DNA from: Candidatus Krumholzibacteriia bacterium
GTDB taxonomy: Bacteria; Krumholzibacteriota; Krumholzibacteriia; JAJRXK01
Direction of reading: 5' to 3'
DNA: 64,000 nucleotides
NCBI GenBank assembly: GCA_035268685.1
Contig: DATFKK010000180.1
Coordinates: 1 to 64,000 of the forward strand
Below, piece by piece: positions 1 through 64,000 of the stretch. Position 1 is the first letter of the stretch. The number at the start of each line of letters is the position of its first letter. The notes under the pieces are model-generated. The model had not been told where the DNA came from and made no database searches. It was given only the letters and a program-made list of their open reading frames with translations. Made by a program: the position numbers and the translations under genes.

Positions 1-2
1 AG

Positions 3-65
3 CGGAGGATCGAGACACGGGAACTGCCGGTGAACCGCCGACACGAGCTGAAGTACGCGTTCTGA
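3..65 (+). CDS. C-terminal tail of an unidentified gene (partial)
   Basis: An open frame enters from the left edge and stops with TGA at 63-65, giving about 20 residues that end in RRHELKYAF. A perfect GC hairpin follows 12 bases later, which fits a gene end. Too little is left to name a family. A second frame also stays open past this point, so the reading is tentative. Confidence 0.4.
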   Translation, partial: RRIETRELPVNRRHELKYAF

Positions 66-76
66 GGGCCGAAACG

Positions 77-106
77 AGCGGGGCGAGCCGATGGGCCCGC
101 CCCGCT
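77..106. terminator. GC hairpin after the edge gene
   Basis: Perfect 9-bp inverted repeat, AGCGGGGCG at 77-85 and CGCCCCGCT at 98-106, with a 12-base loop, placed just after the stop codon at 63-65. No T-run follows, so it is a hairpin-type 3' end rather than a textbook intrinsic terminator. Confidence 0.45.
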
Positions 107-348
107 GGGGAATGCACAATCTCGGAGGCACAGAGGATCACAAGAACCTAGTTGCTCGGAGTCACGACTCTCAGGCAGCATCACCCCACAGCAAGGCTCC
201 CGACCGAGAACGACGCGGTCCGTCTTGCTCTCCCGATCTCCATCGGCGGCCCGCTCCCAGATGTCTCGGCGACGATTGCGTCGTCGTGACGGTGTCGGTG
301 TGGCCGCGGGTCTCGACGCGCCGACCGGCACGGAAGGAAGGTCGGTGC

Positions 349-2448
349 ATGTCCGAGAGCACGAAGCAAGTTCCTCGATCCTGTCTCGCGATCCTGATCG
401 CCGTGATCCTCGGTGTCCCGACGGCAGCGGTCGCGGCGGATTCGCAGGGCCCCTACATCGGACTCGACGAGGAGGAGATCCTCGAAGTGGTGGAGCGCCT
501 GCGTGGGTTCGCCCTGGACTACGAGGCCGACGACCAGACCGGAGTCGTCTATCTCGATCACAGCGCGCGCGTCGAAGTGACCGGCAGCGAGTACGGGATC
601 TCGAAGAGCGGCGTCCTCCACGCCCTCCGCGAGTTCGACGAGGACGAAGCGACACGGACGGTCGCGGTGCAGCCGGGAGAGGAGGTCGTCCACGCCCGTG
701 GGTGGATCGTCGAGGGCGATGACGCGGTCCGCTGGTTGCCGTCGAGGAACGTGCGCATCGACATCAGCAGTGAGGACGGACGGGGCGAGGTCGTCCTGGC
801 CTTTCCCGGCCTCCACGAGGGGCAGACCTTCGGTTGGTCCGTCGTCGTCCGGGCCGAGGAGCCCATGGGCGCGCGCTTGTTCCCGATCGATGCGGACGTT
901 CCCGTCGCCCACGGGACGTTCACGCTGCAGACCAACGGCAGGATCGGCTACACGGTCCAGGCCTTCAACGTCAGACGCGACGATTTCGCGATCCAGACGG
1001 GTGAGCCGCGCAATGGCAACGACTCCTGGATCCAGTGCGTGTATCGCGATCTGCGGGCCGATCGTGTCGATCTCCTCGGACTCCCCTGGCGTCAACGGCG
1101 AGCTCATCTGCTCCTGAACTTCAAGGGCCATTTCGACGACGACCTCGGCATGTGGATCACGATCAGGAGCTGGAACCGGATCGCGCTCCTGTTCGAGGAA
1201 GCGCTCGCGGAAGCGGTCGAGACCTCGGACGCGGTCGAAGATCAGGCCGCGCAACTGGTCGAGGGGTTGCAATCGGAGCGCGCACGCTGCGATGCGCTGT
1301 ACCGCTTCGTCCGGGACGAGATCGCGACGCTGGATCTCGACGAGAGTCTCGACTTCCGGAGTTCCGAGGAGATCCTGGAGGCGAGGACCGGAGACGGGAT
1401 CGACAAGGCCGCGCTCCTCGTCGCACTCATGCGGAGCGTCGGCGTCGACGCCCGGCTCGGCTTCGCGCGCAATCGCTACGCGAGTGGCCTCTTCCACGAG
1501 GATCCGGGGTTCTGGCAGTTCACCGACGGGGTGGTGGTCGTGGGCGATCCGCGGGTGTCGGCGACGTTCTACGTCCCGGGTGTGGAAGGTTGCCCGGCGC
1601 GGATGGTCCCCCCACACCTTCGCGGGGTGGACGTGGTGCTGTTCGGCGAGAACCTCGAGAAGCGCAGCGACGAGCTCTTCCGGAGGGCCTACGCCGAGGA
1701 TGGTGGCGTGGAGCGGCGGCTGGTGCAGAACTGGCTGCGGAGGGTCCGCGCCGCGGATTGGACGCAGATCGTCGCGATCGGAGGAGATCCCCGTGCGGTC
1801 GTCGGGGTGCTGCGGGAGACCAGGGTGGTCGACGCCGAAACCGCGGCCGCGACCGTGTCGATCACGGCCGAGGGGATCACGACCCCGGGGGCGTGGGCGC
1901 GACGGGGGACGCCGCCCGAGGAACTCGCGCGGCGGTACAGCGAACAGAGGGGTCGGGACCCGGAGACCGTGCGCGAGGCTTCGGTGGAGATCTCGGCGGA
2001 CGACGCGGTGGTGACCTGCCGCTGGATCGAGGATACGGCGTTGCCACCGCGGACCGGAAACGCGTGGATCCTAAACGCGGACGTGGTCTTCGGTACGCCC
2101 TTCCTCGATTTCTGGAAGGGCGGTGATCGGGGCGCCGTCTACATCCCGATGTCCTGGGAGCGGGTCCGGCGCACGGTCGTTCCGCTGCCTCCCGGGTGGC
2201 GTCTGGCCGAAGAGCCTCCATCTGCCGACATCATCAATCCGCTGTTCCACTACCGTGCGGAGACCAGCGTCGAGGACGGACGACTGGTCGTGGAGCGGAG
2301 CTTCCGTTTCCGGGCGGGCGAGCGGGGCGAGCGATCCCTGCCGGTCCTCGATCGCGATGCGGAGCAGGTCCTGGATCACGAGACCCGCGACCTGGTGCTG
2401 GTGCCGGAGGCCGCGGACGACACCGCCACGGCCTCCGGTGACCGATGA
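349..2448 (+). CDS. secreted DUF3857/transglutaminase-fold protein, catalytic site lost
   Basis: About 699 residues. The ATG at 349 was chosen because GGAAGGAAGG lies just upstream and a clean signal peptide follows (hydrophobic core, cleavage after AVAA near residue 30). The N-terminal half resembles DUF3857 and is followed by a transglutaminase-like core near residues 300-430. The family's catalytic GDCK motif reads GDGI here (Gly at residue 350 instead of Cys), and the usual His and WLDPT Asp motifs are also unrecognisable. It is probably a periplasmic pseudo-enzyme with a binding or structural role. A paralogue with an intact triad lies at 3758-5680. No RNA or mobile feature accounts for the extra upstream open frame from 91, which lacks a ribosome site. 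Confidence 0.75.
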   Translation: MSESTKQVPRSCLAILIAVILGVPTAAVAADSQGPYIGLDEEEILEVVERLRGFALDYEADDQTGVVYLDHSARVEVTGSEYGISKSGVLHALREFDEDEATRTVAVQPGEEVVHARGWIVEGDDAVRWLPSRNVRIDISSEDGRGEVVLAFPGLHEGQTFGWSVVVRAEEPMGARLFPIDADVPVAHGTFTLQTNGRIGYTVQAFNVRRDDFAIQTGEPRNGNDSWIQCVYRDLRADRVDLLGLPWRQRRAHLLLNFKGHFDDDLGMWITIRSWNRIALLFEEALAEAVETSDAVEDQAAQLVEGLQSERARCDALYRFVRDEIATLDLDESLDFRSSEEILEARTGDGIDKAALLVALMRSVGVDARLGFARNRYASGLFHEDPGFWQFTDGVVVVGDPRVSATFYVPGVEGCPARMVPPHLRGVDVVLFGENLEKRSDELFRRAYAEDGGVERRLVQNWLRRVRAADWTQIVAIGGDPRAVVGVLRETRVVDAETAAATVSITAEGITTPGAWARRGTPPEELARRYSEQRGRDPETVREASVEISADDAVVTCRWIEDTALPPRTGNAWILNADVVFGTPFLDFWKGGDRGAVYIPMSWERVRRTVVPLPPGWRLAEEPPSADIINPLFHYRAETSVEDGRLVVERSFRFRAGERGERSLPVLDRDAEQVLDHETRDLVLVPEAADDTATASGDR

Positions 2449-2451
2449 CGG

Positions 2452-3624
2452 TCAGGGATGCAACGCGTATCCGACGTGAACCGATGCCGAGAGACCGATC
2501 AGGTTCTCGAAGGGACCGGCGTCGAGGTACTGGGCCTCGAGTCTCAGACCGACGTTGACCCCGGCATAGGGACGTTCCACACCGAGGATTCCGGTGAAGG
2601 CCAGACCGTCGTTCCGCCGGTTCTGTGCCGAGACGTCGGCGATGTCGCCGAGCCTCGTGAACCCGACGCCGAATCCGGCGAAGGCTCGGCGCGACGGATG
2701 GAAGGCGAGGCCCTCGACCGACACGGTGAACACGCGATCGAGGAGATCCGTGCGCGAGACCGTGGCCGATGCACCGACGGCGAAGGCGCGCAACGACCGG
2801 CGGGACACGCGGAGCGAGATCCCGACGGGATTCGTGGGGAAGCCTTCACCCGCGCCCGGGTACTCGAAGCTCTCGTTGGCGTCGAGGCGCCCGGCGAGGA
2901 CGGCGACTTCGAGGGTCGTGTAGGCGGGCCCGTAGTCGGTCGGTCCGTCGAAGTCCGGATCGATCGCGGCGACGTCGCGCGGAACGTCGCCGGTTCCGAT
3001 CCGCAGGGCGTCGTACCGGGCGCTGCGCTCTTCGCAACCGGGGTCGACGCGCAGTGTGAGGGCGTCCCAGGCCGGCCCGGAGTGGTCGGCGCGAGCGACC
3101 GCGCGTCCGTCGTAGTGCAGCACGACCTCGGCCTCGCCGCGCTCGATCACTACGCGGTGCCATCCTTCGCCGGCGACGGGCGCACGGCCCGGTTCGGCGG
3201 CGACGGACTCGCCGTCGAGTTCGAGGCCGAGGTTCGAGGTCGTGTCCGGACAGACACGACCGAAGCGAAGAACCTCGGCACCGGCCGCGCCCACGACGAC
3301 CTGACTGGCCAGGGACGGACCGGTCGCAATCCAGACCTCGATCCATCCCTCCGACAGAGGGGTCGGGAGGTCGTAGCGCGCGACGGGAGCACTCTCCTCG
3401 GAGAGCTCCAGGGCCCCGAAGCCCTCGCGTTTCTCGCTCATAACGATCAGTCGGCGGGGGGAGGTCTCGCTCCCGGGGAAGGCCCAGTCCTCGCCGGTGA
3501 AGGCGGGCTCGAACCCTTCCGCGTGGAGGACCTCGCCGGAGGCCGTGGAGGAGACAGAGATGGTCAGTAGGAAGAGAACGGTCAGTGCGGCGCGGGGACC
3601 GATCGCAGGACGTACACGGCGCAT
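2452..3624 (-). CDS. secreted protein, ConA-like N-terminus and barrel-like C-terminus
   Basis: About 390 residues, not assigned to a named family. The ATG at 3624 is preferred over 3636 because GGAG sits six bases ahead; a signal peptide follows (basic MRRVRP, hydrophobic stretch, cleavage near SSTASG). Residues about 30-200 alternate strands and turns in the manner of laminin-G/concanavalin-like sheets. The last ~150 residues are rich in alternating hydrophobic/aromatic positions and small residues and end in VHVGYALHP, like an outer-membrane beta-barrel. It converges on the gene ending at 2448 and diverges from the DUF3857 gene to the right. Function unknown. Confidence 0.6.
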   Translation of the reverse strand: MRRVRPAIGPRAALTVLFLLTISVSSTASGEVLHAEGFEPAFTGEDWAFPGSETSPRRLIVMSEKREGFGALELSEESAPVARYDLPTPLSEGWIEVWIATGPSLASQVVVGAAGAEVLRFGRVCPDTTSNLGLELDGESVAAEPGRAPVAGEGWHRVVIERGEAEVVLHYDGRAVARADHSGPAWDALTLRVDPGCEERSARYDALRIGTGDVPRDVAAIDPDFDGPTDYGPAYTTLEVAVLAGRLDANESFEYPGAGEGFPTNPVGISLRVSRRSLRAFAVGASATVSRTDLLDRVFTVSVEGLAFHPSRRAFAGFGVGFTRLGDIADVSAQNRRNDGLAFTGILGVERPYAGVNVGLRLEAQYLDAGPFENLIGLSASVHVGYALHP

Positions 3625-3757
3625 ACTGGGCTCCATCGGGTCGGGCTGGAAGTCCCGGCCGACGACGGCAGTCGACTTCGCAGCGAAACCATTGGGTGGG
3701 GAGCCCGACTCGAGAGGGTACCAGCTCCTGACCGATCGTTCCAGAATCCTTCGGCTG

Positions 3758-5680
3758 TTGCGCGTGGTCGGAGTGCTCGGCCTCCTCTGTTCCGGGCCCG
3801 TCGACGCGCCCGCGGCGGCACGTGACCCGCTGTTCGCCGCCGCGCATCCGCAGGCGCCGGTCCTCGTCCTGAGCGATCACGTCCGCGTGTTCGCCCACTA
3901 CGACTCCGACCGGGCGGGAATCTCGGGAACGCACACCCGCGAGATCGTCTACTGGATTCGCGATCGGCGCGGTCGAGACCAGGTCAACCGGCAGTTCCGA
4001 TGGACCTCGCCCCGCTGGACGGCCGAGAAGTTCGAGATCGAGATCGAGTCGACGGACGGATCGACAAGTCGCACCGACGACGACGACCTCGACTGGATCC
4101 CCGTGTCCGACGCTGACGGAAGCGTGTACAGGCTCGACAGCGAGGCGGCCTACACGGTGGTGCAGGGTTTGCGGACGGGGGATCTCCTGCGCGTCCGCTC
4201 CCGACATCGGATCCGTGGCCTGCACGGTCTGCATCAAGTCGAGTGGGATGGTGCCGCGAGTCTCCCCGTGGCGCGACGCCGTCTGGACCTCGCGTATCCC
4301 GATGATCACACGCTCACGGTCGGCATTCGTGCCCCGGAGGTGGTCGCCGGACATCTGAGCACGACCGACTCCGGGGACGACGGCACGCAGTCGCGCACCA
4401 TCGTCGTCGACGCATCGGGACCGGACGGCGATCCGTTGGCGGCGCACGGTGGCGAACTCGTCATCACGCCGCACTTCGTGGCGGTGGGTGACGACCTGCC
4501 GAAGACCGTGTTCGCCGCGGGGCCGGACTGGGAGGCGGTCGCGCGCGGCTACGCGCGGCGCGTGGACAGCCATCTGGCGGCGGACGAGGCGCTCGCCCGG
4601 ACCGCCCGCGCGATCGTCGACGGTGTCGACGACGAGCGAACCCGCGTGGAACTGCTCTACCGTCATGTCCAGGAGACGTGCCGCTACCTGGGACTGTTCG
4701 ACGGCCTGGGCGGAATCCTGCCCCGTCCCGCGAGCGAGACGGCGCGAAAGGGCTTCGGCGACTGCAAGGGACTGAGTGCACTCCTGATCGCCATGTGCCG
4801 GGCCGTGGGGATCGACGCGCATCCCGTCCTGGTGCGAACACGGCGATCGGGTCCGCTCGACCCCAGTGTTCCCAATCTCGTGCAGTTCGATCACTTCATC
4901 GCCTGGGCCGATGTCGCGGGCGGTCTCTGGCTCGATCCCACCTACGACTTCTGTCCGGCCGGGCTCGTGCCCACTGCCAACGCCGCGTCGCCGGTCCTGC
5001 TGTTGCACCCGGATCGACCGGGCCTGGTCGAGATCGGAACGGACCGCGCGCGGGCCGGCAGCCTGGACTACGTGATCGAAGCCGAAATCGACGCACACGG
5101 GTCCATGGACGCCGTGGTCACGGAGACGGCGACGGACACGGCCGGACTGTACCGGCGCATCAACCTCGCGGACACCGAGGTCGATGCCAGGGTCCTCGCC
5201 CGGGCCGTGATGAATCGTTCGCTGGCGCGGTCGGTGGTTGCGATGCGGCCGACGGAGGCGGGCTGGGGGCAACCGACGGTGACGGAACTCCACTTCGCGG
5301 CCGATCGTGCGGGCACGAAAGCCGGTGACATCCTCTACCTGCCACGTGCCCTCGTCCGTGTTCCCCGCGAGGTCACGGGCTTCTCCGACCGAAGCGCGCC
5401 CGGTGACCTGCGCTTCCTGGCCGACCGTTCGGAGCGGTGGGCCGTGGCGCTGCCGCTCGGCGCCTCGGTCGAGCCCGACAGCAGCCGGGTCGAGGCCCCG
5501 GGACTCACCTGGACGTACCGGGTGCGGCTCCGTCGGGCGATGATGCTCGTCGAGCGGGAATACCGGTGGGACCGGCGCGAACTCGCGACCGGCCAACTCG
5601 AAGACCTCGAGGCCGCGATCGATCGGATCGTCGAGGCAGAGCGAGGCTACCTGACGATCCAGATGCCGGCCGAGCGCTAG
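3758..5680 (+). CDS. DUF3857 and transglutaminase-like domain protein, intact triad
   Basis: Roughly 640 residues with a DUF3857-like N-terminal half and a transglutaminase-like core. The cysteine-protease-like triad is visible: Cys336 in GDCKGLSALL, His379 in QFDHFIAW and Asp393 in WLDPTYD. This fits a periplasmic transglutaminase/peptidase-fold enzyme, substrate unknown. The start is uncertain. A TTG at 3758 gives a short basic n-region and signal peptide (RVVGVLGLLCSG). TTG 3692 is possible. ATG 3560 has GGAGGA ahead but would overlap the divergent gene by 65 bases and place the hydrophobic segment some 66 residues in. Its stop shares bases with the stop of the opposing aminotransferase gene. 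Confidence 0.75.
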   Translation: MRVVGVLGLLCSGPVDAPAAARDPLFAAAHPQAPVLVLSDHVRVFAHYDSDRAGISGTHTREIVYWIRDRRGRDQVNRQFRWTSPRWTAEKFEIEIESTDGSTSRTDDDDLDWIPVSDADGSVYRLDSEAAYTVVQGLRTGDLLRVRSRHRIRGLHGLHQVEWDGAASLPVARRRLDLAYPDDHTLTVGIRAPEVVAGHLSTTDSGDDGTQSRTIVVDASGPDGDPLAAHGGELVITPHFVAVGDDLPKTVFAAGPDWEAVARGYARRVDSHLAADEALARTARAIVDGVDDERTRVELLYRHVQETCRYLGLFDGLGGILPRPASETARKGFGDCKGLSALLIAMCRAVGIDAHPVLVRTRRSGPLDPSVPNLVQFDHFIAWADVAGGLWLDPTYDFCPAGLVPTANAASPVLLLHPDRPGLVEIGTDRARAGSLDYVIEAEIDAHGSMDAVVTETATDTAGLYRRINLADTEVDARVLARAVMNRSLARSVVAMRPTEAGWGQPTVTELHFAADRAGTKAGDILYLPRALVRVPREVTGFSDRSAPGDLRFLADRSERWAVALPLGASVEPDSSRVEAPGLTWTYRVRLRRAMMLVEREYRWDRRELATGQLEDLEAAIDRIVEAERGYLTIQMPAER

Positions 5681-7185
5681 CTCCCCGCCGCCGCTTCCTT
5701 CGTCTTCTGCTTCATGTCCATCACCCGCATCCCTTCACGCACGGTGTCGAGGATCAGGCGGATCTCCTCGCGCGTGATGCGGAAGTGCGGCGTGAAGCGC
5801 AGCCCGTTGTGGCCACCGTGGATCATCGCCACGCCGTGGGTGCGGAGAAAGTGCTCGAAGCCACGATCGCCGACGACGGTGTAGCGGTCGGGGTCGAGTT
5901 CGGCGTTCACCATGAGGCCGGTGCCGGAAACCTTGAGGATCCCGCCGGGGAACTCGTCGGCCAGGGCCTCGAGACCGGCGCGCAGCTCTGCTCCGCGCTC
6001 CTGGATGTTGCGGCGCATGTCCGCGTCCACTGCGTCGAGGACGGCGCAGCCCACCTCGAGCGCCCGTGGGTTGGTGGTCATCGTGTTGCCGTACACGCCC
6101 GGCTCGTAGAGCGCTGCGGTCTCCTCGCGCAGGGCGAGGACCGACAGCGGGTACTGTCCCGCGTTCAGGGCCTTGGAGTAGGTCTCGGCGTCGGGTGCGT
6201 CGCAGTCCTCGAAACCCGGATAGTCGACCAGGCTCAGGCAGCCGGCGGCGCGCAGGGCGGCCTGGATCGAGTCGACGATCAACAACGACCCGTGCTCGCG
6301 TGTGAGTTCACGCGCGACGTCGTAGAACGCGCGTTCGAGCGGAAGACCGGGCTCACCCTCGCCCATGACCGGTTCGAGGTACACGGCCTCGATGAAGGCG
6401 TTCGACTCGTCCGCCTGGCGGAACAGCCCACGGAGCCCCTCGACGTCGTTCGGTTCGACCACGTGCAGGTCGCCGGGCTCCTGGAACGAGGCGAGGTGCT
6501 TCTCGTACACGGCGCGCGTCGCGTCCGAGACCCGCGCCGCGCGGTAGGTCCGCCCGTGGAATCCCTCGGCCAGCGAGACCTGCCACAGGACCTTGCCCTC
6601 GTGGCGTCCACCCGCGCCGGTCATCTTCAGTGCATGGATGTCACAGATCCGCGAGGCCACGCTCACCGACTCGGAACCGCTGTTCATGCAGATGAAGTGG
6701 GAGAAGGGGCAGTGCCCACGCTGGTGGCCGATCTCGGCCTTCAAGCGGTCGGCCAGACGCTTCTGGCTGAACTGCGGCGTCATGACGTTGGCCATGACCC
6801 AGGGATGCGCGAGGGCTTCGTCGATCTCCGGCGGAGCATGGCCCAGTCCGAGCATTCCGTAGCCGCCGGAGTCGTGCAGCACCGCGCCGTGGGTCGTCAC
6901 GATCCACGGGCCGGCCGCGGCCAGGGGCACGTAGGGGTTGATCGCCTTCGGCGTGTAGAAGTTCACGAAGTCGTCCTGCAGACGCTCGGTGAGCGCTGTC
7001 TCGTCGAGGGCGAGGTCTTCGCCCCACTCCTCGCGCAGCGAGCGGTGGATCTCCACCGCGGCCGCGATCGCGCGGCGCAGGTCGGGATCGCGTTCGGCGA
7101 AGTCGGCGATCGCTCGGTCGGAGATGCCGCGCGTCGTGCGCGCTCCGGCGTAGTCGCGGATCTCGCGGAGGGAATCGGCGTTCAT
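5677..7185 (-). CDS. class III PLP-dependent aminotransferase
   Basis: About 502 residues of the ornithine/lysine/GABA aminotransferase fold type I family. Visible motifs are NSGSESVSVASRICD (cofactor phosphate region), the IVDSIQAAL segment where the family has its PLP-binding Asp, and YSKALNAGQYPLSVLAL with the probable Schiff-base lysine. The nearest functional type by overall pattern is an omega-amino-acid aminotransferase such as lysine 6-aminotransferase, but the substrate cannot be read from sequence. The ATG at 7185 is preferred to an in-frame start at 7245 because GAGGA precedes it. It stands alone on its strand, converging on the DUF3857 gene with shared stop bases. Confidence 0.8.
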   Translation of the reverse strand: MNADSLREIRDYAGARTTRGISDRAIADFAERDPDLRRAIAAAVEIHRSLREEWGEDLALDETALTERLQDDFVNFYTPKAINPYVPLAAAGPWIVTTHGAVLHDSGGYGMLGLGHAPPEIDEALAHPWVMANVMTPQFSQKRLADRLKAEIGHQRGHCPFSHFICMNSGSESVSVASRICDIHALKMTGAGGRHEGKVLWQVSLAEGFHGRTYRAARVSDATRAVYEKHLASFQEPGDLHVVEPNDVEGLRGLFRQADESNAFIEAVYLEPVMGEGEPGLPLERAFYDVARELTREHGSLLIVDSIQAALRAAGCLSLVDYPGFEDCDAPDAETYSKALNAGQYPLSVLALREETAALYEPGVYGNTMTTNPRALEVGCAVLDAVDADMRRNIQERGAELRAGLEALADEFPGGILKVSGTGLMVNAELDPDRYTVVGDRGFEHFLRTHGVAMIHGGHNGLRFTPHFRITREEIRLILDTVREGMRVMDMKQKTKEAAAGS

Positions 7186-7293
7186 GGTGTCGGTCCTCGT
7201 CGATCGACGTCGCCGGCGGCGACGTACGGAAGCCGGGATGTCCAACCGGTCAACCTAGGCCACGACGCGGAGATCGGTCAAGGTGCGGGCCCT

Positions 7294-7317
7294 GGGTCCG
7301 ATCATGGGTCGGATCCC
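7294..7317. terminator. imperfect hairpin downstream of the transporter gene
   Basis: GGGTCCGA at 7294-7301 pairs with TCGGATCCC at 7309-7317, with one bulged base and a 7-base loop. It lies about 65 bases beyond the stop of the minus-strand transporter gene at 7383. No T-run; weak candidate. Confidence 0.25.
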
Positions 7318-7382
7318 GAAGCACTTCGATCCGGCGCTGCACCCTCTCGCTGGACGTCCTCCCCGAGGACGGCGGTCACCGG

Positions 7383-8678
7383 TCACGAGTCGGGAACGGG
7401 CACGGCCGACCCGTCCCGCGCCGCCGGCGCCGGGGCCGCCCCCCGCACTCTCCGCAGCCAGACGGTCATCACGACCCAGGCCGTGGCGCTGGCCAACAGC
7501 GACCACGTCACCCAGTCCGCCGCTTCGCGCAGCGACGTGGCACCGTCGCCGGAGAGGTGGATCCCGACCAGCAGTGCCGACGCGGCGAGAGCCTCGCCGA
7601 ACCGGGCACCCATCCCGTCGACCACGACCTTCGTGTGCGATCGCAGTTTGCGTGGGAGCGCCAGGTAGGCTTGCTCCCAGTTGCTGCGGTGGATCGACGA
7701 CTTCAGCCCACCCTCGGTGAGCCGCAGTCCCGTTCGCGCGAGCAGTGTTCCCCCGCCGAAGACCACCGCCGAAGCGCCCAGCAGGAGTCCCGACGGGAGC
7801 ACCAGGAGACTCCCTTCGATCCCCACTCCGGACTGGAGCCTCGGCGTGACCCACAACTGCAGCAGCAGCCCGATCACGCCGACAGCGGTGTAGAACGTCG
7901 AGAAGAACTCGATTCGGGCACTGTCCACCGATCCGGAGGAGCCGGCCGCCAGGTAGAACTGGTACTCGACCAGCACGCCGACCAGTCCGCCGAGCATCGC
8001 GAGGACAAGCAGGAGCCGGGCGTAGCGGTGCCGGAACAGTGACGGTGAGGTCGAAGGGGTCTTGCCGCCGGTGTCGGCCTCGCGCGAGACCTCGGACAGG
8101 ACGGACGGGAAGCGAGACTGCGTGTGGACGGTCACCGCCACCGACACGAGCAGGAGGACGGCCCCGTGGGCCACCAGGTCCGCGGGCTGGCACACGTTCG
8201 AGACGAGCCGAGCGTAGAGGCCGCCCAGGACCCCTCCGGCGATCGACGATGCGCCGATCCGGGCATAGCTGTGGGCGAGGACCCTGCGCGGGCAGGTGTC
8301 GAGCAGATCGGCTCCGAGCAACCACGATGCGGAGAACATCACGCCCCACACCAGGGGCACGAAGGCGAAGAACAGTGAGGGCAGGAGGCCACCACCCGGC
8401 GTGGCGAAGGGCGCGTAGGCGAGGAGGACGGCCGCGGTCCCCAGCGGGAGACAGATGCGCACCACGCGCGGCCCCAAGCGCCGCATGAGAGCCAGCACCG
8501 TCATCGCGACCGGACCCGAGAGCAGTGCGATCCCGACGTACGCCCACGGCATCTGTACCAGGCCGTCGTCGCGGACGTAGAGTGCGTCGCGTCCCGTCTT
8601 GACCACGATGAAGGCCGCAGTCATCAACGCCAGGGTGAGAGACACCCTCCGGGTACGAGCGCTGGCATCCGGATCCAC
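7383..8678 (-). CDS. NTT-family (ADP/ATP translocase-like) membrane transporter
   Basis: About 431 residues, with roughly 12 hydrophobic segments in an MFS-like layout. The early KTGRDALY motif, and late in the protein a motif of the form IHRSNWEQAYLALPRKLR followed by KVVVDGMGARFGEAL, match the Npt/NTT nucleotide-transporter family (typically FNRAGRELLYLPL...AKAFIDVVVDRFGD). NTT proteins exchange ATP/ADP or import nucleotides in intracellular bacteria and plastids; in free-living bacteria the substrate is often unknown. A GTG start at 8678 is chosen for GAGG eight bases upstream; an ATG at 8777 would add a long charged tail. It lies downstream of a 41-residue membrane peptide on the same strand. 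Confidence 0.65.
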   Translation of the reverse strand: MDPDASARTRRVSLTLALMTAAFIVVKTGRDALYVRDDGLVQMPWAYVGIALLSGPVAMTVLALMRRLGPRVVRICLPLGTAAVLLAYAPFATPGGGLLPSLFFAFVPLVWGVMFSASWLLGADLLDTCPRRVLAHSYARIGASSIAGGVLGGLYARLVSNVCQPADLVAHGAVLLLVSVAVTVHTQSRFPSVLSEVSREADTGGKTPSTSPSLFRHRYARLLLVLAMLGGLVGVLVEYQFYLAAGSSGSVDSARIEFFSTFYTAVGVIGLLLQLWVTPRLQSGVGIEGSLLVLPSGLLLGASAVVFGGGTLLARTGLRLTEGGLKSSIHRSNWEQAYLALPRKLRSHTKVVVDGMGARFGEALAASALLVGIHLSGDGATSLREAADWVTWSLLASATAWVVMTVWLRRVRGAAPAPAARDGSAVPVPDS

Positions 8679-8745
8679 GGAGACACCTCGGGACGGGTCC
8701 GACGTCGAATCGGTGGCCGGGCCGGACCCGCGATGGCGGACCCGA

Positions 8746-8871
8746 TCAGTCCCCGGCCGAGGCCGGGGACGTTGCACGACGCGACTTCCAACGATTCCAC
8801 ACGAACGAACCCGATCCGTACAGCAGACCCACCACGATCGTCAACGGGACCAGGTACATACATGCACACAT
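8746..8871 (-). CDS. 41-residue single-pass membrane peptide
   Basis: A short frame reads from ATG at 8871 to TGA at 8746 with GAGGAA about ten bases upstream. The product has one hydrophobic helix (MYLVPLTIVVGLLYG, then GSGSFVW), then a basic tail NRWKSRR and a polar end, which is the inside-positive pattern of a small inner-membrane protein. It sits between the unknown gene ending at 8951 and the NTT transporter starting at 8678, same strand, so it may be co-transcribed. Its last codons lie inside a perfect GC inverted repeat. It resembles small membrane subunits in shape only; no family is recognised. Confidence 0.5.
   Translation of the reverse strand: MCACMYLVPLTIVVGLLYGSGSFVWNRWKSRRATSPASAGD
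8749..8770. repeat. perfect GC palindrome at the end of the mini-gene
   Basis: GTCCCCGGCC at 8749-8758 and GGCCGGGGAC at 8761-8770 form a 10-bp stem with a two-base centre. It overlaps the final codons of the 41-residue peptide, and on the minus strand its 3' arm ends just before the TGA at 8748-8746. It could mark a transcript end or a processing point ahead of the transporter gene. Confidence 0.45.
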
Positions 8872-8950
8872 CGCCGTTTCGTTCCTCGCTCGGAGTGTTC
8901 AGGGGTCACCGAAGACGTACGCCGATCGCACACGCTCGTGACACCGTGGC

Positions 8951-9868
8951 TCAGTGTACCGTGGACCAGTGGGACTCCGAACCCTGCATCAGGTGGGTCA
9001 GCTTGCGGCACACGCGGTCGGAGTCGTCCTCGAAACGGCGGAAGCCCGGCACGATCCGATCCACGATCCAGGACCAGCGCAACGGCAGCTTGTCGATCCG
9101 CGGCCATCGGCCGTGATCGGCGAGTTCCGGCCTCCGCCGCACGAGGATGTGCCAGTAGAAGCTGGTGAAGAAGGTCAGGCGTTCTTGTGCGGTCCGGGCC
9201 TCGAAGTCGAGCGACGAACCCACCGAGAAGGCGCGGGCGAATCCGCAACTGAAACCCTCGAACATCGGTTGGACGACCTTCTCCTGCTCATGGCGGAGCA
9301 GGGCGCAATTGCCGGCCCAGACGAGCCGTCGGCCCTCGTCCGGGTTTCCGTCGGCCGTCGCGCGTCGTCCTCCTTCGATGGCTTCGAATCCCTCGATGAT
9401 CGTCTCACCCCCGGTGGTGTCCGTCGCCGAGGACCGGAGCCGCTCCAGGCCGTCGGGCTGGGCGTCGTAGACCAGATGGGCCCAGAAGATGTCTTCGAAG
9501 ATTCCGTTGTTGATCCGGCGGACCGTGTCGAAGTCGCGCAGCGGTCCGCGCAGCAGACGGCCCCGAGCCTCGAAGTCCAGGCGGCCGGAACGATCGGCCA
9601 GGAGCTGGAGGGGGCGCATGAGCAGACGCGCGTGGTTCGACGCGAAGGCAGCCATGCCGGCCCACTTCAGCAGCTCGGGATGGCGCAGGTAGGCAGCAGC
9701 GTACATCGAGGAGATCGCCCGGTTTCGGGCGATGATGCGGTTCTCGGGGGGGAGCACGTCGAGAACGGCGCGCTGCGCCTTCTCGGCCGAACTCGCCTCG
9801 CGCACACGGCGACGCAGGACGTCGTACACCGCCGTCGCGCGCCCGGTTTCACAGCCGATGGAGGTCAT
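8951..9868 (-). CDS. conserved-type hypothetical protein, helical
   Basis: About 305 residues, no signal peptide or membrane span, predominantly helical and rich in Arg/Glu. The arrangement NRIIARNRAISSMYAAAYL, then a WAGMAAFASNHA stretch, IFEDIFWAHLVYDA and EGRRLVWAGNCALLRHEQE distantly resembles DUF2515-type proteins, which share an asparagine-rich N-terminal helix and a WA-containing motif; this is only a suggestion. ATG start at 9868. It lies 15 bases downstream of the DoxX-like gene on the same strand, so the two are probably one transcript. Function unknown. Confidence 0.6.
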   Translation of the reverse strand: MTSIGCETGRATAVYDVLRRRVREASSAEKAQRAVLDVLPPENRIIARNRAISSMYAAAYLRHPELLKWAGMAAFASNHARLLMRPLQLLADRSGRLDFEARGRLLRGPLRDFDTVRRINNGIFEDIFWAHLVYDAQPDGLERLRSSATDTTGGETIIEGFEAIEGGRRATADGNPDEGRRLVWAGNCALLRHEQEKVVQPMFEGFSCGFARAFSVGSSLDFEARTAQERLTFFTSFYWHILVRRRPELADHGRWPRIDKLPLRWSWIVDRIVPGFRRFEDDSDRVCRKLTHLMQGSESHWSTVH

Positions 9869-9883
9869 GGATCCCGATACGGT

Positions 9884-10261
9884 TCAGGAGGCGGTCTGTC
9901 GCCGCCCGGCGATCACGGTGGCGGCACCTGCCGAGAGCGCAGCCACCAGCGCCAGGACGAACATCGTGGCGAAGTCTCCTTCCATTCCGACCGGCCCCGC
10001 GACGTGGCTGGCCACGGCGCCGATCATGACCACGGTGGCGATCCCCGAGCCGACGCGGGTCGTCCGCGGGACGAACATGAGGACGATGGCCAGGATCTCC
10101 ACGATTGCGATCGCCGTGACGACCGATCCGCCGCCGGGCAGACGATCGGCGAGTTCGGCGGCTCCTCCCGTGAGCTTGGGCAGGGCGCCCATGACGAGAA
10201 TGCCAGCGGCGATGACGCGGGTCACCCAGTGGGCGATCGAAAGTCGAGCGTGGTCGGACAC
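9884..10261 (-). CDS. DoxX-like membrane protein
   Basis: About 125 residues with four hydrophobic helices. The opening RVIAAGILVMGALPKLTG motif and the GSVVTAIAIVEILAIVLMF segment are typical of the DoxX-like family of small four-helix inner-membrane proteins, whose members have been linked to thiosulfate/quinone metabolism or oxidative stress but mostly lack a defined activity. The GTG at 10261 has GGAG nine bases upstream. It is followed closely on the same strand by the unknown helical gene, with which it likely forms an operon. Confidence 0.75.
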   Translation of the reverse strand: MSDHARLSIAHWVTRVIAAGILVMGALPKLTGGAAELADRLPGGGSVVTAIAIVEILAIVLMFVPRTTRVGSGIATVVMIGAVASHVAGPVGMEGDFATMFVLALVAALSAGAATVIAGRRQTAS

Positions 10262-10370
10262 GTGGACCCACTCCTTCGGCGGTCGGGGGTGGTCGGACTC
10301 CTCACGCGGCCCAGACTACAGGTTCTGCCGACTTCGTGCAGTCACCGATCGGGAATGGGTCCTCGCGCCC

Positions 10371-12830
10371 TCAGCTGCTTCCGACGGGTACCCACACGTC
10401 CACCACGACGGGCAGATGGTCCGATGCCACCCGGGTCAGGCGGCTGCGGGGGACGTGCACGCTCTCGATCCTCAAGTCGTCGCTCGTGAAGACGTGGTCG
10501 ATCCTCCGCATGGGCAGGCGGCTGCTCCACGTGTTGAGCTCGGGGACCGGGACTCCTCCACCCACCGGCGTGCCCGCGTTGCGCAGGAGCGGATCGAGCC
10601 GGCGCAGGTTCGCCGATCGCCCGGGTGCGTTGAAGTCTCCGCACAGGATCACGGCGCCGTCGAGATCGGGGTGGCGGAGCCATTCGGTTCCGAGCAGGGC
10701 GTCCATCTGCAGGCGGCGTTCGCGGTCGAGGATGCTGAGGTGGGTGTTCAACACCTGCAGCGGCGCGCCGTCGACGCTGACCTCGACCCACAGCACACCC
10801 CGGTCCTCTAGGCGCATGCCGGAGCGCCAGCGCGGCAGTTCGCCCGACGACACGACGCGAACGGGATAGCGCGACAACACGGCATTGCCGAAGTGCCCGT
10901 CGTCGACCTCCGTCACGGCGTGGAAGTGGTAGTCGATCTGGAGCGCGTCGGCGATCGTTCGCGCCTGTTCGATGTGCCCCGAGCGGCGGCGGCGATGGTC
11001 GAGTTCCTGCAGGCAGACGATGTCGGGTTGCTGGCGCGCGATCACCCGCGCGATGCGCTGCGGTGAGTACTTCCCGTCCATCCCCCGGCATCCGTGCACG
11101 TTGTAGGTCATGATGCGCACCGAGTGGCCCGTCTCGGCCGGCGGAACGCTGTCGGCCACGCGCACGTCGTCGCGGTGGGCCACCGTGCCCTCGAGCACCC
11201 GCATGGCCAGTGCGCGCAGGGTCTCGGCGCGCAGCACGGCGGGAACGCGCGGTGCCTCGCGCGGGAGCATCGCGAAGGCAGAGGTCTCTCCCGGGCCCGG
11301 CCCGCCGTGGGCGCCGCGCTCGAACTGAAGCGAGACCGGTCGCTCGCGGTCGAACCCCATCAGCACGAGGTCTCCCGAGTTCTCGTGGCGGGTCACCGCC
11401 AGCGCGTCCTCGGTCACCTGGTGCAAGTAGGGATGATCCGGCCCGAACACCTCCGACGCGTGTTCCGGCAGCCGGAAGCGACGCCCGTCGTTGCGGTGGA
11501 CGTGCACGCTGCCGTCGGGACCGTCGTAGAGCACCAGCGGAACGCGGGCGTCCTCGGCCACCGCTCGTGCGAGGTCCTGATGGATCTCGAACGACACGGC
11601 GTGGGGGAGCGTGACCGACCCGACCGGACCCTGGTCGACGATCACGAGTTCGTCGGGGCGTCCGTCGGTCGAGCCTCCGGTCGGTTCCGGAAGCACGTCC
11701 TCGGCCGAGAGACGCCCACCCCAACGCAACCACGACGGCAGCTCCAGACTCAACCAACGCGATCGGCCGGACTCGCTGCGGGGTGAATCCGGACCGGGGC
11801 CGCTGGCCGTCTCCATACGTGGTGTCAGCACGGCTTCGACGGCACGGCGGACCATGGCCGGCATTGGTTCCCCGAAGGCCTCGACCCACGGTGTCGTCTC
11901 CTCCTGACCGTGGTCGGAGTAGATCCATACCTGGTAGTCGCGCAGCGGCGAGCGGTGCGCTGCATGGAATACCCGCCGGATCGACTTGTCGATGCCCCCC
12001 AGTGTCCAGGTGGCGAAGCGAGACCGCGGGCCTCGGCGATGGGCGTGCTCGTCGTACCCCAGCAGGTTCAGGTGGATGATCGGAACACCCCGTTCGGTGT
12101 CGACGCAGGCGCCAGCGGTGACGATCTCGCGCATCACCGCGGTCACGGCGACCCGCTCGGGGATGAACCGGAGTTCGGCCATGAAGTCCCGGCCACGGAT
12201 CGTGCGTCCGAGGAAGTCCCAGATCGCGAAGAGCGCTTCGACGACCACGGTGGACAGCACGCGCACGACGCTCCACAGGTTCCACAACACGAGTCCCAGC
12301 CACCGCAGCGGATTCAGGGCGCGGAACAGCATGTCGAGGCCGGCGGTCGATGCACAGAAATGAGCTTCTTCGGCGTCGCCGGCGAAGACGTTCGACCATG
12401 CCGATCCGTGACGCAGCAGGCCACGGTGCTCGCGCAGCAGACGGGTCTCGACGATCGACGCGGCGTAGGGGTCGTTCATCGACATGACCCGCCGGAAGCG
12501 GCGGTCGTAGTAGGCGAAGGTCGGGACGGACGTGCGAACTCCGTAGAACAGTTCCGCCTGGAAGCCGGGGGTGCTGCTGGGAAGCCCCGAGTACAGGGGA
12601 TGCACGGAATAGTGTTCGTCGCGCTCGAGGCGCGCGAGGAAGGGCATGCGCCCGTCCTCGATCGCCTCGCGCAGGATCGCGTCGTCCAGACCGTCGACCT
12701 GGATCAGGACCAGCCCCGGCTCACCGTCACCGCCGACCGAGGGCGGCAGGCCGAGCAGGAAAGCACTCCACCGGTTCCGACTCAGGAGTCGTCGGATACG
12801 GCTGGCAAGGATCTCGAGACGGTCGAGCAC
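10371..12830 (-). CDS. fusion of alkaline-phosphatase-superfamily phosphodiesterase and EEP phosphatase/nuclease
   Basis: About 819 residues. Residues 1-400 carry alkaline-phosphatase-superfamily metal motifs: IQVDGLDDA near residue 44, SGLPSSTPGFQ as likely nucleophile region, LLGYDEHAHRRGP and YSDHGQ. Around residues 180-205 there is a hydrophobic stretch (LGLVLWNLWSVVRVL) that may contact membrane. From about residue 569 there is a complete endonuclease/exonuclease/phosphatase domain: MTYNVHG, CLQELD, LNTHLS, CGDFNAPGRS and ASDHLPVVV. Both hydrolase active sites look intact. A phospholipid or phosphodiester substrate is plausible, but the chemistry is unknown. GTG start with GAGG nine bases ahead. 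The ZIP transporter gene lies upstream on the same strand. Confidence 0.8.
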   Translation of the reverse strand: MLDRLEILASRIRRLLSRNRWSAFLLGLPPSVGGDGEPGLVLIQVDGLDDAILREAIEDGRMPFLARLERDEHYSVHPLYSGLPSSTPGFQAELFYGVRTSVPTFAYYDRRFRRVMSMNDPYAASIVETRLLREHRGLLRHGSAWSNVFAGDAEEAHFCASTAGLDMLFRALNPLRWLGLVLWNLWSVVRVLSTVVVEALFAIWDFLGRTIRGRDFMAELRFIPERVAVTAVMREIVTAGACVDTERGVPIIHLNLLGYDEHAHRRGPRSRFATWTLGGIDKSIRRVFHAAHRSPLRDYQVWIYSDHGQEETTPWVEAFGEPMPAMVRRAVEAVLTPRMETASGPGPDSPRSESGRSRWLSLELPSWLRWGGRLSAEDVLPEPTGGSTDGRPDELVIVDQGPVGSVTLPHAVSFEIHQDLARAVAEDARVPLVLYDGPDGSVHVHRNDGRRFRLPEHASEVFGPDHPYLHQVTEDALAVTRHENSGDLVLMGFDRERPVSLQFERGAHGGPGPGETSAFAMLPREAPRVPAVLRAETLRALAMRVLEGTVAHRDDVRVADSVPPAETGHSVRIMTYNVHGCRGMDGKYSPQRIARVIARQQPDIVCLQELDHRRRRSGHIEQARTIADALQIDYHFHAVTEVDDGHFGNAVLSRYPVRVVSSGELPRWRSGMRLEDRGVLWVEVSVDGAPLQVLNTHLSILDRERRLQMDALLGTEWLRHPDLDGAVILCGDFNAPGRSANLRRLDPLLRNAGTPVGGGVPVPELNTWSSRLPMRRIDHVFTSDDLRIESVHVPRSRLTRVASDHLPVVVDVWVPVGSS

Positions 12831-12959
12831 GATCGCGGACCTCGGGGGGCGGGGGTTCGGCAGACGCCGTCGGGACGTCCGCTCCCCTCCGGAGAAATGT
12901 GGGGGAACCGGCCGAAAGTGCCAGTCCCCGCGTTCGGCTGCATCGGAGCTCCCGGTCGC

Positions 12960-13706
12960 TCAGTGCTGCAGCAGGAGCTGCACCATCATCATGGTCATGA
13001 AGGCCAGGGTGAGGGTGGTCGCGGCCGCACTCGTCGACAGGTGCTCGAAGGAATCGGGGACGAGCTCCGAGAACACCATCCAGATCATGGCGCCGGCCGC
13101 GATGCCCATGCCGACCGGCAGGAAGGGCTGGAAGGCCGTCACGAAGAGGAAGGCCGGGATCGCCATGAGCGGCTGGGGCAGACTCGACACGATGCTCCAG
13201 CCCGCGGCCTTCCACACCGAGGTCCCACGCGGGATCAGCACCAGGCTGATGGCCAGACCCTCGGGGATGTTGTGCACGGCGATCGCCACCGTGATCAACA
13301 GTCCGAGTTCCGAGCTCCCCCCGAACGAGACGCCAACGCCGATGCCCTCGGCGAAGGAATGGGCCGTCATCACGCCCAGGATCAACAGCGCCTTGCGTGC
13401 ATCGGCTCCGCTGAGGTCGGCCACGTCGGGGGAGTCGCGGCGTTCGATCCAGCGATCGGCGAGGACGACCAGGATCAGTCCGAGCGCCATGCCCGCCAGG
13501 ACCAGCCACGCGTTCCGCTGCTCGCCCTCGGAGACCAGACCGTGACTCGCCGACATCATCAGTCCGCCGGCCACGGCGCTGAACAACCCGAGCCAGCGTC
13601 GCGAGAAGTCCTGTGTGAAGGCGAAGGGCACCGCACCCAGCCCCGTGGCGAGCGCGGTGATCAGCGCTGCCACGAAGATCGTCGTCAGAGTGACCTCGAA
13701 GTCCAC
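12960..13706 (-). CDS. ZIP-family divalent metal transporter
   Basis: About 248 residues with about eight hydrophobic segments. The two ZIP signature helices are present: HSFAEGIGVGVSFG and HNIPEGLAISLVL, which carry the His/Glu residues forming the binuclear metal site in this family (ZupT/ZIP, zinc or iron import across the inner membrane). A short Asp/Arg-rich loop (DRWIERRDSPD) lies between helices 3 and 4. The GTG at 13706 is used; no strong ribosome site is visible. It is upstream of the phosphodiesterase/EEP fusion, which needs divalent metal, but 129 bases separate them and a functional link is only a guess. Confidence 0.85.
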   Translation of the reverse strand: MDFEVTLTTIFVAALITALATGLGAVPFAFTQDFSRRWLGLFSAVAGGLMMSASHGLVSEGEQRNAWLVLAGMALGLILVVLADRWIERRDSPDVADLSGADARKALLILGVMTAHSFAEGIGVGVSFGGSSELGLLITVAIAVHNIPEGLAISLVLIPRGTSVWKAAGWSIVSSLPQPLMAIPAFLFVTAFQPFLPVGMGIAAGAMIWMVFSELVPDSFEHLSTSAAATTLTLAFMTMMMVQLLLQH

Positions 13707-13851
13707 GGGGCACCGGCGGGAAGGATGGAACGAGCGTTCGACGCGTCCCAGGATGCGCCCTCGGTCCGGTCGCGCCCTTCGGGATCGACCCGCCGCGGGC
13801 GTTCCGGCTCCGCCCCATGCCGCGGCGGTACCCTGCTCGCCGTGGAGACCG

Positions 13852-15714
13852 TCAGCGACCGGTGGTGGCCACCCGACGCTCGAGTGCCCCGCTCGCCGCC
13901 CAGTCGAGAACGCCCTTGACGACCTTCTCGGCGTCGCGCTGACGGAGCTTCACGTCGCGCAGCGCCCAGGCGTGGGCGGCGTGCGCCAGGTTGCGGATCT
14001 CGACGAGCACCGCGAGGTCCGTCGGAGCGTGGCGGAGGACGTAGTAGTCGTAGCCACGAGCGCGCGCACCGGCTCCGAAGGCGGGCAGCACGTCACGCGC
14101 GAAGTCGCGCGAGACCCGGTCGCGCCGAGCGTGGAACACGGTGACCGCTTCGGGCGATCGGGGGCTGTTGTCGGCGTGCAGGCTGATCAGCAGCGTACGG
14201 TTCGAGCCGGCCGTCGCGGCCAGCTCGCGGATCGTGCGGACACGGTTGCGGAGGCCGTGGTTTCCCCCGCGTGGCCACGACGACGCGGAGTTGCGCCGGT
14301 TGATCCGTGCGCTGTTGTACACCTCGTTCTGTTCGTTCACGAAGGTGGCCGTGGCGGGGTCGTTCGAGCGCAGGAGGTGGTTCGGGCTCAACAACGAGAG
14401 GTGGACGTCGGCGCCGTGCAGGCGGAGCAGCACGGCCACCCGCAACGAGATGTCGTAGACGTACTCGTCCTCCACGACGTGCACCGTGCGGCTGTCGTCG
14501 ATCCGCGTGGGAACGATCGTGCCGGGGTCCCGTCCCCCGTGACCCGGATCGAGGATCACGGTCAGGCCCTCGAGCGAACGACTCGACCGGCCGAGCGTCT
14601 CGATCCGCGCGTCGAAGGAATCCCACAGTCGGCGCGCCTGCTGGTAGGTGGCGCGCGGACCGTGCGCCGAGCCCTCGCGGTGGTGACGGCTGCGCTGCGC
14701 GCCGGCCCGCGGCTCGGAGTACAGGTACGGTCCGTTGTCCGCCGCGATCACCGGCACGGCGCGACTCCGGGGCACGAGATCGTTCCAGGGGATCTCGGCC
14801 GGGGACAGCAGACCCAGCCCCGTGTCGTCGTCGCCGAGCAGAGGGCGCACGCGCAGACGCTGGCCCGGATGGATGACCGAGCTGCGCAGGGTGTTGGCGG
14901 AGCGCAGTTCGCGCAGACTCATCTGGTGGAGCTGGGCGATCTCGCCCAGCGTGTCGCCACGCCGCACGACATGGGTGGCCCAGCGCGGCGCCTGCGAGCC
15001 GGACTCTCGGATCTTCAGCTCCTGACCCGGGTGGATGCGGTCGCCACGGAGACCGTTCAGTGTCCTGAGCTCGGCCAGGCTCATGCCGTAGGCGCGCGCG
15101 ATCTCCCAGAGGGCATCACCGCGCTCGACCACGTGCACGCTCGTCGCCACCGAACGCAGACGCAGCTTCTGGCCGGGATGGATCCGTTCGCCTACGACCC
15201 CGTTGAGGTCGCGGAGTATCGAGACGGACACACCGTAGCGGCGCGCGATACCGATCAGGGTGTCGCCACGACGGACCACGTGCACGGCTTCGTCCGCTCG
15301 CGAGGGCTGGAGGTTCAGTCGCTGACCGGGGTGGATCCGGCTTCCCGGCAGAGCGTTGATCCGGCGCAGGAAGGACACCGACACGCCGTGACGCTCGGCG
15401 ATCCCGCTCAGTGTGTCGCCGCGGCGCACGACGTGGATCTCACCACCCCGTCGCGGAATCCGGAGTTCCTGTCCGGGGAGGATCCGACTGCCACGCAGGT
15501 CGTTCCAATGGCGGAGGTCGGACACCGACACCCTGTGACGCTGCGCGATCCAGCTCAGGTTCTCGCCCGACCTCACCCGGTGGACGACGACATCGGGGTC
15601 TTCCTGCGCCAGGAGTTCCGGCGCCGTCAGACAGAGCATGGCGATGCCGAGGAGGGCACGGACGAGGTGTCCGTGGACGTTGGGACCTGGCGACACGACG
15701 GCACGCGCGGGCAT
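13852..15714 (-). CDS. N-acetylmuramoyl-L-alanine amidase with five LysM repeats
   Basis: About 620 residues. After an export signal (LVRALLGIAMLCLT, cleavage near LLAQ) come five LysM repeats, roughly residues 45-280. Each has the form HVVRRGDTL...IA..., an LN/IN turn, and RIHPGQ. A linker leads to a C-terminal Amidase_3 domain (about 370-610) with the zinc motif ILDPGHGGRDPG, a Glu-bearing helix (VVEDEYVYDIS), LLISLHADN and the catalytic-type VEIRNLAH near the end. It would bind peptidoglycan and cleave the stem peptide from muramic acid, as in daughter-cell separation. ATG 15714 is preferred because GAGG lies six bases ahead. Confidence 0.85.
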   Translation of the reverse strand: MPARAVVSPGPNVHGHLVRALLGIAMLCLTAPELLAQEDPDVVVHRVRSGENLSWIAQRHRVSVSDLRHWNDLRGSRILPGQELRIPRRGGEIHVVRRGDTLSGIAERHGVSVSFLRRINALPGSRIHPGQRLNLQPSRADEAVHVVRRGDTLIGIARRYGVSVSILRDLNGVVGERIHPGQKLRLRSVATSVHVVERGDALWEIARAYGMSLAELRTLNGLRGDRIHPGQELKIRESGSQAPRWATHVVRRGDTLGEIAQLHQMSLRELRSANTLRSSVIHPGQRLRVRPLLGDDDTGLGLLSPAEIPWNDLVPRSRAVPVIAADNGPYLYSEPRAGAQRSRHHREGSAHGPRATYQQARRLWDSFDARIETLGRSSRSLEGLTVILDPGHGGRDPGTIVPTRIDDSRTVHVVEDEYVYDISLRVAVLLRLHGADVHLSLLSPNHLLRSNDPATATFVNEQNEVYNSARINRRNSASSWPRGGNHGLRNRVRTIRELAATAGSNRTLLISLHADNSPRSPEAVTVFHARRDRVSRDFARDVLPAFGAGARARGYDYYVLRHAPTDLAVLVEIRNLAHAAHAWALRDVKLRQRDAEKVVKGVLDWAASGALERRVATTGR

Positions 15715-15932
15715 TCGAGTCCTCACGGGCTCGAGGGCGGCGGGGTGCGGGTCGGCTTCCAGGGGTGGGCGCGGGGACGCCCGGCGGCATTATGCGAAGG
15801 GTGGCGCCGGTTGTAAAGCAGCGGATCACGCTGTCGACGGGGCGGAGGCAGGCCTGGCCGACGCCGGGTGCGCAGCCCTACGATGGGGATGCCGTCCGGA
15901 CGGGCGGTGATTCCCCGGACCAGGAGGCCGTT

Positions 15933-17327
15933 TTGAGCTCGCAGATCCGCACCGAGGCCTGGGAACTGCTCGAGAGCGCCGTCGTGGCACATCGGAGCGA
16001 GCCGGTGGGTTCGGTCGCCGCCCGGGACGACCAGCCGGAAACGATCAATTATCACCATGTGTTCACCAGGGATTTCGCCGTCTGTGCGCTTGCACATCTG
16101 CTCCGCGGCGAGTCGGACATCGTACGCAACTTCCTCGACCTGCTCGTCGATCTCCAGAACACCGAGAAGCAGATGGACTGCTTCGAGCCCGGCGAGGGCC
16201 TCATGCCGGCGAGCTTCGACGTCACGACCGAGGACGGGCTCGAGGTGATCCGGCCCGACTTCGGGCAGAGCGCGATCGGGCGGGTCGCGCCGGTCGACTC
16301 GGGTTTCTGGTGGCTGCTGGTGGCCAACGCCTACGTGCGGTCGACGGGTGACCGCTCGTTGATCGAGACCGACGGATTCCAACGGGCGATCCGCTACGTC
16401 CTCGATCTGGCCCTGACGCAGCGCTACGAGATGTCGCCCACCCTTCTCGTGCCCGACGGCTCGTTCATGATCGACCGCCGCATGGGTGTGTACGGTCACC
16501 CCGTCGACGTGCAGAGCCTCTTCCACGCCGCCGTACGCGCCGCCGGTGAACTCCTCGTTCCCGATCAGCAGGGCTCGACCTACCGTGACGCCGCCGACGC
16601 CCGGGCCCGCCACCTGGCCTACCACCTGCGGACCTACTACTGGCTGGACCTGCGCCGGATCAACGAGATCCACCGCTACGGCCTCGACGAATTCGGGGCG
16701 ACCGCGGTGAACAAGTTCAACATCCACCCCGATACCATTCCCGACTGGCTGTTCGACTGGATTCCCCGCGAGGGCGGATATTTCGCCGGCAACCTCGGAC
16801 CGGGCCGGATCGACTTCCGGGTCTTCGGTCAGGGCAACCTGTTGGCGGTGGTCACCGGGCTGGCCACCGAAGAGCAGGGTCAGGCCATTCTCGACCTCTG
16901 GGAGGCCCGCTGGGACGACCTGGTGGGCGAGATGCCGCTGAAGATCTGCTTCCCGGCGGTGGAAGGTCGCGACTGGCGGATCCTCACCGGCTCCGATCCG
17001 AAGAACACCCCGTGGTCGTACCACAACGCCGGGAGCTGGCCGGTGCTCATCTGGCTGCTGGCCGCCGCAGCCCTGCGCGGTGGACGCCGGGCCCTGGCCG
17101 AGCGGGCCGTCGAGCTCGCCGAGCAGCGGCTGGCGTCCGACCGTTGGCCCGAGTACTACGACGGCCGCCGCGGCCGTTTCGTGGGGCGCCGTGCCCGCCA
17201 CCTCCAGACGTGGTCGGCGGGGGGGTACCTGGTCGCTCGTCAGTTGCTCGACGCCCCCGACGGACTCGACCTCCTGGACTTCGACCGCGAGGTGGGCGAG
17301 AGCTCGTGCGAGCCGGACGAGGGTTGA
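15933..17327 (+). CDS. GH100 alkaline/neutral invertase
   Basis: About 464 residues, a typical size for bacterial GH100 enzymes. Near-invariant motifs of the plant and cyanobacterial family are present: DFAVCALAHLLRGESDIVRN, then DCFEPGEGLMPASFDV, RMGVYGHPVDVQSLF, DPKNTPWSYHNAGSWPVL, WPEYYDGRRGRFVGRRAR and QTWSAGGYLVA. The enzyme hydrolyses sucrose to glucose and fructose in the cytoplasm (no signal peptide). A TTG start at 15933 is chosen because AGGAGG ends five to six bases upstream; no ATG in frame gives the conserved N-terminus. It leads a plus-strand group with the ATP-grasp and CocE-type genes. Confidence 0.85.
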   Translation: MSSQIRTEAWELLESAVVAHRSEPVGSVAARDDQPETINYHHVFTRDFAVCALAHLLRGESDIVRNFLDLLVDLQNTEKQMDCFEPGEGLMPASFDVTTEDGLEVIRPDFGQSAIGRVAPVDSGFWWLLVANAYVRSTGDRSLIETDGFQRAIRYVLDLALTQRYEMSPTLLVPDGSFMIDRRMGVYGHPVDVQSLFHAAVRAAGELLVPDQQGSTYRDAADARARHLAYHLRTYYWLDLRRINEIHRYGLDEFGATAVNKFNIHPDTIPDWLFDWIPREGGYFAGNLGPGRIDFRVFGQGNLLAVVTGLATEEQGQAILDLWEARWDDLVGEMPLKICFPAVEGRDWRILTGSDPKNTPWSYHNAGSWPVLIWLLAAAALRGGRRALAERAVELAEQRLASDRWPEYYDGRRGRFVGRRARHLQTWSAGGYLVARQLLDAPDGLDLLDFDREVGESSCEPDEG

Positions 17328-17480
17328 GGGAGCGACCCCCGTCGCACGAGCGCGGTCGAGCGACATCCGGGTTTTCCCCCCGAGCTCTCATGGACGGCCC
17401 CATCGTCGGCCTCCGGTGTACGGGTCTACCGTGATCGACGAACAGGATTCGTTCCGATCGATCACGGTGAGGCCCGTGTC

Positions 17481-18767
17481 ATGAGCAAGAACGTATTCGT
17501 CGTCGGGCTCGACGATTTCAATCGCAGTAAGCTCGAGGCGGTCCGCGACCGTGAGTCCTTCGAGTACCACGAGCTGCTGCCGCTGAACGCCGTACAGGGC
17601 GTGGACCGGTTTCCGGTCGGCGACTGGTTGGCCGACGCCAGGGCCAGACTGGACGGCTTCCCGCGTAGCATCGACGCGATCATCGGCTTCTGGGACTTCC
17701 CGGTGAGTCTCATGGTGCCGATTCTGGAAACCGAGTACGACACGCCCGGATGCCCCCTGGAGGCCGTGGTCCGCTGCGAGCACAAGTACTGGAGCCGCCT
17801 GAACCAGCAAGAGGTCGCGCCCGACGCGGTCCCGAGCTTCCAGGCTCTCGATCCCTTCGACGACGACGTCGTCGACCGCGTGGAGCTCGCGTACCCGTTC
17901 TGGATCAAGCCGGTCAAGGCCTTCGCTTCGCAGCTCGGCTTCCGTGTGGACGACCAGGAAGACCTGAGACGAGCCATCGAGAAGATCCGCCGCGGCATCG
18001 GGCGATTCGCCGAACCCTTCGACGAGATCCTGGGTCACGTAGACCTTCCCGACGAGGTCGCCCACGTCACCGCGTCCTGGTGCGTCGCCGAGGAGATCCT
18101 GACCGGGACCCAACACACCATCGAGGGCTATGTCCACGACGGAGAGGTCCATGTCCACGGTGTGATCGACTCCTTGAACTATCCGGACTCGCATTCGTTC
18201 TTCCGGTACCAGTATCCCTCGCGGCTTCCACGCAGTGTGCAGGAGCGGGCCGGAAAGCTCGTCCGCACCGTTCTCCACCGTGTCGGCTTCGAGGAGTCGC
18301 CGTTCAACATCGAGATCTTCCACGACGAGGACAGCGACCGAATGTCGTTGCTCGAGATGAACACCAGGATCTCCCAGTCGCACAGTGACCTCTTCGAGAA
18401 GGTCGACGGATTCTCGAACCACGACGTCCTGGTCCATCTGGCCACGGGCGAGGCCCCGGAACCGATGGCCCGTGAGGGTGAGTTCGCCTGTGCATCCAAG
18501 TGCCAGTTGCGCGCCTTCGCGGGCGACACGATCACACGGGTTCCCGACGAAGACGACATTGCGCGTGTCCGGGAAGAGCTGCCGGGCACGATCGTCGTCG
18601 TTCAGTGTCATGAAGGCCAGCGGCTGGAGGACCTTCGGGATCAGGACTCCTACAGCTACCGACTGGCGGTCGTGTACCTCGGTGCCGACAGCGAGGACGA
18701 GCTGCTCCGTCGCTGGGACCGATGTCGCGAACTGCTCGACTTCGAGGTCGACGACCAACGGGTGTGA
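17481..18767 (+). CDS. ATP-grasp domain protein
   Basis: About 428 residues, ATP-grasp fold. The nucleotide-binding lysine region reads PFWIKPVKAFASQLG, followed by a central segment with CVAEEILTGTQHTIEGYV and the metal-binding SLLEMNTRISQSHSDLF (Glu/Asn pair). Members couple ATP hydrolysis to carboxylate-amine or carboxylate-thiol ligation. The substrate is not readable, and the architecture is closest to stand-alone carbamoyl-phosphate-synthase-like ligases rather than to a named enzyme. ATG with GAGG nine bases upstream. Its stop TGA (18765-18767) overlaps the ATG of the CocE-type hydrolase, indicating translational coupling. No adjacent carrier-protein or peptide-synthetase gene is present. 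Confidence 0.75.
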   Translation: MSKNVFVVGLDDFNRSKLEAVRDRESFEYHELLPLNAVQGVDRFPVGDWLADARARLDGFPRSIDAIIGFWDFPVSLMVPILETEYDTPGCPLEAVVRCEHKYWSRLNQQEVAPDAVPSFQALDPFDDDVVDRVELAYPFWIKPVKAFASQLGFRVDDQEDLRRAIEKIRRGIGRFAEPFDEILGHVDLPDEVAHVTASWCVAEEILTGTQHTIEGYVHDGEVHVHGVIDSLNYPDSHSFFRYQYPSRLPRSVQERAGKLVRTVLHRVGFEESPFNIEIFHDEDSDRMSLLEMNTRISQSHSDLFEKVDGFSNHDVLVHLATGEAPEPMAREGEFACASKCQLRAFAGDTITRVPDEDDIARVREELPGTIVVVQCHEGQRLEDLRDQDSYSYRLAVVYLGADSEDELLRRWDRCRELLDFEVDDQRV

Positions 18768-20806
18768 TGGACGTGTCTGCGAGACGGAGGATCGATACCG
18801 AACTGCCGCACGCGGTGCGGTGTGAGGAGACCGTCTGGATCACGATGTCCGACGGCATCCGGTTGGCGGCCCGCCTGTGGATTCCGGTGGGTGCGGAGGA
18901 GGATCCGGTTCCTGCGATCCTCGAGTACATTCCGTACCGAAGACGCGACCGCACCCGTGTACGCGACAGCATGAACCACGCCTGGACGGCGGGGCACGGC
19001 TACGCGTGCCTGCGGGTCGACATGCGGGGGAGCGGTGACTCGGAAGGCTTGCTCACCGACGAATACCTGCAGCAGGAGCTCGACGACGGCGTCGAGGTGA
19101 TCCGATGGATCGCCGATCAACCCTGGTGCGACGGCACGGTCGGCATGGTCGGGATCTCCTGGGGAGGATTCAACGGTCTGCAGATCGCGGCCCTGCAGCC
19201 CCCCGAGTTGAAGGCCGTGATCAGCGTGTGTTCGACCGACGACCGTTACGCGGACGATGTCCACTACATGGGGGGATGCCTCCTCGGCGACAACCTCTCG
19301 TGGGCGTCGATCATGTTCCATCGCAACTCCATGCCGCCCGATCCGGCGGTCGTGGGGGAAGACTGGCGCGACCTGTGGTACCGGCGCCTCGACGGCTCGG
19401 GACTCTGGCTCGAGACCTGGTTGCGGCACCAGAGACGTGATCACTACTGGAAGCACGGCTCCGTGTGCGAGGACCCGGCGCGGATCCGATGTCCGGTGCT
19501 CGCCGTGAGTGGGTGGGCCGACGGCTACTCGAATGCGGTGTTCCGTCTGGTGGAGAGCCTCGATGCCCCGGCCCACGGCCTGATCGGCCCGTGGAGTCAT
19601 CGATATCCTCACGACGGCGTGCCCGGTCCGGCGATCGGATTCCTGCAGGAATCCCTGCGGTGGTGGGACCACTGGCTCAAGGGCGAGGATCGAGGTCTCG
19701 ACGACGAACCACGTCTCCGAGCCTGGATGCAGGACAGCGTCTCGCCGAGTGCGCACTACGAGGAGCGCCCGGGGCGTTGGGTGGCCGAGCCGGGATGGCC
19801 TTCACCGCGCATCGAAGAGCGGACCTGGAAGCTCTCTCCACTCCGCCTCGAATCGGCCGACGCAGACGTCCCCGAGACGCAGTTCTACGTCTGTTCGCCG
19901 CTCCGTCTCGGTCTGTACGCGGGCAAGTGGTGCAGTTATGCCGGCCCCCCGGACCTTCCCGGCGACCAGCGGGAGGAGGACGGCGGCGCCCTGGTCTTCG
20001 ACAGCGAACCGCTCGACGAGGCCGTCGAGATCCTGGGTGCGCCCACGGTCGAACTCGAGCTGAGTGCCGATCGCCCGGTGGCCATGGTGGCCGTACGTCT
20101 GTCGGACGTACGGTCCGACCACCGCGCCAATCGTGTCACCTATGGCCTGCTCAATCTGACCCATCGCGATGGTCACGAGCACCCCGAGCCGCTGGAGCCG
20201 GGGCGGCGCTACCGCGTCCGGGTCGACATGAACCACGTCGCCCACACGTTTCCCGTCGGACACCGGCTGCGCCTTGCGGTGTCGACCTCGTACTGGCCGC
20301 TCGCGTGGACACCTCCGGCCGTCGCCGAACTCACCGTGACGGGTGGCCGGAGCACCATGACACTTCCGGTCCGCCCCCCTCGCACCGAGGACGCCGAGCT
20401 CCGTGCCTTCGAGCCACCGGCGACGGCGCCGGGCACACCGACACGGCGCATCCATCCCCGGCAGCACGGCTGGACGGTGCACCGTGACCTGGCGACCGAT
20501 CGCGCGACGCTCGAAGTGCTCAAGGACGAGGGCCTGGTACGCCTCGAGGACATCGAGCTGGATTTCGAGGAGAGCTCGCGCGAGTGGTACACGGTCGAGG
20601 ACGACCGGGCCGACACGGCGCGGGGGGAGGCCGATTGGCGGTACCGTTTGCGGCGCGACGGCTGGGAGGTCAGGGCCCGCACCCGGACGGTGCTCACCTC
20701 CGACGCCGAGTTCTTCCATCTGCACGCCCAGCTCGATGCCTGGGAGGGCGAACGTCGGGTCTACTCCCGGAACTGGACCCGCCGGATTCCGCGGGACCTC
20801 GTGTGA
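18767..20806 (+). CDS. CocE/NonD (S15-type) alpha/beta hydrolase
   Basis: About 679 residues. The hydrolase core shows the oxyanion-side motif DMRGSGDSEG, the nucleophile in GISWGGF (Ser130), an Asp in SGWADGY (about residue 254) and a His in GPWSHRYPHDG (about 283). The C-terminal half is a beta-rich jelly-roll of the PepX_C type. The family includes cocaine esterase, glutaryl acylases and X-prolyl dipeptidyl peptidases, so it hydrolyses esters or amides. No signal peptide, so cytoplasmic. Its ATG overlaps the ATP-grasp stop codon (TGATG), which suggests the two proteins are made in step and act on related compounds. Confidence 0.85.
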   Translation: MDVSARRRIDTELPHAVRCEETVWITMSDGIRLAARLWIPVGAEEDPVPAILEYIPYRRRDRTRVRDSMNHAWTAGHGYACLRVDMRGSGDSEGLLTDEYLQQELDDGVEVIRWIADQPWCDGTVGMVGISWGGFNGLQIAALQPPELKAVISVCSTDDRYADDVHYMGGCLLGDNLSWASIMFHRNSMPPDPAVVGEDWRDLWYRRLDGSGLWLETWLRHQRRDHYWKHGSVCEDPARIRCPVLAVSGWADGYSNAVFRLVESLDAPAHGLIGPWSHRYPHDGVPGPAIGFLQESLRWWDHWLKGEDRGLDDEPRLRAWMQDSVSPSAHYEERPGRWVAEPGWPSPRIEERTWKLSPLRLESADADVPETQFYVCSPLRLGLYAGKWCSYAGPPDLPGDQREEDGGALVFDSEPLDEAVEILGAPTVELELSADRPVAMVAVRLSDVRSDHRANRVTYGLLNLTHRDGHEHPEPLEPGRRYRVRVDMNHVAHTFPVGHRLRLAVSTSYWPLAWTPPAVAELTVTGGRSTMTLPVRPPRTEDAELRAFEPPATAPGTPTRRIHPRQHGWTVHRDLATDRATLEVLKDEGLVRLEDIELDFEESSREWYTVEDDRADTARGEADWRYRLRRDGWEVRARTRTVLTSDAEFFHLHAQLDAWEGERRVYSRNWTRRIPRDLV

Positions 20807-20843
20807 GGCCGGCCGGCTCGGAGACACCGGGGCACGCGCCCGG

Positions 20844-20879
20844 CCCGCCTCCGGACGAAGTCTTCCGTCGGGAGGCGGG
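20844..20879. terminator. hairpin between convergent genes
   Basis: CCCGCCTCC at 20844-20852 pairs with GGAGGCGGG at 20871-20879, and the inner GAC/GTC and GAAG/CTTC bases continue the stem with one mismatch. It lies between the convergent stops at 20806 and 20896 and may end transcription from both sides. No T-run. Confidence 0.5.
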
Positions 20880-20895
20880 CGAGGGGCGCTCCTGA

Positions 20896-23487
20896 CTACT
20901 TCAGGAGGACGGTGCGGAGGGTCTCGTTCCGATCCGGGGTGACCATACGCACGAGGTAGACGCCACTGGCGACGGTCCGACCGGCGTCGTCGGTCCCGTT
21001 CCACCGCACTTCCACCGGTCCGGCGGGGCGGGTCCCGAGACCGAAGTCACGCACGAGGCGTCCGGACACGTCGTACACCCGCAGCTCGACGGCCGATGCA
21101 CGGTCGAGGGAGAAGCGGAAGGTCGTCTGCGGATTGAAGGGGTTCGGGGCCGCGCTCAGCGGGCGACGGGTCGTGGCGGCCACGTCGCCGGGGTTCGCGT
21201 CGCCGGAGAGACGGCCCGCCGGGAGATCCACGGTTTCCGAGGCCACGCCCACGACCTGTGCGATGCCGTCGGTGGCCACTTCCGGTAGGCGGCCTCCGGC
21301 GGAGCCGGCCTGCAGGCGGAGCTGCGCGGGGAAGGTGTCGAGCGGACGCACTCGGATCGTTGCCAGGCGCAGGGCGTCGGCACCCTTCGGGGCCCGCAGC
21401 AGACGAGGCAGACCGACGGTCAGGTTCCCGTCGCGCCCGATGTCGATCGCGCCGTCGGGGAGCCGGACCTCGACGAGGTCGAGGTTGTCCGAGGTCAAGA
21501 GCCGGGCGTCGAAGCCACGGACCCCCCTCCGGGCCACCGGTCCACGGAGTTCGAGGTACGCGGTGATCTCGCCGTTCGCGTCCGCGACGACCTCGCCGCT
21601 CCGGGAGGGGACGACGACGGCCAGTTCGCCGGCCATCGGAGCGTTGCGCGCGACGGCCGGAGCCGGGCAACTGGTGGCATAACCCTCGGCCAGGCGCCCC
21701 ACGTCGGACAGGTTGACGACACCGTCCCAGACGAAGTCGCTACGGAAGTCGTAGTCGCCGTCGAAGTCCGCGGCGAACTCGCCCAGGTCGACGAGGTCGA
21801 CGGTACCGTCGCCGTTGATGTCGGCGCTGTTCACGCGGACCTCCAGGCCGGAGCCGGCGGCGATGTAGGCGACGGTCGACAGGTCGGGGTCGTCGAGGTC
21901 GAGTCGCAGGAGCTCTCCGGGCAGGCTGGAGCCCCGGCCGAAGAGTGCTCCGGAGATGGTGGTGTTCCCGTCGGCGTCGGTGTCGGCGTCGGCGATCAGA
22001 CGGTTGCCGTCACACTGCGACCATCCGCCCTGGGTCGAGCGCACGCCGATCTTCTCGGCCGGGTAGCCGACCAGGGGCTCACCGCGCTCGTTCGTCAACC
22101 GGACCTCGATGGTCGCGTCGATCGTCGTCGCGGCTTCCCCGGGCACCCCACTCCAGACTTCGGCTTCGCTCAGTGGGCGTCCGGATCCGTCGGGGACCGA
22201 GAACAGAGCCACGGTCGACGGGGCCGACCAGCGGACCACGGCGTTCACCCGACGCTCGATGCCGACGTTCATCTCCACGGGAACCACCACGCTCGGTGTG
22301 GCGGGATCGTTGCTCGAGACGATCAGCTCGCAGTCGTAGGTTCCGCTGGCGAGCCCGGCGGCGTCCAGGGTGACCGTGACCGTGGAAGTCGTTCCGGCCG
22401 CCGTCACGCCCGTCGTCGGGTCGGCGGCCAGCCAGCCGCAGGGAGCGCGCGAGGGATCGCGATCGACGATTTCCCACTCGAGATCGGCCGCGTCCACACC
22501 GGCGAGGTTCGCGATCCCGATCTCGGCCGAGGCACTTTCGTTCTCGGCCAGGTAGTAGGTCGGGTCGGGAGCCGTGACCTCGATCTGCGCCGGCACGATC
22601 GAACCCGCGGCCACCATCTCCGGCCGGTAGGTCGCCATGAGCTGATCGGCGCGGTCGGACTGACCGGGGGTGAAGCGCACCATGCACGCGTCGTCGCTGT
22701 AGTCCATGAAGTTGTCGATCGGATCCAGGCCGGGACTCGCACAGGTGTCGCGTCCGGTGGGGCAACCGAAGGCGGGGCTGGCCTCGGCGGGTGTGTCGGC
22801 GACCTCGTCGCCGTCCCCGCAGCCACCCTGGAAGGTGTGGTACAGACCCACGAAGTGACCGACCTCGTGCGTTCCGGTGTCCCCGAGATCGTAGGGCGCC
22901 GCGCTACCGCCGGGGAGCGACGAGTACAGGCAGACCACACCGTGCAGCGGACTGTCCTCCGGATAGGAGAACGGAAGGGTGGCGTACCCCAGGATTCCGC
23001 CTCCGATGTTGCACACGTAGAAGTTCAGCGTGGTCAAGGGATCGACGGCCAGCGCGTTCTTCATCTGGACCTCGGTCGAGGACCCGGGCTGGTGCGTGGA
23101 CCACGCCGTGTTGTTCACGCGATTGATGCTGTCGAGTTCGAACTGGAAGTTCGTGGTCGAGAACCCACCGTTGAGCACCGCGAGCTGGTCCTGGATCTGC
23201 TGGTCGGTGACGTCCCACTCCCCGTTGTCGCCTCGCACCACGTGGAAGGCCACGGGAATGGTCACGATCGACTTGGCCGGAGAAGGGTCGCCGTTGACCT
23301 CCATCCAACGACGGACTTCTTCGCTCACCTGTCGCTGCTGGACGAAGTCGACGTCGGCCGTGGCGCAGCGCGGACCCTGCGTGTAGCCGCCCCCGGGCGT
23401 GCGATAGGTGACGTGATGGTCGACGTCGGCCCTCGCGGGCGCGGCGAAGACCAGGAACAGGGCGAGAACGGGCACGATGCGCCGCAT
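20896..23487 (-). CDS. secreted M43-type zinc metalloprotease with dockerin-like repeats and FlgD-like sorting domain
   Basis: About 863 residues. Signal peptide (MRRIVPVLALFLVFAAPARA), then a pappalysin-type M43 catalytic domain with HEVGHFVGLYH, a downstream FMDYSDDACM turn resembling the Met-turn, and several Cys. Middle residues form Ig-like beta domains. Near residue 600 two calcium-loop repeats (DINGDGTVDLVDLGEF and a second with NLSDVGRL) resemble type I dockerin. The C-terminus matches the FlgD-like/type IX sorting fold: VELRVYDVSGRLVRDF, WNGTDDAGR, VASGVYLVRM. It is likely exported to the cell surface to degrade protein. ATG 23487 has GAGGAG ahead; the open frame to 23634 has no support. 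Confidence 0.85.
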   Translation of the reverse strand: MRRIVPVLALFLVFAAPARADVDHHVTYRTPGGGYTQGPRCATADVDFVQQRQVSEEVRRWMEVNGDPSPAKSIVTIPVAFHVVRGDNGEWDVTDQQIQDQLAVLNGGFSTTNFQFELDSINRVNNTAWSTHQPGSSTEVQMKNALAVDPLTTLNFYVCNIGGGILGYATLPFSYPEDSPLHGVVCLYSSLPGGSAAPYDLGDTGTHEVGHFVGLYHTFQGGCGDGDEVADTPAEASPAFGCPTGRDTCASPGLDPIDNFMDYSDDACMVRFTPGQSDRADQLMATYRPEMVAAGSIVPAQIEVTAPDPTYYLAENESASAEIGIANLAGVDAADLEWEIVDRDPSRAPCGWLAADPTTGVTAAGTTSTVTVTLDAAGLASGTYDCELIVSSNDPATPSVVVPVEMNVGIERRVNAVVRWSAPSTVALFSVPDGSGRPLSEAEVWSGVPGEAATTIDATIEVRLTNERGEPLVGYPAEKIGVRSTQGGWSQCDGNRLIADADTDADGNTTISGALFGRGSSLPGELLRLDLDDPDLSTVAYIAAGSGLEVRVNSADINGDGTVDLVDLGEFAADFDGDYDFRSDFVWDGVVNLSDVGRLAEGYATSCPAPAVARNAPMAGELAVVVPSRSGEVVADANGEITAYLELRGPVARRGVRGFDARLLTSDNLDLVEVRLPDGAIDIGRDGNLTVGLPRLLRAPKGADALRLATIRVRPLDTFPAQLRLQAGSAGGRLPEVATDGIAQVVGVASETVDLPAGRLSGDANPGDVAATTRRPLSAAPNPFNPQTTFRFSLDRASAVELRVYDVSGRLVRDFGLGTRPAGPVEVRWNGTDDAGRTVASGVYLVRMVTPDRNETLRTVLLK

Positions 23488-23650
23488 GGGGACAGCTCCT
23501 CGGGGGTGATGTGGCGAGAGGGTGGCGAAGACGCCGGTGCAGTGCGGGCGAAAAGCCGGACGAAGGCACGGACGATCGACCCACGAGCGGACACGAGTTC
23601 TGCGACAGTACCAGCCGACGTGCGGGTCCGGCAAGGACGGCGCGGAGGTC

Positions 23651-24571
23651 TCAGTTCGCGTGCAGGGTCTGGATCGTGACGAGGAAGACGCCGGCCACGC
23701 CCAGGAGCAGTCCGGCGAGTCGTCGGCGCGTGGTGGGTTCGTGCAGGACGAGAACGGCCAACAGGAAGGTCCACAGCGTGGCCGTCTGGTTCAAGGCGGC
23801 CGCGATCGAGGCGGGCGCGTACTTCATCCCACCGATCCAGAAGAGCAGTGAGACGTAGGTGCCCATGATCGCGCCGGCGATCATCACGGGCCACACCGCG
23901 CGGTTGCGCAGCGCGGGCAGGGTGGCGCGCTGGTCCTTCGAGGCGAGCATGATCAGCGCGCCCACGGCCAGTCCACCGAGCAAACGCCACCAGGTCGCCC
24001 ACACCACCGGGCTCTCCTCGAGCAGGGGCTTGACCATGACGATCGAAACCCCCTGCGTGGTGGTCCCGGCGAGGCCGAAGAGGATCCCGCTGGCCCGGTG
24101 GGGCACGCGGGCCCTGGCGCCACGATCGCGCACCCAGCCCACGGCCAGGACCGCGGTGACGATCAGGAGAGCTCCGAGCGACTGCAGGAGCGTGAGGCGT
24201 TCGTCGAGGAAGATCACGCTGAGCACGATGATCACGGGGCTGTAGCTCGTGTTCACGATCGCCTGCAGGCCGGCGCCGACCCGGTTCAGACACATGAAGA
24301 AGAAGGTGTCGGACAGCCCGATCCCGATCGCGCCACTGGCCACGAGCAACCACACGTCACCGGAACTCGCACCGATCGCGGGCGTGCTCCCCAGTACGAA
24401 GAGCGTGATCGTGAACAGGACCAGCGCCAGTGAGTTCTTGAACAGGTTGAGCGCGACCGGCGGGACCGATTGGCCGGAGACACGGAAGAGGATGATCGCG
24501 ATCGACCAGCAGATCGGCGCGGCCAACGCGAAGAGCTGGCCCATGAGGGGGTTGGCGGCGGACTCGGGCAC
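23651..24571 (-). CDS. EamA/DMT-superfamily transporter
   Basis: About 306 residues with about ten hydrophobic helices arranged as two EamA repeats of five. The first repeat ends with VIFLDERLTLLQSLGALLIV and the second with VLVLHEPTTRRRLAGLLL, the usual Glu-containing loop and final helix of each repeat. These proteins export amino acids or other metabolites, or import nucleotide sugars, across the inner membrane; the substrate is unknown. GTG at 24571 with GAGGAG five bases upstream. Same strand as the metalloprotease gene downstream, separated by 163 bases that contain no further feature. Confidence 0.85.
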   Translation of the reverse strand: MPESAANPLMGQLFALAAPICWSIAIILFRVSGQSVPPVALNLFKNSLALVLFTITLFVLGSTPAIGASSGDVWLLVASGAIGIGLSDTFFFMCLNRVGAGLQAIVNTSYSPVIIVLSVIFLDERLTLLQSLGALLIVTAVLAVGWVRDRGARARVPHRASGILFGLAGTTTQGVSIVMVKPLLEESPVVWATWWRLLGGLAVGALIMLASKDQRATLPALRNRAVWPVMIAGAIMGTYVSLLFWIGGMKYAPASIAAALNQTATLWTFLLAVLVLHEPTTRRRLAGLLLGVAGVFLVTIQTLHAN

Positions 24572-24647
24572 GGAGCTCCTCGGGTACTGGAAGACCCGAG
24601 GAGTCTAGGTGTTCCGGCCGGACGCGCAACGCCCGGCGGACGCCGTT

Positions 24648-26117
24648 CTACTGCATCTCGAGGGCCGGGCGCTCGCCGTCGCCGTCGCCGTCGACATGGA
24701 GGTGGACGATGACCGCGGCTGCTTCGGTCTGACGTGCCTCGTCCTCGGCGGCGCGCCGCTCGTGCCACGAATCGACGGTACCGTGGAGATGGACCACGCC
24801 GCCGTCGACCTCGACGTCGATCTGCCGAGCGTCGACACGGGTGCTCCACCACAGTTGATCCTCGACGGCCTCATGCAGCTTCTCGTCGTCGAAGGGCTCC
24901 TCGGGCGCGTTCCTCACCTGCAGGAGGTTGTCGACGTGGGCGATTCCCGGGATGCGGCCGACCACTCGCTCGGCGCGCGCGCGTTCCCGCATCGTGGTCA
25001 CCCGTCCCATGAGATCGGCTCGCCCGTCGAGGACACGCACGCCGACGTCGTCGTCGTGCAACCAGGCGTCGTGTTCCACCGCGGTCTGCGCGGCCTGCCG
25101 CAGCGCATCGTCGTCGGGGACCTCGGGCGGGGTCACCTCGAGGAGATCGTGGATCGGTCCCGCTCCCGCGACGAGGCCGGCGTCCTCCACCGCCGCTTCT
25201 TCCTGCGCGATCGTGTCGACCTCGCCGCGGAGGGTCACGGCGCCGTTGTCGACCCGGATCTCGGGGAAGGGCGGTTGCAGGCGCGGGTCGAGCTCGTAGG
25301 CGTCCACGATCGCACTGCGGATCGCCTGGTCGCTGCGTTCGATCGGGGGCGTTCGCAGTTCGAGGTCCCGATCGACGTCGACCTCGAGGTCATCGGTCAC
25401 CACGTCGTCGACTCCGAGGACCCAGGCGAGGGCCTTGGCCCGGCGGACCTCCTCGAGACTGCCGACGACACCCTCGAGACGGACCACCGCGGCCTCGACC
25501 TCGACCTCGACGAACCGCCGACTCAGTGCAGCATCGTCGTCCAGACGGGTCCGGACGTCCGCGGCGATGTCGGCGTCGCTGCGCTCCGCGTCGGTCTCGA
25601 CCGCGATCGCGTTCACGACGGTCCGCACACCGTTCACGGTACGGGCCAGGTCCACGGCGTGGACCCGTTCGGCGTTCGAATCGACCGTCCCACGGAGCGT
25701 CACGACTCCTTCGTCGGCCTCGACCACGATCGTGCCGAAGTCGGCGACCGGGTCGTCGAGCAGCAGCCCGGCCACGTGCTGGGCGATCACGGTGTCGTCG
25801 ACGTCGGGAGGGCGGACCTCGATACGGTCGACCAGGCCGCGCACGCCGCGGACGCTCTCGGCGAGCCGCAGGGCCGCGTGATGGGCGTCCGCGCTCGACA
25901 CGGTGCCCCTGAGCTCGGCGATGCCGTCACGGACGTCGACGTCGATCTCGCCCGCCGGGATCTGGTCGTTCACGATGAACTCGGTGTACAGAGCCTGTCG
26001 GATGGCGCCGTCGTCACGGGTCGACCCCGGCGTCGCCGAAGGTGCAGCCGCGGGAGCGAGCAGGGCCGCGAGCGCGATCCCGAACGAAGTCAGCGTGATG
26101 ATGCGATGACGGAACAT
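24648..26117 (-). CDS. exported protein with six tandem BON domains
   Basis: About 489 residues. ATG 26117 has GGAGG eight bases upstream and is followed by a signal peptide (MFRHRIITLTSFGIALAALL). The rest consists of six repeats of about 65-75 residues. Each begins with (D)D..I/L, continues with VDNGAVTLRG-type strand motifs (EADEGVVTLRGTVDS in repeat 2, VDGGVVHLHGTVDS in repeat 6) and ends in a V..I..V strand, the BON pattern seen in OsmY and outer-membrane secretins. BON domains bind phospholipid or peptidoglycan-proximal surfaces. Two to three copies are usual; six is unusual. A periplasmic envelope-stress role is inferred. Strongly acidic overall. Confidence 0.8.
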   Translation of the reverse strand: MFRHRIITLTSFGIALAALLAPAAAPSATPGSTRDDGAIRQALYTEFIVNDQIPAGEIDVDVRDGIAELRGTVSSADAHHAALRLAESVRGVRGLVDRIEVRPPDVDDTVIAQHVAGLLLDDPVADFGTIVVEADEGVVTLRGTVDSNAERVHAVDLARTVNGVRTVVNAIAVETDAERSDADIAADVRTRLDDDAALSRRFVEVEVEAAVVRLEGVVGSLEEVRRAKALAWVLGVDDVVTDDLEVDVDRDLELRTPPIERSDQAIRSAIVDAYELDPRLQPPFPEIRVDNGAVTLRGEVDTIAQEEAAVEDAGLVAGAGPIHDLLEVTPPEVPDDDALRQAAQTAVEHDAWLHDDDVGVRVLDGRADLMGRVTTMRERARAERVVGRIPGIAHVDNLLQVRNAPEEPFDDEKLHEAVEDQLWWSTRVDARQIDVEVDGGVVHLHGTVDSWHERRAAEDEARQTEAAAVIVHLHVDGDGDGERPALEMQ

Positions 26118-26190
26118 GACGACGGCCTCCTCGCCCGTCTGGGGTTCGGAGCCAAGGTGCCGTAGGCGACCCCCACCCCGCATGGGGAGG

Positions 26191-26226
26191 AGCCCGGCGG
26201 CGCGCCTCGGGGATCGCCGCCGGGCT
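26191..26226. terminator. 12-bp perfect hairpin after the baeRF3-like gene
   Basis: AGCCCGGCGGCG at 26191-26202 and CGCCGCCGGGCT at 26215-26226 are exact reverse complements with a 12-base loop. The hairpin lies 18 bases beyond the stop codon of the minus-strand gene ending at 26245 and ahead of the BON gene. A smaller CCCC/GGGG stem follows on the same side. No T-run. Confidence 0.6.
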
Positions 26227-26244
26227 GCGTGTCGATCGTCTCGT

Positions 26245-27411
26245 TCAGCCGTGGAGGACGGCGGCCAGCGGACGACGGCCCGGCATGTCCGCGGTCACCG
26301 TGTAGACCACGTCGGCGCCGCGGGCCCGGCCCAGCACCGCGGCCCGGTCGACGAGGTCCTCGTCGCCGGGGTACTGGCGCTCGTGCACCTCGACGACCTG
26401 CGTCTCGGGATCCATCCGTCCCCAGCGCTCGTCGTCGATCGCGACCATGAGCGTCCGCACCCTTCCCTCCGACACGGCGGCGAGGACTTCCTCCAGCTGG
26501 TCGGCGGTCAGGCCCGTACCCGCCAGGCGTGCATGCTCGGAGCGTGCGCGCTCGAAGGGTCCGTCGAGCGTGGCTTCGACGATCGGCCACGAGCGGTCGT
26601 GCAGCTCGACGGGGTTGTGGTCGTCGGGGCTGCCCGTGACCGTTCGCTCGACGATACGTTCGGCGAGACGACTGTTCCTCCGATAGACCGAGGTCACCGC
26701 ATCGGTCCCCGCCAGCACGACGGGACCCGACTGCGAGGCGATCCTGTCCGAGACCGCGGCATCGACCTTCTGGAGGAACGACAGCAATTCCTCGGCACGG
26801 TCGTCGTCGCCCTTGCCGTGTCCGTGGAAGGTGAGTTGCCCGGGTCCTCCCTGCCGGTGGACGATGTGTCCCTGCAGGGACTCGTGTTCGACCTCGCGAC
26901 CCAGGGCTTCCTCGAGACTCGACGGGATCTCGCCCTGTGGAAGGACCTCGACGGTGTCCCGGGTGCAGCCGAGGAGACGGACGTCGTTGCGACTCAGGGT
27001 GAGGACGAAGTACTCGGCGTTCCCCGTCAGACGGGGCAGCAAGGGTTTCACGTGGTAGCGCTCGTTCACCACACAGCGTTCGGTGAGTTCGTCGGGGACC
27101 TGGATCATCTCCATGCCGTCGGGGTCGAGGAAGACCGCCAGGCCACCGTTCTGACGGTTCCAGAAGTCCTGGTCGCCCACGAGATCGCGGGCCGGCCGGA
27201 GCATGGCTTCGAACGCACGGGGCAGACCGTCGTCCTCGCAGGCACGGATCTGCCGCTCGGCTTCGTCGACCAGGTTGCCGAAACGGATCGGGTCCTGTCG
27301 GACCTGATTGCCCGTACGGTGCGTCGGCATGAACAGCGAGACGCGCCAGCGACGGGGGGGCGCGTCGCGCAGTGCACGGATGAGATCTCGGCGAGTGTCG
27401 GGAGTCGGCAT
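26245..27411 (-). CDS. baeRF3-like (archaeo-eukaryotic release-factor fold) protein
   Basis: About 388 residues, cytoplasmic. The N-terminus with FMPTHRTGNQVRQDPIRFGN and the spacing of LAVFLDPDGMEM, then YFVLTLSRNDVRLLGCTRD and a late domain containing VRTLMVAIDDERWG, fit the bacterial baeRF family 3, relatives of eRF1/Pelota domains 2 and 3. A central GRADVVYTVT-type C-terminal piece resembles the L7Ae-like domain. These proteins are suspected to act on stalled or hibernating ribosomes, but no activity is proven. ATG 27411 has CGGAGG six bases upstream; an in-frame start at 27543 would overlap the sigma-factor gene. It follows the sigma factor on the same strand. Confidence 0.7.
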   Translation of the reverse strand: MPTPDTRRDLIRALRDAPPRRWRVSLFMPTHRTGNQVRQDPIRFGNLVDEAERQIRACEDDGLPRAFEAMLRPARDLVGDQDFWNRQNGGLAVFLDPDGMEMIQVPDELTERCVVNERYHVKPLLPRLTGNAEYFVLTLSRNDVRLLGCTRDTVEVLPQGEIPSSLEEALGREVEHESLQGHIVHRQGGPGQLTFHGHGKGDDDRAEELLSFLQKVDAAVSDRIASQSGPVVLAGTDAVTSVYRRNSRLAERIVERTVTGSPDDHNPVELHDRSWPIVEATLDGPFERARSEHARLAGTGLTADQLEEVLAAVSEGRVRTLMVAIDDERWGRMDPETQVVEVHERQYPGDEDLVDRAAVLGRARGADVVYTVTADMPGRRPLAAVLHG

Positions 27412-27526
27412 GTCGCGCCTCCGGGGTTCGTGTGCATCGACCGATGCTAGGGCCCGGACGACGTGGAACCACGGGGGGAAGACCCCCAGATCGACCCCGG
27501 TGAACTCCGGTCGCTGCGACGGGCGA

Positions 27527-28101
27527 TCAGTCGGATCCGGCATCCAGTTCGCGATGGAGCCAGGCGCGGGCCTTGACCCAGTCGCGGCGAACCGTGCGGT
27601 CGGTCACGCCGAGCGCGGCGGCGGTCTCCGACTCGTTCATGCCGGCGAAGAACCGGCACTCGACCACGCGGGTCAGACGGGGGTCGAGGTCCGACAGCTT
27701 CTGCAGGGCGTCGTCGATCTCGACCACGAGGTCCGCCTGCGAATCGACGCCCAGATCCCCGGTGGCGAGCACCACGCGTTCCCGATCGCCCCCGCGCTTG
27801 CCCGATCCACGGCGTCGGGCGTGATCGACGAGAACCTGACGCATGGCCGTGGCGGCGACGGCGTAGAAGTGCACGCGGTCGTTCCATCCCGATTCCCGGC
27901 CGCGGGCCAGGCGGAGGAAGGCCTCGTGGACCAGCGCCGTCGTCTGCAGGGTGTGGCCGGTCGCCTGTCCGCGCAGGTGCCGCCGGGCGATGTGGCGGAG
28001 TTCGTCGTAGACGACCGGCATCAGGGCGTCGAGGGCGTCGGGATCTCCGCCCTGCAGGCGGTGCAGGAGGGACGTGACGTCGGGGGGCGGGGTTCGGCCG
28101 G

Positions 28102-28105
<4 letters not shown>
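27527..28105 (-). CDS. ECF-type RNA polymerase sigma factor, kinase-linked
   Basis: About 192 residues. Region 2 is visible as VYDELRHIARRHLRGQ and ALVHEAFLRLARG, and region 4 as LSDLDPRLTRVVECRFFAGMNESETAAALGVTDRTVRRDW, given here in parts: the helix-turn-helix reads ESETAAALGVTDRTVRRD. This is the ECF-like group common in Acidobacteria, Planctomycetes and Gemmatimonadota that lacks an anti-sigma neighbour and travels with Ser/Thr kinases. Its ATG overlaps the TGA of the upstream kinase gene (ATGA, 28102-28105), so the two are translationally coupled and the kinase probably controls it, perhaps by phosphorylation. That control is inference. Confidence 0.85.
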
Positions 28106-30864
<2,759 letters not shown>

Positions 30865-30870
30865 GGGTCG

Positions 30871-30876
30871 AGTATA
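30871..30876 (-). promoter_or_regulatory. TATACT -10-like box directly ahead of the kinase ATG
   Basis: On the minus strand TATACT lies six bases before the ATG at 30864, which would put the transcript start at the A of the start codon. No ribosome-binding sequence lies between. No convincing -35 hexamer is seen 17 bases upstream, so this is a pattern-based suggestion. Confidence 0.35.
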
Positions 30877-30987
30877 TCGCAATCGCTCCGGAGATCCCAC
30901 GGGACGTCCGTGTCACGAACCGGTGGGTGGGTGTAGGATAGCCGGTGCACTCCAAGGAATCGCCCTTCGATCCCGGAAAGGCCTCCC

Positions 30988-31800
30988 ATGCGTGAACCCA
31001 TCGATCTGACCGTCACCCACGGAACCTGGGAGGGCTCCGAGATCCTCCACCCCGGCCCGGGCGTGCCCGAGCGTATCGAGGCCGAAGGGCGCTCGGTGTG
31101 TACACCGGTTCTCGGCGGGAACGGAACGGCCTCGGAGTACGTGCACCGACGCGCGGGAGAGATCGCGCTCGAGGGCCACATCGTGGTCATCCCCTCGTCC
31201 CGCGACGAGGAGGACGTGTCCATGCACTGGATGTCGGCCGTGTCGAAGACCGTGGTGTTCCGGGGACGGTTCCGCGACGGCGTGCTCGACGTCCGCGCCG
31301 ACGTCGACGGCCGCTTCCAGCGGATCGAGCAGGACTATTCCGAGCCGGACGTGATGAAGACCCGGACCTTCGTCGGGACCGACCCCAAGGACCTTCCCCT
31401 CGCCTTCGAGGCCACCTATCGTCGCCAGCCGGACCCGCGGATCGGCGCCTTCGTCTGGCACGACCTCACCGTGGACGACGCACCGGCCCTGCGCGACTTC
31501 TACGCCGCGGTGGTGGGGTGGAAGTCCGAGCCCGTGAGCATGGGCGACTACGACGACTTCGGCCTCGTCGCGGCGAGCGGTGAGCAGGTGGCCGGCGTGT
31601 GCCACGCGCGTGGCGAGAACGCGGAGGTGCCGCCCGTGTGGATGTCCTACGTGCGGGTGGCCGACCTCGAAGCCAGCCTGCGGCGAGCCGCCGAACTCGG
31701 GGGGCGCGTGGTCGTCACCACGCGGACGCATGGCAGGGATCGCTACGCCGTCGTCGCCGACCCGGTCGGGGCGGTCCTCACGTTGTACCAGCAGGACTGA
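30988..31800 (+). CDS. two-domain protein: DUF1579-like half and VOC/glyoxalase half
   Basis: About 270 residues. The first ~140 residues (opening THGTWEGSEIL, then SVCTPVLGGNGTASEYV, MHWMSAVSKTVVFRG) look like the DUF1579-type beta-barrel associated with small-ligand binding. The second half is a vicinal-oxygen-chelate module: GAFVWHDLTVDDAPALRDFY, VVGWKSEPVSMGDYDDFG, MSYVRVADLEASLRRA and a closing DPVGAVLTLYQ. VOC proteins bind a metal and act as dioxygenases, isomerases or antibiotic-binding proteins. It diverges from the kinase gene with about 120 bases between the starts. ATG with GGAAAGG ahead. Substrate unknown. Confidence 0.75.
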   Translation: MREPIDLTVTHGTWEGSEILHPGPGVPERIEAEGRSVCTPVLGGNGTASEYVHRRAGEIALEGHIVVIPSSRDEEDVSMHWMSAVSKTVVFRGRFRDGVLDVRADVDGRFQRIEQDYSEPDVMKTRTFVGTDPKDLPLAFEATYRRQPDPRIGAFVWHDLTVDDAPALRDFYAAVVGWKSEPVSMGDYDDFGLVAASGEQVAGVCHARGENAEVPPVWMSYVRVADLEASLRRAAELGGRVVVTTRTHGRDRYAVVADPVGAVLTLYQQD

Positions 31801-31858
31801 GTCTCGGCTCCCCGGCGTGGTGGGCCGTCCCCGGGATCCGCCCGCCGTGGTTCGACCT

Positions 31859-32326
31859 TCAGTCGCGATCGAGCGAGCGCAGCAGCCGGTCGAGGGCGTT
31901 GGCGAAGTCCTGTTTCGCCCGGGCGTCCAACGGCGGCGGTCCTCCCGTGGCGAGGCCGTCCTCGCGCAGTTCCTTCATCAGGTTCCGGACGGCCAGACGC
32001 TCGCCGATGCTCGCTTCGTCGTAGATCTCGCCGCGGGGGTCGAGCGCGATCCCGCCCCTCTTCACGACCGCGTCGGCCAGCGGGATGTCGGCGGTCACCA
32101 CGAGATCCCCGGAGCGCATGGACCGGACGATGTGCCCGTCGGCGACGTCGGCCCCCGGGTTCACCTGTTGCAGGCGCACGTAGCGCGACGACGGCACCCG
32201 CAGGCGCTTGTTGGCCACCAGCACCAACGGGTGGTGCGTCCGCTCGGCGGCCCGGAACAGGATGTCGCGGATCGCTCCGGGCAGGGCGTCGGCGTCGGCC
32301 CAGATCGTGAACTCACTCGCGGCCAC
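31859..32326 (-). CDS. YaiI/YqxD family (DUF188) protein
   Basis: About 155 residues, full length for the family. Typical motifs are IWADADALPGAIRDIL at the N-terminus, VANKRLRVP, GDLVVTADIPLADAVVKRG and DPRGEIYDEASIGERLAVRN. The family adopts a PIN/FLAP-nuclease-like fold with conserved aspartates; its biological role is not established. GTG start at 32326. The gene begins 14 bases inside the 3' end of the Bax-inhibitor gene upstream on the same strand, so the two are co-transcribed. It converges on the VOC fusion gene. Confidence 0.85.
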   Translation of the reverse strand: MAASEFTIWADADALPGAIRDILFRAAERTHHPLVLVANKRLRVPSSRYVRLQQVNPGADVADGHIVRSMRSGDLVVTADIPLADAVVKRGGIALDPRGEIYDEASIGERLAVRNLMKELREDGLATGGPPPLDARAKQDFANALDRLLRSLDRD

Positions 32327-33086
32327 GGAGCTTCGCCAACAGCCGGAGCATCTCGAGGTACAACCAGATCAACGTGACCATGAGCCCGAAGGCGCCGTAC
32401 CACTCCAGGAACTTCGGGGCACCGCGCTCGGCCCCGGTCTCGATGAAGTCGAAGTCGAGCACGAGATTCAGCGCGGCGATCACCACGACGAACAGGCTGA
32501 AGCCGATCCCGATGATCCCGCTCTCGTGGATGAAGGGGATCGAGGTGCCGAAGAAGCCGAGCACGAAGGACACCATGTAGATCACGAAGATGCCGCCCGT
32601 GGCGGCGGCGACGCCGAGCTTGAAGTTCTCGGTGGCCCGGATCAAGCCCGAACGGTAGGCGAGCAGCAGGCAGAGTGCGGTTCCGAACGTGAGCCCGACG
32701 GCCTGGATCACGATGCCGGGGAACTGTGCTTCGAAGATCGCCGAGATCCCACCCAGTGCCAGCCCCTGGAAGAGAGCGTAGGCCGGCGCGGTGTACATGG
32801 CCCAGTGCTTCTTGAACACCGTGGCCAGTGCGGTCACCAGTCCGCCGATGATCCCGCCGATCATCCAGGGCTGCACCTGCGGCAGGGTGCGCGCGATCGA
32901 TTCCTGGGAGGAGGCGTCGAACTTCGACCACGTGAAGTTCGCCGTGAGCAGCACCAGTGCCAGCAGGAGGAAGGACTTGTTGACCGTTCCGGAGATCGTC
33001 ATCCGTTCGTCGGCCGCGGACGCGGGCACGTCGAAGGTGCGATCGCCGAGGACGGGATTGCCGGAACGGAGAGCGGTGCTGGCCAC
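32313..33086 (-). CDS. Bax inhibitor-1/YccA-family membrane protein
   Basis: About 257 residues with seven hydrophobic helices. After a cytosolic N-terminal arm come TVNKSFLLLALVLLTANF, a helix pair with GGIIGGLVTALATVF, AYALFQGLALGGISAIFE and a late LVLDFDFIETGAERGAPKFL before the last helix LMVTLIWLYLEMLRLLA. The aspartate-containing segment corresponds to the pH-sensing di-aspartyl region of BI-1 proteins such as BsYetJ, which leak calcium or protons. GTG at 33086 has AGGAGG eight bases upstream; the much longer open frame to 33989 is antisense to tyrA. It overlaps the YaiI-type gene by 14 bases. Confidence 0.8.
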   Translation of the reverse strand: MASTALRSGNPVLGDRTFDVPASAADERMTISGTVNKSFLLLALVLLTANFTWSKFDASSQESIARTLPQVQPWMIGGIIGGLVTALATVFKKHWAMYTAPAYALFQGLALGGISAIFEAQFPGIVIQAVGLTFGTALCLLLAYRSGLIRATENFKLGVAAATGGIFVIYMVSFVLGFFGTSIPFIHESGIIGIGFSLFVVVIAALNLVLDFDFIETGAERGAPKFLEWYGAFGLMVTLIWLYLEMLRLLAKLRGRE

Positions 33087-33221
33087 GGTCGGGACCTCCT
33101 GGACTCGATTCGGGGGAAGAGATCCGAAGATAGTGCAAGTACGGCGGGGCTGCCGTTGCCCTTGCCGCCGTCCGCCTTCCGGTGCAGCTTGGCCCCACCC
33201 CCCGGAGGAGACCTCGGAGTC

Positions 33222-34352
33222 GTGAGCGACGAACTCGATCGCCTGCGGGCGGAGATCGATCGTGTCGACGGTGGCCTGATCGAGATCCTGGCCGACAGGG
33301 CCAGGCTGACCGAACGGGTCGGCGAGACCAAGCGAGAACTCGGCCTGCCCCTCTATGTCCCCGAGCGCGAGGCCGCTCTCTTCGGCGAGCGTCGCCGACG
33401 TGCCCGTGAACGGGGGTTGGATCCCGATCTGGTGGAGGACCTCCTCCGGCGCATGATCCGGGATTCGTACTCCGCGCAGGAGAACCGATTCCCGGCCACC
33501 GGTGACCCGGAGCGGCCGGTGGTGGTGGTGGGGGGTGCCGGTGCCCTGGGCCGCTGCCTCGGGGGTCTCTTCCGCCGTTCCGGCTACACCGTCCGTGACC
33601 TCGAGAAGGGAGACTGGTCCCGGGCGTCGGAAGTCTGTGACGGTGCGCAGCTCGTCCTGGTGAGTGTCCCCATCGATCGGACGGTCGGAGTCGTCGGCGA
33701 TCTCCCGCCGCTGCCGGGCGACTGCGTGCTGGCCGACGTGACGAGCGTCAAGAGCGAGCCCCTGCGCGCGATGCTGGACGCGCATGCCGGACCGGTGGTC
33801 GGCCTCCACCCCATGTTCGGTCCCGACGTGCGGAGTCTCGCGAAGCAGGTGGTGGTGGTCTGCGAGGGCCGGTCTTCCGATCGGTGCCGCTGGTTGCTCG
33901 ACCAGTTCGTGCTCTGGGGGGCGGCCCTGCGCGAGGAGACGCCGGCGGGTCACGACCGGGCGATGGCCACGGTGCAGGCCATGCGGCACTTCACGACGCT
34001 CGTCTACGGGGCCTTCCTCGAGGAGATCGACGCCGACCTCGACGAACTCCTGCGGCTGAGCTCACCCATCTACCGCCTGGAACTCGGAATGGTCGGGCGA
34101 CTCTTCGCCCAGAACCCCGAGTTGTACACCGACATCATGCTCTCGTCGGCCGAGCTCCCCGAGCTGGCCGCGACCTACCGGCAGGTCTTCGACGAGGTGA
34201 GCGCCGATCTCGAGGACGAGCGTCGGGAGAGGGTGATCGAACGCTTCGAGGGGGTGCAGCGTCATTTCGGGGAGCGGGCCGAGCGCCTCTTCCACGAGTG
34301 CGGTGACCTGCTGCGCAAGGCCCACGACGCGAGGGATCCCTCCACCGGATGA
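33222..34352 (+). CDS. tyrA: bifunctional chorismate mutase/prephenate dehydrogenase (T-protein)
   Basis: About 376 residues. Residues 1-90 form an AroQ-type chorismate mutase (LDRLRAEIDRVDGGLIEIL, RLTERVGETKRELGLPLYV, AQENRF). Then comes an NAD(P)-binding prephenate dehydrogenase (VVVVGGAGALGRCLGGLF, LADVTSVKSEPL, GLHPMFGPDVRSLAKQVV, HDRAMATVQAMRHF). It converts chorismate to prephenate and then to 4-hydroxyphenylpyruvate in tyrosine synthesis. The order and motifs match enteric TyrA. GTG start at 33222; a GGAGGAG lies 11 bases upstream and a nearer GGAG three bases upstream. It diverges from the Bax-inhibitor gene and converges on sdhB. No other aromatic gene is nearby. Confidence 0.9.
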   Translation: MSDELDRLRAEIDRVDGGLIEILADRARLTERVGETKRELGLPLYVPEREAALFGERRRRARERGLDPDLVEDLLRRMIRDSYSAQENRFPATGDPERPVVVVGGAGALGRCLGGLFRRSGYTVRDLEKGDWSRASEVCDGAQLVLVSVPIDRTVGVVGDLPPLPGDCVLADVTSVKSEPLRAMLDAHAGPVVGLHPMFGPDVRSLAKQVVVVCEGRSSDRCRWLLDQFVLWGAALREETPAGHDRAMATVQAMRHFTTLVYGAFLEEIDADLDELLRLSSPIYRLELGMVGRLFAQNPELYTDIMLSSAELPELAATYRQVFDEVSADLEDERRERVIERFEGVQRHFGERAERLFHECGDLLRKAHDARDPSTG

Positions 34353-34357
34353 ACGAA

Positions 34358-34383
34358 GGGCCCGGTGCGGACGCACCGGGCCC
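34358..34383. terminator. 12-bp perfect hairpin between tyrA and sdhB
   Basis: GGGCCCGGTGCG at 34358-34369 and CGCACCGGGCCC at 34372-34383 pair completely around a two-base centre, six bases after the tyrA stop and 27 bases before the sdhB stop on the other strand. Likely a two-way transcription end, though no T-run is present on either side. Confidence 0.65.
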
Positions 34384-34410
34384 CGATCTCGCTCGGAACC
34401 GGGGGGTCGA

Positions 34411-35165
34411 TCAGTGTTCGATCGGCTGCCTGGTGACGCCCCGGGCGAGGTCTCGGTTCATCAGGGCGATGAAGTCCACGCTGATGCCCTTCGGGCAGGC
34501 GGCTTCGCACTCGCCGTGGTTCGTGCAGTGGCCGAAACCTTCGTCGTCCATCTGCGTGACCATTTCCTGGCCGCGCTGAAGACGTTCGGGTTGGCCCTGG
34601 GGCAGCATCCCCAGGTGTGCGACCTTGGCCGCGGTGAACAGGCTGGCCGACGCGTTGGGGCAGGCCGCCACGCAGGCTCCACAGCCGATGCAGGTGGCGG
34701 CGTCGAAGGCGCGGTCGGCCACCGGCTTCTGGATCGGGATCGCGTTGGCGTCGACGACGCCACCGGTGTTCACCGACACGTAGCCCCCGGCCTCGATGAT
34801 GCGATCGAAGGACGAGCGGTCGACCATGAGGTCCCGGACCACGGGGAACGCCGATGCCCGCCACGGCTCGATCCAGAGTTCGTCGCCGTCGGAGAACGAG
34901 CGCATGTGGAGTTGGCACGTGGTCGTCATCTTCTTCGGCCCGTGCGGCGATCCGTTGATCACCATGCCACAGGTTCCGCAGATTCCCTCGCGGCAGTCGT
35001 GGTCGAAGGTGACCGGTTCCTCGCCCCGCTCCTGCAGGTCCTCGTTGAGGACGTCGAGCATCTCGAGGAAGGACATGTCGGGCGAGACGTCGTCGAGCTG
35101 GTAGTCGTGGAACTTCCCGGGTGCTCCGGGGCCGTCCTGACGCCAGATGTGCAACTTCAGCTTCA

Positions 35166-35166
<1 letters not shown>
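34411..35166 (-). CDS. sdhB: succinate dehydrogenase/fumarate reductase iron-sulfur subunit
   Basis: About 251 residues. The plant-type [2Fe-2S] domain shows [16 protein letters not shown], followed by [14 protein letters not shown] and [16 protein letters not shown], the ligands of the [4Fe-4S] and [3Fe-4S] clusters. It transfers electrons from the flavoprotein to the membrane quinone site. The ATG at 35166 shares one base with the TGA of sdhA (TGATG), so translation is coupled. It is last in the sdhCAB operon, and a strong hairpin follows its stop. Confidence 0.9.
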
Positions 35167-37069
<1,903 letters not shown>

Positions 37070-37079
<10 letters not shown>

Positions 37080-37858
37080 GCCTCGACCTCCTGGGACTTG
37101 TTCGCGAGCTCGGCGGACTCGGACGCAGGCGCCTCGACGGTCTGCGGATCACCGGTCTCGGTGCGCTCGACGGCTCCGGTCAGCACGGCCACCGGGAACG
37201 AGATGTTCGCGACGGCGATCACCACGGCCAGGCCCACGGCCAGGCGCTTGCGCCAGTGGTTGTAGCGCGGGTGGTTGGCGCCGAGGGTCTGCAGCATGCT
37301 CCACACGCCGTGGTAGAGGTGCATGCCCAGGGCGACCATGGCGATCGCGTAGAAGGCGGCCACCCACCAGACCCCGAAGCCCTGGGTGACGTTCATGTGC
37401 ACCTCGCCGTACTGGAAGTCCATCCCGGGCGAGATGGTCCCGGTGGTGAAGTGCAGGATGTGGAAGACGATGAACACGGCGAGGAGGATCCCGCCCCAGA
37501 TCATCGTGCGCGAGGCGATGGTCGACTCCTGGTAGGCCGACTTCGCGTAGCCCTGGGGCCGGGCGCGATTGCTCAGCGACTTGAGGCTGATGGCCGACCA
37601 GATGTGGAGGATCACCGCCAGCAGGAGGATCCCCCGGACCAGCCACAGGAACTGGTACTCGCCGAAGAACGGCTCGCCGAAGGAGCGGAGCGCGTGGCCG
37701 TAGTGGTCCAGCGCGTAGTCTCCGTGGTGGGGCTCCATGTAGAGCTTGAGGTTGCCGATCATGTGTCCCAGCACGAAGCCGACCAGCAGGATTCCCGTGA
37801 CGGCCATCACGATCTTCTTGCCAATGGTGGTGCTGTAGAGCGTCAGAACGCGGCGCAT
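37070..37858 (-). CDS. sdhC: succinate dehydrogenase cytochrome b558 subunit
   Basis: About 262 residues with five hydrophobic helices, as in single-subunit di-heme cytochrome b anchors of type B complexes, so no separate sdhD is needed or present. Heme-ligand candidates are the His residues in [31 protein letters not shown] and [11 protein letters not shown]. The last ~25 residues are polar and acidic ([17 protein letters not shown]). ATG 37858 is chosen over upstream in-frame starts because GGGAG precedes it and the protein then begins at the conserved [15 protein letters not shown]. First gene of sdhCAB. Confidence 0.9.
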
Positions 37859-38182
37859 GTTCACTCCCGCTCGAGACGTAGGGGTCCGTTCGATGCTCCG
37901 GGGGCTGCTCCGGGGGGCTGCCCGGGGGACGGAGGGGGCCGGACGGGTCCGTCCGCGCACCGAGCCGTCCAACTATCTAATGAAGTTGCACGGACTTGCC
38001 CTCTCCGGGAGCGGCCGACCGCGCAGCGTTCCACCGAACTTCCATGATGTCAACAACTTGTGTCGTCACCTGCCGCCGGTACGCCGAGGGGGCCGGGGCG
38101 TGACAGAGCCGTCGGCGCGTGGTTTGCTCGCCACGACGAACGGTCGACCCGTCCGCACCACTCCAGCCGGGATCTCCGTCCC
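37859..38182. other. 324-base divergent intergenic region, sdhC / NlpC gene
   Basis: No gene is seen here. The only A+T-rich patch (AACTATCTAATGAAGTTG, 37971-37988) is flanked by CAACT/AGTTG arms and is the best guess for promoter elements serving one or both divergent genes. A short perfect repeat GGACGG/CCGTCC lies at 37941-37954. The rest is G-rich (GGGGGCTGCTCCGGGGGGCT-type runs) without recognisable riboswitch structure. Confidence 0.4.
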
Positions 38183-38692
38183 ATGACTCGGATCCGTCCC
38201 GCGTTCCTGCTGGCCCTCGCCGTCCTCGCGGCCTGCGCGTCACCGCCGCGCGGGACCGTCGCGCCGGCTCCGCAGCCCGATCCCGTGTCCGCCACGGGGA
38301 GCGCGCCCCGCGACGTTCCAGAGTTCGGCCGGGTGGTGGTCGAGAGTGCCCGGACATTCCTGGGCGCACCCTACCGTTACGGCGGCGACGACACGGGCGG
38401 GATCGACTGCTCGGGCCTGGTCGTCCGCTCCTTCGGAGCCGCCGGGGTCTCCATGCCCCGCACCGCCGCCGCGCAGGCCGCGGCCGGCTACCACGTCGGT
38501 CGCCCCGACCTGCGAGCCGGCGACCTCGTGCTCTTCGCCGGATCCGGAGGGAGCGTCGGGCACGTCGGGATCTGGATCGGCGGCGGCCGATTCATCCACG
38601 CCAGTTCGAGCCGCGGCGTCGTCGTCGAACAGCTGGCCACGCGCTGGTTCGCCGACCGGTTCGTCGGCGGCCGACGCGTTCTGCGGCGCTGA
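38183..38692 (+). CDS. NlpC/P60-family lipoprotein (cell-wall endopeptidase)
   Basis: About 169 residues. A lipoprotein signal with lipobox LAAC (FLLALAVLAACAS) anchors it to a membrane. The NlpC/P60 domain has its catalytic Cys in GGIDCSGLVVRSFG, His in GSVGHVGIWIG and a third polar residue in FIHASSSRGVV. Such enzymes cut gamma-D-Glu-meso-DAP links in peptidoglycan stem peptides (Spr/MepS type). ATG 38183 is chosen since it begins the signal; the longer open frame from 38060 is not needed. No strong ribosome site is visible. It is followed after 175 bases by the pilin operon on the same strand. Confidence 0.85.
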   Translation: MTRIRPAFLLALAVLAACASPPRGTVAPAPQPDPVSATGSAPRDVPEFGRVVVESARTFLGAPYRYGGDDTGGIDCSGLVVRSFGAAGVSMPRTAAAQAAAGYHVGRPDLRAGDLVLFAGSGGSVGHVGIWIGGGRFIHASSSRGVVVEQLATRWFADRFVGGRRVLRR

Positions 38693-38867
38693 CTCGCGAG
38701 ACGCTGCGTCCCCGAGGCCCGATTCGCGCTTCGCGAGACCGGACCCGGGACCGATCGGACGTCTGCGGTGTCCGACCGTTCCCCGTGCTTCCCGAGGGCG
38801 GCGTCGAAGCCGATGGGCACGGCCTCTGCTGTTCCGGGGTGAGTCTCGCCCCGGGAGGACCCGACCC

Positions 38868-39260
38868 ATGGAAGCCATGTTCCGCCGCCTGCGCAGTCTG
38901 GTGATCGACGACCGGACCGGCTTCAGCGTCGTGGAAATGCTGATCGTCTTCACGATCGTGGGGATCGCGATGATCCCGATGGCAGCGATCCAGTTCTCGT
39001 CGCGTCGCGAAGTGGCGCAGGCCGACCGGATGTCGCGGGCGACCGAACTCGCGGTTTCGCAGCTCGAGTTGATCAAGCTCGATGGCTTCGCCGCCGCCGT
39101 GCCGGAGACACTGGTGGTCGACGACTACACGGTGGTCACGACCGCCGTTCCGGACAGTACCAACCCCTTCCTGCGCGAAGTCGCCGTGCGGGTGGAGTGG
39201 CCGGCTCCCGGCGGGACACGCGACGTGACCATGGCCGCCATGCAGTCGGCCATGCGTTGA
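38868..39260 (+). CDS. type IV minor prepilin, PilV-like
   Basis: About 130 residues. A short basic leader ends in the class III signal TGFSVVEMLIVFTIV, with Gly before the cut, Phe+1 and Glu+5, followed by a hydrophobic helix. The C-terminal part is a small beta domain. Prepilin peptidase would cleave after Gly, and the product would join the pilus-tip complex. ATG 38868 has GGAGG nine bases ahead; ATG 38877 is an alternative. It is the first gene of a plus-strand series with two more pilins and PilY1, spaced 12-22 bases apart. Confidence 0.8.
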   Translation: MEAMFRRLRSLVIDDRTGFSVVEMLIVFTIVGIAMIPMAAIQFSSRREVAQADRMSRATELAVSQLELIKLDGFAAAVPETLVVDDYTVVTTAVPDSTNPFLREVAVRVEWPAPGGTRDVTMAAMQSAMR

Positions 39261-39272
39261 GAGGAGTCGAGG

Positions 39273-39866
39273 ATGAAGGCCGAGCGCCCACGTGCCGATG
39301 CCGGGTTCACCCTGACCGAGCTCCTGGTCGGTTTGACGCTGTCCTCGGTCGCCGCCGCGATCGTCTTCAACGTGTTCTTCTCCACCCAGAACAGCTTCTA
39401 CGACACGCGCCAGGCGGTCGACAGCCAGGCCGAGGCCCGGGTGGCTCTCGGCCTGATGACCCAGGACATCCGGGGAGCCGGAGCCAGCCCGGCGGAGCTG
39501 CCGTTCGAGCGCATCGCGGTGGCCGAGTCGGACACGATCCGTGTGCTCTCCGATCTGGACGGCAACGGGATGATCGACGTCGGGGCGGAGCCGCCGGAGG
39601 ACGTCACCTGGTACTGGAACCGCGACGACGAGGAGCTCGTGCGTCGGACCGCGACCGGCGAGTTCCCCATTGCACGCGACATCACCTTCTTCGGGATGAA
39701 CTATCTCGACGCCAACGGCGACGAACTCGACACCTTTCCCCTCGATCGTGATGATCGATCGGCGGTTCGTGCCGTGCAGCTGTTCGTGAACGTGCGCATC
39801 GACGACGGCGTCGAGCGCGATCGCTTCGTGACCATCCTACTCCGCAACGACGATCCCGGAGTCTGA
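39273..39866 (+). CDS. type IV minor prepilin, PilW-like
   Basis: About 197 residues. The leader KAERPRADAG is followed by FTLTELLVGLTLSSVAAAI, a canonical prepilin motif with Phe+1 and Glu+5. The arrangement VDSQAEARVALGLMTQDIRGAGASP just after the helix is typical of PilW-family minor pilins. The C-terminal domain carries acidic turns such as SDLDGNGMIDVG, which could bind calcium. ATG with GAGGAGTCGAGG ahead. It follows the PilV-like gene by 12 bases and precedes the PilX-like gene by 22. Confidence 0.85.
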   Translation: MKAERPRADAGFTLTELLVGLTLSSVAAAIVFNVFFSTQNSFYDTRQAVDSQAEARVALGLMTQDIRGAGASPAELPFERIAVAESDTIRVLSDLDGNGMIDVGAEPPEDVTWYWNRDDEELVRRTATGEFPIARDITFFGMNYLDANGDELDTFPLDRDDRSAVRAVQLFVNVRIDDGVERDRFVTILLRNDDPGV

Positions 39867-39888
39867 CCCCCGTGGAGGAGAGCGCCCG

Positions 39889-40374
39889 ATGACCACGCGA
39901 ATGCACCGCGAGGACCGAGGGTTCAGCCTCGTCGCCACGATGCTCGCGCTGAGCCTGCTGGCCCTGTTCGGCATGATCGCAGCGAGCATCGCCGTGAACG
40001 AGCGACGGACGACCTTCAACGACCTCGTCCACAACAACTCTCTCATGGCCGCGGACTCGGGGACGGAGGCGGCCTCGGCCTGGCTCCTGACCCTCGACCG
40101 CTCGCCGAAGGATCTCGGCGCGGGAGACTACGTGGTCAGGGCGGAGAACGCCGGCGGCTTCGTGAACCACTCGGGCCAGTCCTTCGGATTCACCGTGCAG
40201 CACATGGAGGATCCGGTGAATCCCGGTCGACGGTGGGTCCGGCCCCGTCCCGGATACAGTGTCGGCGGTTACCAGGATCACATCTACCAGGTGGACGCCG
40301 ACGGCGAAGCCGGGGTCGAGGGTCGTGGTTCGGTGAGCGTCATCGCCCATCGTCTGTTCCGGTCCAGTTACTAG
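39889..40374 (+). CDS. type IV minor pilin, PilX-like
   Basis: About 161 residues. The N-terminus has a basic leader and RGFSLVATMLALSLLALFG, prepilin-like but with Ala where Glu+5 is usual, as in many PilX proteins. NERRTTFNDL and MAADSGTEAASAWL follow the helix, matching the PilX pattern where A.SG.EAA.AWL is a hallmark. It likely completes the V-W-X tip complex with PilY1. ATG with GGAGGAGAG upstream. The stop is nine bases ahead of the PilY1 start. Confidence 0.8.
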   Translation: MTTRMHREDRGFSLVATMLALSLLALFGMIAASIAVNERRTTFNDLVHNNSLMAADSGTEAASAWLLTLDRSPKDLGAGDYVVRAENAGGFVNHSGQSFGFTVQHMEDPVNPGRRWVRPRPGYSVGGYQDHIYQVDADGEAGVEGRGSVSVIAHRLFRSSY

Positions 40375-40383
40375 GAGGTGCCC

Positions 40384-43167
40384 ATGAGAACCCGTCACAC
40401 CCTGGTCGTCCTCCTGGTCCTCGTCGCTGCTTCGGCGGTGGAGGTCGACCGTGCCCGCGCAGTTGGTTGCGACATTCCGATGATCGCCCAGCAGATCGCC
40501 GTGGCCCCGAACGTCATGATCCTCGTCGACAATTCGGGTTCGATGAACGAGGTCATGTGGCACGAGGACTACGACGCGAGTGTCGTGTACGCCGACAACT
40601 TCAACCCGACCACGATGTACTACGTCAGCAGCGATGGTTGGTACAACTTCAACGGGAATTCGGTCTATCTCGTCGACGGCCTCCATGGTCACGACGGGCG
40701 GTACATGGGCAACTACCTGAACTGGCTGTTCTACCACGCGACCGACGACCAGAGGGACGAGGCTCCACGCGTGACCCGTCAGATGGTCGCGAACACCGCG
40801 GTCAAACAGGTGATCAATGCGGCGAGCGGACTGCGGTACGGGATCGCCCGGTTCAACTACACCGACGGGGGCCGGATCGAGGCCGAGTGCGGTGCTGACC
40901 TTGCGACCCTCGAGCACGAGGTCGACACCATGGCGGCCGACTCGTGGACGCCGTCGGCCGAGGCGCTCCTCTCGGTCATGGAGTACTTCCAGGATTCGTC
41001 CGGGCCGATCCGCTTCGAGTGCCAGAAGAACTTCGTGATCTTCGTGACCGACGGAATTCCGACCAAGGACACGGACATTCCTGCCTTCATCGGCGACCAG
41101 GACGGCGACGGCAACGAGCCCGGCACCTGTGCCTCGGTCGGGGCGCCCCACATGGGCAACGCCGACTGCACGGACTACCTGGACGACGTGGCGTACTACA
41201 TGGCCAACAACGACATGCGTTCCGACCTCGAGGGCGAGCAGGTCGTCAACACCTACACGATTGGATTCGGTGTCGATGCTCCGTTGCTCGCCGACACCGC
41301 CGACAACGGCGACGGGCTGTATCGCCTGGCCTGGAACCTGGACACCTTGATCCAGGAGCTCGGGACCGTCGTCGGCGACATCGTCAATCGGATCTCGTCG
41401 GGTGCGGCGGTGGCCGTGGTGTCGACGGAGACCGGAACCGACGATCGTCTGTACCGGGGCAAGTTCCTGCCCGGGCAGTGGCACGGCTATCTCGAGGCCT
41501 TCGACCTTCCCTACGACGATGGTGACGAACCCGTATGGGAGGCCGGCCGCCTGCTGCGCGACCGGCCGTCGCACTCGCGCATCCTGTTCACGCAGTTCGA
41601 CGACACCCTCGTGGAGTTCTCCACCGGTATCGGCGGGGACCTGGGCCACTTCATCGCACCCGACGGACCCGGGACGGGATGGGATCGCGAGGACGGTTAC
41701 GGAGTCGACACCGACGCCGACTTCGACTCGGACGATCGCACCTACGGTCCGAACTACGATCAGGGATACGTGGACGAGGTGATCGAGTACGTCCGCGGCG
41801 AGGACGTCTCGGGTCTTCGTGACCGCAACGACTGGAAGCTCGGCGACCTCGTCTATTCGACGCCGGTCGTCGTGGGACCTCCCGTCGGCTTCGACTCGGA
41901 TCTCGACTACCACTCCTTCGCGTCGGACAACGAGGGCCGCACCCCGGTGGTGTACGTGGGGGCCAACGACGGAATGCTGCACGCCTTCCACGCCGAGACC
42001 GGCGAGGAGATGTGGGCCTTCCTCCCGCAGGCCACCCTGCACAAGCTGGAGCAGCTCGCGGATCCGTCCTACTGCCATCAGTCCTACGTGGATCTCAGTC
42101 CGCGCGCCTACGACGTCTACGTCGGGGGTCACTGGCGGACCGTCCTCCTGGGCGGGCAGCGCACGGGCGGCGACAGCTACTTCGCCCTCGACGTGACGCA
42201 GCCGTGGGCTCCCGACGTGCTGTGGGAGACCCGGATCCCGAGTATGCGGTCGTCGTTCACCGAGCCGGTGCTCGTACACACGAACGAGGGGCCCGTGCTG
42301 TGGGCCGGCAGCGGCCCCGACACGGGTGGCGCTGCCCGGTTCTCGGTGGTCGAACTCGCCACCGGCGACGTGCTCTGGGACGCGCAGCTCAGCTCGATCG
42401 GTTCGACGAACGCGGCGACGGCGCCGGCGGCCTTCGACGCGGACTTCGACGGCTACGCCGACGTCGTCTACCAGGGCGACATGGCGGGCAATCTGTGGCG
42501 CTTCGACATCTCGCAGGCGGGATCGTGGAGTCGTTCGAAGATCTACGCCGGTAACGAGCCCATCTCGGCGCGGCCGATCGTGGTGATCGACGAGGAACAG
42601 ACCGTGAACGTGATGTTCGGGACGGGGCGATTCGTCGAGGTCGCGGACTTCGCGACCACGGGCTCGCAGCGTTTCGTGGCGCTGAAGGACGACGGTTCCG
42701 GATCCACGCTCACCCCGTCCTCGCTCGAGGACCGCACGAACGACGTCGGCGATGCCGAGATCACGGACGGCTGGTACCTGTGGCTGGAGAACGGCACCGG
42801 CGAGCGCGTGACCGAACCCGCGGTCGCGCTCGAGGGCGTGGTCTACTTCACCAGCTTCGCGCCGAGCACCGAGCCCTGCGACGCCGGCGGGAACAGCTGG
42901 CTGTACCGCGTCGACATGCGCGGTGGGGAGCCGATCGACGAGGACGAGGACGGGGACATCGACGACGAGTCGCGGTCCGAGAGTCTGGGCACCGGCGTCG
43001 CCTCCCGTCCGGTCGTCAATCTGGCCGGCGAGGAACTGATCGTCCAGACCAGCGACGCCCGCCTGACCATCGAGGAACTCTCGGCCGCGCCGCAGAAGGT
43101 GATGGTCCGAGCCTGGCGCGAGCGCTACGACGCCGCGCTCCAGCCACAAGCCGGAGGGGAAGACTGA
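40384..43167 (+). CDS. PilY1-like type IV pilus tip adhesin/assembly protein
   Basis: About 927 residues. After a signal peptide (MRTRHTLVVLLVLVAAS), the N-terminal half has a von Willebrand A-like domain with the MIDAS motif DNSGSM near residue 49 and FVIFVTDGIPT. The C-terminal half is the PilY1 beta-propeller (VVYVGANDGMLHAFHAETGE, ALDVTQPWAPDVLW, VNVMFGTGRFVEV). Acidic loops such as DEDEDGDIDD are possible calcium sites. PilY1 caps pili and acts in adhesion, retraction and surface sensing. ATG 40384 is chosen because AGGAGG lies five bases before it; the GTG at 40378 abuts that site. TGATG overlap with the next gene. Confidence 0.85.
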   Translation: MRTRHTLVVLLVLVAASAVEVDRARAVGCDIPMIAQQIAVAPNVMILVDNSGSMNEVMWHEDYDASVVYADNFNPTTMYYVSSDGWYNFNGNSVYLVDGLHGHDGRYMGNYLNWLFYHATDDQRDEAPRVTRQMVANTAVKQVINAASGLRYGIARFNYTDGGRIEAECGADLATLEHEVDTMAADSWTPSAEALLSVMEYFQDSSGPIRFECQKNFVIFVTDGIPTKDTDIPAFIGDQDGDGNEPGTCASVGAPHMGNADCTDYLDDVAYYMANNDMRSDLEGEQVVNTYTIGFGVDAPLLADTADNGDGLYRLAWNLDTLIQELGTVVGDIVNRISSGAAVAVVSTETGTDDRLYRGKFLPGQWHGYLEAFDLPYDDGDEPVWEAGRLLRDRPSHSRILFTQFDDTLVEFSTGIGGDLGHFIAPDGPGTGWDREDGYGVDTDADFDSDDRTYGPNYDQGYVDEVIEYVRGEDVSGLRDRNDWKLGDLVYSTPVVVGPPVGFDSDLDYHSFASDNEGRTPVVYVGANDGMLHAFHAETGEEMWAFLPQATLHKLEQLADPSYCHQSYVDLSPRAYDVYVGGHWRTVLLGGQRTGGDSYFALDVTQPWAPDVLWETRIPSMRSSFTEPVLVHTNEGPVLWAGSGPDTGGAARFSVVELATGDVLWDAQLSSIGSTNAATAPAAFDADFDGYADVVYQGDMAGNLWRFDISQAGSWSRSKIYAGNEPISARPIVVIDEEQTVNVMFGTGRFVEVADFATTGSQRFVALKDDGSGSTLTPSSLEDRTNDVGDAEITDGWYLWLENGTGERVTEPAVALEGVVYFTSFAPSTEPCDAGGNSWLYRVDMRGGEPIDEDEDGDIDDESRSESLGTGVASRPVVNLAGEELIVQTSDARLTIEELSAAPQKVMVRAWRERYDAALQPQAGGED

Positions 43168-43670
43168 TGAACAGTCGCATGCTACGCGTCACCGCGATCG
43201 GATTCGCGGCGCTCGTTCTGGCCCTGCCCTTCGACGCGTCGGCCCAGGGCCGCCGGCCGGAGGAGGGCGAGCGGTCGTCGGTGCAGAAGCTGCAGCGCGA
43301 ACGCAAGACGCCCCGGGTGGACGCGGTGCGCCTGCAGGGCGAGGTGCAGCACACCCGTGGGGGCTACACCCTGGACGGCCAGGAACTCGTCTTCACCTCC
43401 CGGACCAGCTTCTTTCCGGGCGTGAGCGATCGCAGCCGGAGCCTGGAGCCCTCGAGTCTGCGCAACCGGACGGCGACGGTCTACGGTCGTCGTACGGCGC
43501 GCGGGGTCGAGGTGACCCTCATGATCCTCACCGGAGAGGAGCCGCGGGTCGACACGAGGCTCGACCTGGACTCGTTGCTCGACGAGCCACGGCCCGACCC
43601 CGAGCAGTTCAAGATCCCGAGTCCCGACCAGCCCGGATTCGGAGAACTGACCGAGGACGCCCCGAGCTAG
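43167..43670 (+). CDS. secreted protein coupled to PilY1, function unknown
   Basis: About 167 residues. A signal peptide (MLRVTAIGFAALVLALPFDASA) is followed by a basic linker (RERKTPRVD) and a small beta-rich domain containing GEVQHTRGGYTLDGQELVFTS, given here in part as GGYTLDGQELVF, then GRRTARGVEVTLMIL. The C-terminus is acidic and proline-rich. Its ATG overlaps the PilY1 stop (TGATG), so it is probably made with PilY1 and may be a periplasmic partner; it does not match PilE or PilZ. Its stop TAG shares CTAG with the stop of the opposite MscS gene. Confidence 0.65.
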   Translation: MNSRMLRVTAIGFAALVLALPFDASAQGRRPEEGERSSVQKLQRERKTPRVDAVRLQGEVQHTRGGYTLDGQELVFTSRTSFFPGVSDRSRSLEPSSLRNRTATVYGRRTARGVEVTLMILTGEEPRVDTRLDLDSLLDEPRPDPEQFKIPSPDQPGFGELTEDAPS

Positions 43671-44947
43671 GCGCTCGGGGACGCGTCCTGGCCGCTCCCG
43701 CTTCCCGCGGCCAGGGCGCGCAGGTCCGAACCGCTCGGTTCCTGGAAGACGCGCAGGTCGAAGAGCGGAGTCACCGCGATCACGTGATCGAAGATGTCGG
43801 CCTGGATCGCTTCGTAGTTCGCCCACGCCTGATCGCGACTGAACACGTAGATCTCGATGGGCAACCCTTGCGGAGTGGGGGCGAGCTGCCGCACGAGGAA
43901 GGTGAGTTGCGGATGCACCATGGGGTGCTCCCGCAGGTAGTGCTCCAGGTAGGCACGGAAGGTTCCCACGTTGGTCATGCGACGACCGTTGGCCGGACTG
44001 CTCTCGTCGATCCCGTGCTCGCGATTGTAGGTGCGGATCTCCTCCATCTTCTGATCGAGGTACTCACGCAGGAACTGGACGCGCCGCATCTGCTCCATGA
44101 GGGCCTCGTCGACGAAACGCACGCTCGACATGTCGATGTGGATCGCGCGCTTGATCCGCCGACCCCCCGACTCGTGCATGCCCCGCCAGTTCTTGAAGGT
44201 GTCGGTGAGCAACGAGTAGGTGGGGATCGAAGAGATCGTCTTGTCCCAGTTCTGCACGCTGACGGTGGTCAGTGAGACGTCGGTCACGTCACCGTCGGCG
44301 CCGTACTTCGGCACGCTGATCCAGTCGCCCTTGCGCACCATGTTGTTGCTGATGAGCTGGATACCCGCAGCGAGCCCGAGGATGGGATCGCGGAAGATCA
44401 GCAGGAGTACGGCGGTGAAGGCGCCGAGTCCGGACAGGAGGACCGCGGGCGACTTGCCGATCAGCATGGCGACGGCGCTGATGATCAGCGCGAACACCAC
44501 CAGGCCCTTGACCACCTGGACGAAGGGTTTGATCGGCACGCGGCGCGAGAGCTGGGTCCGACCGTAGATGTCCAGGATCGCGTCGAGAGCTGCGCTGATG
44601 GCGAAGACCGCGACCAACCCCATGTACAGCAGGGACACCGTCTCGACCACGTCGACGACGACCGGGTAGGCTCCGAAGGCGGCCGGAGCGACGATGTTGA
44701 CGAAGAGCGCGGGCACGAGTCGCGAGATCCAGTGGAACACGCGTCGATCGAAGAAGGAGTCGTCCCAGGTCCCGCGCGTCTTCTTCACCACGCGCTCGAT
44801 TCCGCGCAGGATCAGTCGCCGCGCGATGCGGTCGACGAAGACCGCGACCAGGATCACGACCGCGGCCGCGATCGAGGTCGCGACGATCGGCACGTAGGCC
44901 GGGTCGAGCCCGCGGGCGCCGAGCCAGTCGGCGAGCAGTTCCATCAT
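43667..44947 (-). CDS. MscS-family mechanosensitive channel
   Basis: About 426 residues. Several N-terminal hydrophobic helices (IVATSIAAAVVILVAVFVD onward) lead to the pore-lining helix and MscS beta domain. Motifs include GLGAFTAVLLLIFRDPILGL, VRKGDWISVPKYGADGDV and SLTTVSVQNWDKTISSIPTY. The C-terminal region is a longer than usual cytosolic domain (RAIHIDMSSVRFVDEAL). It would release solutes on hypo-osmotic shock. ATG 44947 overlaps the stop of the Cys4 mini-protein (ATGA). It ends in shared CTAG bases with the secreted protein of the pilin operon. Confidence 0.85.
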   Translation of the reverse strand: MMELLADWLGARGLDPAYVPIVATSIAAAVVILVAVFVDRIARRLILRGIERVVKKTRGTWDDSFFDRRVFHWISRLVPALFVNIVAPAAFGAYPVVVDVVETVSLLYMGLVAVFAISAALDAILDIYGRTQLSRRVPIKPFVQVVKGLVVFALIISAVAMLIGKSPAVLLSGLGAFTAVLLLIFRDPILGLAAGIQLISNNMVRKGDWISVPKYGADGDVTDVSLTTVSVQNWDKTISSIPTYSLLTDTFKNWRGMHESGGRRIKRAIHIDMSSVRFVDEALMEQMRRVQFLREYLDQKMEEIRTYNREHGIDESSPANGRRMTNVGTFRAYLEHYLREHPMVHPQLTFLVRQLAPTPQGLPIEIYVFSRDQAWANYEAIQADIFDHVIAVTPLFDLRVFQEPSGSDLRALAAGSGSGQDASPSA

Positions 44948-45147
44948 CGCTCAGGGTCCTCTTCGGGAGCGCCGGGGCGCTGTTGTTCGTGGCCCGGGCA
45001 GATCCGCACCGGGAGCTGGGGATAGCGGGGGAAGGCCGGATCGGACAGGGCCCGCTCGCAGAGCACGAACTCGGAGCCGCGGCCGCTCACGATGCGTCGA
45101 CGGTGAACACAGGTGGCGCACAGTCCGGGCTCGACCGCCGCGTTCAA
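44944..45147 (-). CDS. 67-residue Cys4 mini-protein (putative zinc ribbon)
   Basis: A small frame with two CxxC-like pairs: GLCATCVHRRRIVSGRGSEF near the start, then VLCERAL and a late RICPGHEQ. The RGSEFVLCERALSDPAFPRY wording fits a conserved family of small bacterial proteins of unknown role. The TTG at 45147 is the likely start because AGGA lies nine bases upstream and it overlaps the stop of the HEAT gene (TTGA); the open frame extends to 45180 without a better start. Its own stop overlaps the MscS ATG. It therefore sits in a three-gene overlapping operon; zinc binding is inferred. Confidence 0.65.
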   Translation of the reverse strand: MNAAVEPGLCATCVHRRRIVSGRGSEFVLCERALSDPAFPRYPQLPVRICPGHEQQRPGAPEEDPER

Positions 45148-45770
45148 CGCGACGTGTCCTGCAGCGTCTCGATCGCCCACTCGATCATGTCCTCGGTGTC
45201 CTCGACCTCGCCGTGCAGCTCCCGCAGGGCGGGAACGACCGCCGGATCGCCCACGTCGTCGACGAGGAATTCCACCACGCGGTCGAGGGCGTGGGCCTCG
45301 CGGAAACCGTGGGCCTCACGTCGCACGGTGTCCAGCATGGCCTGCACGGCCCGTTCGGGGTCGATCGCGTGCAGTCGTTCGGCCGCCAGCAACCGGACCT
45401 CGAGGCCCTCGTCCTCGACGTGGGCGGTGGTCAGCTCCCGGGTGCGTTCGGGGTCACGGTCCAGCAGGAGCCGCAGAGCCTCGAGGCGCACGCCGTCGGC
45501 GCGGTCGTCGAGTGCGTCCTCGAGCAGATCGGTCACGCGCGGGTCGTCGATCGGTTCGAGTGCCTCGATCAGCAGCACGCGCAGCGGGCCCTGCACGTCT
45601 CGGCGGTAGAGTGCGATCCAGTCGTCGAGATCCCTGGCGACCGCCGTGGGATCGATCTCTCCGGCCCGCAGGGCCTTGCGTACGGCGTCGACGCGCCGCG
45701 GTCCGGGGAGGTTCCGGACGTCGGCCGGACGCAGCGGTGTCGGACGCGGTGCGGAGCCATTGGCCTGCAC
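45144..45770 (-). CDS. HEAT-repeat protein
   Basis: About 208 residues, entirely helical. Paired-helix repeats of about 35 residues carry the D.R/V.L.AL....D pattern (IEALEPIDDPRVTDLLEDAL, RLEALRLLLDRDPERTREL, RLLAAERLHAIDPERAVQAM and VPALRELHGEVEDTEDMIEW). HEAT arrays are protein-binding scaffolds; no enzyme motif is seen. Cytoplasmic. GTG at 45770 with AGGAG five bases upstream. First gene of the operon HEAT, Cys4 protein, MscS. A TATGCT box lies about 45 bases upstream (45816-45821). Confidence 0.7.
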   Translation of the reverse strand: MQANGSAPRPTPLRPADVRNLPGPRRVDAVRKALRAGEIDPTAVARDLDDWIALYRRDVQGPLRVLLIEALEPIDDPRVTDLLEDALDDRADGVRLEALRLLLDRDPERTRELTTAHVEDEGLEVRLLAAERLHAIDPERAVQAMLDTVRREAHGFREAHALDRVVEFLVDDVGDPAVVPALRELHGEVEDTEDMIEWAIETLQDTSR

Positions 45771-45849
45771 GGAGTCTCCTGGGGCTGGGGGGCACCGAGA
45801 TCAGGGGTCCGGCGGAGCATAGCGGCAGCCACGGAGCGCGGCCAGCGGT

Positions 45850-46125
45850 TCAGGTGTCGTCGCGGTCGTCGTCCTCGCGGGCTCTTCGCCTTGCACGCCG
45901 ACGAGAGAAGGAGGCGATCAGGCCGCCGGCGAGCGTCCCTCCGATCAGCAGGACCGCGACGATCCGCCGCCCGGTGACGTATTCCGACGCCCGCCGGTCG
46001 AGTTCCTCGGGCGGGGGCGCCTGCTTGTAGTCCTCGGCCCCGGCCGCGGGTCCAGCGGCCCCCACGATCAGGAGCAGCAACCCGGCCACCACGGCGGCCG
46101 GAACTGCACGTCGACCGATACGCAT
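45850..46125 (-). CDS. 91-residue membrane protein with signal and one transmembrane helix
   Basis: A signal-like segment (AVPAAVVAGLLLLIVGAAG, cleavage near PAAGAE) is followed by a proline-rich polar part, then a second hydrophobic helix (IVAVLLIGGTLAGGLIASF) and a highly charged tail (RRRARRRAREDDDRDDT). ATG 46125 begins the signal; upstream open frame overlaps the Nudix gene without purpose. It lies 19 bases downstream of the Nudix gene on the same strand. No family recognised. Confidence 0.6.
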   Translation of the reverse strand: MRIGRRAVPAAVVAGLLLLIVGAAGPAAGAEDYKQAPPPEELDRRASEYVTGRRIVAVLLIGGTLAGGLIASFSRRRARRRAREDDDRDDT

Positions 46126-46144
46126 CGCCGCCCCCCGCCGAAGG

Positions 46145-46705
46145 TCAGGCGCGGGCGCGCCCGGCGACCGTGCTCGAGAGCTTGTCGACGGCGCGCAGCA
46201 CCGAGGCGTCGGCCCCCAGGCGCTCGACGTGATCGAGTGGGACGAAGCGCACGGCATCGACGCCGTCGCCGGCCGCGACGCCGCAGTGTCCCGCGACGAA
46301 GGCGAAGCGGAGGTCGAGGTGCAGGTGGGCGGGCTCGTCGGCACGAGGGGGGATCTCGTGCACGTCGACGTCGAGCAGGCCGTGTCGGATGGGGGCGAGC
46401 CGGTCGAGGCCGGTCTCCTCGAGCACCTCTCGCCGCGCGGCGGCGAGAGGATCGGTGTCGCCGGCCTCGACGTGTCCACCCGGTTGCAGCCAGCGCCGAA
46501 GCTTCGAGTGGTGGACGAGGAGCAGCGAGTCCTGGGCCGGCGACAGGACGAAGGCGCTGGCCGTGAAGTGTCCGGGATCGAACCAGGAGCGCGTGCAGAC
46601 GGCGTCGCCCCGTCCGAGGGCCCGTCGCATGGTGTCGAGGTGACGGGCCTCGAGGTCGTCGGCGGGCACGTGATCGTCGATCAGGCCGCGGATGGAATCG
46701 AGCAC
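46145..46705 (-). CDS. Nudix hydrolase
   Basis: About 186 residues. The Nudix box is present as GGHVEAGDTDPLAAARREVL followed by EETGL, with Asp in place of the first Glu as is common in this branch. Surrounding motifs (TASAFVLSPAQDSLLLVHH, LQPGGHVE, HLHLDLRFAFVAG) resemble a broad family of ~190-residue bacterial Nudix enzymes acting on nucleoside-diphosphate derivatives. Substrate unknown. ATG at 46705 with GGAGGCC ahead. Downstream on the same strand is the 91-residue membrane protein. Confidence 0.85.
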   Translation of the reverse strand: MLDSIRGLIDDHVPADDLEARHLDTMRRALGRGDAVCTRSWFDPGHFTASAFVLSPAQDSLLLVHHSKLRRWLQPGGHVEAGDTDPLAAARREVLEETGLDRLAPIRHGLLDVDVHEIPPRADEPAHLHLDLRFAFVAGHCGVAAGDGVDAVRFVPLDHVERLGADASVLRAVDKLSSTVAGRARA

Positions 46706-46796
46706 GGAGGCCTCCTCGTGGAATGATGCGGCATCTTGGCGAGGATCGGCGGACTCGTAAAGCCCGGAAGTCGCAGAGGGACCCAGTCGGTGCCGA

Positions 46797-48476
<1,680 letters not shown>

Positions 48477-48554
48477 GACTCGACTCCTGTCGTGTTCGGG
48501 AAGGCGAGGCAGCAGTGTAGGGACAAGCCCCGGGGGCGGCAATCGGAGGCCGTC

Positions 48555-49427
48555 CTACGCGCCCGAGGCGGCGCCTCCGGCGCGATCCGTGCGGTCGGCG
48601 GTCGAGGATCGTTCGACCAGCCAGTCCGCGCAGGTCTGCAGCACGTCGGGATCGCGCAGGATCTGACGGTGTCCCAGGCCCTCGGTTCGTAGCGTGTCGA
48701 CCGTGCCGTTCCAGGCCCGGATCCACCGTTCGGCGTGCTCGGGGGGCGTGTCGTGGTCGTCGCGGTCGTAGACGATCAGGGCCGGCACCGGCCGATCCGG
48801 TGGTAGGTGCTCCGCACTGATCTCGGGCCAGCGCACGTCGTGCATCCGCTCGAAGTGGCGGATCATGCCGGTGTGCGCGCGCATGCCGAAGCCCATGGCA
48901 CGGGCGAACAGCTCGGAATAGACCGCGAGTTCAGCGGGAGGGCACAGCAGGACGGCCTGCTCGACCTCGCGCCGAGCCAGCGCGCGGGCGGTCACCATGG
49001 CGCCCATGCTGTGTCCGATCATGGCGTGGACGTCGCCGAGGTGATCCACCCAGTCGGTCGCGTCGGCGACCATGTCCACGAAGGACGACTTGCGACCGCC
49101 GCTGGACCCGTGGCCGCGCGCGTCCAGCGCCACCGCGGTGAAGCCGGCACCGACGAGCGGATCGACGAGGGCGGTCATCTGCGCCGCGTTGCCGCTCCAG
49201 CCGTGGTGGAGGAGCACGACCGGGCCACGCCCCCAGGCGTGGGCGACCAGACGGCGCTGCGCCGACGGCAGTTCCAGTCGACGGGCGCGGCCCAGGATCT
49301 CGCGCTCGGCGGGCCGCAGGCGCCGCGGACGCGTGCGGCAGAAGAGATCGGCCGCCAGGCGTGCCGCCACCGGCGGGGCCACGGTGCTCAGCGTCCGGCA
49401 CGCGGCGCGGACCGCACGCGGGGCCAT
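48555..49427 (-). CDS. alpha/beta-hydrolase
   Basis: About 290 residues. The oxyanion region reads VVLLHHGWSGNAAQM, the nucleophile elbow is GHSMGAM, and the later acid and base residues lie in YDRDDHDTPPEHAERW and TEGLGHRQIL. Closest in style to serine hydrolases of the esterase/lysophospholipase kind; no signal peptide. Substrate cannot be predicted. ATG at 49427. It lies upstream of ettA on the same strand with 78 bases between. Confidence 0.8.
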   Translation of the reverse strand: MAPRAVRAACRTLSTVAPPVAARLAADLFCRTRPRRLRPAEREILGRARRLELPSAQRRLVAHAWGRGPVVLLHHGWSGNAAQMTALVDPLVGAGFTAVALDARGHGSSGGRKSSFVDMVADATDWVDHLGDVHAMIGHSMGAMVTARALARREVEQAVLLCPPAELAVYSELFARAMGFGMRAHTGMIRHFERMHDVRWPEISAEHLPPDRPVPALIVYDRDDHDTPPEHAERWIRAWNGTVDTLRTEGLGHRQILRDPDVLQTCADWLVERSSTADRTDRAGGAASGA

Positions 49428-49561
49428 GTGCTGGGGCTTCGGACGAGGGGACGTCAGGGCAGGCCTCCCGGACCGGGATCACCGTCCACGGCGGGCGATC
49501 CACCCGGCCAGGATGCGAACTCCCGAGCGGATCCGCAGGTGTGGAATCGAGATCGCGGGGA

Positions 49562-50209
49562 TCAGCGTTCGCCCGTCGAGGGCGCCCACGGCCAGGGGCC
49601 ACGTGTCTCGACGACGTCGCCGTTGCGCAGCACCTCGATCGACCACCAGCGCAGGTCGGGGTGGGCGCTCGCGTCCACGACCACGGAGTCGTCGGGGGTC
49701 GTCAGGCGGTCGAGTTCCTCGAGCCGTGCGTCGAGCAGCACGACGACGTAGCGCTCGGCGTCGGCGACCGCCTCCCAGCCGGCACGCACGCGGTCGTCGG
49801 GCAGGGTCTCGAGCCGGCCGGTCGTCGCCTCGGTCTCCGCGCCCCGCAGGACCCCGCTCACCTCCGGTTCGGGTTGGCGGAGGCCGTCGGCCATCAGCCA
49901 GGCGCCGCCGACCACCAGGGCCAGGGCGGCGGCCAGTGCCGGGATGCGTGGAATCGGCCGCGCTCGCGGGCGGGGAGTGGACCGGGGGGTGCGCCGCGCC
50001 GCCGCCATCTCCTGCTGCAGCCCGGCCGCCAGCCGGGCGCGGGCCGTGGCGGCCTCGGGACCCTCGACGGCACCGGTGCGCTCGAATTCCTCGGCCAGCC
50101 GGGCGAGCGCCCGGTTCGCCGGATCCCGCTCCCACTCCACGCGGACGGGATCCTCGGGATCGCGGGCCAGCATGGCCGCGAGTTCCTCGTCGCGTCGGTC
50201 GTCGCTCAT
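49562..50209 (-). CDS. putative membrane-anchored anti-sigma factor
   Basis: About 215 residues. A charged cytosolic N-terminus (about 90 residues, no zinc-binding His/Cys motif) precedes one transmembrane helix (PALAAALALVVGGAWLMADG). The outer part is a ~95-residue beta domain with VRAGWEAVADAERYVVVLLD and RWWSIEVLRNGD, a fibronectin III-like pattern. It begins 13 bases after the ECF sigma gene on the same strand, the usual site for the cognate anti-sigma. This assignment rests on position and topology rather than on a diagnostic motif. Confidence 0.65.
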   Translation of the reverse strand: MSDDRRDEELAAMLARDPEDPVRVEWERDPANRALARLAEEFERTGAVEGPEAATARARLAAGLQQEMAAARRTPRSTPRPRARPIPRIPALAAALALVVGGAWLMADGLRQPEPEVSGVLRGAETEATTGRLETLPDDRVRAGWEAVADAERYVVVLLDARLEELDRLTTPDDSVVVDASAHPDLRWWSIEVLRNGDVVETRGPWPWAPSTGER

Positions 50210-50222
50210 GTCCGCTCTCCGT

Positions 50223-50819
50223 TCACGAGATCCCGTCCCGCCGTTCCAGTGCCGCGCGCAGCTTCCGCCGGGCCTTCTGCAGCAGCGCGCGGGCCCCGCT
50301 GCGGTTGTCCAGGCCGAGGATCACGGTGATCTCCTCGACCGGGACGCGCTCGAAGCAACGCAGGGCCAGGGCCTGCTGCTCGTCGGGCTCGAGCACCTCG
50401 GCGATCAGCCGTCGCAGGGCGGCTTCGTCCTGGCGCTCGACCAGTTCCTCGTCGATGCCCCGCTGCGGATCGACCACCTCGTCGAGATCGGCCTCCGGGT
50501 CGCGTACCAGGCTCACCGGTCGCAGCGCGCTCAGGCATCGATTGCGCACGATCACGAACAGCCACGACGTGAACTTCGATCGCCGCTCGAAGCGCTCGAG
50601 GTGGCGCCAGGCCTGGATCTGCGCCTCCTGGGCCACGTCGAGCGCGCGTTCGGGATCGCGCAGCATGCGACGACACCACGCGTGGATGCGGTCTGCGTGA
50701 CGGCCGAAGAGCTCGGCGGCCGCGGCCTCGCCGCGGGGCGTTCCCCGCTCGGCGACGGCCAGGGCCACCAGGTCCTCGTCCTGGAGTTCGCTCGGCGAGC
50801 GCGGTCGGTCGTCGTTCAT
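50223..50819 (-). CDS. ECF RNA polymerase sigma factor
   Basis: About 198 residues. Region 2 includes RHADRIHAWCRRMLRDPERA, then DVAQEAQIQAWRHLERFE and FTSWLFVIVRNRCLSAL. Region 4 includes LEPDEQQALALRCFERVPVE, EITVILGLDNRSGARALLQK and ARRKLRAAL. This is an ordinary ECF sigma factor that redirects RNA polymerase, presumably when its membrane partner releases it. ATG at 50819. It faces the TPR-CHAT gene across a 146-base divergent region, so the CHAT gene is a likely target or signalling partner. Confidence 0.88.
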   Translation of the reverse strand: MNDDRPRSPSELQDEDLVALAVAERGTPRGEAAAAELFGRHADRIHAWCRRMLRDPERALDVAQEAQIQAWRHLERFERRSKFTSWLFVIVRNRCLSALRPVSLVRDPEADLDEVVDPQRGIDEELVERQDEAALRRLIAEVLEPDEQQALALRCFERVPVEEITVILGLDNRSGARALLQKARRKLRAALERRDGIS

Positions 50820-50951
50820 GGGATGGGACGCGGGCAGCGAAGGGTCGTCACAGGAGAAAGGGGCGGATCACGAGGGCGAACCCGTCGGGTCACGCGATCG
50901 AACACAGACGGTCGCGTGGGATCGAGAGAGTGCAACGTCACCATCGTATCG

Positions 50952-50957
50952 TAAACT
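50952..50957 (+). promoter_or_regulatory. TAAACT -10-like box ahead of the CHAT gene
   Basis: TAAACT lies eight bases before the ATG at 50966 with no ribosome-binding sequence between, similar to the arrangement before the kinase gene at 30864. No clear -35. It suggests a leaderless or very short-leader message. Confidence 0.3.
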
Positions 50958-50965
50958 CTTCGACC

Positions 50966-53635
50966 ATGTGGATCCTGCTCGCGACCTTGTTGTGGACCGC
51001 CGTGGCTGCTCCGGCGGCGAGCGCCCGGGCGCCGCTCGACGAGCGCATCGGGGCGCTGTTCGACGCCACGGCAGACCTGCTGCAGGACGGACGCGCCGAC
51101 TCGGTGCTGGCCGAGGTCGACGGGCTCGTGTCCGAGGCCACGGCGGCACGTGATCCGGTGGCTCTGATCGCACTGCAGACGCACCGGGGCCGGACACTGG
51201 CGCGGACGAGTCGCTTCGCCCGGGCCGAGGCGGCCCTCCGCGAGGCCCTGGCCACGGCCGAGGCCCACGGCGACTCGACCCGGCTCCTGGAGCCCCTGTA
51301 CCGGATCATCCTCGCCATCGACGCCCAGGGGCGGCCATCGCGGGTGGTGCCCTGGATGCAACGCCTGCTGGACCGCGCGACCGGACTGGGCGACGCACCG
51401 TACGAGGCCCGGGTCCGGACGCTCCTCGCGCGTCGTGCCATGCGGGAGGGTCGGACGGACGAGGCCCAGGCGCACCTGGCACGGGCCGCGGAGATCTTCT
51501 CCGCCGACCGGGAGCTCGCGGCCGATCTGCCCAGCGTGCTGTTGCTCCAGGGTCTGGCCCACGCGAACGGCGGAGATCTGGACGCCGCGCGTCGTTCCTG
51601 GCGGGCTTGCGCCGATTCGAGCCGAGCACTCGACCTGTGGTTCATGGAGGCGAACGCACTCACCAACCTGGGGATCCTCGAAGGGATGGTGGGCGACCCC
51701 GCCGCGGCGGCACGGGTGCTCGAGCGCGCACACGAAGCGCTGCGCGAGGGCGGTCGTCTGCGCGCGGCCGTGACGCCGGCGATCACGTCGGCACGCGCTC
51801 TGTCGTCCCTGGGCCGGTACGACCGCGCCGTCGCACGCCTGGACACGGCGCTGCACGACGCGCGCGAAGCAGGGCTCGTCGATCTGGAGGCCTCGGTCCG
51901 GCGAACGCTCGCCGACGTGCACGCCGAGCGCGGAGCCCGCGGGGCCGCGGTCGTCGAGGCGAGGGCGGGTCTGCGCGCGGCCGAGGAGCACGACAGCGAC
52001 GAGGATCGGCTCCGGTCCGCCGCCACGCTCGCACGCCATCTCGCCGCACGCGACAGTATCCGCGCCGCTCTGACGATCCTCGATGGCGCACCATCGCCCG
52101 ACGGGGGCAGCATCGGGGCGATCCAGGCCCTCGGTGTGCGTAGGCTCCGCTGCGAGCTGCAGCTCCGGGTCGGGGCGAGCGAGAATGTACTCGGCGACAT
52201 CCGGTCCAGCCGGGCGGCGGTGGACTCCCTCGGCCTGCAGAGCGAACGGGTTCCGTTGGCCGTCCTGGAGGTCGAGGCCCTGCTCACGCTCGGTCGCCGC
52301 GACGAGGCGGCGACCGTGGTGCGGGAGGCGATCGGACTCTGGGAGCAACGAAGGCTCGTGACCACCGATCCGCAGTGGCGGGAGGTGATCGGGCGGTGGA
52401 GTCCACGCCTGGCCGAGGCCGCTCTGCGGAGTCGGATCGGTGTCGCGGGGGAGGCGGAGGAGAGCTGGACGGTGCTCCAGCGGCTGCGCACGCGAACGCT
52501 CCTCGAGCGCATGGCAGGACCGCGGGCCGACGACTCGATGCTCGCCGGTCACGGCATCGAGCGGATTCCAGCGCTCGACGATCTGCGGGCGCACCTCGGC
52601 GACCGGGTCTGGATCGAGGTCTTCTGGGGCGAGCGCGCGGTCTGGGTGTGGACGCTCGATGCGACGTCGGTTCGCGTGCGGCGTCTGGACGATCCCGAAG
52701 GACTGCGTGCGCGCGTCGAGCGCCTGGGACGGCTGGCGCAGGGGACCGGCCACGCCGTCGACCCGGCCCTCGTCCTCGACGTCGGACGTACGCTCGGGCG
52801 GGAATTGTTCGGCGCGGACGTGGACGGCCCCGCGTGGATGGTGGCCGACGGTCCGCTCCTCCGCCTGCCGCCGTCGCTGCTGCGCGCCGGTCGCACGGGA
52901 CTGGTTCCGTCGGCGGCGGTCCTCGTGGGGCGCGCGGAGGCCGGGCCGTCGGGTGTCGGCGCATCGCTGTTGGCCCTGGCCGGTGAGCGCGACGGCGACG
53001 GCACGCTCCTGGAAGCAGTCGGTGACGAGATCGCATTCCTCACGACACGCGCCGGCGCACGCAGGGGCGGACGCACCGAACTCGAAGCGCTCGACGAGGT
53101 CGGTGTCCTGCACGTGGCTGCCCATGCCGCGATCGACGACCAGGCTCCGTGGCGCTCGGGTGTGCTCCTTCGCGAGGGACGCACCGAGCACTGGTGGCGG
53201 GCCGAGTCGATCGCCACCACCGCGGCGCCCGTCGATCTCGTGGTGCTCTCCGCCTGTCGCGGTGCCGATGGTCGTGTGATCGACGGCGAGGGCATGGTCG
53301 GATTGACCCAGGCTTTCCTCGTGGCGGGGGCACGGGCGGTGGTCGCCACCGCGTGGCCCGTCGACGACGGCGTGTCGGCCGCCTTCACCCGTGCCTTCTA
53401 CGCGGGGCTCGACCAAGGGCTCTCGGTCGGCGCCGCCGTCGAGGATGCGGTCGCGCGACTGCGCGAACATCCGGCGACGTCGCATCCGCGCCACTGGGCG
53501 CCGTGGACGGTGTACGGGGACGCCTCGGTCCGCCCCCCGGTGTCGCTGGCAACGCCGGTGCCGACCCGGACGCTGCTCGGTGTCCTGCTGCTCGCCGCCG
53601 GTCTCGTGTTCCTGCTGCGGATCGCGCGCCGCTGA
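50966..53635 (+). CDS. membrane-anchored TPR-CHAT (caspase-like) protein
   Basis: About 889 residues. Signal peptide (MWILLATLLWTAVAAPAASA), then a long TPR-like helical array (about 40-520) with RSWRACADSSRAL, NALTNLGILEGMVGDP and similar repeats. A C-terminal CHAT domain (about 560-860) carries His720 in LHVAAHAAIDDQAPW and Cys764 in VVLSACRGADGRVIDGEG, followed by GLTQAFLVAGARAVVATAW. A final helix (TLLGVLLLAAGLVFLLRIARR) anchors the C-terminus in the membrane. CHAT domains are caspase-like cysteine proteases. The topology puts the protease outside the cytoplasm. ATG 50966 is chosen for the signal peptide. Divergent from the ECF sigma/anti-sigma pair. Confidence 0.82.
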   Translation: MWILLATLLWTAVAAPAASARAPLDERIGALFDATADLLQDGRADSVLAEVDGLVSEATAARDPVALIALQTHRGRTLARTSRFARAEAALREALATAEAHGDSTRLLEPLYRIILAIDAQGRPSRVVPWMQRLLDRATGLGDAPYEARVRTLLARRAMREGRTDEAQAHLARAAEIFSADRELAADLPSVLLLQGLAHANGGDLDAARRSWRACADSSRALDLWFMEANALTNLGILEGMVGDPAAAARVLERAHEALREGGRLRAAVTPAITSARALSSLGRYDRAVARLDTALHDAREAGLVDLEASVRRTLADVHAERGARGAAVVEARAGLRAAEEHDSDEDRLRSAATLARHLAARDSIRAALTILDGAPSPDGGSIGAIQALGVRRLRCELQLRVGASENVLGDIRSSRAAVDSLGLQSERVPLAVLEVEALLTLGRRDEAATVVREAIGLWEQRRLVTTDPQWREVIGRWSPRLAEAALRSRIGVAGEAEESWTVLQRLRTRTLLERMAGPRADDSMLAGHGIERIPALDDLRAHLGDRVWIEVFWGERAVWVWTLDATSVRVRRLDDPEGLRARVERLGRLAQGTGHAVDPALVLDVGRTLGRELFGADVDGPAWMVADGPLLRLPPSLLRAGRTGLVPSAAVLVGRAEAGPSGVGASLLALAGERDGDGTLLEAVGDEIAFLTTRAGARRGGRTELEALDEVGVLHVAAHAAIDDQAPWRSGVLLREGRTEHWWRAESIATTAAPVDLVVLSACRGADGRVIDGEGMVGLTQAFLVAGARAVVATAWPVDDGVSAAFTRAFYAGLDQGLSVGAAVEDAVARLREHPATSHPRHWAPWTVYGDASVRPPVSLATPVPTRTLLGVLLLAAGLVFLLRIARR

Positions 53636-53649
53636 CGCGCAACGACGAA

Positions 53650-53693
53650 CGGCCGGACCCACCGGGTCCGGCCGTCGACACACCGTCGGTGTG
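53650..53693. terminator. double hairpin between convergent CHAT and pruA genes
   Basis: CGGCCGGACCC (53650-53660) pairs perfectly with GGGTCCGGCCG (53664-53674) around a three-base loop. A second 6-bp stem CACACC/GGTGTG follows at 53679-53693. They lie between the stops at 53635 and 53707 and probably end both transcripts. No T-run. Confidence 0.65.
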
Positions 53694-53706
53694 ATGCTCT
53701 CGGAAC

Positions 53707-55338
53707 CTACTCGGCGCCCATGTGCGGGTACCGATAGTCCGTGGGCGGGACGAAGGTCTCCTTGATCGCGCGCGGCGACACCCAGCGCATGAGGTTGAGC
53801 GGGCTGCCGGCCTTGTCGTTGGTCCCGCTCGCGCGGCCGCCGCCGAAGGGCTGCTGACCCACGACCGAGCCGGTCGGCTTGTCGTTGATGTAGAAGTTGC
53901 CCGCCGTGTGGCGCAGCCGGTTCGTGAGGTCGGTGATGACCTCGCGATCGCGCGCGAAGATCGCGCCGGTCAGCCCGTAGTCGCTGGCCTTGTCGCAGGC
54001 CTCGACCGTCTTGTCGAGATCGGCGTCGTCGTACTTGTACACCGTCAGCACGGGGCCGAAGATCTCCTCGACCATCAGCTTGGTGTCGGGACGGTCGGCC
54101 TCGACCACGGTCGGCTCGACGAAGTAGCCCTTGCTGTCGTCGTACTCGCCGCCGGCGACGATGCGGTGCTCGCTGTCCTTCTTCGCGAACTCGATGTACT
54201 CGACGTGATCGGCGAAGGCGTTCTTGTCGATCACCGCGCCCATGAAGTTGCGGAAGTCGAGCGGGCTGCCCATGTCGATGTCCTTGACCGTCGCCACGAC
54301 CTTCTCCATGACGTCGTCGTAGAGCGACGCGGGGATGAACACGCGGCTGGCGGCGGAGCACTTCTGGCCCTGGTACTCGAAGGCGCCGCGGACCATGGCC
54401 GTGGCGAGCTCGTCGACGTTGGCCGTGTTGTGCGCGAAGATGAAGTCCTTGCCACCCGTCTCGCCGACGATGCGCGGGTAGTACTTGTACTTCTTGATGT
54501 TGTTGCCGATGGTCTGCCACATGCCCTTGAAGACCTCGGTCGAGCCGGTGAAGTGCACGCCGGCGAGCAACTCGCTGTCCATGGCCGGGCGGCCGACGTC
54601 GCCACCGCTGCCGGGCACGAAGTTGATCACTCCGGGCGGCAGACCGGCTTCCTCGAGGATCTCCATGACGTAGTGGGCCGAGAGAACGGCCGTCGACGCC
54701 GGCTTCCACAGCACCACGTTGCCCATCATCGCCGGCGAGGTCGGCAGGTTGCCGGCGATCGCCGTGAAGTTGAAGGGCGTGACCGCGAACACGAAGCCTT
54801 CGAGCGGACGGTGCTCGAGGTAGTTCCACATGCCGGGCGAGCTCTCGGGCTGCTCGCTGTAGATCTGCTCCATGCCGCCGACGTTGAAGCGCAGGAAGTC
54901 GATCAGCTCGCACGCGGCGTCGATCTCGGCCTGCTGAATGGTCTTGCCCTGGTTCAGCATCGTGGCGCCGTTGACGACGTCGCGGTAGGGGCCGGCGAGC
55001 AGGTCGGCGGCCTTCAGGAACACCGACGCCCGCTGCTCCCACGGGATCTCGCTCCAGGTCCTGTAGGCCTCCTGCGAGGCCTCGATCGCCATCTGGACTT
55101 CCTTCGGGCCCGCCTTGTGGTAGGTGGCGAGCACGTGACCGTGGTCGTGCGGGCAGACGCAGGTGGCGGTGTTGCCGGTCTTGACCTCCTCGCCACCGAT
55201 GCGCAGCGGGATCTCGATCTGCTGCCCCATCATCTCGTCCAGCGTGGCCTTCAGCGACTCACGCTCGGACGTTCCGGGGGCATAGAACCGGACCGGTTCG
55301 TTCTCGGGCAGCGGGGGGTGGACAATTCCGTTCGGCAT
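53707..55338 (-). CDS. pruA: L-glutamate gamma-semialdehyde (delta-1-pyrroline-5-carboxylate) dehydrogenase
   Basis: About 543 residues, the length of the stand-alone eukaryote-like enzyme. Catalytic Cys lies in FEYQGQKCSAASRVF and the general-base Glu in PRIVGETGGKDF; NAD-site motifs include VTPFNFTAIAGNLP and HFTGSTEVFKG. It oxidises glutamate semialdehyde to glutamate, the second step of proline breakdown. No proline dehydrogenase gene is in the window. ATG 55338 has GGAGG eight bases upstream; GTG 55344 is a less likely start. It lies 18 bases after the barrel-like gene's stop on the same strand. Confidence 0.9.
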   Translation of the reverse strand: MPNGIVHPPLPENEPVRFYAPGTSERESLKATLDEMMGQQIEIPLRIGGEEVKTGNTATCVCPHDHGHVLATYHKAGPKEVQMAIEASQEAYRTWSEIPWEQRASVFLKAADLLAGPYRDVVNGATMLNQGKTIQQAEIDAACELIDFLRFNVGGMEQIYSEQPESSPGMWNYLEHRPLEGFVFAVTPFNFTAIAGNLPTSPAMMGNVVLWKPASTAVLSAHYVMEILEEAGLPPGVINFVPGSGGDVGRPAMDSELLAGVHFTGSTEVFKGMWQTIGNNIKKYKYYPRIVGETGGKDFIFAHNTANVDELATAMVRGAFEYQGQKCSAASRVFIPASLYDDVMEKVVATVKDIDMGSPLDFRNFMGAVIDKNAFADHVEYIEFAKKDSEHRIVAGGEYDDSKGYFVEPTVVEADRPDTKLMVEEIFGPVLTVYKYDDADLDKTVEACDKASDYGLTGAIFARDREVITDLTNRLRHTAGNFYINDKPTGSVVGQQPFGGGRASGTNDKAGSPLNLMRWVSPRAIKETFVPPTDYRYPHMGAE

Positions 55339-55356
55339 GATCACGATCCTCCGGGA

Positions 55357-56130
55357 TCAGTAGACGGGGATGGCGAACCCGAGAATCAGCTCGAAGTTCG
55401 GCGCGTCGTCGTCGAGGCCCAGTGCGATGGCGCCTCGGAGGTGCCCGCCGGGCGGGAGTTCGTAGTCCAGTCCGCCGGTCAGACGGGCCAGGTCGGTGGC
55501 GGTGGACAGGTCGAGTTCGGCGATCACTGCCAGCTCCTCGGTCAGCGGCACGATGGTGCCGCCTCCGAGGAACAGGCCGAGTTCGCGATCGTCGCCGACC
55601 TCGACGCTCTCGAGGCCGGCGTTGCCGATCAACGTGAGATTGCCGTCGACGTCGGTGCGCAGGGCACCGAAGCCGCGGAAGTCGAAGTTCCCGCCGCCGA
55701 CGTCCTCGCTGCCGACGGGCAGCGTGAACTCGGCTCCCACGGCAGCATCGAACTCCGCCTGCAGCGGCAGGCGGTAGCGGGCGTAGGCTCCGAGGTCGCG
55801 CAGTCCGGTCTCGCCGTCACCGAAGTCGGGGTCGATCGAGGCGAAGCCCCAGCGACCGCCGGCCTCGAGATCGTCGTTCGCCCAGACCGCGGCGCGAGCG
55901 CCGGCGATCAACACGTTGCCCGAGTCGAAGTCCTGGAACCGCAGTTCGGGCTCGACGTCGATGCCGCGGGTGAAGGTGGCGTCGGTGACCCACGCCTGGA
56001 AGGGGCGGACGTCGCCGAGATCACTCGTCGACGTGTAGGCGGCGCTGGTCCTTTCCTGGGCCGCCGCGGGCGCGGCGACGACCACGGCCAGGCCGAGCAG
56101 CAGCGCGCTGCGAATCGGAAGACGGGGCAC
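55357..56130 (-). CDS. outer-membrane beta-barrel protein (transporter-like)
   Basis: About 257 residues. Signal peptide (RLPIRSALLLGLAVVVAAPA, cleavage near AAAQ) followed by alternating strands: FRGFGALRTDVDGNLTLIGN, then ELGLFLGGGTIVPLTEEL and a final NFELILGFAIPVY ending on Tyr, as barrel proteins often do. The pattern of GAEFTLPVGSED and of short acidic turns is like the transporter/MetA-pathway-like barrel group. GTG 56130 with GAGGAGG six bases ahead. Lies directly upstream of pruA on the same strand. Confidence 0.7.
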   Translation of the reverse strand: MPRLPIRSALLLGLAVVVAAPAAAQERTSAAYTSTSDLGDVRPFQAWVTDATFTRGIDVEPELRFQDFDSGNVLIAGARAAVWANDDLEAGGRWGFASIDPDFGDGETGLRDLGAYARYRLPLQAEFDAAVGAEFTLPVGSEDVGGGNFDFRGFGALRTDVDGNLTLIGNAGLESVEVGDDRELGLFLGGGTIVPLTEELAVIAELDLSTATDLARLTGGLDYELPPGGHLRGAIALGLDDDAPNFELILGFAIPVY

Positions 56131-56275
56131 GGATACCCTCCTCGGGGGACGATTCGGCGGGCGGGGCGCGCAGAGCGGCCGTAGCCTACGGCATGGCCTC
56201 GGGGCCCGCAAGGCGCCCCACACGGCTTCGATACGCCCGCGTCGTGCTTTTCTTCCCTCGCCCCGGAGGTCTTCC

Positions 56276-58477
56276 GTGATCCTGCGTCTCTTCCTCTTCC
56301 TGCTCGCCGTGTCGACGACCACGTCGACCGCGGCCGATCGCCTCACGCTGGAGTCGATCTTCCTCGAGGGGGCTCACGACGGTCCCGACCGCCCGTCCGT
56401 CCAGTGGATCGACGACGGACGGGCTCTGGTCCGGAGCGATTCCGAGGACGGCAGTCTCGTGTCGACGCGCATCGAGGCGAGCAACGGTGAGGAGCGCGCG
56501 TGGCTGCGCGTCGATCCCTGGGTCGATCCGGTCCACGGTGAGGTCGAGGCCGCGAGCGCGGAAGTGGCACCCGGCGAACGCCACGTGCTCCTGCGAACCC
56601 GGACCGAAGCACGCTGGCGGCGCTCGACCTTCGCCGACCACTGGGTGCTGGACCGCGAGACGGGCGAGCGGTTCCGGTTGAGTTCCGAAGGCCAGGAACT
56701 CCACGCGGCCTTCTCGCCCGACGGCGCACGCGTCGGTTTCGTGGTGGGCTCACAGTTGCGCCTGCTCGACCTCGGCTCGCGCGAGGTCGCGACCATCGGT
56801 CCGGTGCACGACGCTCAGGTCACACACGGGGATCCCGACTGGGTCTACGAGGAGGAGTTCGACTTCTCCGAGGCATGGTGGTGGTCGCCCGACTCCGAGC
56901 ACGTCGCGCTCCTGCGTTTCGACCGCGCCGGTGTGTCCCGGTTCCCCATGGTCGTGACCGGGGACGGACCCATGCCCCGCCACGAGCCCTTCGACTACCC
57001 GAAGGCCGGCTCGCGCAACAGCCGGGTCTCGCTGCTGCTGCATCCCTGGGCCGACACCGACGCGCAGCGCGTGATCGCCACCGTCGACACCGACCAGGGC
57101 TACCTCGTGCGTGCCGACTTCACACCCGACGGTCGCACGCTGACCTACCAGATCCTCGATCGCGACCAACGCGGGCTGCGCCTCTTCGCCCTGGACCTCA
57201 CCGACACGGATGCGATGCCGCGTCTCGTGCTCGAGGAGACGGCCGAGGCGTGGGTCGAGGTCGACCGCGACCTGCACCTGCTCGACGACGGAAGCTTCCT
57301 GTGGACCAGCCGCCGTAGCGGGTTCCGGCACGTTTGGCGCGGCCGTCTCGATGGGGGTGCGTTGGAGCCGCTGACGCAGGGCGACTTCGATGTCCACTCC
57401 ATCGCCGGGGCGAACACCGACCACGCGATCCTGCTGACCCAGCGGACACGGCCCGTCGACCGCAACCTCGAACGTCTCGACCTCGACGACGCACGGCTGA
57501 CGCGTCTGAGCGGTGAGCGCGGTTGGAGTTCCGCGAAGGTCGCACCCGACGCCGAAGCAGTGGTCCACACCTGGTCGACCGCGGACCAGCGGCCGCAGGT
57601 CGAGCTGATCGACCCGCGCGGCCGTCGACTGGCGTCGCTGCACGAGGACACCATGGAGGACCTGGCGGACCTCGATCCCGTGGAGTTCGAGATGCAGACC
57701 ATCGAGGTCGAAGGAGCGCCGGAGATGTGGGGACGCATCACGCGGCGCGGCGACTTCGACCCGGCGCAGGAGCACCCGGTGTTGATCTACGTGTACGGCG
57801 GACCGGGTGCCCAGGCGGCACGTGACCGCTGGGGAGGATCGAGGAGCCTGTTCCATCGCATGCTCGTCGAGCGCGGCTGGGTGGTGGTCACCGCCGACGG
57901 TCGGGGCAGTGCAGGTCGCGGTGTCGAGTACGAGACCGCGACCTACCTGCAGCTCGGAACGCACGAGATCGACGATCAGGTGCGCCTGGTCGACTGGCTG
58001 CGCGCGCAGGAGTGGGTCGATCCCGACGCGTTGGCGATCCATGGCAGTAGCTACGGGGGCTACGCCAGCATCGGGGCCGCGATCCGGGCCGAGGGTCGAC
58101 TCGCCGCCGCCATCGCCGCCGCGCCGGTCACCGACTGGCGCTTCTACGACACGGGCTACACCGAGCGCTACATGCTCACGCCCGGTCTCAACCCCGAGGG
58201 CTACGAACAGGGTTCGTGGTTGCACCAGGTCGACGACCTCGAAGTTGCACTGTTGTTGTTGCACGGCACCGGAGACGACAACGTGCACGACCAGAACACG
58301 CATCGGCTGGTCTCGGCCCTGGTGGAGGCACACAAGACCTTCGATCTGATGATCTATCCGGACAAGAACCATGCGCTCCCGGGTGAGGCCACGCGTTACG
58401 ACGTCTACCGCCGTCATGCCGAACACCTCGACCGGCACGTCGCACCGGTGGGCGATGTGGAGGGCTCGCCCGAGTGA
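56276..58477 (+). CDS. exported prolyl oligopeptidase, DPP IV type (S9B)
   Basis: About 733 residues, typical for bacterial DPP IV. A signal peptide (MILRLFLFLLAVSTTTSTA) precedes an eight-bladed propeller region with the DPP IV double-Glu loop DPDWVYEEEFDFSEAWWW. The C-terminal hydrolase has Ser in HGSSYGGYAS, Asp in HGTGDDNVHDQN and His in YPDKNHALPG, all intact, plus VYGGPGAQ. It would remove X-Pro or X-Ala dipeptides from peptide N-termini in the periplasm. GTG 56276 with GGAGG six bases ahead. Divergent from the barrel-like gene. Confidence 0.9.
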   Translation: MILRLFLFLLAVSTTTSTAADRLTLESIFLEGAHDGPDRPSVQWIDDGRALVRSDSEDGSLVSTRIEASNGEERAWLRVDPWVDPVHGEVEAASAEVAPGERHVLLRTRTEARWRRSTFADHWVLDRETGERFRLSSEGQELHAAFSPDGARVGFVVGSQLRLLDLGSREVATIGPVHDAQVTHGDPDWVYEEEFDFSEAWWWSPDSEHVALLRFDRAGVSRFPMVVTGDGPMPRHEPFDYPKAGSRNSRVSLLLHPWADTDAQRVIATVDTDQGYLVRADFTPDGRTLTYQILDRDQRGLRLFALDLTDTDAMPRLVLEETAEAWVEVDRDLHLLDDGSFLWTSRRSGFRHVWRGRLDGGALEPLTQGDFDVHSIAGANTDHAILLTQRTRPVDRNLERLDLDDARLTRLSGERGWSSAKVAPDAEAVVHTWSTADQRPQVELIDPRGRRLASLHEDTMEDLADLDPVEFEMQTIEVEGAPEMWGRITRRGDFDPAQEHPVLIYVYGGPGAQAARDRWGGSRSLFHRMLVERGWVVVTADGRGSAGRGVEYETATYLQLGTHEIDDQVRLVDWLRAQEWVDPDALAIHGSSYGGYASIGAAIRAEGRLAAAIAAAPVTDWRFYDTGYTERYMLTPGLNPEGYEQGSWLHQVDDLEVALLLLHGTGDDNVHDQNTHRLVSALVEAHKTFDLMIYPDKNHALPGEATRYDVYRRHAEHLDRHVAPVGDVEGSPE

Positions 58478-58527
58478 CCCTGCGGTCCTCCACACTCGGT
58501 TCTCCGGAGTGCGCCGAGCGGGCCCCC

Positions 58528-58543
58528 GGCCCGGAGCCGGGCC
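58528..58543. terminator. short GC hairpin after the peptidase gene
   Basis: GGCCCG at 58528-58533 and CGGGCC at 58538-58543 pair around a four-base loop, about 50 bases after the DPP IV stop. Weak, no T-run. The remaining ~170 bases to 58713 show no other feature. Confidence 0.3.
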
Positions 58544-58712
58544 CCGCCTCGGGCCTCGGAGGCGTGTCGCGCACGGGACGCCCTTGCCCTCGTGGCGCCC
58601 GGCGCATAGGGTGCCCGATGGGAACCGAGCGGCACGTGGCGTGTATGCTGGCGGTCATCGGTCCCCAACGGCCTTCCTCCCGATCCGATCGAACGCAGGA
58701 GGTCGAACCCCC

Positions 58713-60080
58713 ATGTCGTCCACGACGCGCCCTTTGGCCGTCCGGAGTCCGCAGCCGTCCCGATTCGCCACCGAAGTCCGCATTTCGTCGGAACCGGGTG
58801 TGCGAGAACTCCCAGGAGAGGCGGTGACCGTGCCCGACTACACCGCCCACCCCTTCCTCGATCCCGATCTGTTCCGCCGCGATCGCTACGCACTGCGCTA
58901 CTTCCAGAGGCTGTTCCGCGATTCCCTTCGCAACGACTGGCAGTACTCACGCCTGCTGAATCGTCTCCTGCACCCGATGGGCGACGAATCCGCGCTCGAA
59001 GTCGACGAGCGCGTGCTGGCCAGCTACTTCGACGACGCCTCGCGCTACGTCTCCGAGTTGTCGGACCTCGTCGCGCCCGACGACCGTCAGCGCTACGAAC
59101 CACTGCCCGAAGTGGCCGAGTGCAACGATCTGCGCGAACTCGGCGAGTTGTTGTTCGCCCGTGACCACGCCGATCCGGGGCGCGCCCGACGTGTCCGGTT
59201 CGAGGCCCAGCGCAAGCTGTACCTCACCAAGCTGCTCATCCAGATCGAGCACACCCGCGTGGTGCAGGACGGGCCGCGCCACCGGCGTTACCTGATCGAA
59301 CTGCTCGACCGCGAGCTGTGGGCCTTCGCCACCGACGCGCGCGACGAGGTCGCCGCCTACGCCCTGGACCCGGAACAGGACGTCTCGCGCAACGGCGATG
59401 ATCTCGAGTCGTGGAACTTCCGGGTGCGGCGCGTGCAGCGCGCGATCCCGGGCGGCGAGATCGACGTCGACGTCTATCACTTCGACACCCGCTTCAAGCG
59501 CGAGAGCGCCGGCTACGACTACAGCCCCGGCGGGACGGAGTACCGCGTGGCCGAGCGTACCCGCTACGCCCAGATGAAACGCAACCGCTCGGCGTCGATC
59601 CTCTCGAAGATGCTGCGCAAGGGGATCAACGACCCCAACTCGATCACCGACATGCTCGGCGCGAAGTTCATCGTGGCCACCGAGCGCGACGTCCAGCGGC
59701 TCGCCGAGCTGCTGCACCACGTGCTCGGGGGGATCTTCCTGTTCCGCAACCAGGTCGACCTGTTCCGCCGGCCCGAGGACCACGGAATGCTGAACCGGTT
59801 CAGTGCCCCGGACTTCAAGACCTTCAAGGAAGACGTGGACATCCTGTACCGTCCCGCCGAACAGGAGAACGGCCGGGCCTACTTGTTCAGCGTGGAGCTG
59901 CAGATCTTCACCGTGGAGAGTTTCCTGCAGACGGTCCACAGTCGCGCCTACACCTCGCACCGCGAGTACAAGCGGCGCCAGTTCCTTCAGGGCGTGATGC
60001 CCTACGTGTTTCCGGCCAGTCTGTACGGCGCTCCCTCGCCTTCGCAGGAGCGCGGATCCCTCGACGGAGAAGCTGCCTGA
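58713..60080 (+). CDS. divergent RelA/SpoT-fold protein with a novel N-terminal domain
   Basis: About 455 residues, cytoplasmic. The N-terminal ~280 residues are helical and unrecognised (RYALRYFQRLFRDSLRNDWQ, QRKLYLTKLLIQIEHTRVVQ). From about residue 284 the layout follows the (p)ppGpp-synthetase nucleotidyltransferase fold: SASILSKM (295-300, cf. SIxxKM), SITDMLGAKFIV (310-321, cf. D..G.RI.V), VELQIFT (394-400, cf. VEVQIRT with catalytic-type Glu) and HSRAYTSHREYK (409-420). The substrate-lysine positions are not all conserved, so activity is uncertain. ATG 58713 has AGGAGG nine bases ahead. The stop overlaps the STAS gene start (TGATG). Confidence 0.6.
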   Translation: MSSTTRPLAVRSPQPSRFATEVRISSEPGVRELPGEAVTVPDYTAHPFLDPDLFRRDRYALRYFQRLFRDSLRNDWQYSRLLNRLLHPMGDESALEVDERVLASYFDDASRYVSELSDLVAPDDRQRYEPLPEVAECNDLRELGELLFARDHADPGRARRVRFEAQRKLYLTKLLIQIEHTRVVQDGPRHRRYLIELLDRELWAFATDARDEVAAYALDPEQDVSRNGDDLESWNFRVRRVQRAIPGGEIDVDVYHFDTRFKRESAGYDYSPGGTEYRVAERTRYAQMKRNRSASILSKMLRKGINDPNSITDMLGAKFIVATERDVQRLAELLHHVLGGIFLFRNQVDLFRRPEDHGMLNRFSAPDFKTFKEDVDILYRPAEQENGRAYLFSVELQIFTVESFLQTVHSRAYTSHREYKRRQFLQGVMPYVFPASLYGAPSPSQERGSLDGEAA

Positions 60081-60436
60081 TGCCCATTCGATTCCAGGAC
60101 GAAACCCGGCGCGGAGTGCGCGTGGTCCACCTCAGCGGGTCGTGGACTGCCGGCCCCGACGACGATCCCCTGCGCGCACAGTACCGACAGTGGATCGAGA
60201 ACGGCGAGCGTGTCTTCGTCATGGACCTGTCGGCTCTCGATCTCCTGAACTCGATCGGTCTGGGCAAGCTGGTGAGCTACTACACGTCTTTGGCCCGTGA
60301 AGGCGGCCGGGTGGCCCTCGCCGGGCTGACCGAACGCAACCGGCGTGCGGCCTACATCGCCCGTATCCTTGACCTGTTCGAGGAGTTCGAGGACGTCGAC
60401 ACGGCGGTGGACGCCGTCGCGCCGGCGGAGAACTGA
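60080..60436 (+). CDS. STAS-domain protein (anti-sigma-factor-antagonist type)
   Basis: About 118 residues, a single STAS domain: VRVVHLSGSWTAGPDDD, VFVMDLSALDLLNSIGLGKL and GRVALAGLTERNRRA. The serine in LNSIGLG is at the position that switch kinases phosphorylate in SpoIIAA/RsbV-type proteins. ATG shares one base with the stop of the RelA/SpoT-like gene, so both are translated together; a regulatory link to it is inferred. No partner anti-sigma kinase is seen in the window. The DUF302 gene follows after 32 bases. Confidence 0.82.
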   Translation: MPIRFQDETRRGVRVVHLSGSWTAGPDDDPLRAQYRQWIENGERVFVMDLSALDLLNSIGLGKLVSYYTSLAREGGRVALAGLTERNRRAAYIARILDLFEEFEDVDTAVDAVAPAEN

Positions 60437-60468
60437 ACCTGCACCGTCCCGCGTCCCGGAGCGAGACC

Positions 60469-60855
60469 ATGAACTACGGCTACACCCGTGAAGTCGATCA
60501 TCCCTTCGACCGCGCCGTCGAGCGTGTGACCGAAGAACTCGGCAAGGAGGGCTTCGGCGTGCTGACGTCGATCGACGTCAAGGACACGCTCAAGAAGAAG
60601 CTCGACGAGGATCGCCGGCCCTACGTGATCCTCGGCGCGTGCAATCCGCACTTCGCCCATCAGGCCCTGCAGATGGAAGAGGATCTCGGGCTGTTGCTCC
60701 CGTGCAACGCGGTGGTCTACGAGAACGAGAAGGGCCACACCGTGATCGGCGCGATCGACACCCACGCCATGCTCGGACTCGTGGGCAACGACGCACTCGA
60801 CCCGGTGGCCGACGAGGTCAACGCGAGGCTGCGGCGCGCGATCGACGCCGTCTGA
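60469..60855 (+). CDS. DUF302-family protein
   Basis: About 128 residues, a full single DUF302 domain: FDRAVERVTEELGKEGFGVL, the central VILGACNPHFAHQALQM and LLLPCNAVVYENEKGHTVIG. DUF302 proteins are small homodimeric, possibly ligand-binding or redox-related proteins with no fixed activity. The two conserved Cys (in GACNP and LLPCN) are present. ATG with GGAGCGAG ahead. It follows the STAS gene and converges on the FIST gene 14 bases away. Confidence 0.82.
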   Translation: MNYGYTREVDHPFDRAVERVTEELGKEGFGVLTSIDVKDTLKKKLDEDRRPYVILGACNPHFAHQALQMEEDLGLLLPCNAVVYENEKGHTVIGAIDTHAMLGLVGNDALDPVADEVNARLRRAIDAV

Positions 60856-60869
60856 ACGACACCGGCCGG

Positions 60870-62060
60870 TCAGCCGCTGCGGGGGCGGACCACACCGAGC
60901 ACGGTCGTGTAGCCGTGCACGTAGGTGTTGCCCCCGACCGGCCCGATCTCTCCATTGGCGAAGAACCCGGCCACGGGCATGGGTCCGAGTGCTTCGTGCA
61001 CCGAGGACACGTCGTGGTTCGCGGTCCCGAAGAGGTTGCGGCCCCGGCCGAGGCAGCTGAACTGCAGGACGGCGGCGGGTTCGGTGTCGGGTCGGCCGCC
61101 GACATAGCGCTGCAGGAGCAGGTCGAGATCGGCGGCCGCGGTCCGTCCGTCGCGCACGTGGAACTGCACCGTCTGGCCCTGCCGCAGCTCCGATCCGACC
61201 GCGATCACGCCCGATTCCCGGTGCATGCCCAGGATGTTCCGCACCAGGAAGTCGCCGCGGCCCATCTCCTCGCGCATCTCGTCGACGACCAGGCCCAGGT
61301 GCAGGGCGTGTCGGGCGAGCTGCCGTTCGTCGTCGTCGAGAGTGGTGAAGACCTCCTGCAGGACCTCCGTCGGCGGACGCTCGTCGAGTGCCTGCAACAA
61401 CTGGCCTTCGCACTCGGTGATCCGGGCCGGCGCGCCGATCGGCCGGCAACCCTGGGCCACGATCGGGTCCACCCGGACGTTGCCCCACACGGCGAGCACC
61501 GTCGCCCCCTCGCGTTCGATGCCCTCGTCGGTGAACAGGGCGGTCGCGCCCGGTCCGCTCGCACCGCTGGCCAGCCCCCCGACGACTCGCGACGCGGGGT
61601 AGGCGTAGTCCAGGCCCTGCAGCAGCTGTTGGTGGTCGATCGTGAAGGGATCGCACAGCACCACGAAGTCGGGGTGGAGCTGGGGGTCCACACCGAAGAG
61701 GTCACGCCACGGAGCGGGGCTCCCGTCGAGGGGTGGCAGGTCGTCGGTGCCGACCGACGTGCACCGCATGTCCACGCCGGGCAGGTTGGCGGCGAGCAGG
61801 ACGATCCCCGGACGGTCCTCGAGCTCCAGGTGGGAGCCGATGACCGCGGCGGCCGAGCATCCGAGGATCGAGGGGCCCGGACCGAAGCCGTCACGGAGAC
61901 GATCCACGACGCGCCCGAGATCGAACAGGTGCTGTTCGCTGGCGTGGACGAAGAGGAGATCCACCGGGTCGCCGTTCATCCCCTGGCGGACGTCGTCGAC
62001 CACGGCGTCGAGCGCGTGGTCGATGTCCTTCGTGTCACTGATGGCACTGACCCAACGCAC
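60870..62060 (-). CDS. FIST-domain signalling protein
   Basis: About 396 residues. The N-terminal FIST domain shows VDLLFVHASEQHL, PSILGCSAAAVIGSHLE and SRVVGGLASGASGPGATALF. The C-terminal FIST_C domain includes FLVRNILGMHRESGVIAVGS, ALLQFSCLGRGRNLFG-type wording (VLQFSCLGRGRNLFG) and GPMPVAGFFANGEIGPVGGN. FIST proteins are thought to bind small ligands and are usually joined to kinases or methyl-accepting proteins; this one stands alone. GTG 62060 with GGGAGGA six bases ahead. No transmembrane helix. Confidence 0.85.
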   Translation of the reverse strand: MRWVSAISDTKDIDHALDAVVDDVRQGMNGDPVDLLFVHASEQHLFDLGRVVDRLRDGFGPGPSILGCSAAAVIGSHLELEDRPGIVLLAANLPGVDMRCTSVGTDDLPPLDGSPAPWRDLFGVDPQLHPDFVVLCDPFTIDHQQLLQGLDYAYPASRVVGGLASGASGPGATALFTDEGIEREGATVLAVWGNVRVDPIVAQGCRPIGAPARITECEGQLLQALDERPPTEVLQEVFTTLDDDERQLARHALHLGLVVDEMREEMGRGDFLVRNILGMHRESGVIAVGSELRQGQTVQFHVRDGRTAAADLDLLLQRYVGGRPDTEPAAVLQFSCLGRGRNLFGTANHDVSSVHEALGPMPVAGFFANGEIGPVGGNTYVHGYTTVLGVVRPRSG

Positions 62061-62244
62061 GGTGGTCCTCCCCTTCGCGGTTCCCGGCGTCGCCAGGCCG
62101 GGACGCGGTCCCTAGCTTGTCGGCGCCGCATTCCCACGTGACGCGCCCGACGATGCGCCGCATCCTCGGCCGATCCGGGACACGGCGCATCTCGGTCCCC
62201 GGCACTGTAGGACCATCGATGGTTCGATTCCAGCAGAGCACACG

Positions 62245-63129
62245 ATGATCATCCCACCTCGCCGTCTCCTGCTCGCGCCGCTCCTGCTGCTCGTCGCCTG
62301 CGGCGGCTCGCCCGACCGCGGCGCCCCTCGTTCCGGCGTCCCGGAGCGCGTCGTGTTGTTCGGGCCGAATCTCACGCAGACCGCCCTGCGGCTGGGCCAC
62401 GCCGACCGGATCGCCGCGATCACCGACTACTGCCACTGGACGCACCCCTCGGCCGAACCCCCGCGGATCGGGGGTGCGCTGGATCCGGACCTCGAGACCA
62501 TCGCACGGATCGACCCCGACCTCCTCGTACTGCAGGGACGGAGCGAGAGACTGCGCTCCTTCGCGGCCGATCAGGGTTTCGCGGTGGCCGACGTCGAGAT
62601 GGACGACGACGTGTCGTCCATCCTGCGGGGCGTGGTGGCGATCGATTCCCTGCTCGGAGGCGGAGAGGCCGTCCGCGGCCACGCCCTGGTCGACACCCTT
62701 CGGGCCGAACTCGCCGCGCTGCGTGGGCCGCGGAGCACCGGCGGCCCGACCGTCCTTCCCGTCGTCTCGCGGGACCCCGACACCGTGCGCAGCGTCCTGA
62801 CCGCGGGAGACGGAACGTTCCTGCACGAGCTGCTGCTGCACGTGGGTGCACGAGCCTGGACGGAGGGACGGGGGCGTGGCTACTTCGACGTGTCGTTGGA
62901 GGAGCTGGTGGCCGATCCGCCCGACCTCGTGCTCGAGATCGCCGCCGCCGGGGCCCCGACCGACCCACGCCGTTGGCGTGAACCCTGGTTCGAGCTGCTC
63001 GGCGATGGCGTGGTCGTGCGCCGCCTCGAGACGCCGACCGCCCTGATTCCGGGGCCGGGCATCGTGCGCACCGCGCGCGCCCTCGCCGAGGCGACGTCCG
63101 GGATCGAAGCCGCGGAGGGTCCGCGGTGA
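62245..63129 (+). CDS. substrate-binding lipoprotein of a metal-chelate/B12-type ABC importer
   Basis: About 294 residues. Lipoprotein signal with lipobox LVAC (LLLAPLLLLVACGGS). The body has the two-lobed helical-backbone layout of BtuF/FecB-type receptors: VVLFGPNLTQTALRLGHADR, AAITDYCHWTHPS, PDLETIARIDPDLLVLQGRS and a late VADPPDLVLEIAA. It would bind cobalamin, heme or a siderophore outside the inner membrane; which one cannot be told. Its stop overlaps the start of the ATPase gene (GTGA at 63126-63129), so the genes form an operon. Confidence 0.82.
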   Translation: MIIPPRRLLLAPLLLLVACGGSPDRGAPRSGVPERVVLFGPNLTQTALRLGHADRIAAITDYCHWTHPSAEPPRIGGALDPDLETIARIDPDLLVLQGRSERLRSFAADQGFAVADVEMDDDVSSILRGVVAIDSLLGGGEAVRGHALVDTLRAELAALRGPRSTGGPTVLPVVSRDPDTVRSVLTAGDGTFLHELLLHVGARAWTEGRGRGYFDVSLEELVADPPDLVLEIAAAGAPTDPRRWREPWFELLGDGVVVRRLETPTALIPGPGIVRTARALAEATSGIEAAEGPR

Positions 63130-63929
63130 GCGGGACCGAAGGTCTGCGGATCGACGCAGTGGGCTTCGGCTACGAGGCCCAGGTCCCCGTGCTGACCGGG
63201 GTCGACCTCACCGTCGCGCCCGGAGATCTCGTCGTGCTGGTGGGAGCGAACGGAAGTGGCAAGAGCACCCTGCTGCGTCTGGCGGCGGGCCTGCGCGATC
63301 CGGACCAGGGAACGGTGACGCTCGACGGACAGGACGTGGCCGCACTCGATCCGCGCGCGCGCGCGCGGGCCATCGCCTTCCTGCCGCAGGACGTCCAGCC
63401 CGTGCACCGCTTGACCGCGCGCGAGGTCATCGAGCTCGGTCGGCATCCGCACCGATCGGTGGCGTGGTCGTCGGCCGGACCGACCGACCGGGCCGCCGTG
63501 GACGAGGCCATCGCCGTCTGCGACGTGGTCGAGCTGCAGACCCGTGCCTTCGACACGCTCAGCGGTGGGGAGCGGCAGCGGGTGTCGATCGCGGCCGCGA
63601 TCGCCCAGAGCGGGCGCGTTCTCGTGCTGGACGAACCGACCGCGGCGCTGGACCTGCCCCACCAGGTGTCGGTCTTCGAATTGCTGCACGCCCGCGCGCG
63701 CGCGGGGCTCGCGGTGCTGATCGCGACGCACGACCTGAACCTCGCGGCGTCCTTCGGCGATCGGGTGGTGGCCCTGCACCAGGGACGGGTCCTGGCCGGC
63801 GGAAGCCCGGGCGACGTGATCCGGCCCGAGGTGCTGGGGCCGGTCCTCGGTCCCAGCAGCTGGATCGGTCCCCATCCCGCGACCGGGGGGCCCTGCGTGC
63901 TGCCCCGGGCGGGCGGCGAGGCCCGATGA
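63126..63929 (+). CDS. ATPase subunit of a metal-chelate/B12-type ABC importer
   Basis: About 267 residues. Walker A GANGSGKST, Q-loop in IAFLPQDVQPVHRLTAREV, signature LSGGERQRVSIA, Walker B VLVLDEPTAALDLPHQ and switch His in ATHDLNLAASFGDR. The pattern is that of FecE/BtuD/FhuC ATPases. GTG start overlaps the preceding stop and its own stop overlaps the ATG of the permease gene (ATGA), so the three proteins are produced together. Confidence 0.9.
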   Translation: MSGTEGLRIDAVGFGYEAQVPVLTGVDLTVAPGDLVVLVGANGSGKSTLLRLAAGLRDPDQGTVTLDGQDVAALDPRARARAIAFLPQDVQPVHRLTAREVIELGRHPHRSVAWSSAGPTDRAAVDEAIAVCDVVELQTRAFDTLSGGERQRVSIAAAIAQSGRVLVLDEPTAALDLPHQVSVFELLHARARAGLAVLIATHDLNLAASFGDRVVALHQGRVLAGGSPGDVIRPEVLGPVLGPSSWIGPHPATGGPCVLPRAGGEAR

Positions 63930-64000
63930 CCGTGGCTCGTCCGACCTCCGGCCGGTTCCGCTCGCGCGGACGCGCGCTCGCCGCCCTGGCCCTGTTGGCG
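63926..64000 (+). CDS. permease of the ABC importer (5' end only)
   Basis: The first 25 codons run off the window edge. A basic N-terminus (GRFRSRGRAL) leads into the beginning of a hydrophobic helix (AALALLA). Position after the receptor and ATPase genes, with an ATGA overlap, makes a FecCD/BtuC-type permease the expected product; the sequence present is too short to prove it. Confidence 0.55.
   Translation, partial: MTVARPTSGRFRSRGRALAALALLA

Follow-up and report, generated by a model that had tools for sequence, protein, structure and literature searches.

Do the three genes that lie in a row between positions 15933 and 20806 of a contig from a Candidatus Krumholzibacteriia bacterium (GCA_035268685.1, DATFKK010000180.1) belong to one pathway, and what might that pathway make? 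The window, meaning the whole stretch of DNA analysed, is 64,000 nucleotides long. The sequence-only reading saw in these genes a possible three-gene pathway for a sugar- or amino-acid-derived conjugate such as a compatible solute, and open reading frame and family searches confirmed all three at the positions given. They encode, on the forward strand, a GH100 alkaline/neutral invertase (15933 to 17327; 464 amino acids; PF12899), an ATP-grasp ligase with the fold of the L-amino-acid (dipeptide) ligases (17481 to 18767; 428 amino acids; PF13535), and a serine hydrolase of the CocE/NonD, S15 type with an extra C-terminal beta region (18767 to 20806; 679 amino acids). The ligase and hydrolase genes are coupled by a TGATG overlap (18765 to 18769, forward strand), in which the A is shared by the ligase stop TGA (18765-18767) and the hydrolase start ATG (18767-18769), as had been stated. 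The invertase and ligase genes are separated by 153 bases, and a scan of this gap found no terminator-like or promoter-like sites. The flanking genes are all on the reverse strand: a LysM-type cell wall amidase, named by eye (13852 to 15726), an M43 metalloprotease with a FlgD-type Ig tail (20896 to 23634; PF05572, PF13860), and an EamA transporter (23651 to 24571; PF00892). There were no Rfam matches in 13000-25000 and no tRNA in the window, either of which might have marked an integration site. The G+C content of the block is 0.64-0.71, which is not clearly foreign.

The ligase matches PF13535 with an E-value of 3.5e-12, and its predicted model (pLDDT 92.9) has the three-domain ATP-grasp fold over its full length. 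The best fold match is 3vot, the dipeptide ligase BL00235 (Z 33.2, 386 residues aligned, 3.2 A), and next come BacD and PurK-like enzymes with Z values near 29; thus, the fold of this model alone does not single out a function. Residues E278, E292, N294, and R296, which form the E..E.N.R ATP-grasp site, are identical in all 32 aligned rows and presumably have the metal and acyl-phosphate role of their counterparts in BacD. The window ligase shares these residues and the whole-length fold with BL00235, BacD/YwfE, and RizA (Z 33.2, 29.4, and 28.4, respectively), but it is only 13-17% identical to them and differs in having a hydrolase partner in a putatively salt-linked module. The window ligase sits on a long branch of the ligase tree, and its placement there is uncertain. 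ATP-grasp relatives of about 31% identity were found on six plasmid records; they were set aside, since in all three of those inspected (Sphingobium, Sphingomonas, and Paraburkholderia) the copies lie amid copper or other metal genes without the hydrolase.

The hydrolase matches PF02129 (E 7.8e-69), PF08530 (E 1.1e-48), and TIGR00976 (250.8 bits, cut-off 66.3). Its residues 13-538 match the cocaine esterase fold with a Z of 24.0, and S131, D252, and H278 align with the Ser-Asp-His triad of that enzyme; D252 and H278 are identical in 15 of 15 rows and S131 in 14. Thus, fold and triad are those of the CocE/NonD and S15 enzymes (cocaine esterase, alpha-amino-acid ester hydrolase, and X-Pro dipeptidyl-peptidase). 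The window hydrolase differs from these enzymes by its tie to the ligase gene, by its tight conservation (a mean column identity of 71% over 15 rows spanning phyla), by a clade of its own, and by an extra region at about residues 540-679, for which a whole-protein fold comparison gave no match. The clade was seen in a tree of the window sequence, sequences from 17 of the 73 hydrolase-bearing loci described below, 29 of 30 hydrolase genomes (one fragment was dropped), and 12 plasmids; the 33 sequences from ligase genomes all group together in a single clade, which has 35 rows.

Is the coupling of the ligase and the hydrolase meaningful? A TGATG overlap by itself is common in bacteria. Among 80 related loci, the best 80 of 188 and 54 of them from Halomonadaceae, the hydrolase gene lies directly 3′ of the ligase gene on the same strand in 73, and the linkage extends across six named phyla. 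Carriers of the pair include Halomonas stenophila CECT 7744 and Chromohalobacter canadensis 85B. In a sample of 369 Gammaproteobacteria, a close hydrolase (a full-length match with at least 58% identity) is present in 15 of the 16 ligase-bearing genomes versus one of the 353 that lack the ligase (Fisher p 1.4e-24; since the genomes are not independent, this and the following p values overstate the significance). Fragments in two ligase-free genomes, G276 (64%) and G117 (60%), were excluded from this count. With a looser threshold of E <= 1e-120, the hydrolase is found in 15 of the 16 ligase genomes versus 15 of the 353 others. One gammaproteobacterial ligase match (G423) is interrupted by two stops, and no hydrolase was found in that genome at the threshold. 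Thus, the adjacency and co-occurrence of the two genes are beyond chance, unlike the TGATG overlap alone. A search of the literature on ATP-grasp enzymes with CocE, halophiles, ectoine synthase, and osmolytes found no description of such a module.

The reading that I prefer, with a probability of about 0.55, is that the ligase and the hydrolase form a module that serves salt adaptation by making and recycling a small solute with an amide linkage. Judging from the predicted fold and the conserved catalytic residues, the ATP-grasp enzyme would turn the carboxylate of a small acid, such as an amino acid or a betaine-like compound, into an acyl phosphate and couple this with the amine group of another small compound. 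The CocE/S15 enzyme would cleave the product by Ser-Asp-His catalysis, which may lower the solute pool when salinity falls and allow the parts to be reused. Bacteria without the ligase may consume such compounds through relatives of the hydrolase, in some cases after import by peptide- or betaine-type systems, as the gene neighbours suggest. Of the sequence-only reading, the pairing of an amide-forming ligase with an amide- or ester-cleaving hydrolase is supported, while membership of the invertase is not. Its guess of a compatible solute gains indirect backing from the spread over six phyla, the halophile names, the association with ectC, and the betaine and peptide importers near relatives of the hydrolase.

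As for salt, I recognise the names of 74 of the 80 loci as those of halophile or soda-lake taxa, habitats being judged by taxon name. In the 369 Gammaproteobacteria, ectC is present in nine of the 16 ligase genomes versus 44 of the 353 others (OR 9, p 7e-5). A model search matched ectC in 22 of 33 ligase genomes (loci L003, L039, and L070 were left out), while the same model did not find it in the other 11 or, in a separate run with no positive control of its own, in this genome. Ectoine as such was therefore rejected as a substrate common to all. In sampled ORFs, this genome is more acidic (a median of 3.9 net acidic residues per 100) than three relatives (2.0, p 5e-4), a comparison that leaves out G001 (eight ORFs, median -0.4) and, like the tables of neighbouring genes, relies on heuristic gene calls. 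However, acidity is a poor marker, since the Halomonas loci, at 1.6, are less acidic than the relatives of this genome; the Nitrospirota/Nitrosomonas sample consists of only four ORFs and is uninformative.

A further tie to ectoine was found in Salinisphaera and Ectothiorhodospiraceae, where a paralogue of the ligase is fused to an EctC-like domain. The fusion is present in six of the 33 genomes searched, and a seventh is indicated by frame length. Three of the fused proteins score 133.2, 136.2, and 159.2 bits against PF06339 (cut-off 27) and 139.5, 138.7, and 157.5 bits against PRK13290 (cut-off 128). According to the residue roles given in passages of PMC6344544, Glu57, Tyr84, and His92 are the iron ligands of EctC. 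Glu57 and Tyr84 are kept in the fused domains, whereas His92 is replaced by Val or Ile in six of six; it is kept in 14 of 14 stand-alone EctC sequences. The fused domain was thus rejected as an ordinary ectoine synthase. Trp21, Ser23, Arg25, and Tyr52 are, like Glu57, kept in all six. Because these five residues are kept and His92 is lost, binding fits the fused domain better than normal catalysis. The EctC-like domain joined to the ligase paralogue is what the pair has in common with the ectoine pathway and orphan EctC proteins, from which it differs by the loss of His92 and by the 11 genomes without ectC. Tentatively, the pair may make and recycle compatible solutes of an undescribed kind, pseudo-dipeptides put together by the ligase, maybe with a betaine- or ectoine-like half. 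Horizontal transfer would have spread the pair among halophiles of the six named phyla and to that of this genome, and the fused domain of Salinisphaera and Ectothiorhodospiraceae would bind ectoine or a relative.

A special case of the solute module would be a conjugate of a known solute, in which the ligase product is joined through the carboxylate of glycine betaine, another betaine, or ectoine, with ectoine or a relative bound by the EctC-like domain, either as a substrate or as an effector. The residues kept in the fused domain fit this idea, as do the BCCT, betaine-ABC, MttB, DoeA-like, and TmpAB-like neighbours of hydrolase relatives. However, ectC is absent from a third of the ligase genomes searched (11 of 33), and the hydrolases with those neighbours are only 45-49% identical to that of the window, so their substrate may differ; such a conjugate is rather unlikely.

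What lies beside the hydrolase where the ligase is missing? Twelve plasmid loci, most of them alphaproteobacterial, were chosen out of 215 records; in 11 there is an ABC system of the peptide type, and in the remaining one the ABC system is annotated for glycine betaine. The peptide-type permeases of ten loci are 29-68% identical to those of the Roseivivax locus. Among 14 ligase-free gammaproteobacterial loci, two have a peptide importer, both on short contigs, and a third has ATPase matches only. BCCT betaine-type carriers lie directly upstream of the hydrolase relative in two loci (G384 and G476), while one (G302) has a DoeA-like ectoine hydrolase and TmpA/TmpB-like genes nearby; in the other nine no importer, BCCT, or solute-degrading gene was recognised. 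Thus, an importer is not a universal neighbour, being present in 12 of 12 plasmid loci but in only two of 14 gammaproteobacterial loci for peptides, plus the two with BCCT. The hydrolase could also have esters or imported peptides as substrates, with no relation to what the ligase makes.

Could the pair serve nitrogen storage instead? The ligase would then build a nitrogen-rich peptide from Asp, Arg, or beta-Asp-Arg released from cyanophycin, the hydrolase would free it, and salt would be a correlate. In 19 of the 80 loci, cphB and cphA lie no more than 10 kb from the ligase gene, as does an isoaspartyl dipeptidase gene in 18, and the copies of these genes in one locus (L053) exceed the family cut-offs. 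The loci belong to Halomonadaceae, Salinisphaeraceae, Rhodovibrionaceae, and Gemmatimonadota. The cph genes form one same-strand run with the ligase in four (L022, L027, L028, and L076) and are divergent in 14 Halomonadaceae loci. A passage of PMC5518125 mentions cyanophycin genes in Chromohalobacter. However, the remaining 61 loci, some of which are short, showed no cph genes close to the pair, and no cyanophycin gene was found among the window genes scanned. In the 369 genomes, cphA is present in three of the 16 genomes with the ligase and in 14 of the 353 without it (p 0.03), an association weaker than that of ectC, and on contigs other than that of the ligase. Thus, cyanophycin was rejected as a general partner, and nitrogen storage is an unlikely account of the pair.

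It is also quite unlikely that the pair makes a bioactive or signalling peptide for secretion, which the hydrolase would turn over or to which it would confer resistance. Antibiotics are known products of dipeptide ligases with the BacD/RizA fold, and in 28 of the 80 loci the pair has an Atg22-like MFS gene nearby, a family assignment that was tested on the copy in L007. However, all 28 are Halomonadaceae loci, the module consists of two genes only, the hydrolase is strongly conserved across phyla, and the pair is linked to ectC.

For many bacteria, life with salt depends on compatible solutes. Passages of a 2005 review (PMC1224877) describe the enzymes for neutral dipeptide and derivatised amino acid solutes as not explored, and passages of two papers call the function of orphan EctC proteins unclear (PMC6344544, PMC5924519). 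The halophile-associated two-gene module, tied to EctC by fusion, offers a concrete enzyme for both questions, and the fused domain, if the reading is true, would give a first testable role for part of the unexplained EctC-like proteins. Genes for a neutral dipeptide solute have been found since that 2005 review. The system for the osmolyte NAGGN (N-acetylglutaminylglutamine amide) consists of asnO, the GNAT/ATP-grasp ngg, and an M42 peptidase. It shares with the pair the logic of an ATP-grasp ligase plus a peptidase for a dipeptide osmolyte. However, the window ligase has no TIGR03103 match (families at E <= 0.01) and no GNAT domain in Pfam, and the window hydrolase is of the S15 rather than the M42 type. 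Neither asparagine-synthetase-like nor M42 peptidase families were found among the window genes scanned, which are part of the window genes.

The invertase is a full-length member of its family (PF12899 positions 1-435 of 435, 648.9 bits, E 4.5e-195). Its start codon is TTG with AGGAGG just 5′ of it, and it matches the Anabaena-type alkaline invertase 5gor with an E-value of 3.2e-174. In a sample of 80 genomes of the phylum, GH100 is found in this genome only. In a genome of the same genus (G008), homologues of the LysM amidase (58% identical) and the EamA transporter (63%) adjoin, with none of the three genes in between, and a search of that genome for the ligase and GH100 found neither. The M43 metalloprotease is likewise missing at this site, with a partial 45% relative elsewhere in G008. 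The pair was probably gained horizontally in this genome, perhaps in one block with the invertase gene, since the flanking genes are contiguous in G008 without the three.

Does the invertase then belong to the pathway? GH100 invertases are complete one-step enzymes, which speaks against it. On checking co-occurrence, the ligase and the hydrolase proved to be linked elsewhere while GH100 did not: it was found in none of the 80 ligase-related loci, and in the eight of 47 ligase-bearing genomes that have it, it always lies away from the ligase. A joint pathway of all three genes for a sugar- or amino-acid-derived conjugate is thus very improbable and was rejected, although the genes share a strand here, all are missing at the G008 site, the ligase and GH100 are missing from the whole of G008, and sucrose is itself described as a compatible solute in a passage of PMC7824335. 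The invertase beside the pair is probably not part of it and would act on sucrose independently.

Profile matches place three genes on the + strand of the window, for a GH100 invertase (15933-17327), an ATP-grasp ligase (17481-18767) and a CocE/S15 hydrolase (18767-20806). As the sequence-only reading had correctly observed, the last two overlap, sharing one base at TGATG; 153 bases lie between the invertase end and the ligase. Scans gave two terminator-like sites, both within GH100 (1.5 expected by chance), and one promoter-like site on the opposite strand before GH100. Is the ligase-hydrolase pair conserved elsewhere? In a scan of genome contigs, the best 80 of 188 ligase loci were kept, and in 73 of the 80 a hydrolase gene lies directly 3′ of a ligase gene on the same strand, at a median distance of about 33 bases by projection. 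Among the seven exceptions, the contigs of L006 and L013 end just past the ligase, and L034 has a hydrolase of 66% identity elsewhere in the genome. Hydrolase identity to the window's copy is 57-63% in 14 diverse loci (mean column identity 71%), and ligase identity is 42-49% in 31 loci. I also used an independent, evenly drawn sample of 369 Gammaproteobacteria genomes. Sixteen carry the ligase and 16 a full-length hydrolase with an identity of 58% or more; 15 have both (Fisher p 1.4e-24, a guide only because the genomes are related), so that the co-occurrence to be checked was borne out for these two genes; ligase-free G276 and G117, with fragments of such a hydrolase, were excluded from the count. 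Relaxing the hydrolase threshold to E <= 1e-120 gave 30 positive genomes, 15 of them with the ligase. The two genes are adjacent by coordinates in 12 of the 16 ligase genomes; they are divergent in G236, and the hydrolase precedes the ligase in G359 and G433. The literature searches run here gave no paper that describes the ligase-hydrolase module. The parts are known enzyme families, while their combination and context look new.

The invertase had been placed in one pathway with the pair, and this was not supported: of 47 ligase genomes, 8 have GH100, and in none of the eight is it near the ligase. The window GH100 is an ordinary family member. The guess of a conjugate such as a compatible solute fared better than expected for the pair but not so for the trio, whose only support is that GH100 and the pair are both missing at the matching site of G008, a same-genus relative. 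At that site, where the G008 counterparts of the window's EamA transporter (23651-24571) and LysM amidase (13852-15726) are neighbours with one small ORF between them (by eye), no GH100, ligase, hydrolase or M43 protease was found, and the whole G008 genome has neither ligase nor GH100. The block was either gained in the window lineage or lost in G008. Gain, in one or more steps, is favoured because the ligase and GH100 are missing from other relatives too: in the phylum sample of 80 genomes, GH100 was found only in the window genome, and so was a close ligase, one other genome having a 33% relative. In G007, the amidase comes right after the Sdh genes. About 18.7 kb (15727-34410) separates the LysM amidase from the Sdh genes in the window, the two being close together in two relatives. 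This stretch also encodes a baeRF protein, a kinase-TPR protein, a Bax-inhibitor protein and, in the extra block of the window genome, a protein with six BON domains (24648-26183); the Planctomycetota locus L002 also has a six-BON protein (14798-16255), 3′ of the pair.

For the predicted ligase structure (pLDDT 92.9), the L-amino-acid ligase BL00235 is the top match (3vot, Z 33.2 across 386 residues), also in Foldseek. BacD/YwfE (about 29) and RizA (28.4) follow, but PurK-/PurT-like enzymes also score near 28-29, so that no match except BL00235 is clearly separated from the rest. E278, E292, N294 and R296, which lie in the ATP-grasp metal/acyl-phosphate motif, are invariant in the alignment. 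The modelled fold and these residues make acyl-phosphate chemistry and amide formation likely. Two tandem ligase paralogues occur in six of the best 80 of 188 loci (L005, L006, L017, L020, L033 and L044), where two bonds or two products would be possible. ATP-grasp relatives of ~31% identity lie amid copper/metal genes on Paraburkholderia and sphingomonad plasmids (L084, L085, L086).

The hydrolase prediction is only fair (pLDDT 77.6). Its best fold matches are cocaine esterase and relatives (Z 24.0, 476 residues, 2.8 A), then alpha-amino-acid ester hydrolase (21.5) and X-Pro dipeptidyl-peptidase (19.8). In the alignment, Ser131, Asp252 and His278 coincide with the established triad, and beyond residue about 540 lies an extra region outside the listed fold matches. 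In a Gemmatimonadetes MAG copy (L033:7560-9599), Ala replaces the catalytic Ser (GIAWGG); this copy is therefore inactive or contains a sequence error. In the hydrolase tree, all 33 entries from ligase genomes group within a single supported clade of 35 rows, and the ligase-genome label requires 3 changes versus 19.5 in shuffles. The other two members are from the gammaproteobacterium G314, where no importer was seen next door, and from Roseivivax, whose hydrolase adjoins a dipeptide-type importer, which is what one would expect if it scavenges the same compound.

Besides this tree, two further links tie the pair to solute metabolism: the gene neighbours of hydrolase relatives that lack a ligase, and a fusion of a ligase paralogue to an EctC domain. 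On 11 of 12 plasmids picked from 215 records, a peptide-type ABC importer adjoins the hydrolase relative; the twelfth, from Ancylobacter, carries a second CocE gene and an ABC system with a glycine betaine annotation. The Fuscovulum run also includes an MttB-type methyltransferase. At least two parts of such a peptide importer were found in none of the best 80 of 188 ligase loci. Fifteen gammaproteobacterial genomes have a hydrolase at E <= 1e-120 but no ligase; in the 14 of them that were covered, a peptide importer was found at two loci and ATPase matches only at a third, and no importer or solute gene was recognised next door at nine others. At two loci (L250:7681-11249, with a one-base overlap, and L248:7221-10840), a BCCT betaine-type carrier gene lies directly upstream of the CocE-type gene. 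At one (L249 of G302, 5745-11140), the CocE-type gene adjoins a DoeA-like ectoine hydrolase gene (590.5 bits, cut-off 613) and TmpA/TmpB-like trimethylaminoethylphosphonate genes.

By name, the best 80 of 188 loci, biased toward a well-sampled family, comprise 54 Halomonadaceae, 5 Salinisphaeraceae, 4 Rhodovibrionaceae, 4 Gemmatimonadota, 3 Balneolales, 2 Nitrospirota, 2 Ectothiorhodospiraceae (one labelled Nitrococcus) and one each of Natronospiraceae, Wenzhouxiangellaceae, Alcanivorax, Nitrosomonas, Planctomycetota and Cyanobacteriota. Judged by name, 74 of the 80 are halophile or soda-lake taxa: all members of the three families listed first, a halite cyanobacterium and another ten MAGs with a CSSed label. 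In the 369 Gammaproteobacteria, ectC is present in 9 of 16 ligase genomes versus 44 of 353 others (OR 9.0, p 7e-5). ORFs sampled from the window genome exceed those of three relatives in acidity (medians of 3.9 and 2.0 net acidic residues per 100; 76 and 126 ORFs, p 5e-4), which fits a saline habitat, although acidity is a weak marker because Chromohalobacter loci reach 3.9 but Halomonas loci only 1.6.

In 19 of the best 80 of 188 loci, cphB and cphA lie beside the ligase, with an isoaspartyl dipeptidase gene in 18 of these. The L053 cyanophycin copies exceed curated cut-offs, and in L022, L027, L028 and L076 the cyanophycin genes lead into the ligase gene, all in the same direction. Of the 16 ligase genomes among the 369 Gammaproteobacteria, 3 have cphA, not linked to the ligase, against 14 of the 353 others (p 0.03). 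Cyanophycin genes may thus be a source of amino acids for the ligase in certain lineages rather than represent its core function. Cyanophycinase, cyanophycin synthetase and isoaspartyl dipeptidase stand next to the ligase in L053 (4990-9607) and 17 further loci, in halophiles; L039 has cyanophycin genes without the dipeptidase.

A ligase paralogue with an N-terminal EctC domain was found in Salinisphaeraceae, a Nitrococcus MAG and an Ectothiorhodospiraceae strain (L014:14797-16476, L027:14853-16532, L028:9596-11281, L032:9596-11278, L013:9599-11281 and L034:3691-5367). The three domains tested match PF06339 (E 8e-39 to 7.5e-47) and exceed the PRK13290 cut-off; three more were recognised by alignment and a seventh, G111, by frame length only. 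All seven genomes with the fusion (33 searched) also have a separate, better-scoring ectC. Trp21, Ser23, Arg25, Tyr52, Glu57 and Tyr84 are kept in 6/6 fused domains, and Phe106 is changed in four of the six. His92 is Val or Ile in all six and is kept in 14/14 stand-alone EctC. In a study of EctC, which gives the residue roles, His92 is an iron ligand and His92Ala retained 12.7% activity (PMC6344544). The fused domain, having lost His92, may therefore bind a ligand or have altered chemistry rather than synthesise ectoine. The fusion suggests a possible role for some of the EctC-like proteins that lack an explanation. Two tandem EctC matches also occur in one open frame of 306 codons (G377:C316:152-937).

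Follow-up and report, generated by a model that had tools for sequence, protein, structure and literature searches.

(p)ppGpp is the alarm molecule of starvation, and the question raised by the locus described here is whether a protein that carries the motifs of the RelA/SpoT synthetases, and whose gene overlaps that of a STAS-domain protein, makes such an alarmone, makes another product or makes nothing at all. The locus lies in a window of 64,000 nucleotides, the whole stretch of DNA that was analysed, from the genome of a Candidatus Krumholzibacteriia bacterium (4.59 Mb in 202 contigs, labelled G000). The reading we propose, which sequence comparison makes reasonably probable, is that the first protein, P0001, would be a divergent SYNTH member with a helical N-terminus of its own, acting as an ATP-Mg pyrophosphotransferase on an acceptor unlike that of Rel, and that it would be an accessory enzyme, not a toxin, with the STAS protein as a local regulator at most.

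The gene pair and its surroundings

The open reading frame, its motifs and the coupling to the STAS gene, as given by the initial annotation, are confirmed by direct reading of the sequence (Table 1). The stop codon TGA of P0001 (60078-60080) overlaps the ATG of the STAS gene at 60080 in a TGATG, and coding statistics call both genes of the pair identically. Four genomes represent f1, the taxonomic family of the window, and the order of the DUF302 and FIST genes that follow the pair is kept in one of them, G008, and not in G007 or G009. Further away in the window are encoded a TPR-repeat protein with a CHAT (caspase-like) domain at its C-terminus (50966-53635) and a Peripla_BP_2 periplasmic binding protein whose gene overlaps that of an ABC ATPase (62245-63929), a pair of the metal/cobalamin uptake type that is syntenic in G009. 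A canonical long Rel is encoded separately in the same genome (contig C94).

Table 1. Features of the locus and of its two proteins, in window coordinates
Feature	Position	Strand	Basis or conservation
Shine-Dalgarno AGGAGG	58697..58702	+	Read directly; 10 nt 5' of ATG 58713
Predicted RelA/SpoT-fold protein P0001, 455 aa	58713..60080	+	ORF, coding call, homologues, profile chain
N-terminal region predicted mainly helical, residues ~41-216	58833..59360	+	TIGR04562 similarity; low-confidence model
R260-F-K262, invariant RxK	59490..59498	+	27/27; 33 residues upstream
S295-x3-K299-x2-R302, putative phosphate-binding helix (FaRel2 S70/K74/R77)	59595..59618	+	26/27, 27/27, 26/27
D313-x2-G316, putative Mg-binding catalytic Asp and Gly (FaRel2 D90, G93)	59649..59660	+	27/27 both; hhalign register
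F368...K372, putative acceptor loop (RelSeq Y308...H312)	59814..59828	+	Register via TIGR04562 vs YwaC
E395-x-Q397 (FaRel2 E145/Q147)	59895..59903	+	27/27 both
H416-x3-K420 (H..YK after EVQIRT motif of Rel)	59958..59972	+	27/27 both; aligned to Rel
STAS-domain protein P0002, 118 aa	60080..60436	+	PF01740 2.5e-11, PF13466 3.1e-7
Ser58 of STAS protein (LLNSIGLG)	60251..60253	+	Read from sequence
DUF302 gene	60469-60855	+	3' of STAS gene
FIST-domain (N/C) gene	60870-62060	-	3' of DUF302 gene

Kinship with the RelA/SpoT synthetases

Taken alone, P0001 matches the Pfam RelA_SpoT model PF04607 with E=0.0045 (17.7 bits against a cut-off of 27), a model that is matched by 14 of the 27 aligned members of its family (best 5.5e-6), the syntenic homologue in G009 covering positions 7-92 of 113 (2e-4). 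The NCBIfam models TIGR04562 and TIGR04552 are reached with E values of 1.7e-5 and 2.9e-5, but the two bit scores, 24.2 for a curated cut-off of 140 and 23.5 for one of 125, fall far short; P0001 is thus related to these two families and stands outside both. Both already exist, are uncharacterised and are already marked in part by PF04607, which all 11 members of the TIGR04562 alignment match (best 1.4e-8). The resemblance extends over most of the length and includes a predicted helical N-terminus and the motifs K..S...K, D..G, S..Y/F, E-x-Q and H..YK..Q, whereas P0001 lacks the Arg found five residues after the catalytic Asp and carries an extra RFK segment.

The homology to RelA/SpoT proteins passes mainly through TIGR04562 as an intermediate family and is well supported, because the chain of profiles scores far above its shuffled controls. 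The profile of the window family aligns to TIGR04562 with all motifs in register (hhalign, 97.2%, E=2.9e-11), and TIGR04562 aligns in turn to the synthetase domains of long Rel proteins (hhalign, 96.0%, 4.5e-9), the score against 40 such domains being 67.3, against at most 30.5 for 40 block-shuffled controls and 19.5 for the reversed profile. The joint alignment of the window family and TIGR04562 scores 62.7 against the same 40 domains. Without the intermediate the window family scores 36.0 (38.5%, 3.3e-4), with shuffled controls up to 27.2 and the reversed one at 12.0, and this modest direct match to Rel counts against the reading that we favour. Among PDB sequences, alarmone ((p)ppGpp) synthetases make up 12 of the 13 listed for the TIGR04562 profile (best YwaC, 1.8e-5; RelSeq, 0.0047), and the window-family profile searched directly against them gave nothing relevant. 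AlphaFold models of the full protein and of its C-terminal part, built from a two-sequence alignment (the window protein and that of L002), reached a pLDDT of 36.6 and 38.5, and a fold search of the PDB with the second of these low-confidence models gave no match under E 0.001. The fold proposed for P0001 therefore rests on profiles, and its details are to be read as predictions.

Homologues occur in 33 of 80 genomes of Krumholzibacteriota and in all seven genomes of a second phylum; no relative was found in the viral contigs searched. TIGR04552 and TIGR04562 turned up in 11 genomes out of 387, none of them from the phylum of the window. A single distant homologue lies in a third phylum (G157:C246, L112:1943-3460; 505 aa); it lacks the RFK motif, has its acceptor-loop region interrupted by a long insertion and is followed after 2 nt by a gene similar to those of UDP-muramate ligases, and the search of the single genome of that phylum for TIGR04552 gave nothing. 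The genome of the window itself holds a second, very diverged copy, 33-35% identical, downstream of a NapH-type ferredoxin gene (G000:C38, L033:8555-9847), which groups on a long branch with the clade of the second phylum (100/100), and a lateral transfer is possible. In the literature, our search found TIGR04552 mentioned only in a table on the evolution of the predatory bacterium Bdellovibrio, where a gene of that family in Bdellovibrio sp. NC01 carries an indel in one experimental-evolution population (PMC9888234). A survey of RSH proteins from 2011 distinguished 12 groups of small alarmone synthetases (PMC3153485), one of which, for example bdRel, may overlap TIGR04552.

The active site and the N-terminal region

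The residues were counted in an alignment of 27 homologues and the active sites mapped by the contact residues described for FaRel2 (PMC11782079). The motifs of P0001, which are SILSKM (295-300), D..G (313-316), VELQI (394-398) and H...K (416-420), are not a product of chance, since K299, D313, G316, E395, Q397, H416 and K420 are invariant; both the motifs and the synthetase kinship claimed at the outset thus hold, the latter by way of the relatives and the controlled profile chain. Other positions have changed. Position 318, where FaRel2 has the donor-site Arg that contacts adenine (R95), is Met in 20/27 and Lys in 3/27. The RxK of FaRel2 (R64 and K66, which precede the Ser by six and four residues) falls on positions 289 and 291, which are variable, and the invariant R260-x-K262 would be a candidate replacement for it, apparently separated from the SILSKM helix by an insertion. 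On the acceptor side, S..FKxFK takes the place of the canonical loop PKxNGYxSLH: the position of the G-loop Tyr (FaRel2 Y128) is Phe in 19 and Tyr in 8 of the 27 proteins, and that of His312 of RelSeq is Lys372 in all of them, a position at which members of TIGR04552/TIGR04562 have N, Q, H or K. These comparisons indicate that the catalytic core is kept and the acceptor side rebuilt. Since the R95 equivalent is mostly Met and the canonical RxK is displaced, the binding of ATP by P0001 could be lost or rearranged.

Such changes bear on two other explanations. In the first, which we regard as unlikely, P0001 would be a pseudo-enzyme: a domain derived from RelA/SpoT would bind a nucleotide or an alarmone as a sensor, with no catalysis, and would pass the signal on by way of the N-terminal domain or of the STAS protein. 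The donor-site Arg mostly lost, the displaced RxK and the mostly Phe G-loop position would agree with this, as would the presence of a separate canonical long Rel in the same genome and the impaired catalysis of the FaRel2 mutant Y128F (PMC11782079); however, the Mg/catalytic Asp, the Glu and Gln of the donor site and the Lys of the phosphate-binding helix are each kept in 27/27, which would be unusual for a dead enzyme, and the R260-x-K262 pair is invariant. In the second, quite unlikely in our opinion, P0001 would be a conventional small alarmone synthetase under STAS control, using ATP together with GTP, GDP or ATP to make (p)ppGpp or (p)ppApp. Superfamily, catalytic residues and monofunctional architecture are indeed those expected, but PKxNGYxSLH is not conserved, the adenine Arg is missing and the STAS linkage is found in three genomes only. 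Compared with synthetases of the RelP/RelQ type (YwaC, PDB 6fgk), P0001 is likewise monofunctional and conserves the positions of the catalytic Asp, Glu, Gln, Lys, Ser and Arg, but it counts ~455 residues against ~210-260, has a long N-terminus predicted to be helical, lacks the acceptor loop GYxSLH and has a changed donor Arg.

With long Rel/RelA/SpoT enzymes (PDB 1vj7), P0001 shares the order of the synthetase motifs and differs by lacking HD, TGS and ACT domains. That it lacks all three, as first annotated, is borne out: a Pfam scan of the whole protein detected neither TGS nor ACT, giving the weak PF04607 match only, and the N-terminal profile compared by hhalign with 40 Rel HD domains scored 16.9, below shuffled controls that reached 19.6, so an HD remnant in the N-terminus was rejected. 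The description of this region as some 280 helical residues of unknown type needs more nuance. A helical structure is predicted for residues ~55-216 by a low-confidence model; residues 1-40 are unconserved, and the conserved stretch ~232-288, which contains the invariant R260-F-K262 and precedes the SILSKM helix, is partly predicted as strands, in low-confidence models only. Nor is the region wholly without relatives, given its distant similarity to the N-terminus of TIGR04562 (hhalign, 33%, 4.5e-4), although the TIGR04552/TIGR04562 families are themselves uncharacterised.

Partner genes and the proposed mechanism

The STAS gene adjoins the P0001 gene in three of the four f1 genomes, G000, G008 and G007, which belong to two genera. 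The three STAS proteins are 49-56% identical and all have Ser58, the segment LLNSIGLG being identical in the neighbours at L035 and L002. Ser58 occupies the position that corresponds to the phosphorylatable Ser in SpoIIAA/RsbV, the preceding Asp being Asn. P0002 resembles the anti-sigma antagonists of the SpoIIAA/RsbV type in its PF01740 match and its Ser at the regulatory position, and differs from them in that DSS is NSI, in that no kinase or phosphatase gene was found to adjoin it and in remaining below the cut-off of the antagonist model TIGR00377 (1.5e-9). Next to the pair we found neither an anti-sigma kinase gene nor a phosphatase gene; the genome has, in other places, RsbW-type kinases, one of them adjoining a further STAS gene, and some nine SpoIIE-type phosphatase loci, so that partner switching would be possible only in trans.

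In the fourth genome, G009 (L036), the gene has the same flanks, with aldehyde dehydrogenase and outer-membrane-type genes upstream and periplasmic-binding and ABC genes downstream, and the peptidase, STAS, DUF302 and FIST genes are absent. As the three STAS-bearing proteins cluster in the tree (98/96) with that of G009 as sister, either the STAS gene was acquired in a single event or G009 has lost it. No STAS gene stands beside the paralogue in the genome of the window, at 26 loci of f6, another taxonomic family of the phylum, or in the second phylum. The coupling first annotated is therefore real in three f1 genomes, a linkage conserved across the family had to be rejected, and the STAS protein is at most a local regulator.

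A different partner accompanies the gene in f6. There, a gene for a PLP enzyme of the methionine gamma-lyase type lies directly upstream, mostly 11-74 nt away, at every one of the 26 loci that can be read on this side; it comes nearest to methionine gamma-lyase, with a score under the equivalog cut-off. Further upstream (L037-L051 and others) there is an opposite-strand gene for a subtilisin-like protease and sometimes a Sir2-like gene. The partner gene thus differs between lineages, STAS here and the methionine gamma-lyase type in f6, and in the second phylum neither of them adjoins the family gene. Among the papers searched, none links a small alarmone synthetase with methionine gamma-lyase.

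The distribution of partners also weighs on the comparison with toxSAS enzymes suggested in the initial annotation, and on a reading in which P0001 would be a toxin acting by tRNA CCA pyrophosphorylation or (pp)pApp synthesis, with the STAS protein as a novel antitoxin. P0001 shares with FaRel2, CapRel and FaRel a SYNTH fold, here predicted, extra N-terminal helices, likewise predicted, a variant acceptor site and a small paired gene, here overlapping, and the tRNA-directed toxSAS have likewise additional N-terminal helices and a reduced basic patch on the acceptor side (PMC11782079). But the STAS partner is not one of the known antitoxins, and the family as a whole can do without it, since homologues at the syntenic L036, in f6 and in the second phylum have no STAS gene beside them; the steady distribution and the conservation of a metabolic neighbour, together with the lack of any match in the defence library (PADLOC), disfavours the comparison and makes a toxin very improbable.

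The mechanism that we propose builds on the observed homology, residue conservation, distribution and gene neighbourhoods. Behind the helical N-terminal domain, a synthetase-type domain (~250-440), devoid of HD hydrolase, TGS and ACT, would most likely bind ATP-Mg through D313, E395, Q397, K299 and S295 and pass pyrophosphate from ATP to an acceptor other than the GDP/GTP of Rel; because YxSLH has become FKxFK and the Arg contacting adenine is changed, the binding of this acceptor probably differs from that of GDP or GTP in Rel. P0001 would be a vertically inherited accessory enzyme of the chromosome, of housekeeping type, and not a toxin. In this lineage the TGATG overlap and the kept Ser58 suggest a shared transcript and a partner with a regulatory role, and in the three f1 genomes the gene is probably co-transcribed with that of the STAS protein, which could tune the enzyme or relay its state; in f6, the operon partner would be the PLP enzyme of the methionine gamma-lyase type. 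A bolder form of this proposal, speculative and unlikely as a whole, would make the family a separate branch of alarmone-type enzymology, joined with TIGR04552 and present in at least two phyla, in which an active pyrophosphotransferase serves a new acceptor (not GTP, GDP or ATP) and is coupled in one lineage to the breakdown of sulfur amino acids and in another to a STAS switch.

In conclusion, our analysis ties an uncharacterised and conserved family, together with TIGR04552/TIGR04562, to the RelA/SpoT enzymes. Enzymes of this type have already given unexpected products, such as (p)ppApp and the pyrophosphate of tRNA-CCA, and for this reason a family whose catalytic core appears to be intact and whose acceptor loop is new offers a concrete place to look for another one. 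The linkage to the methionine gamma-lyase type, present in 26/26 loci of f6, provides a testable functional lead, one that would have been missed had only the STAS link been considered.
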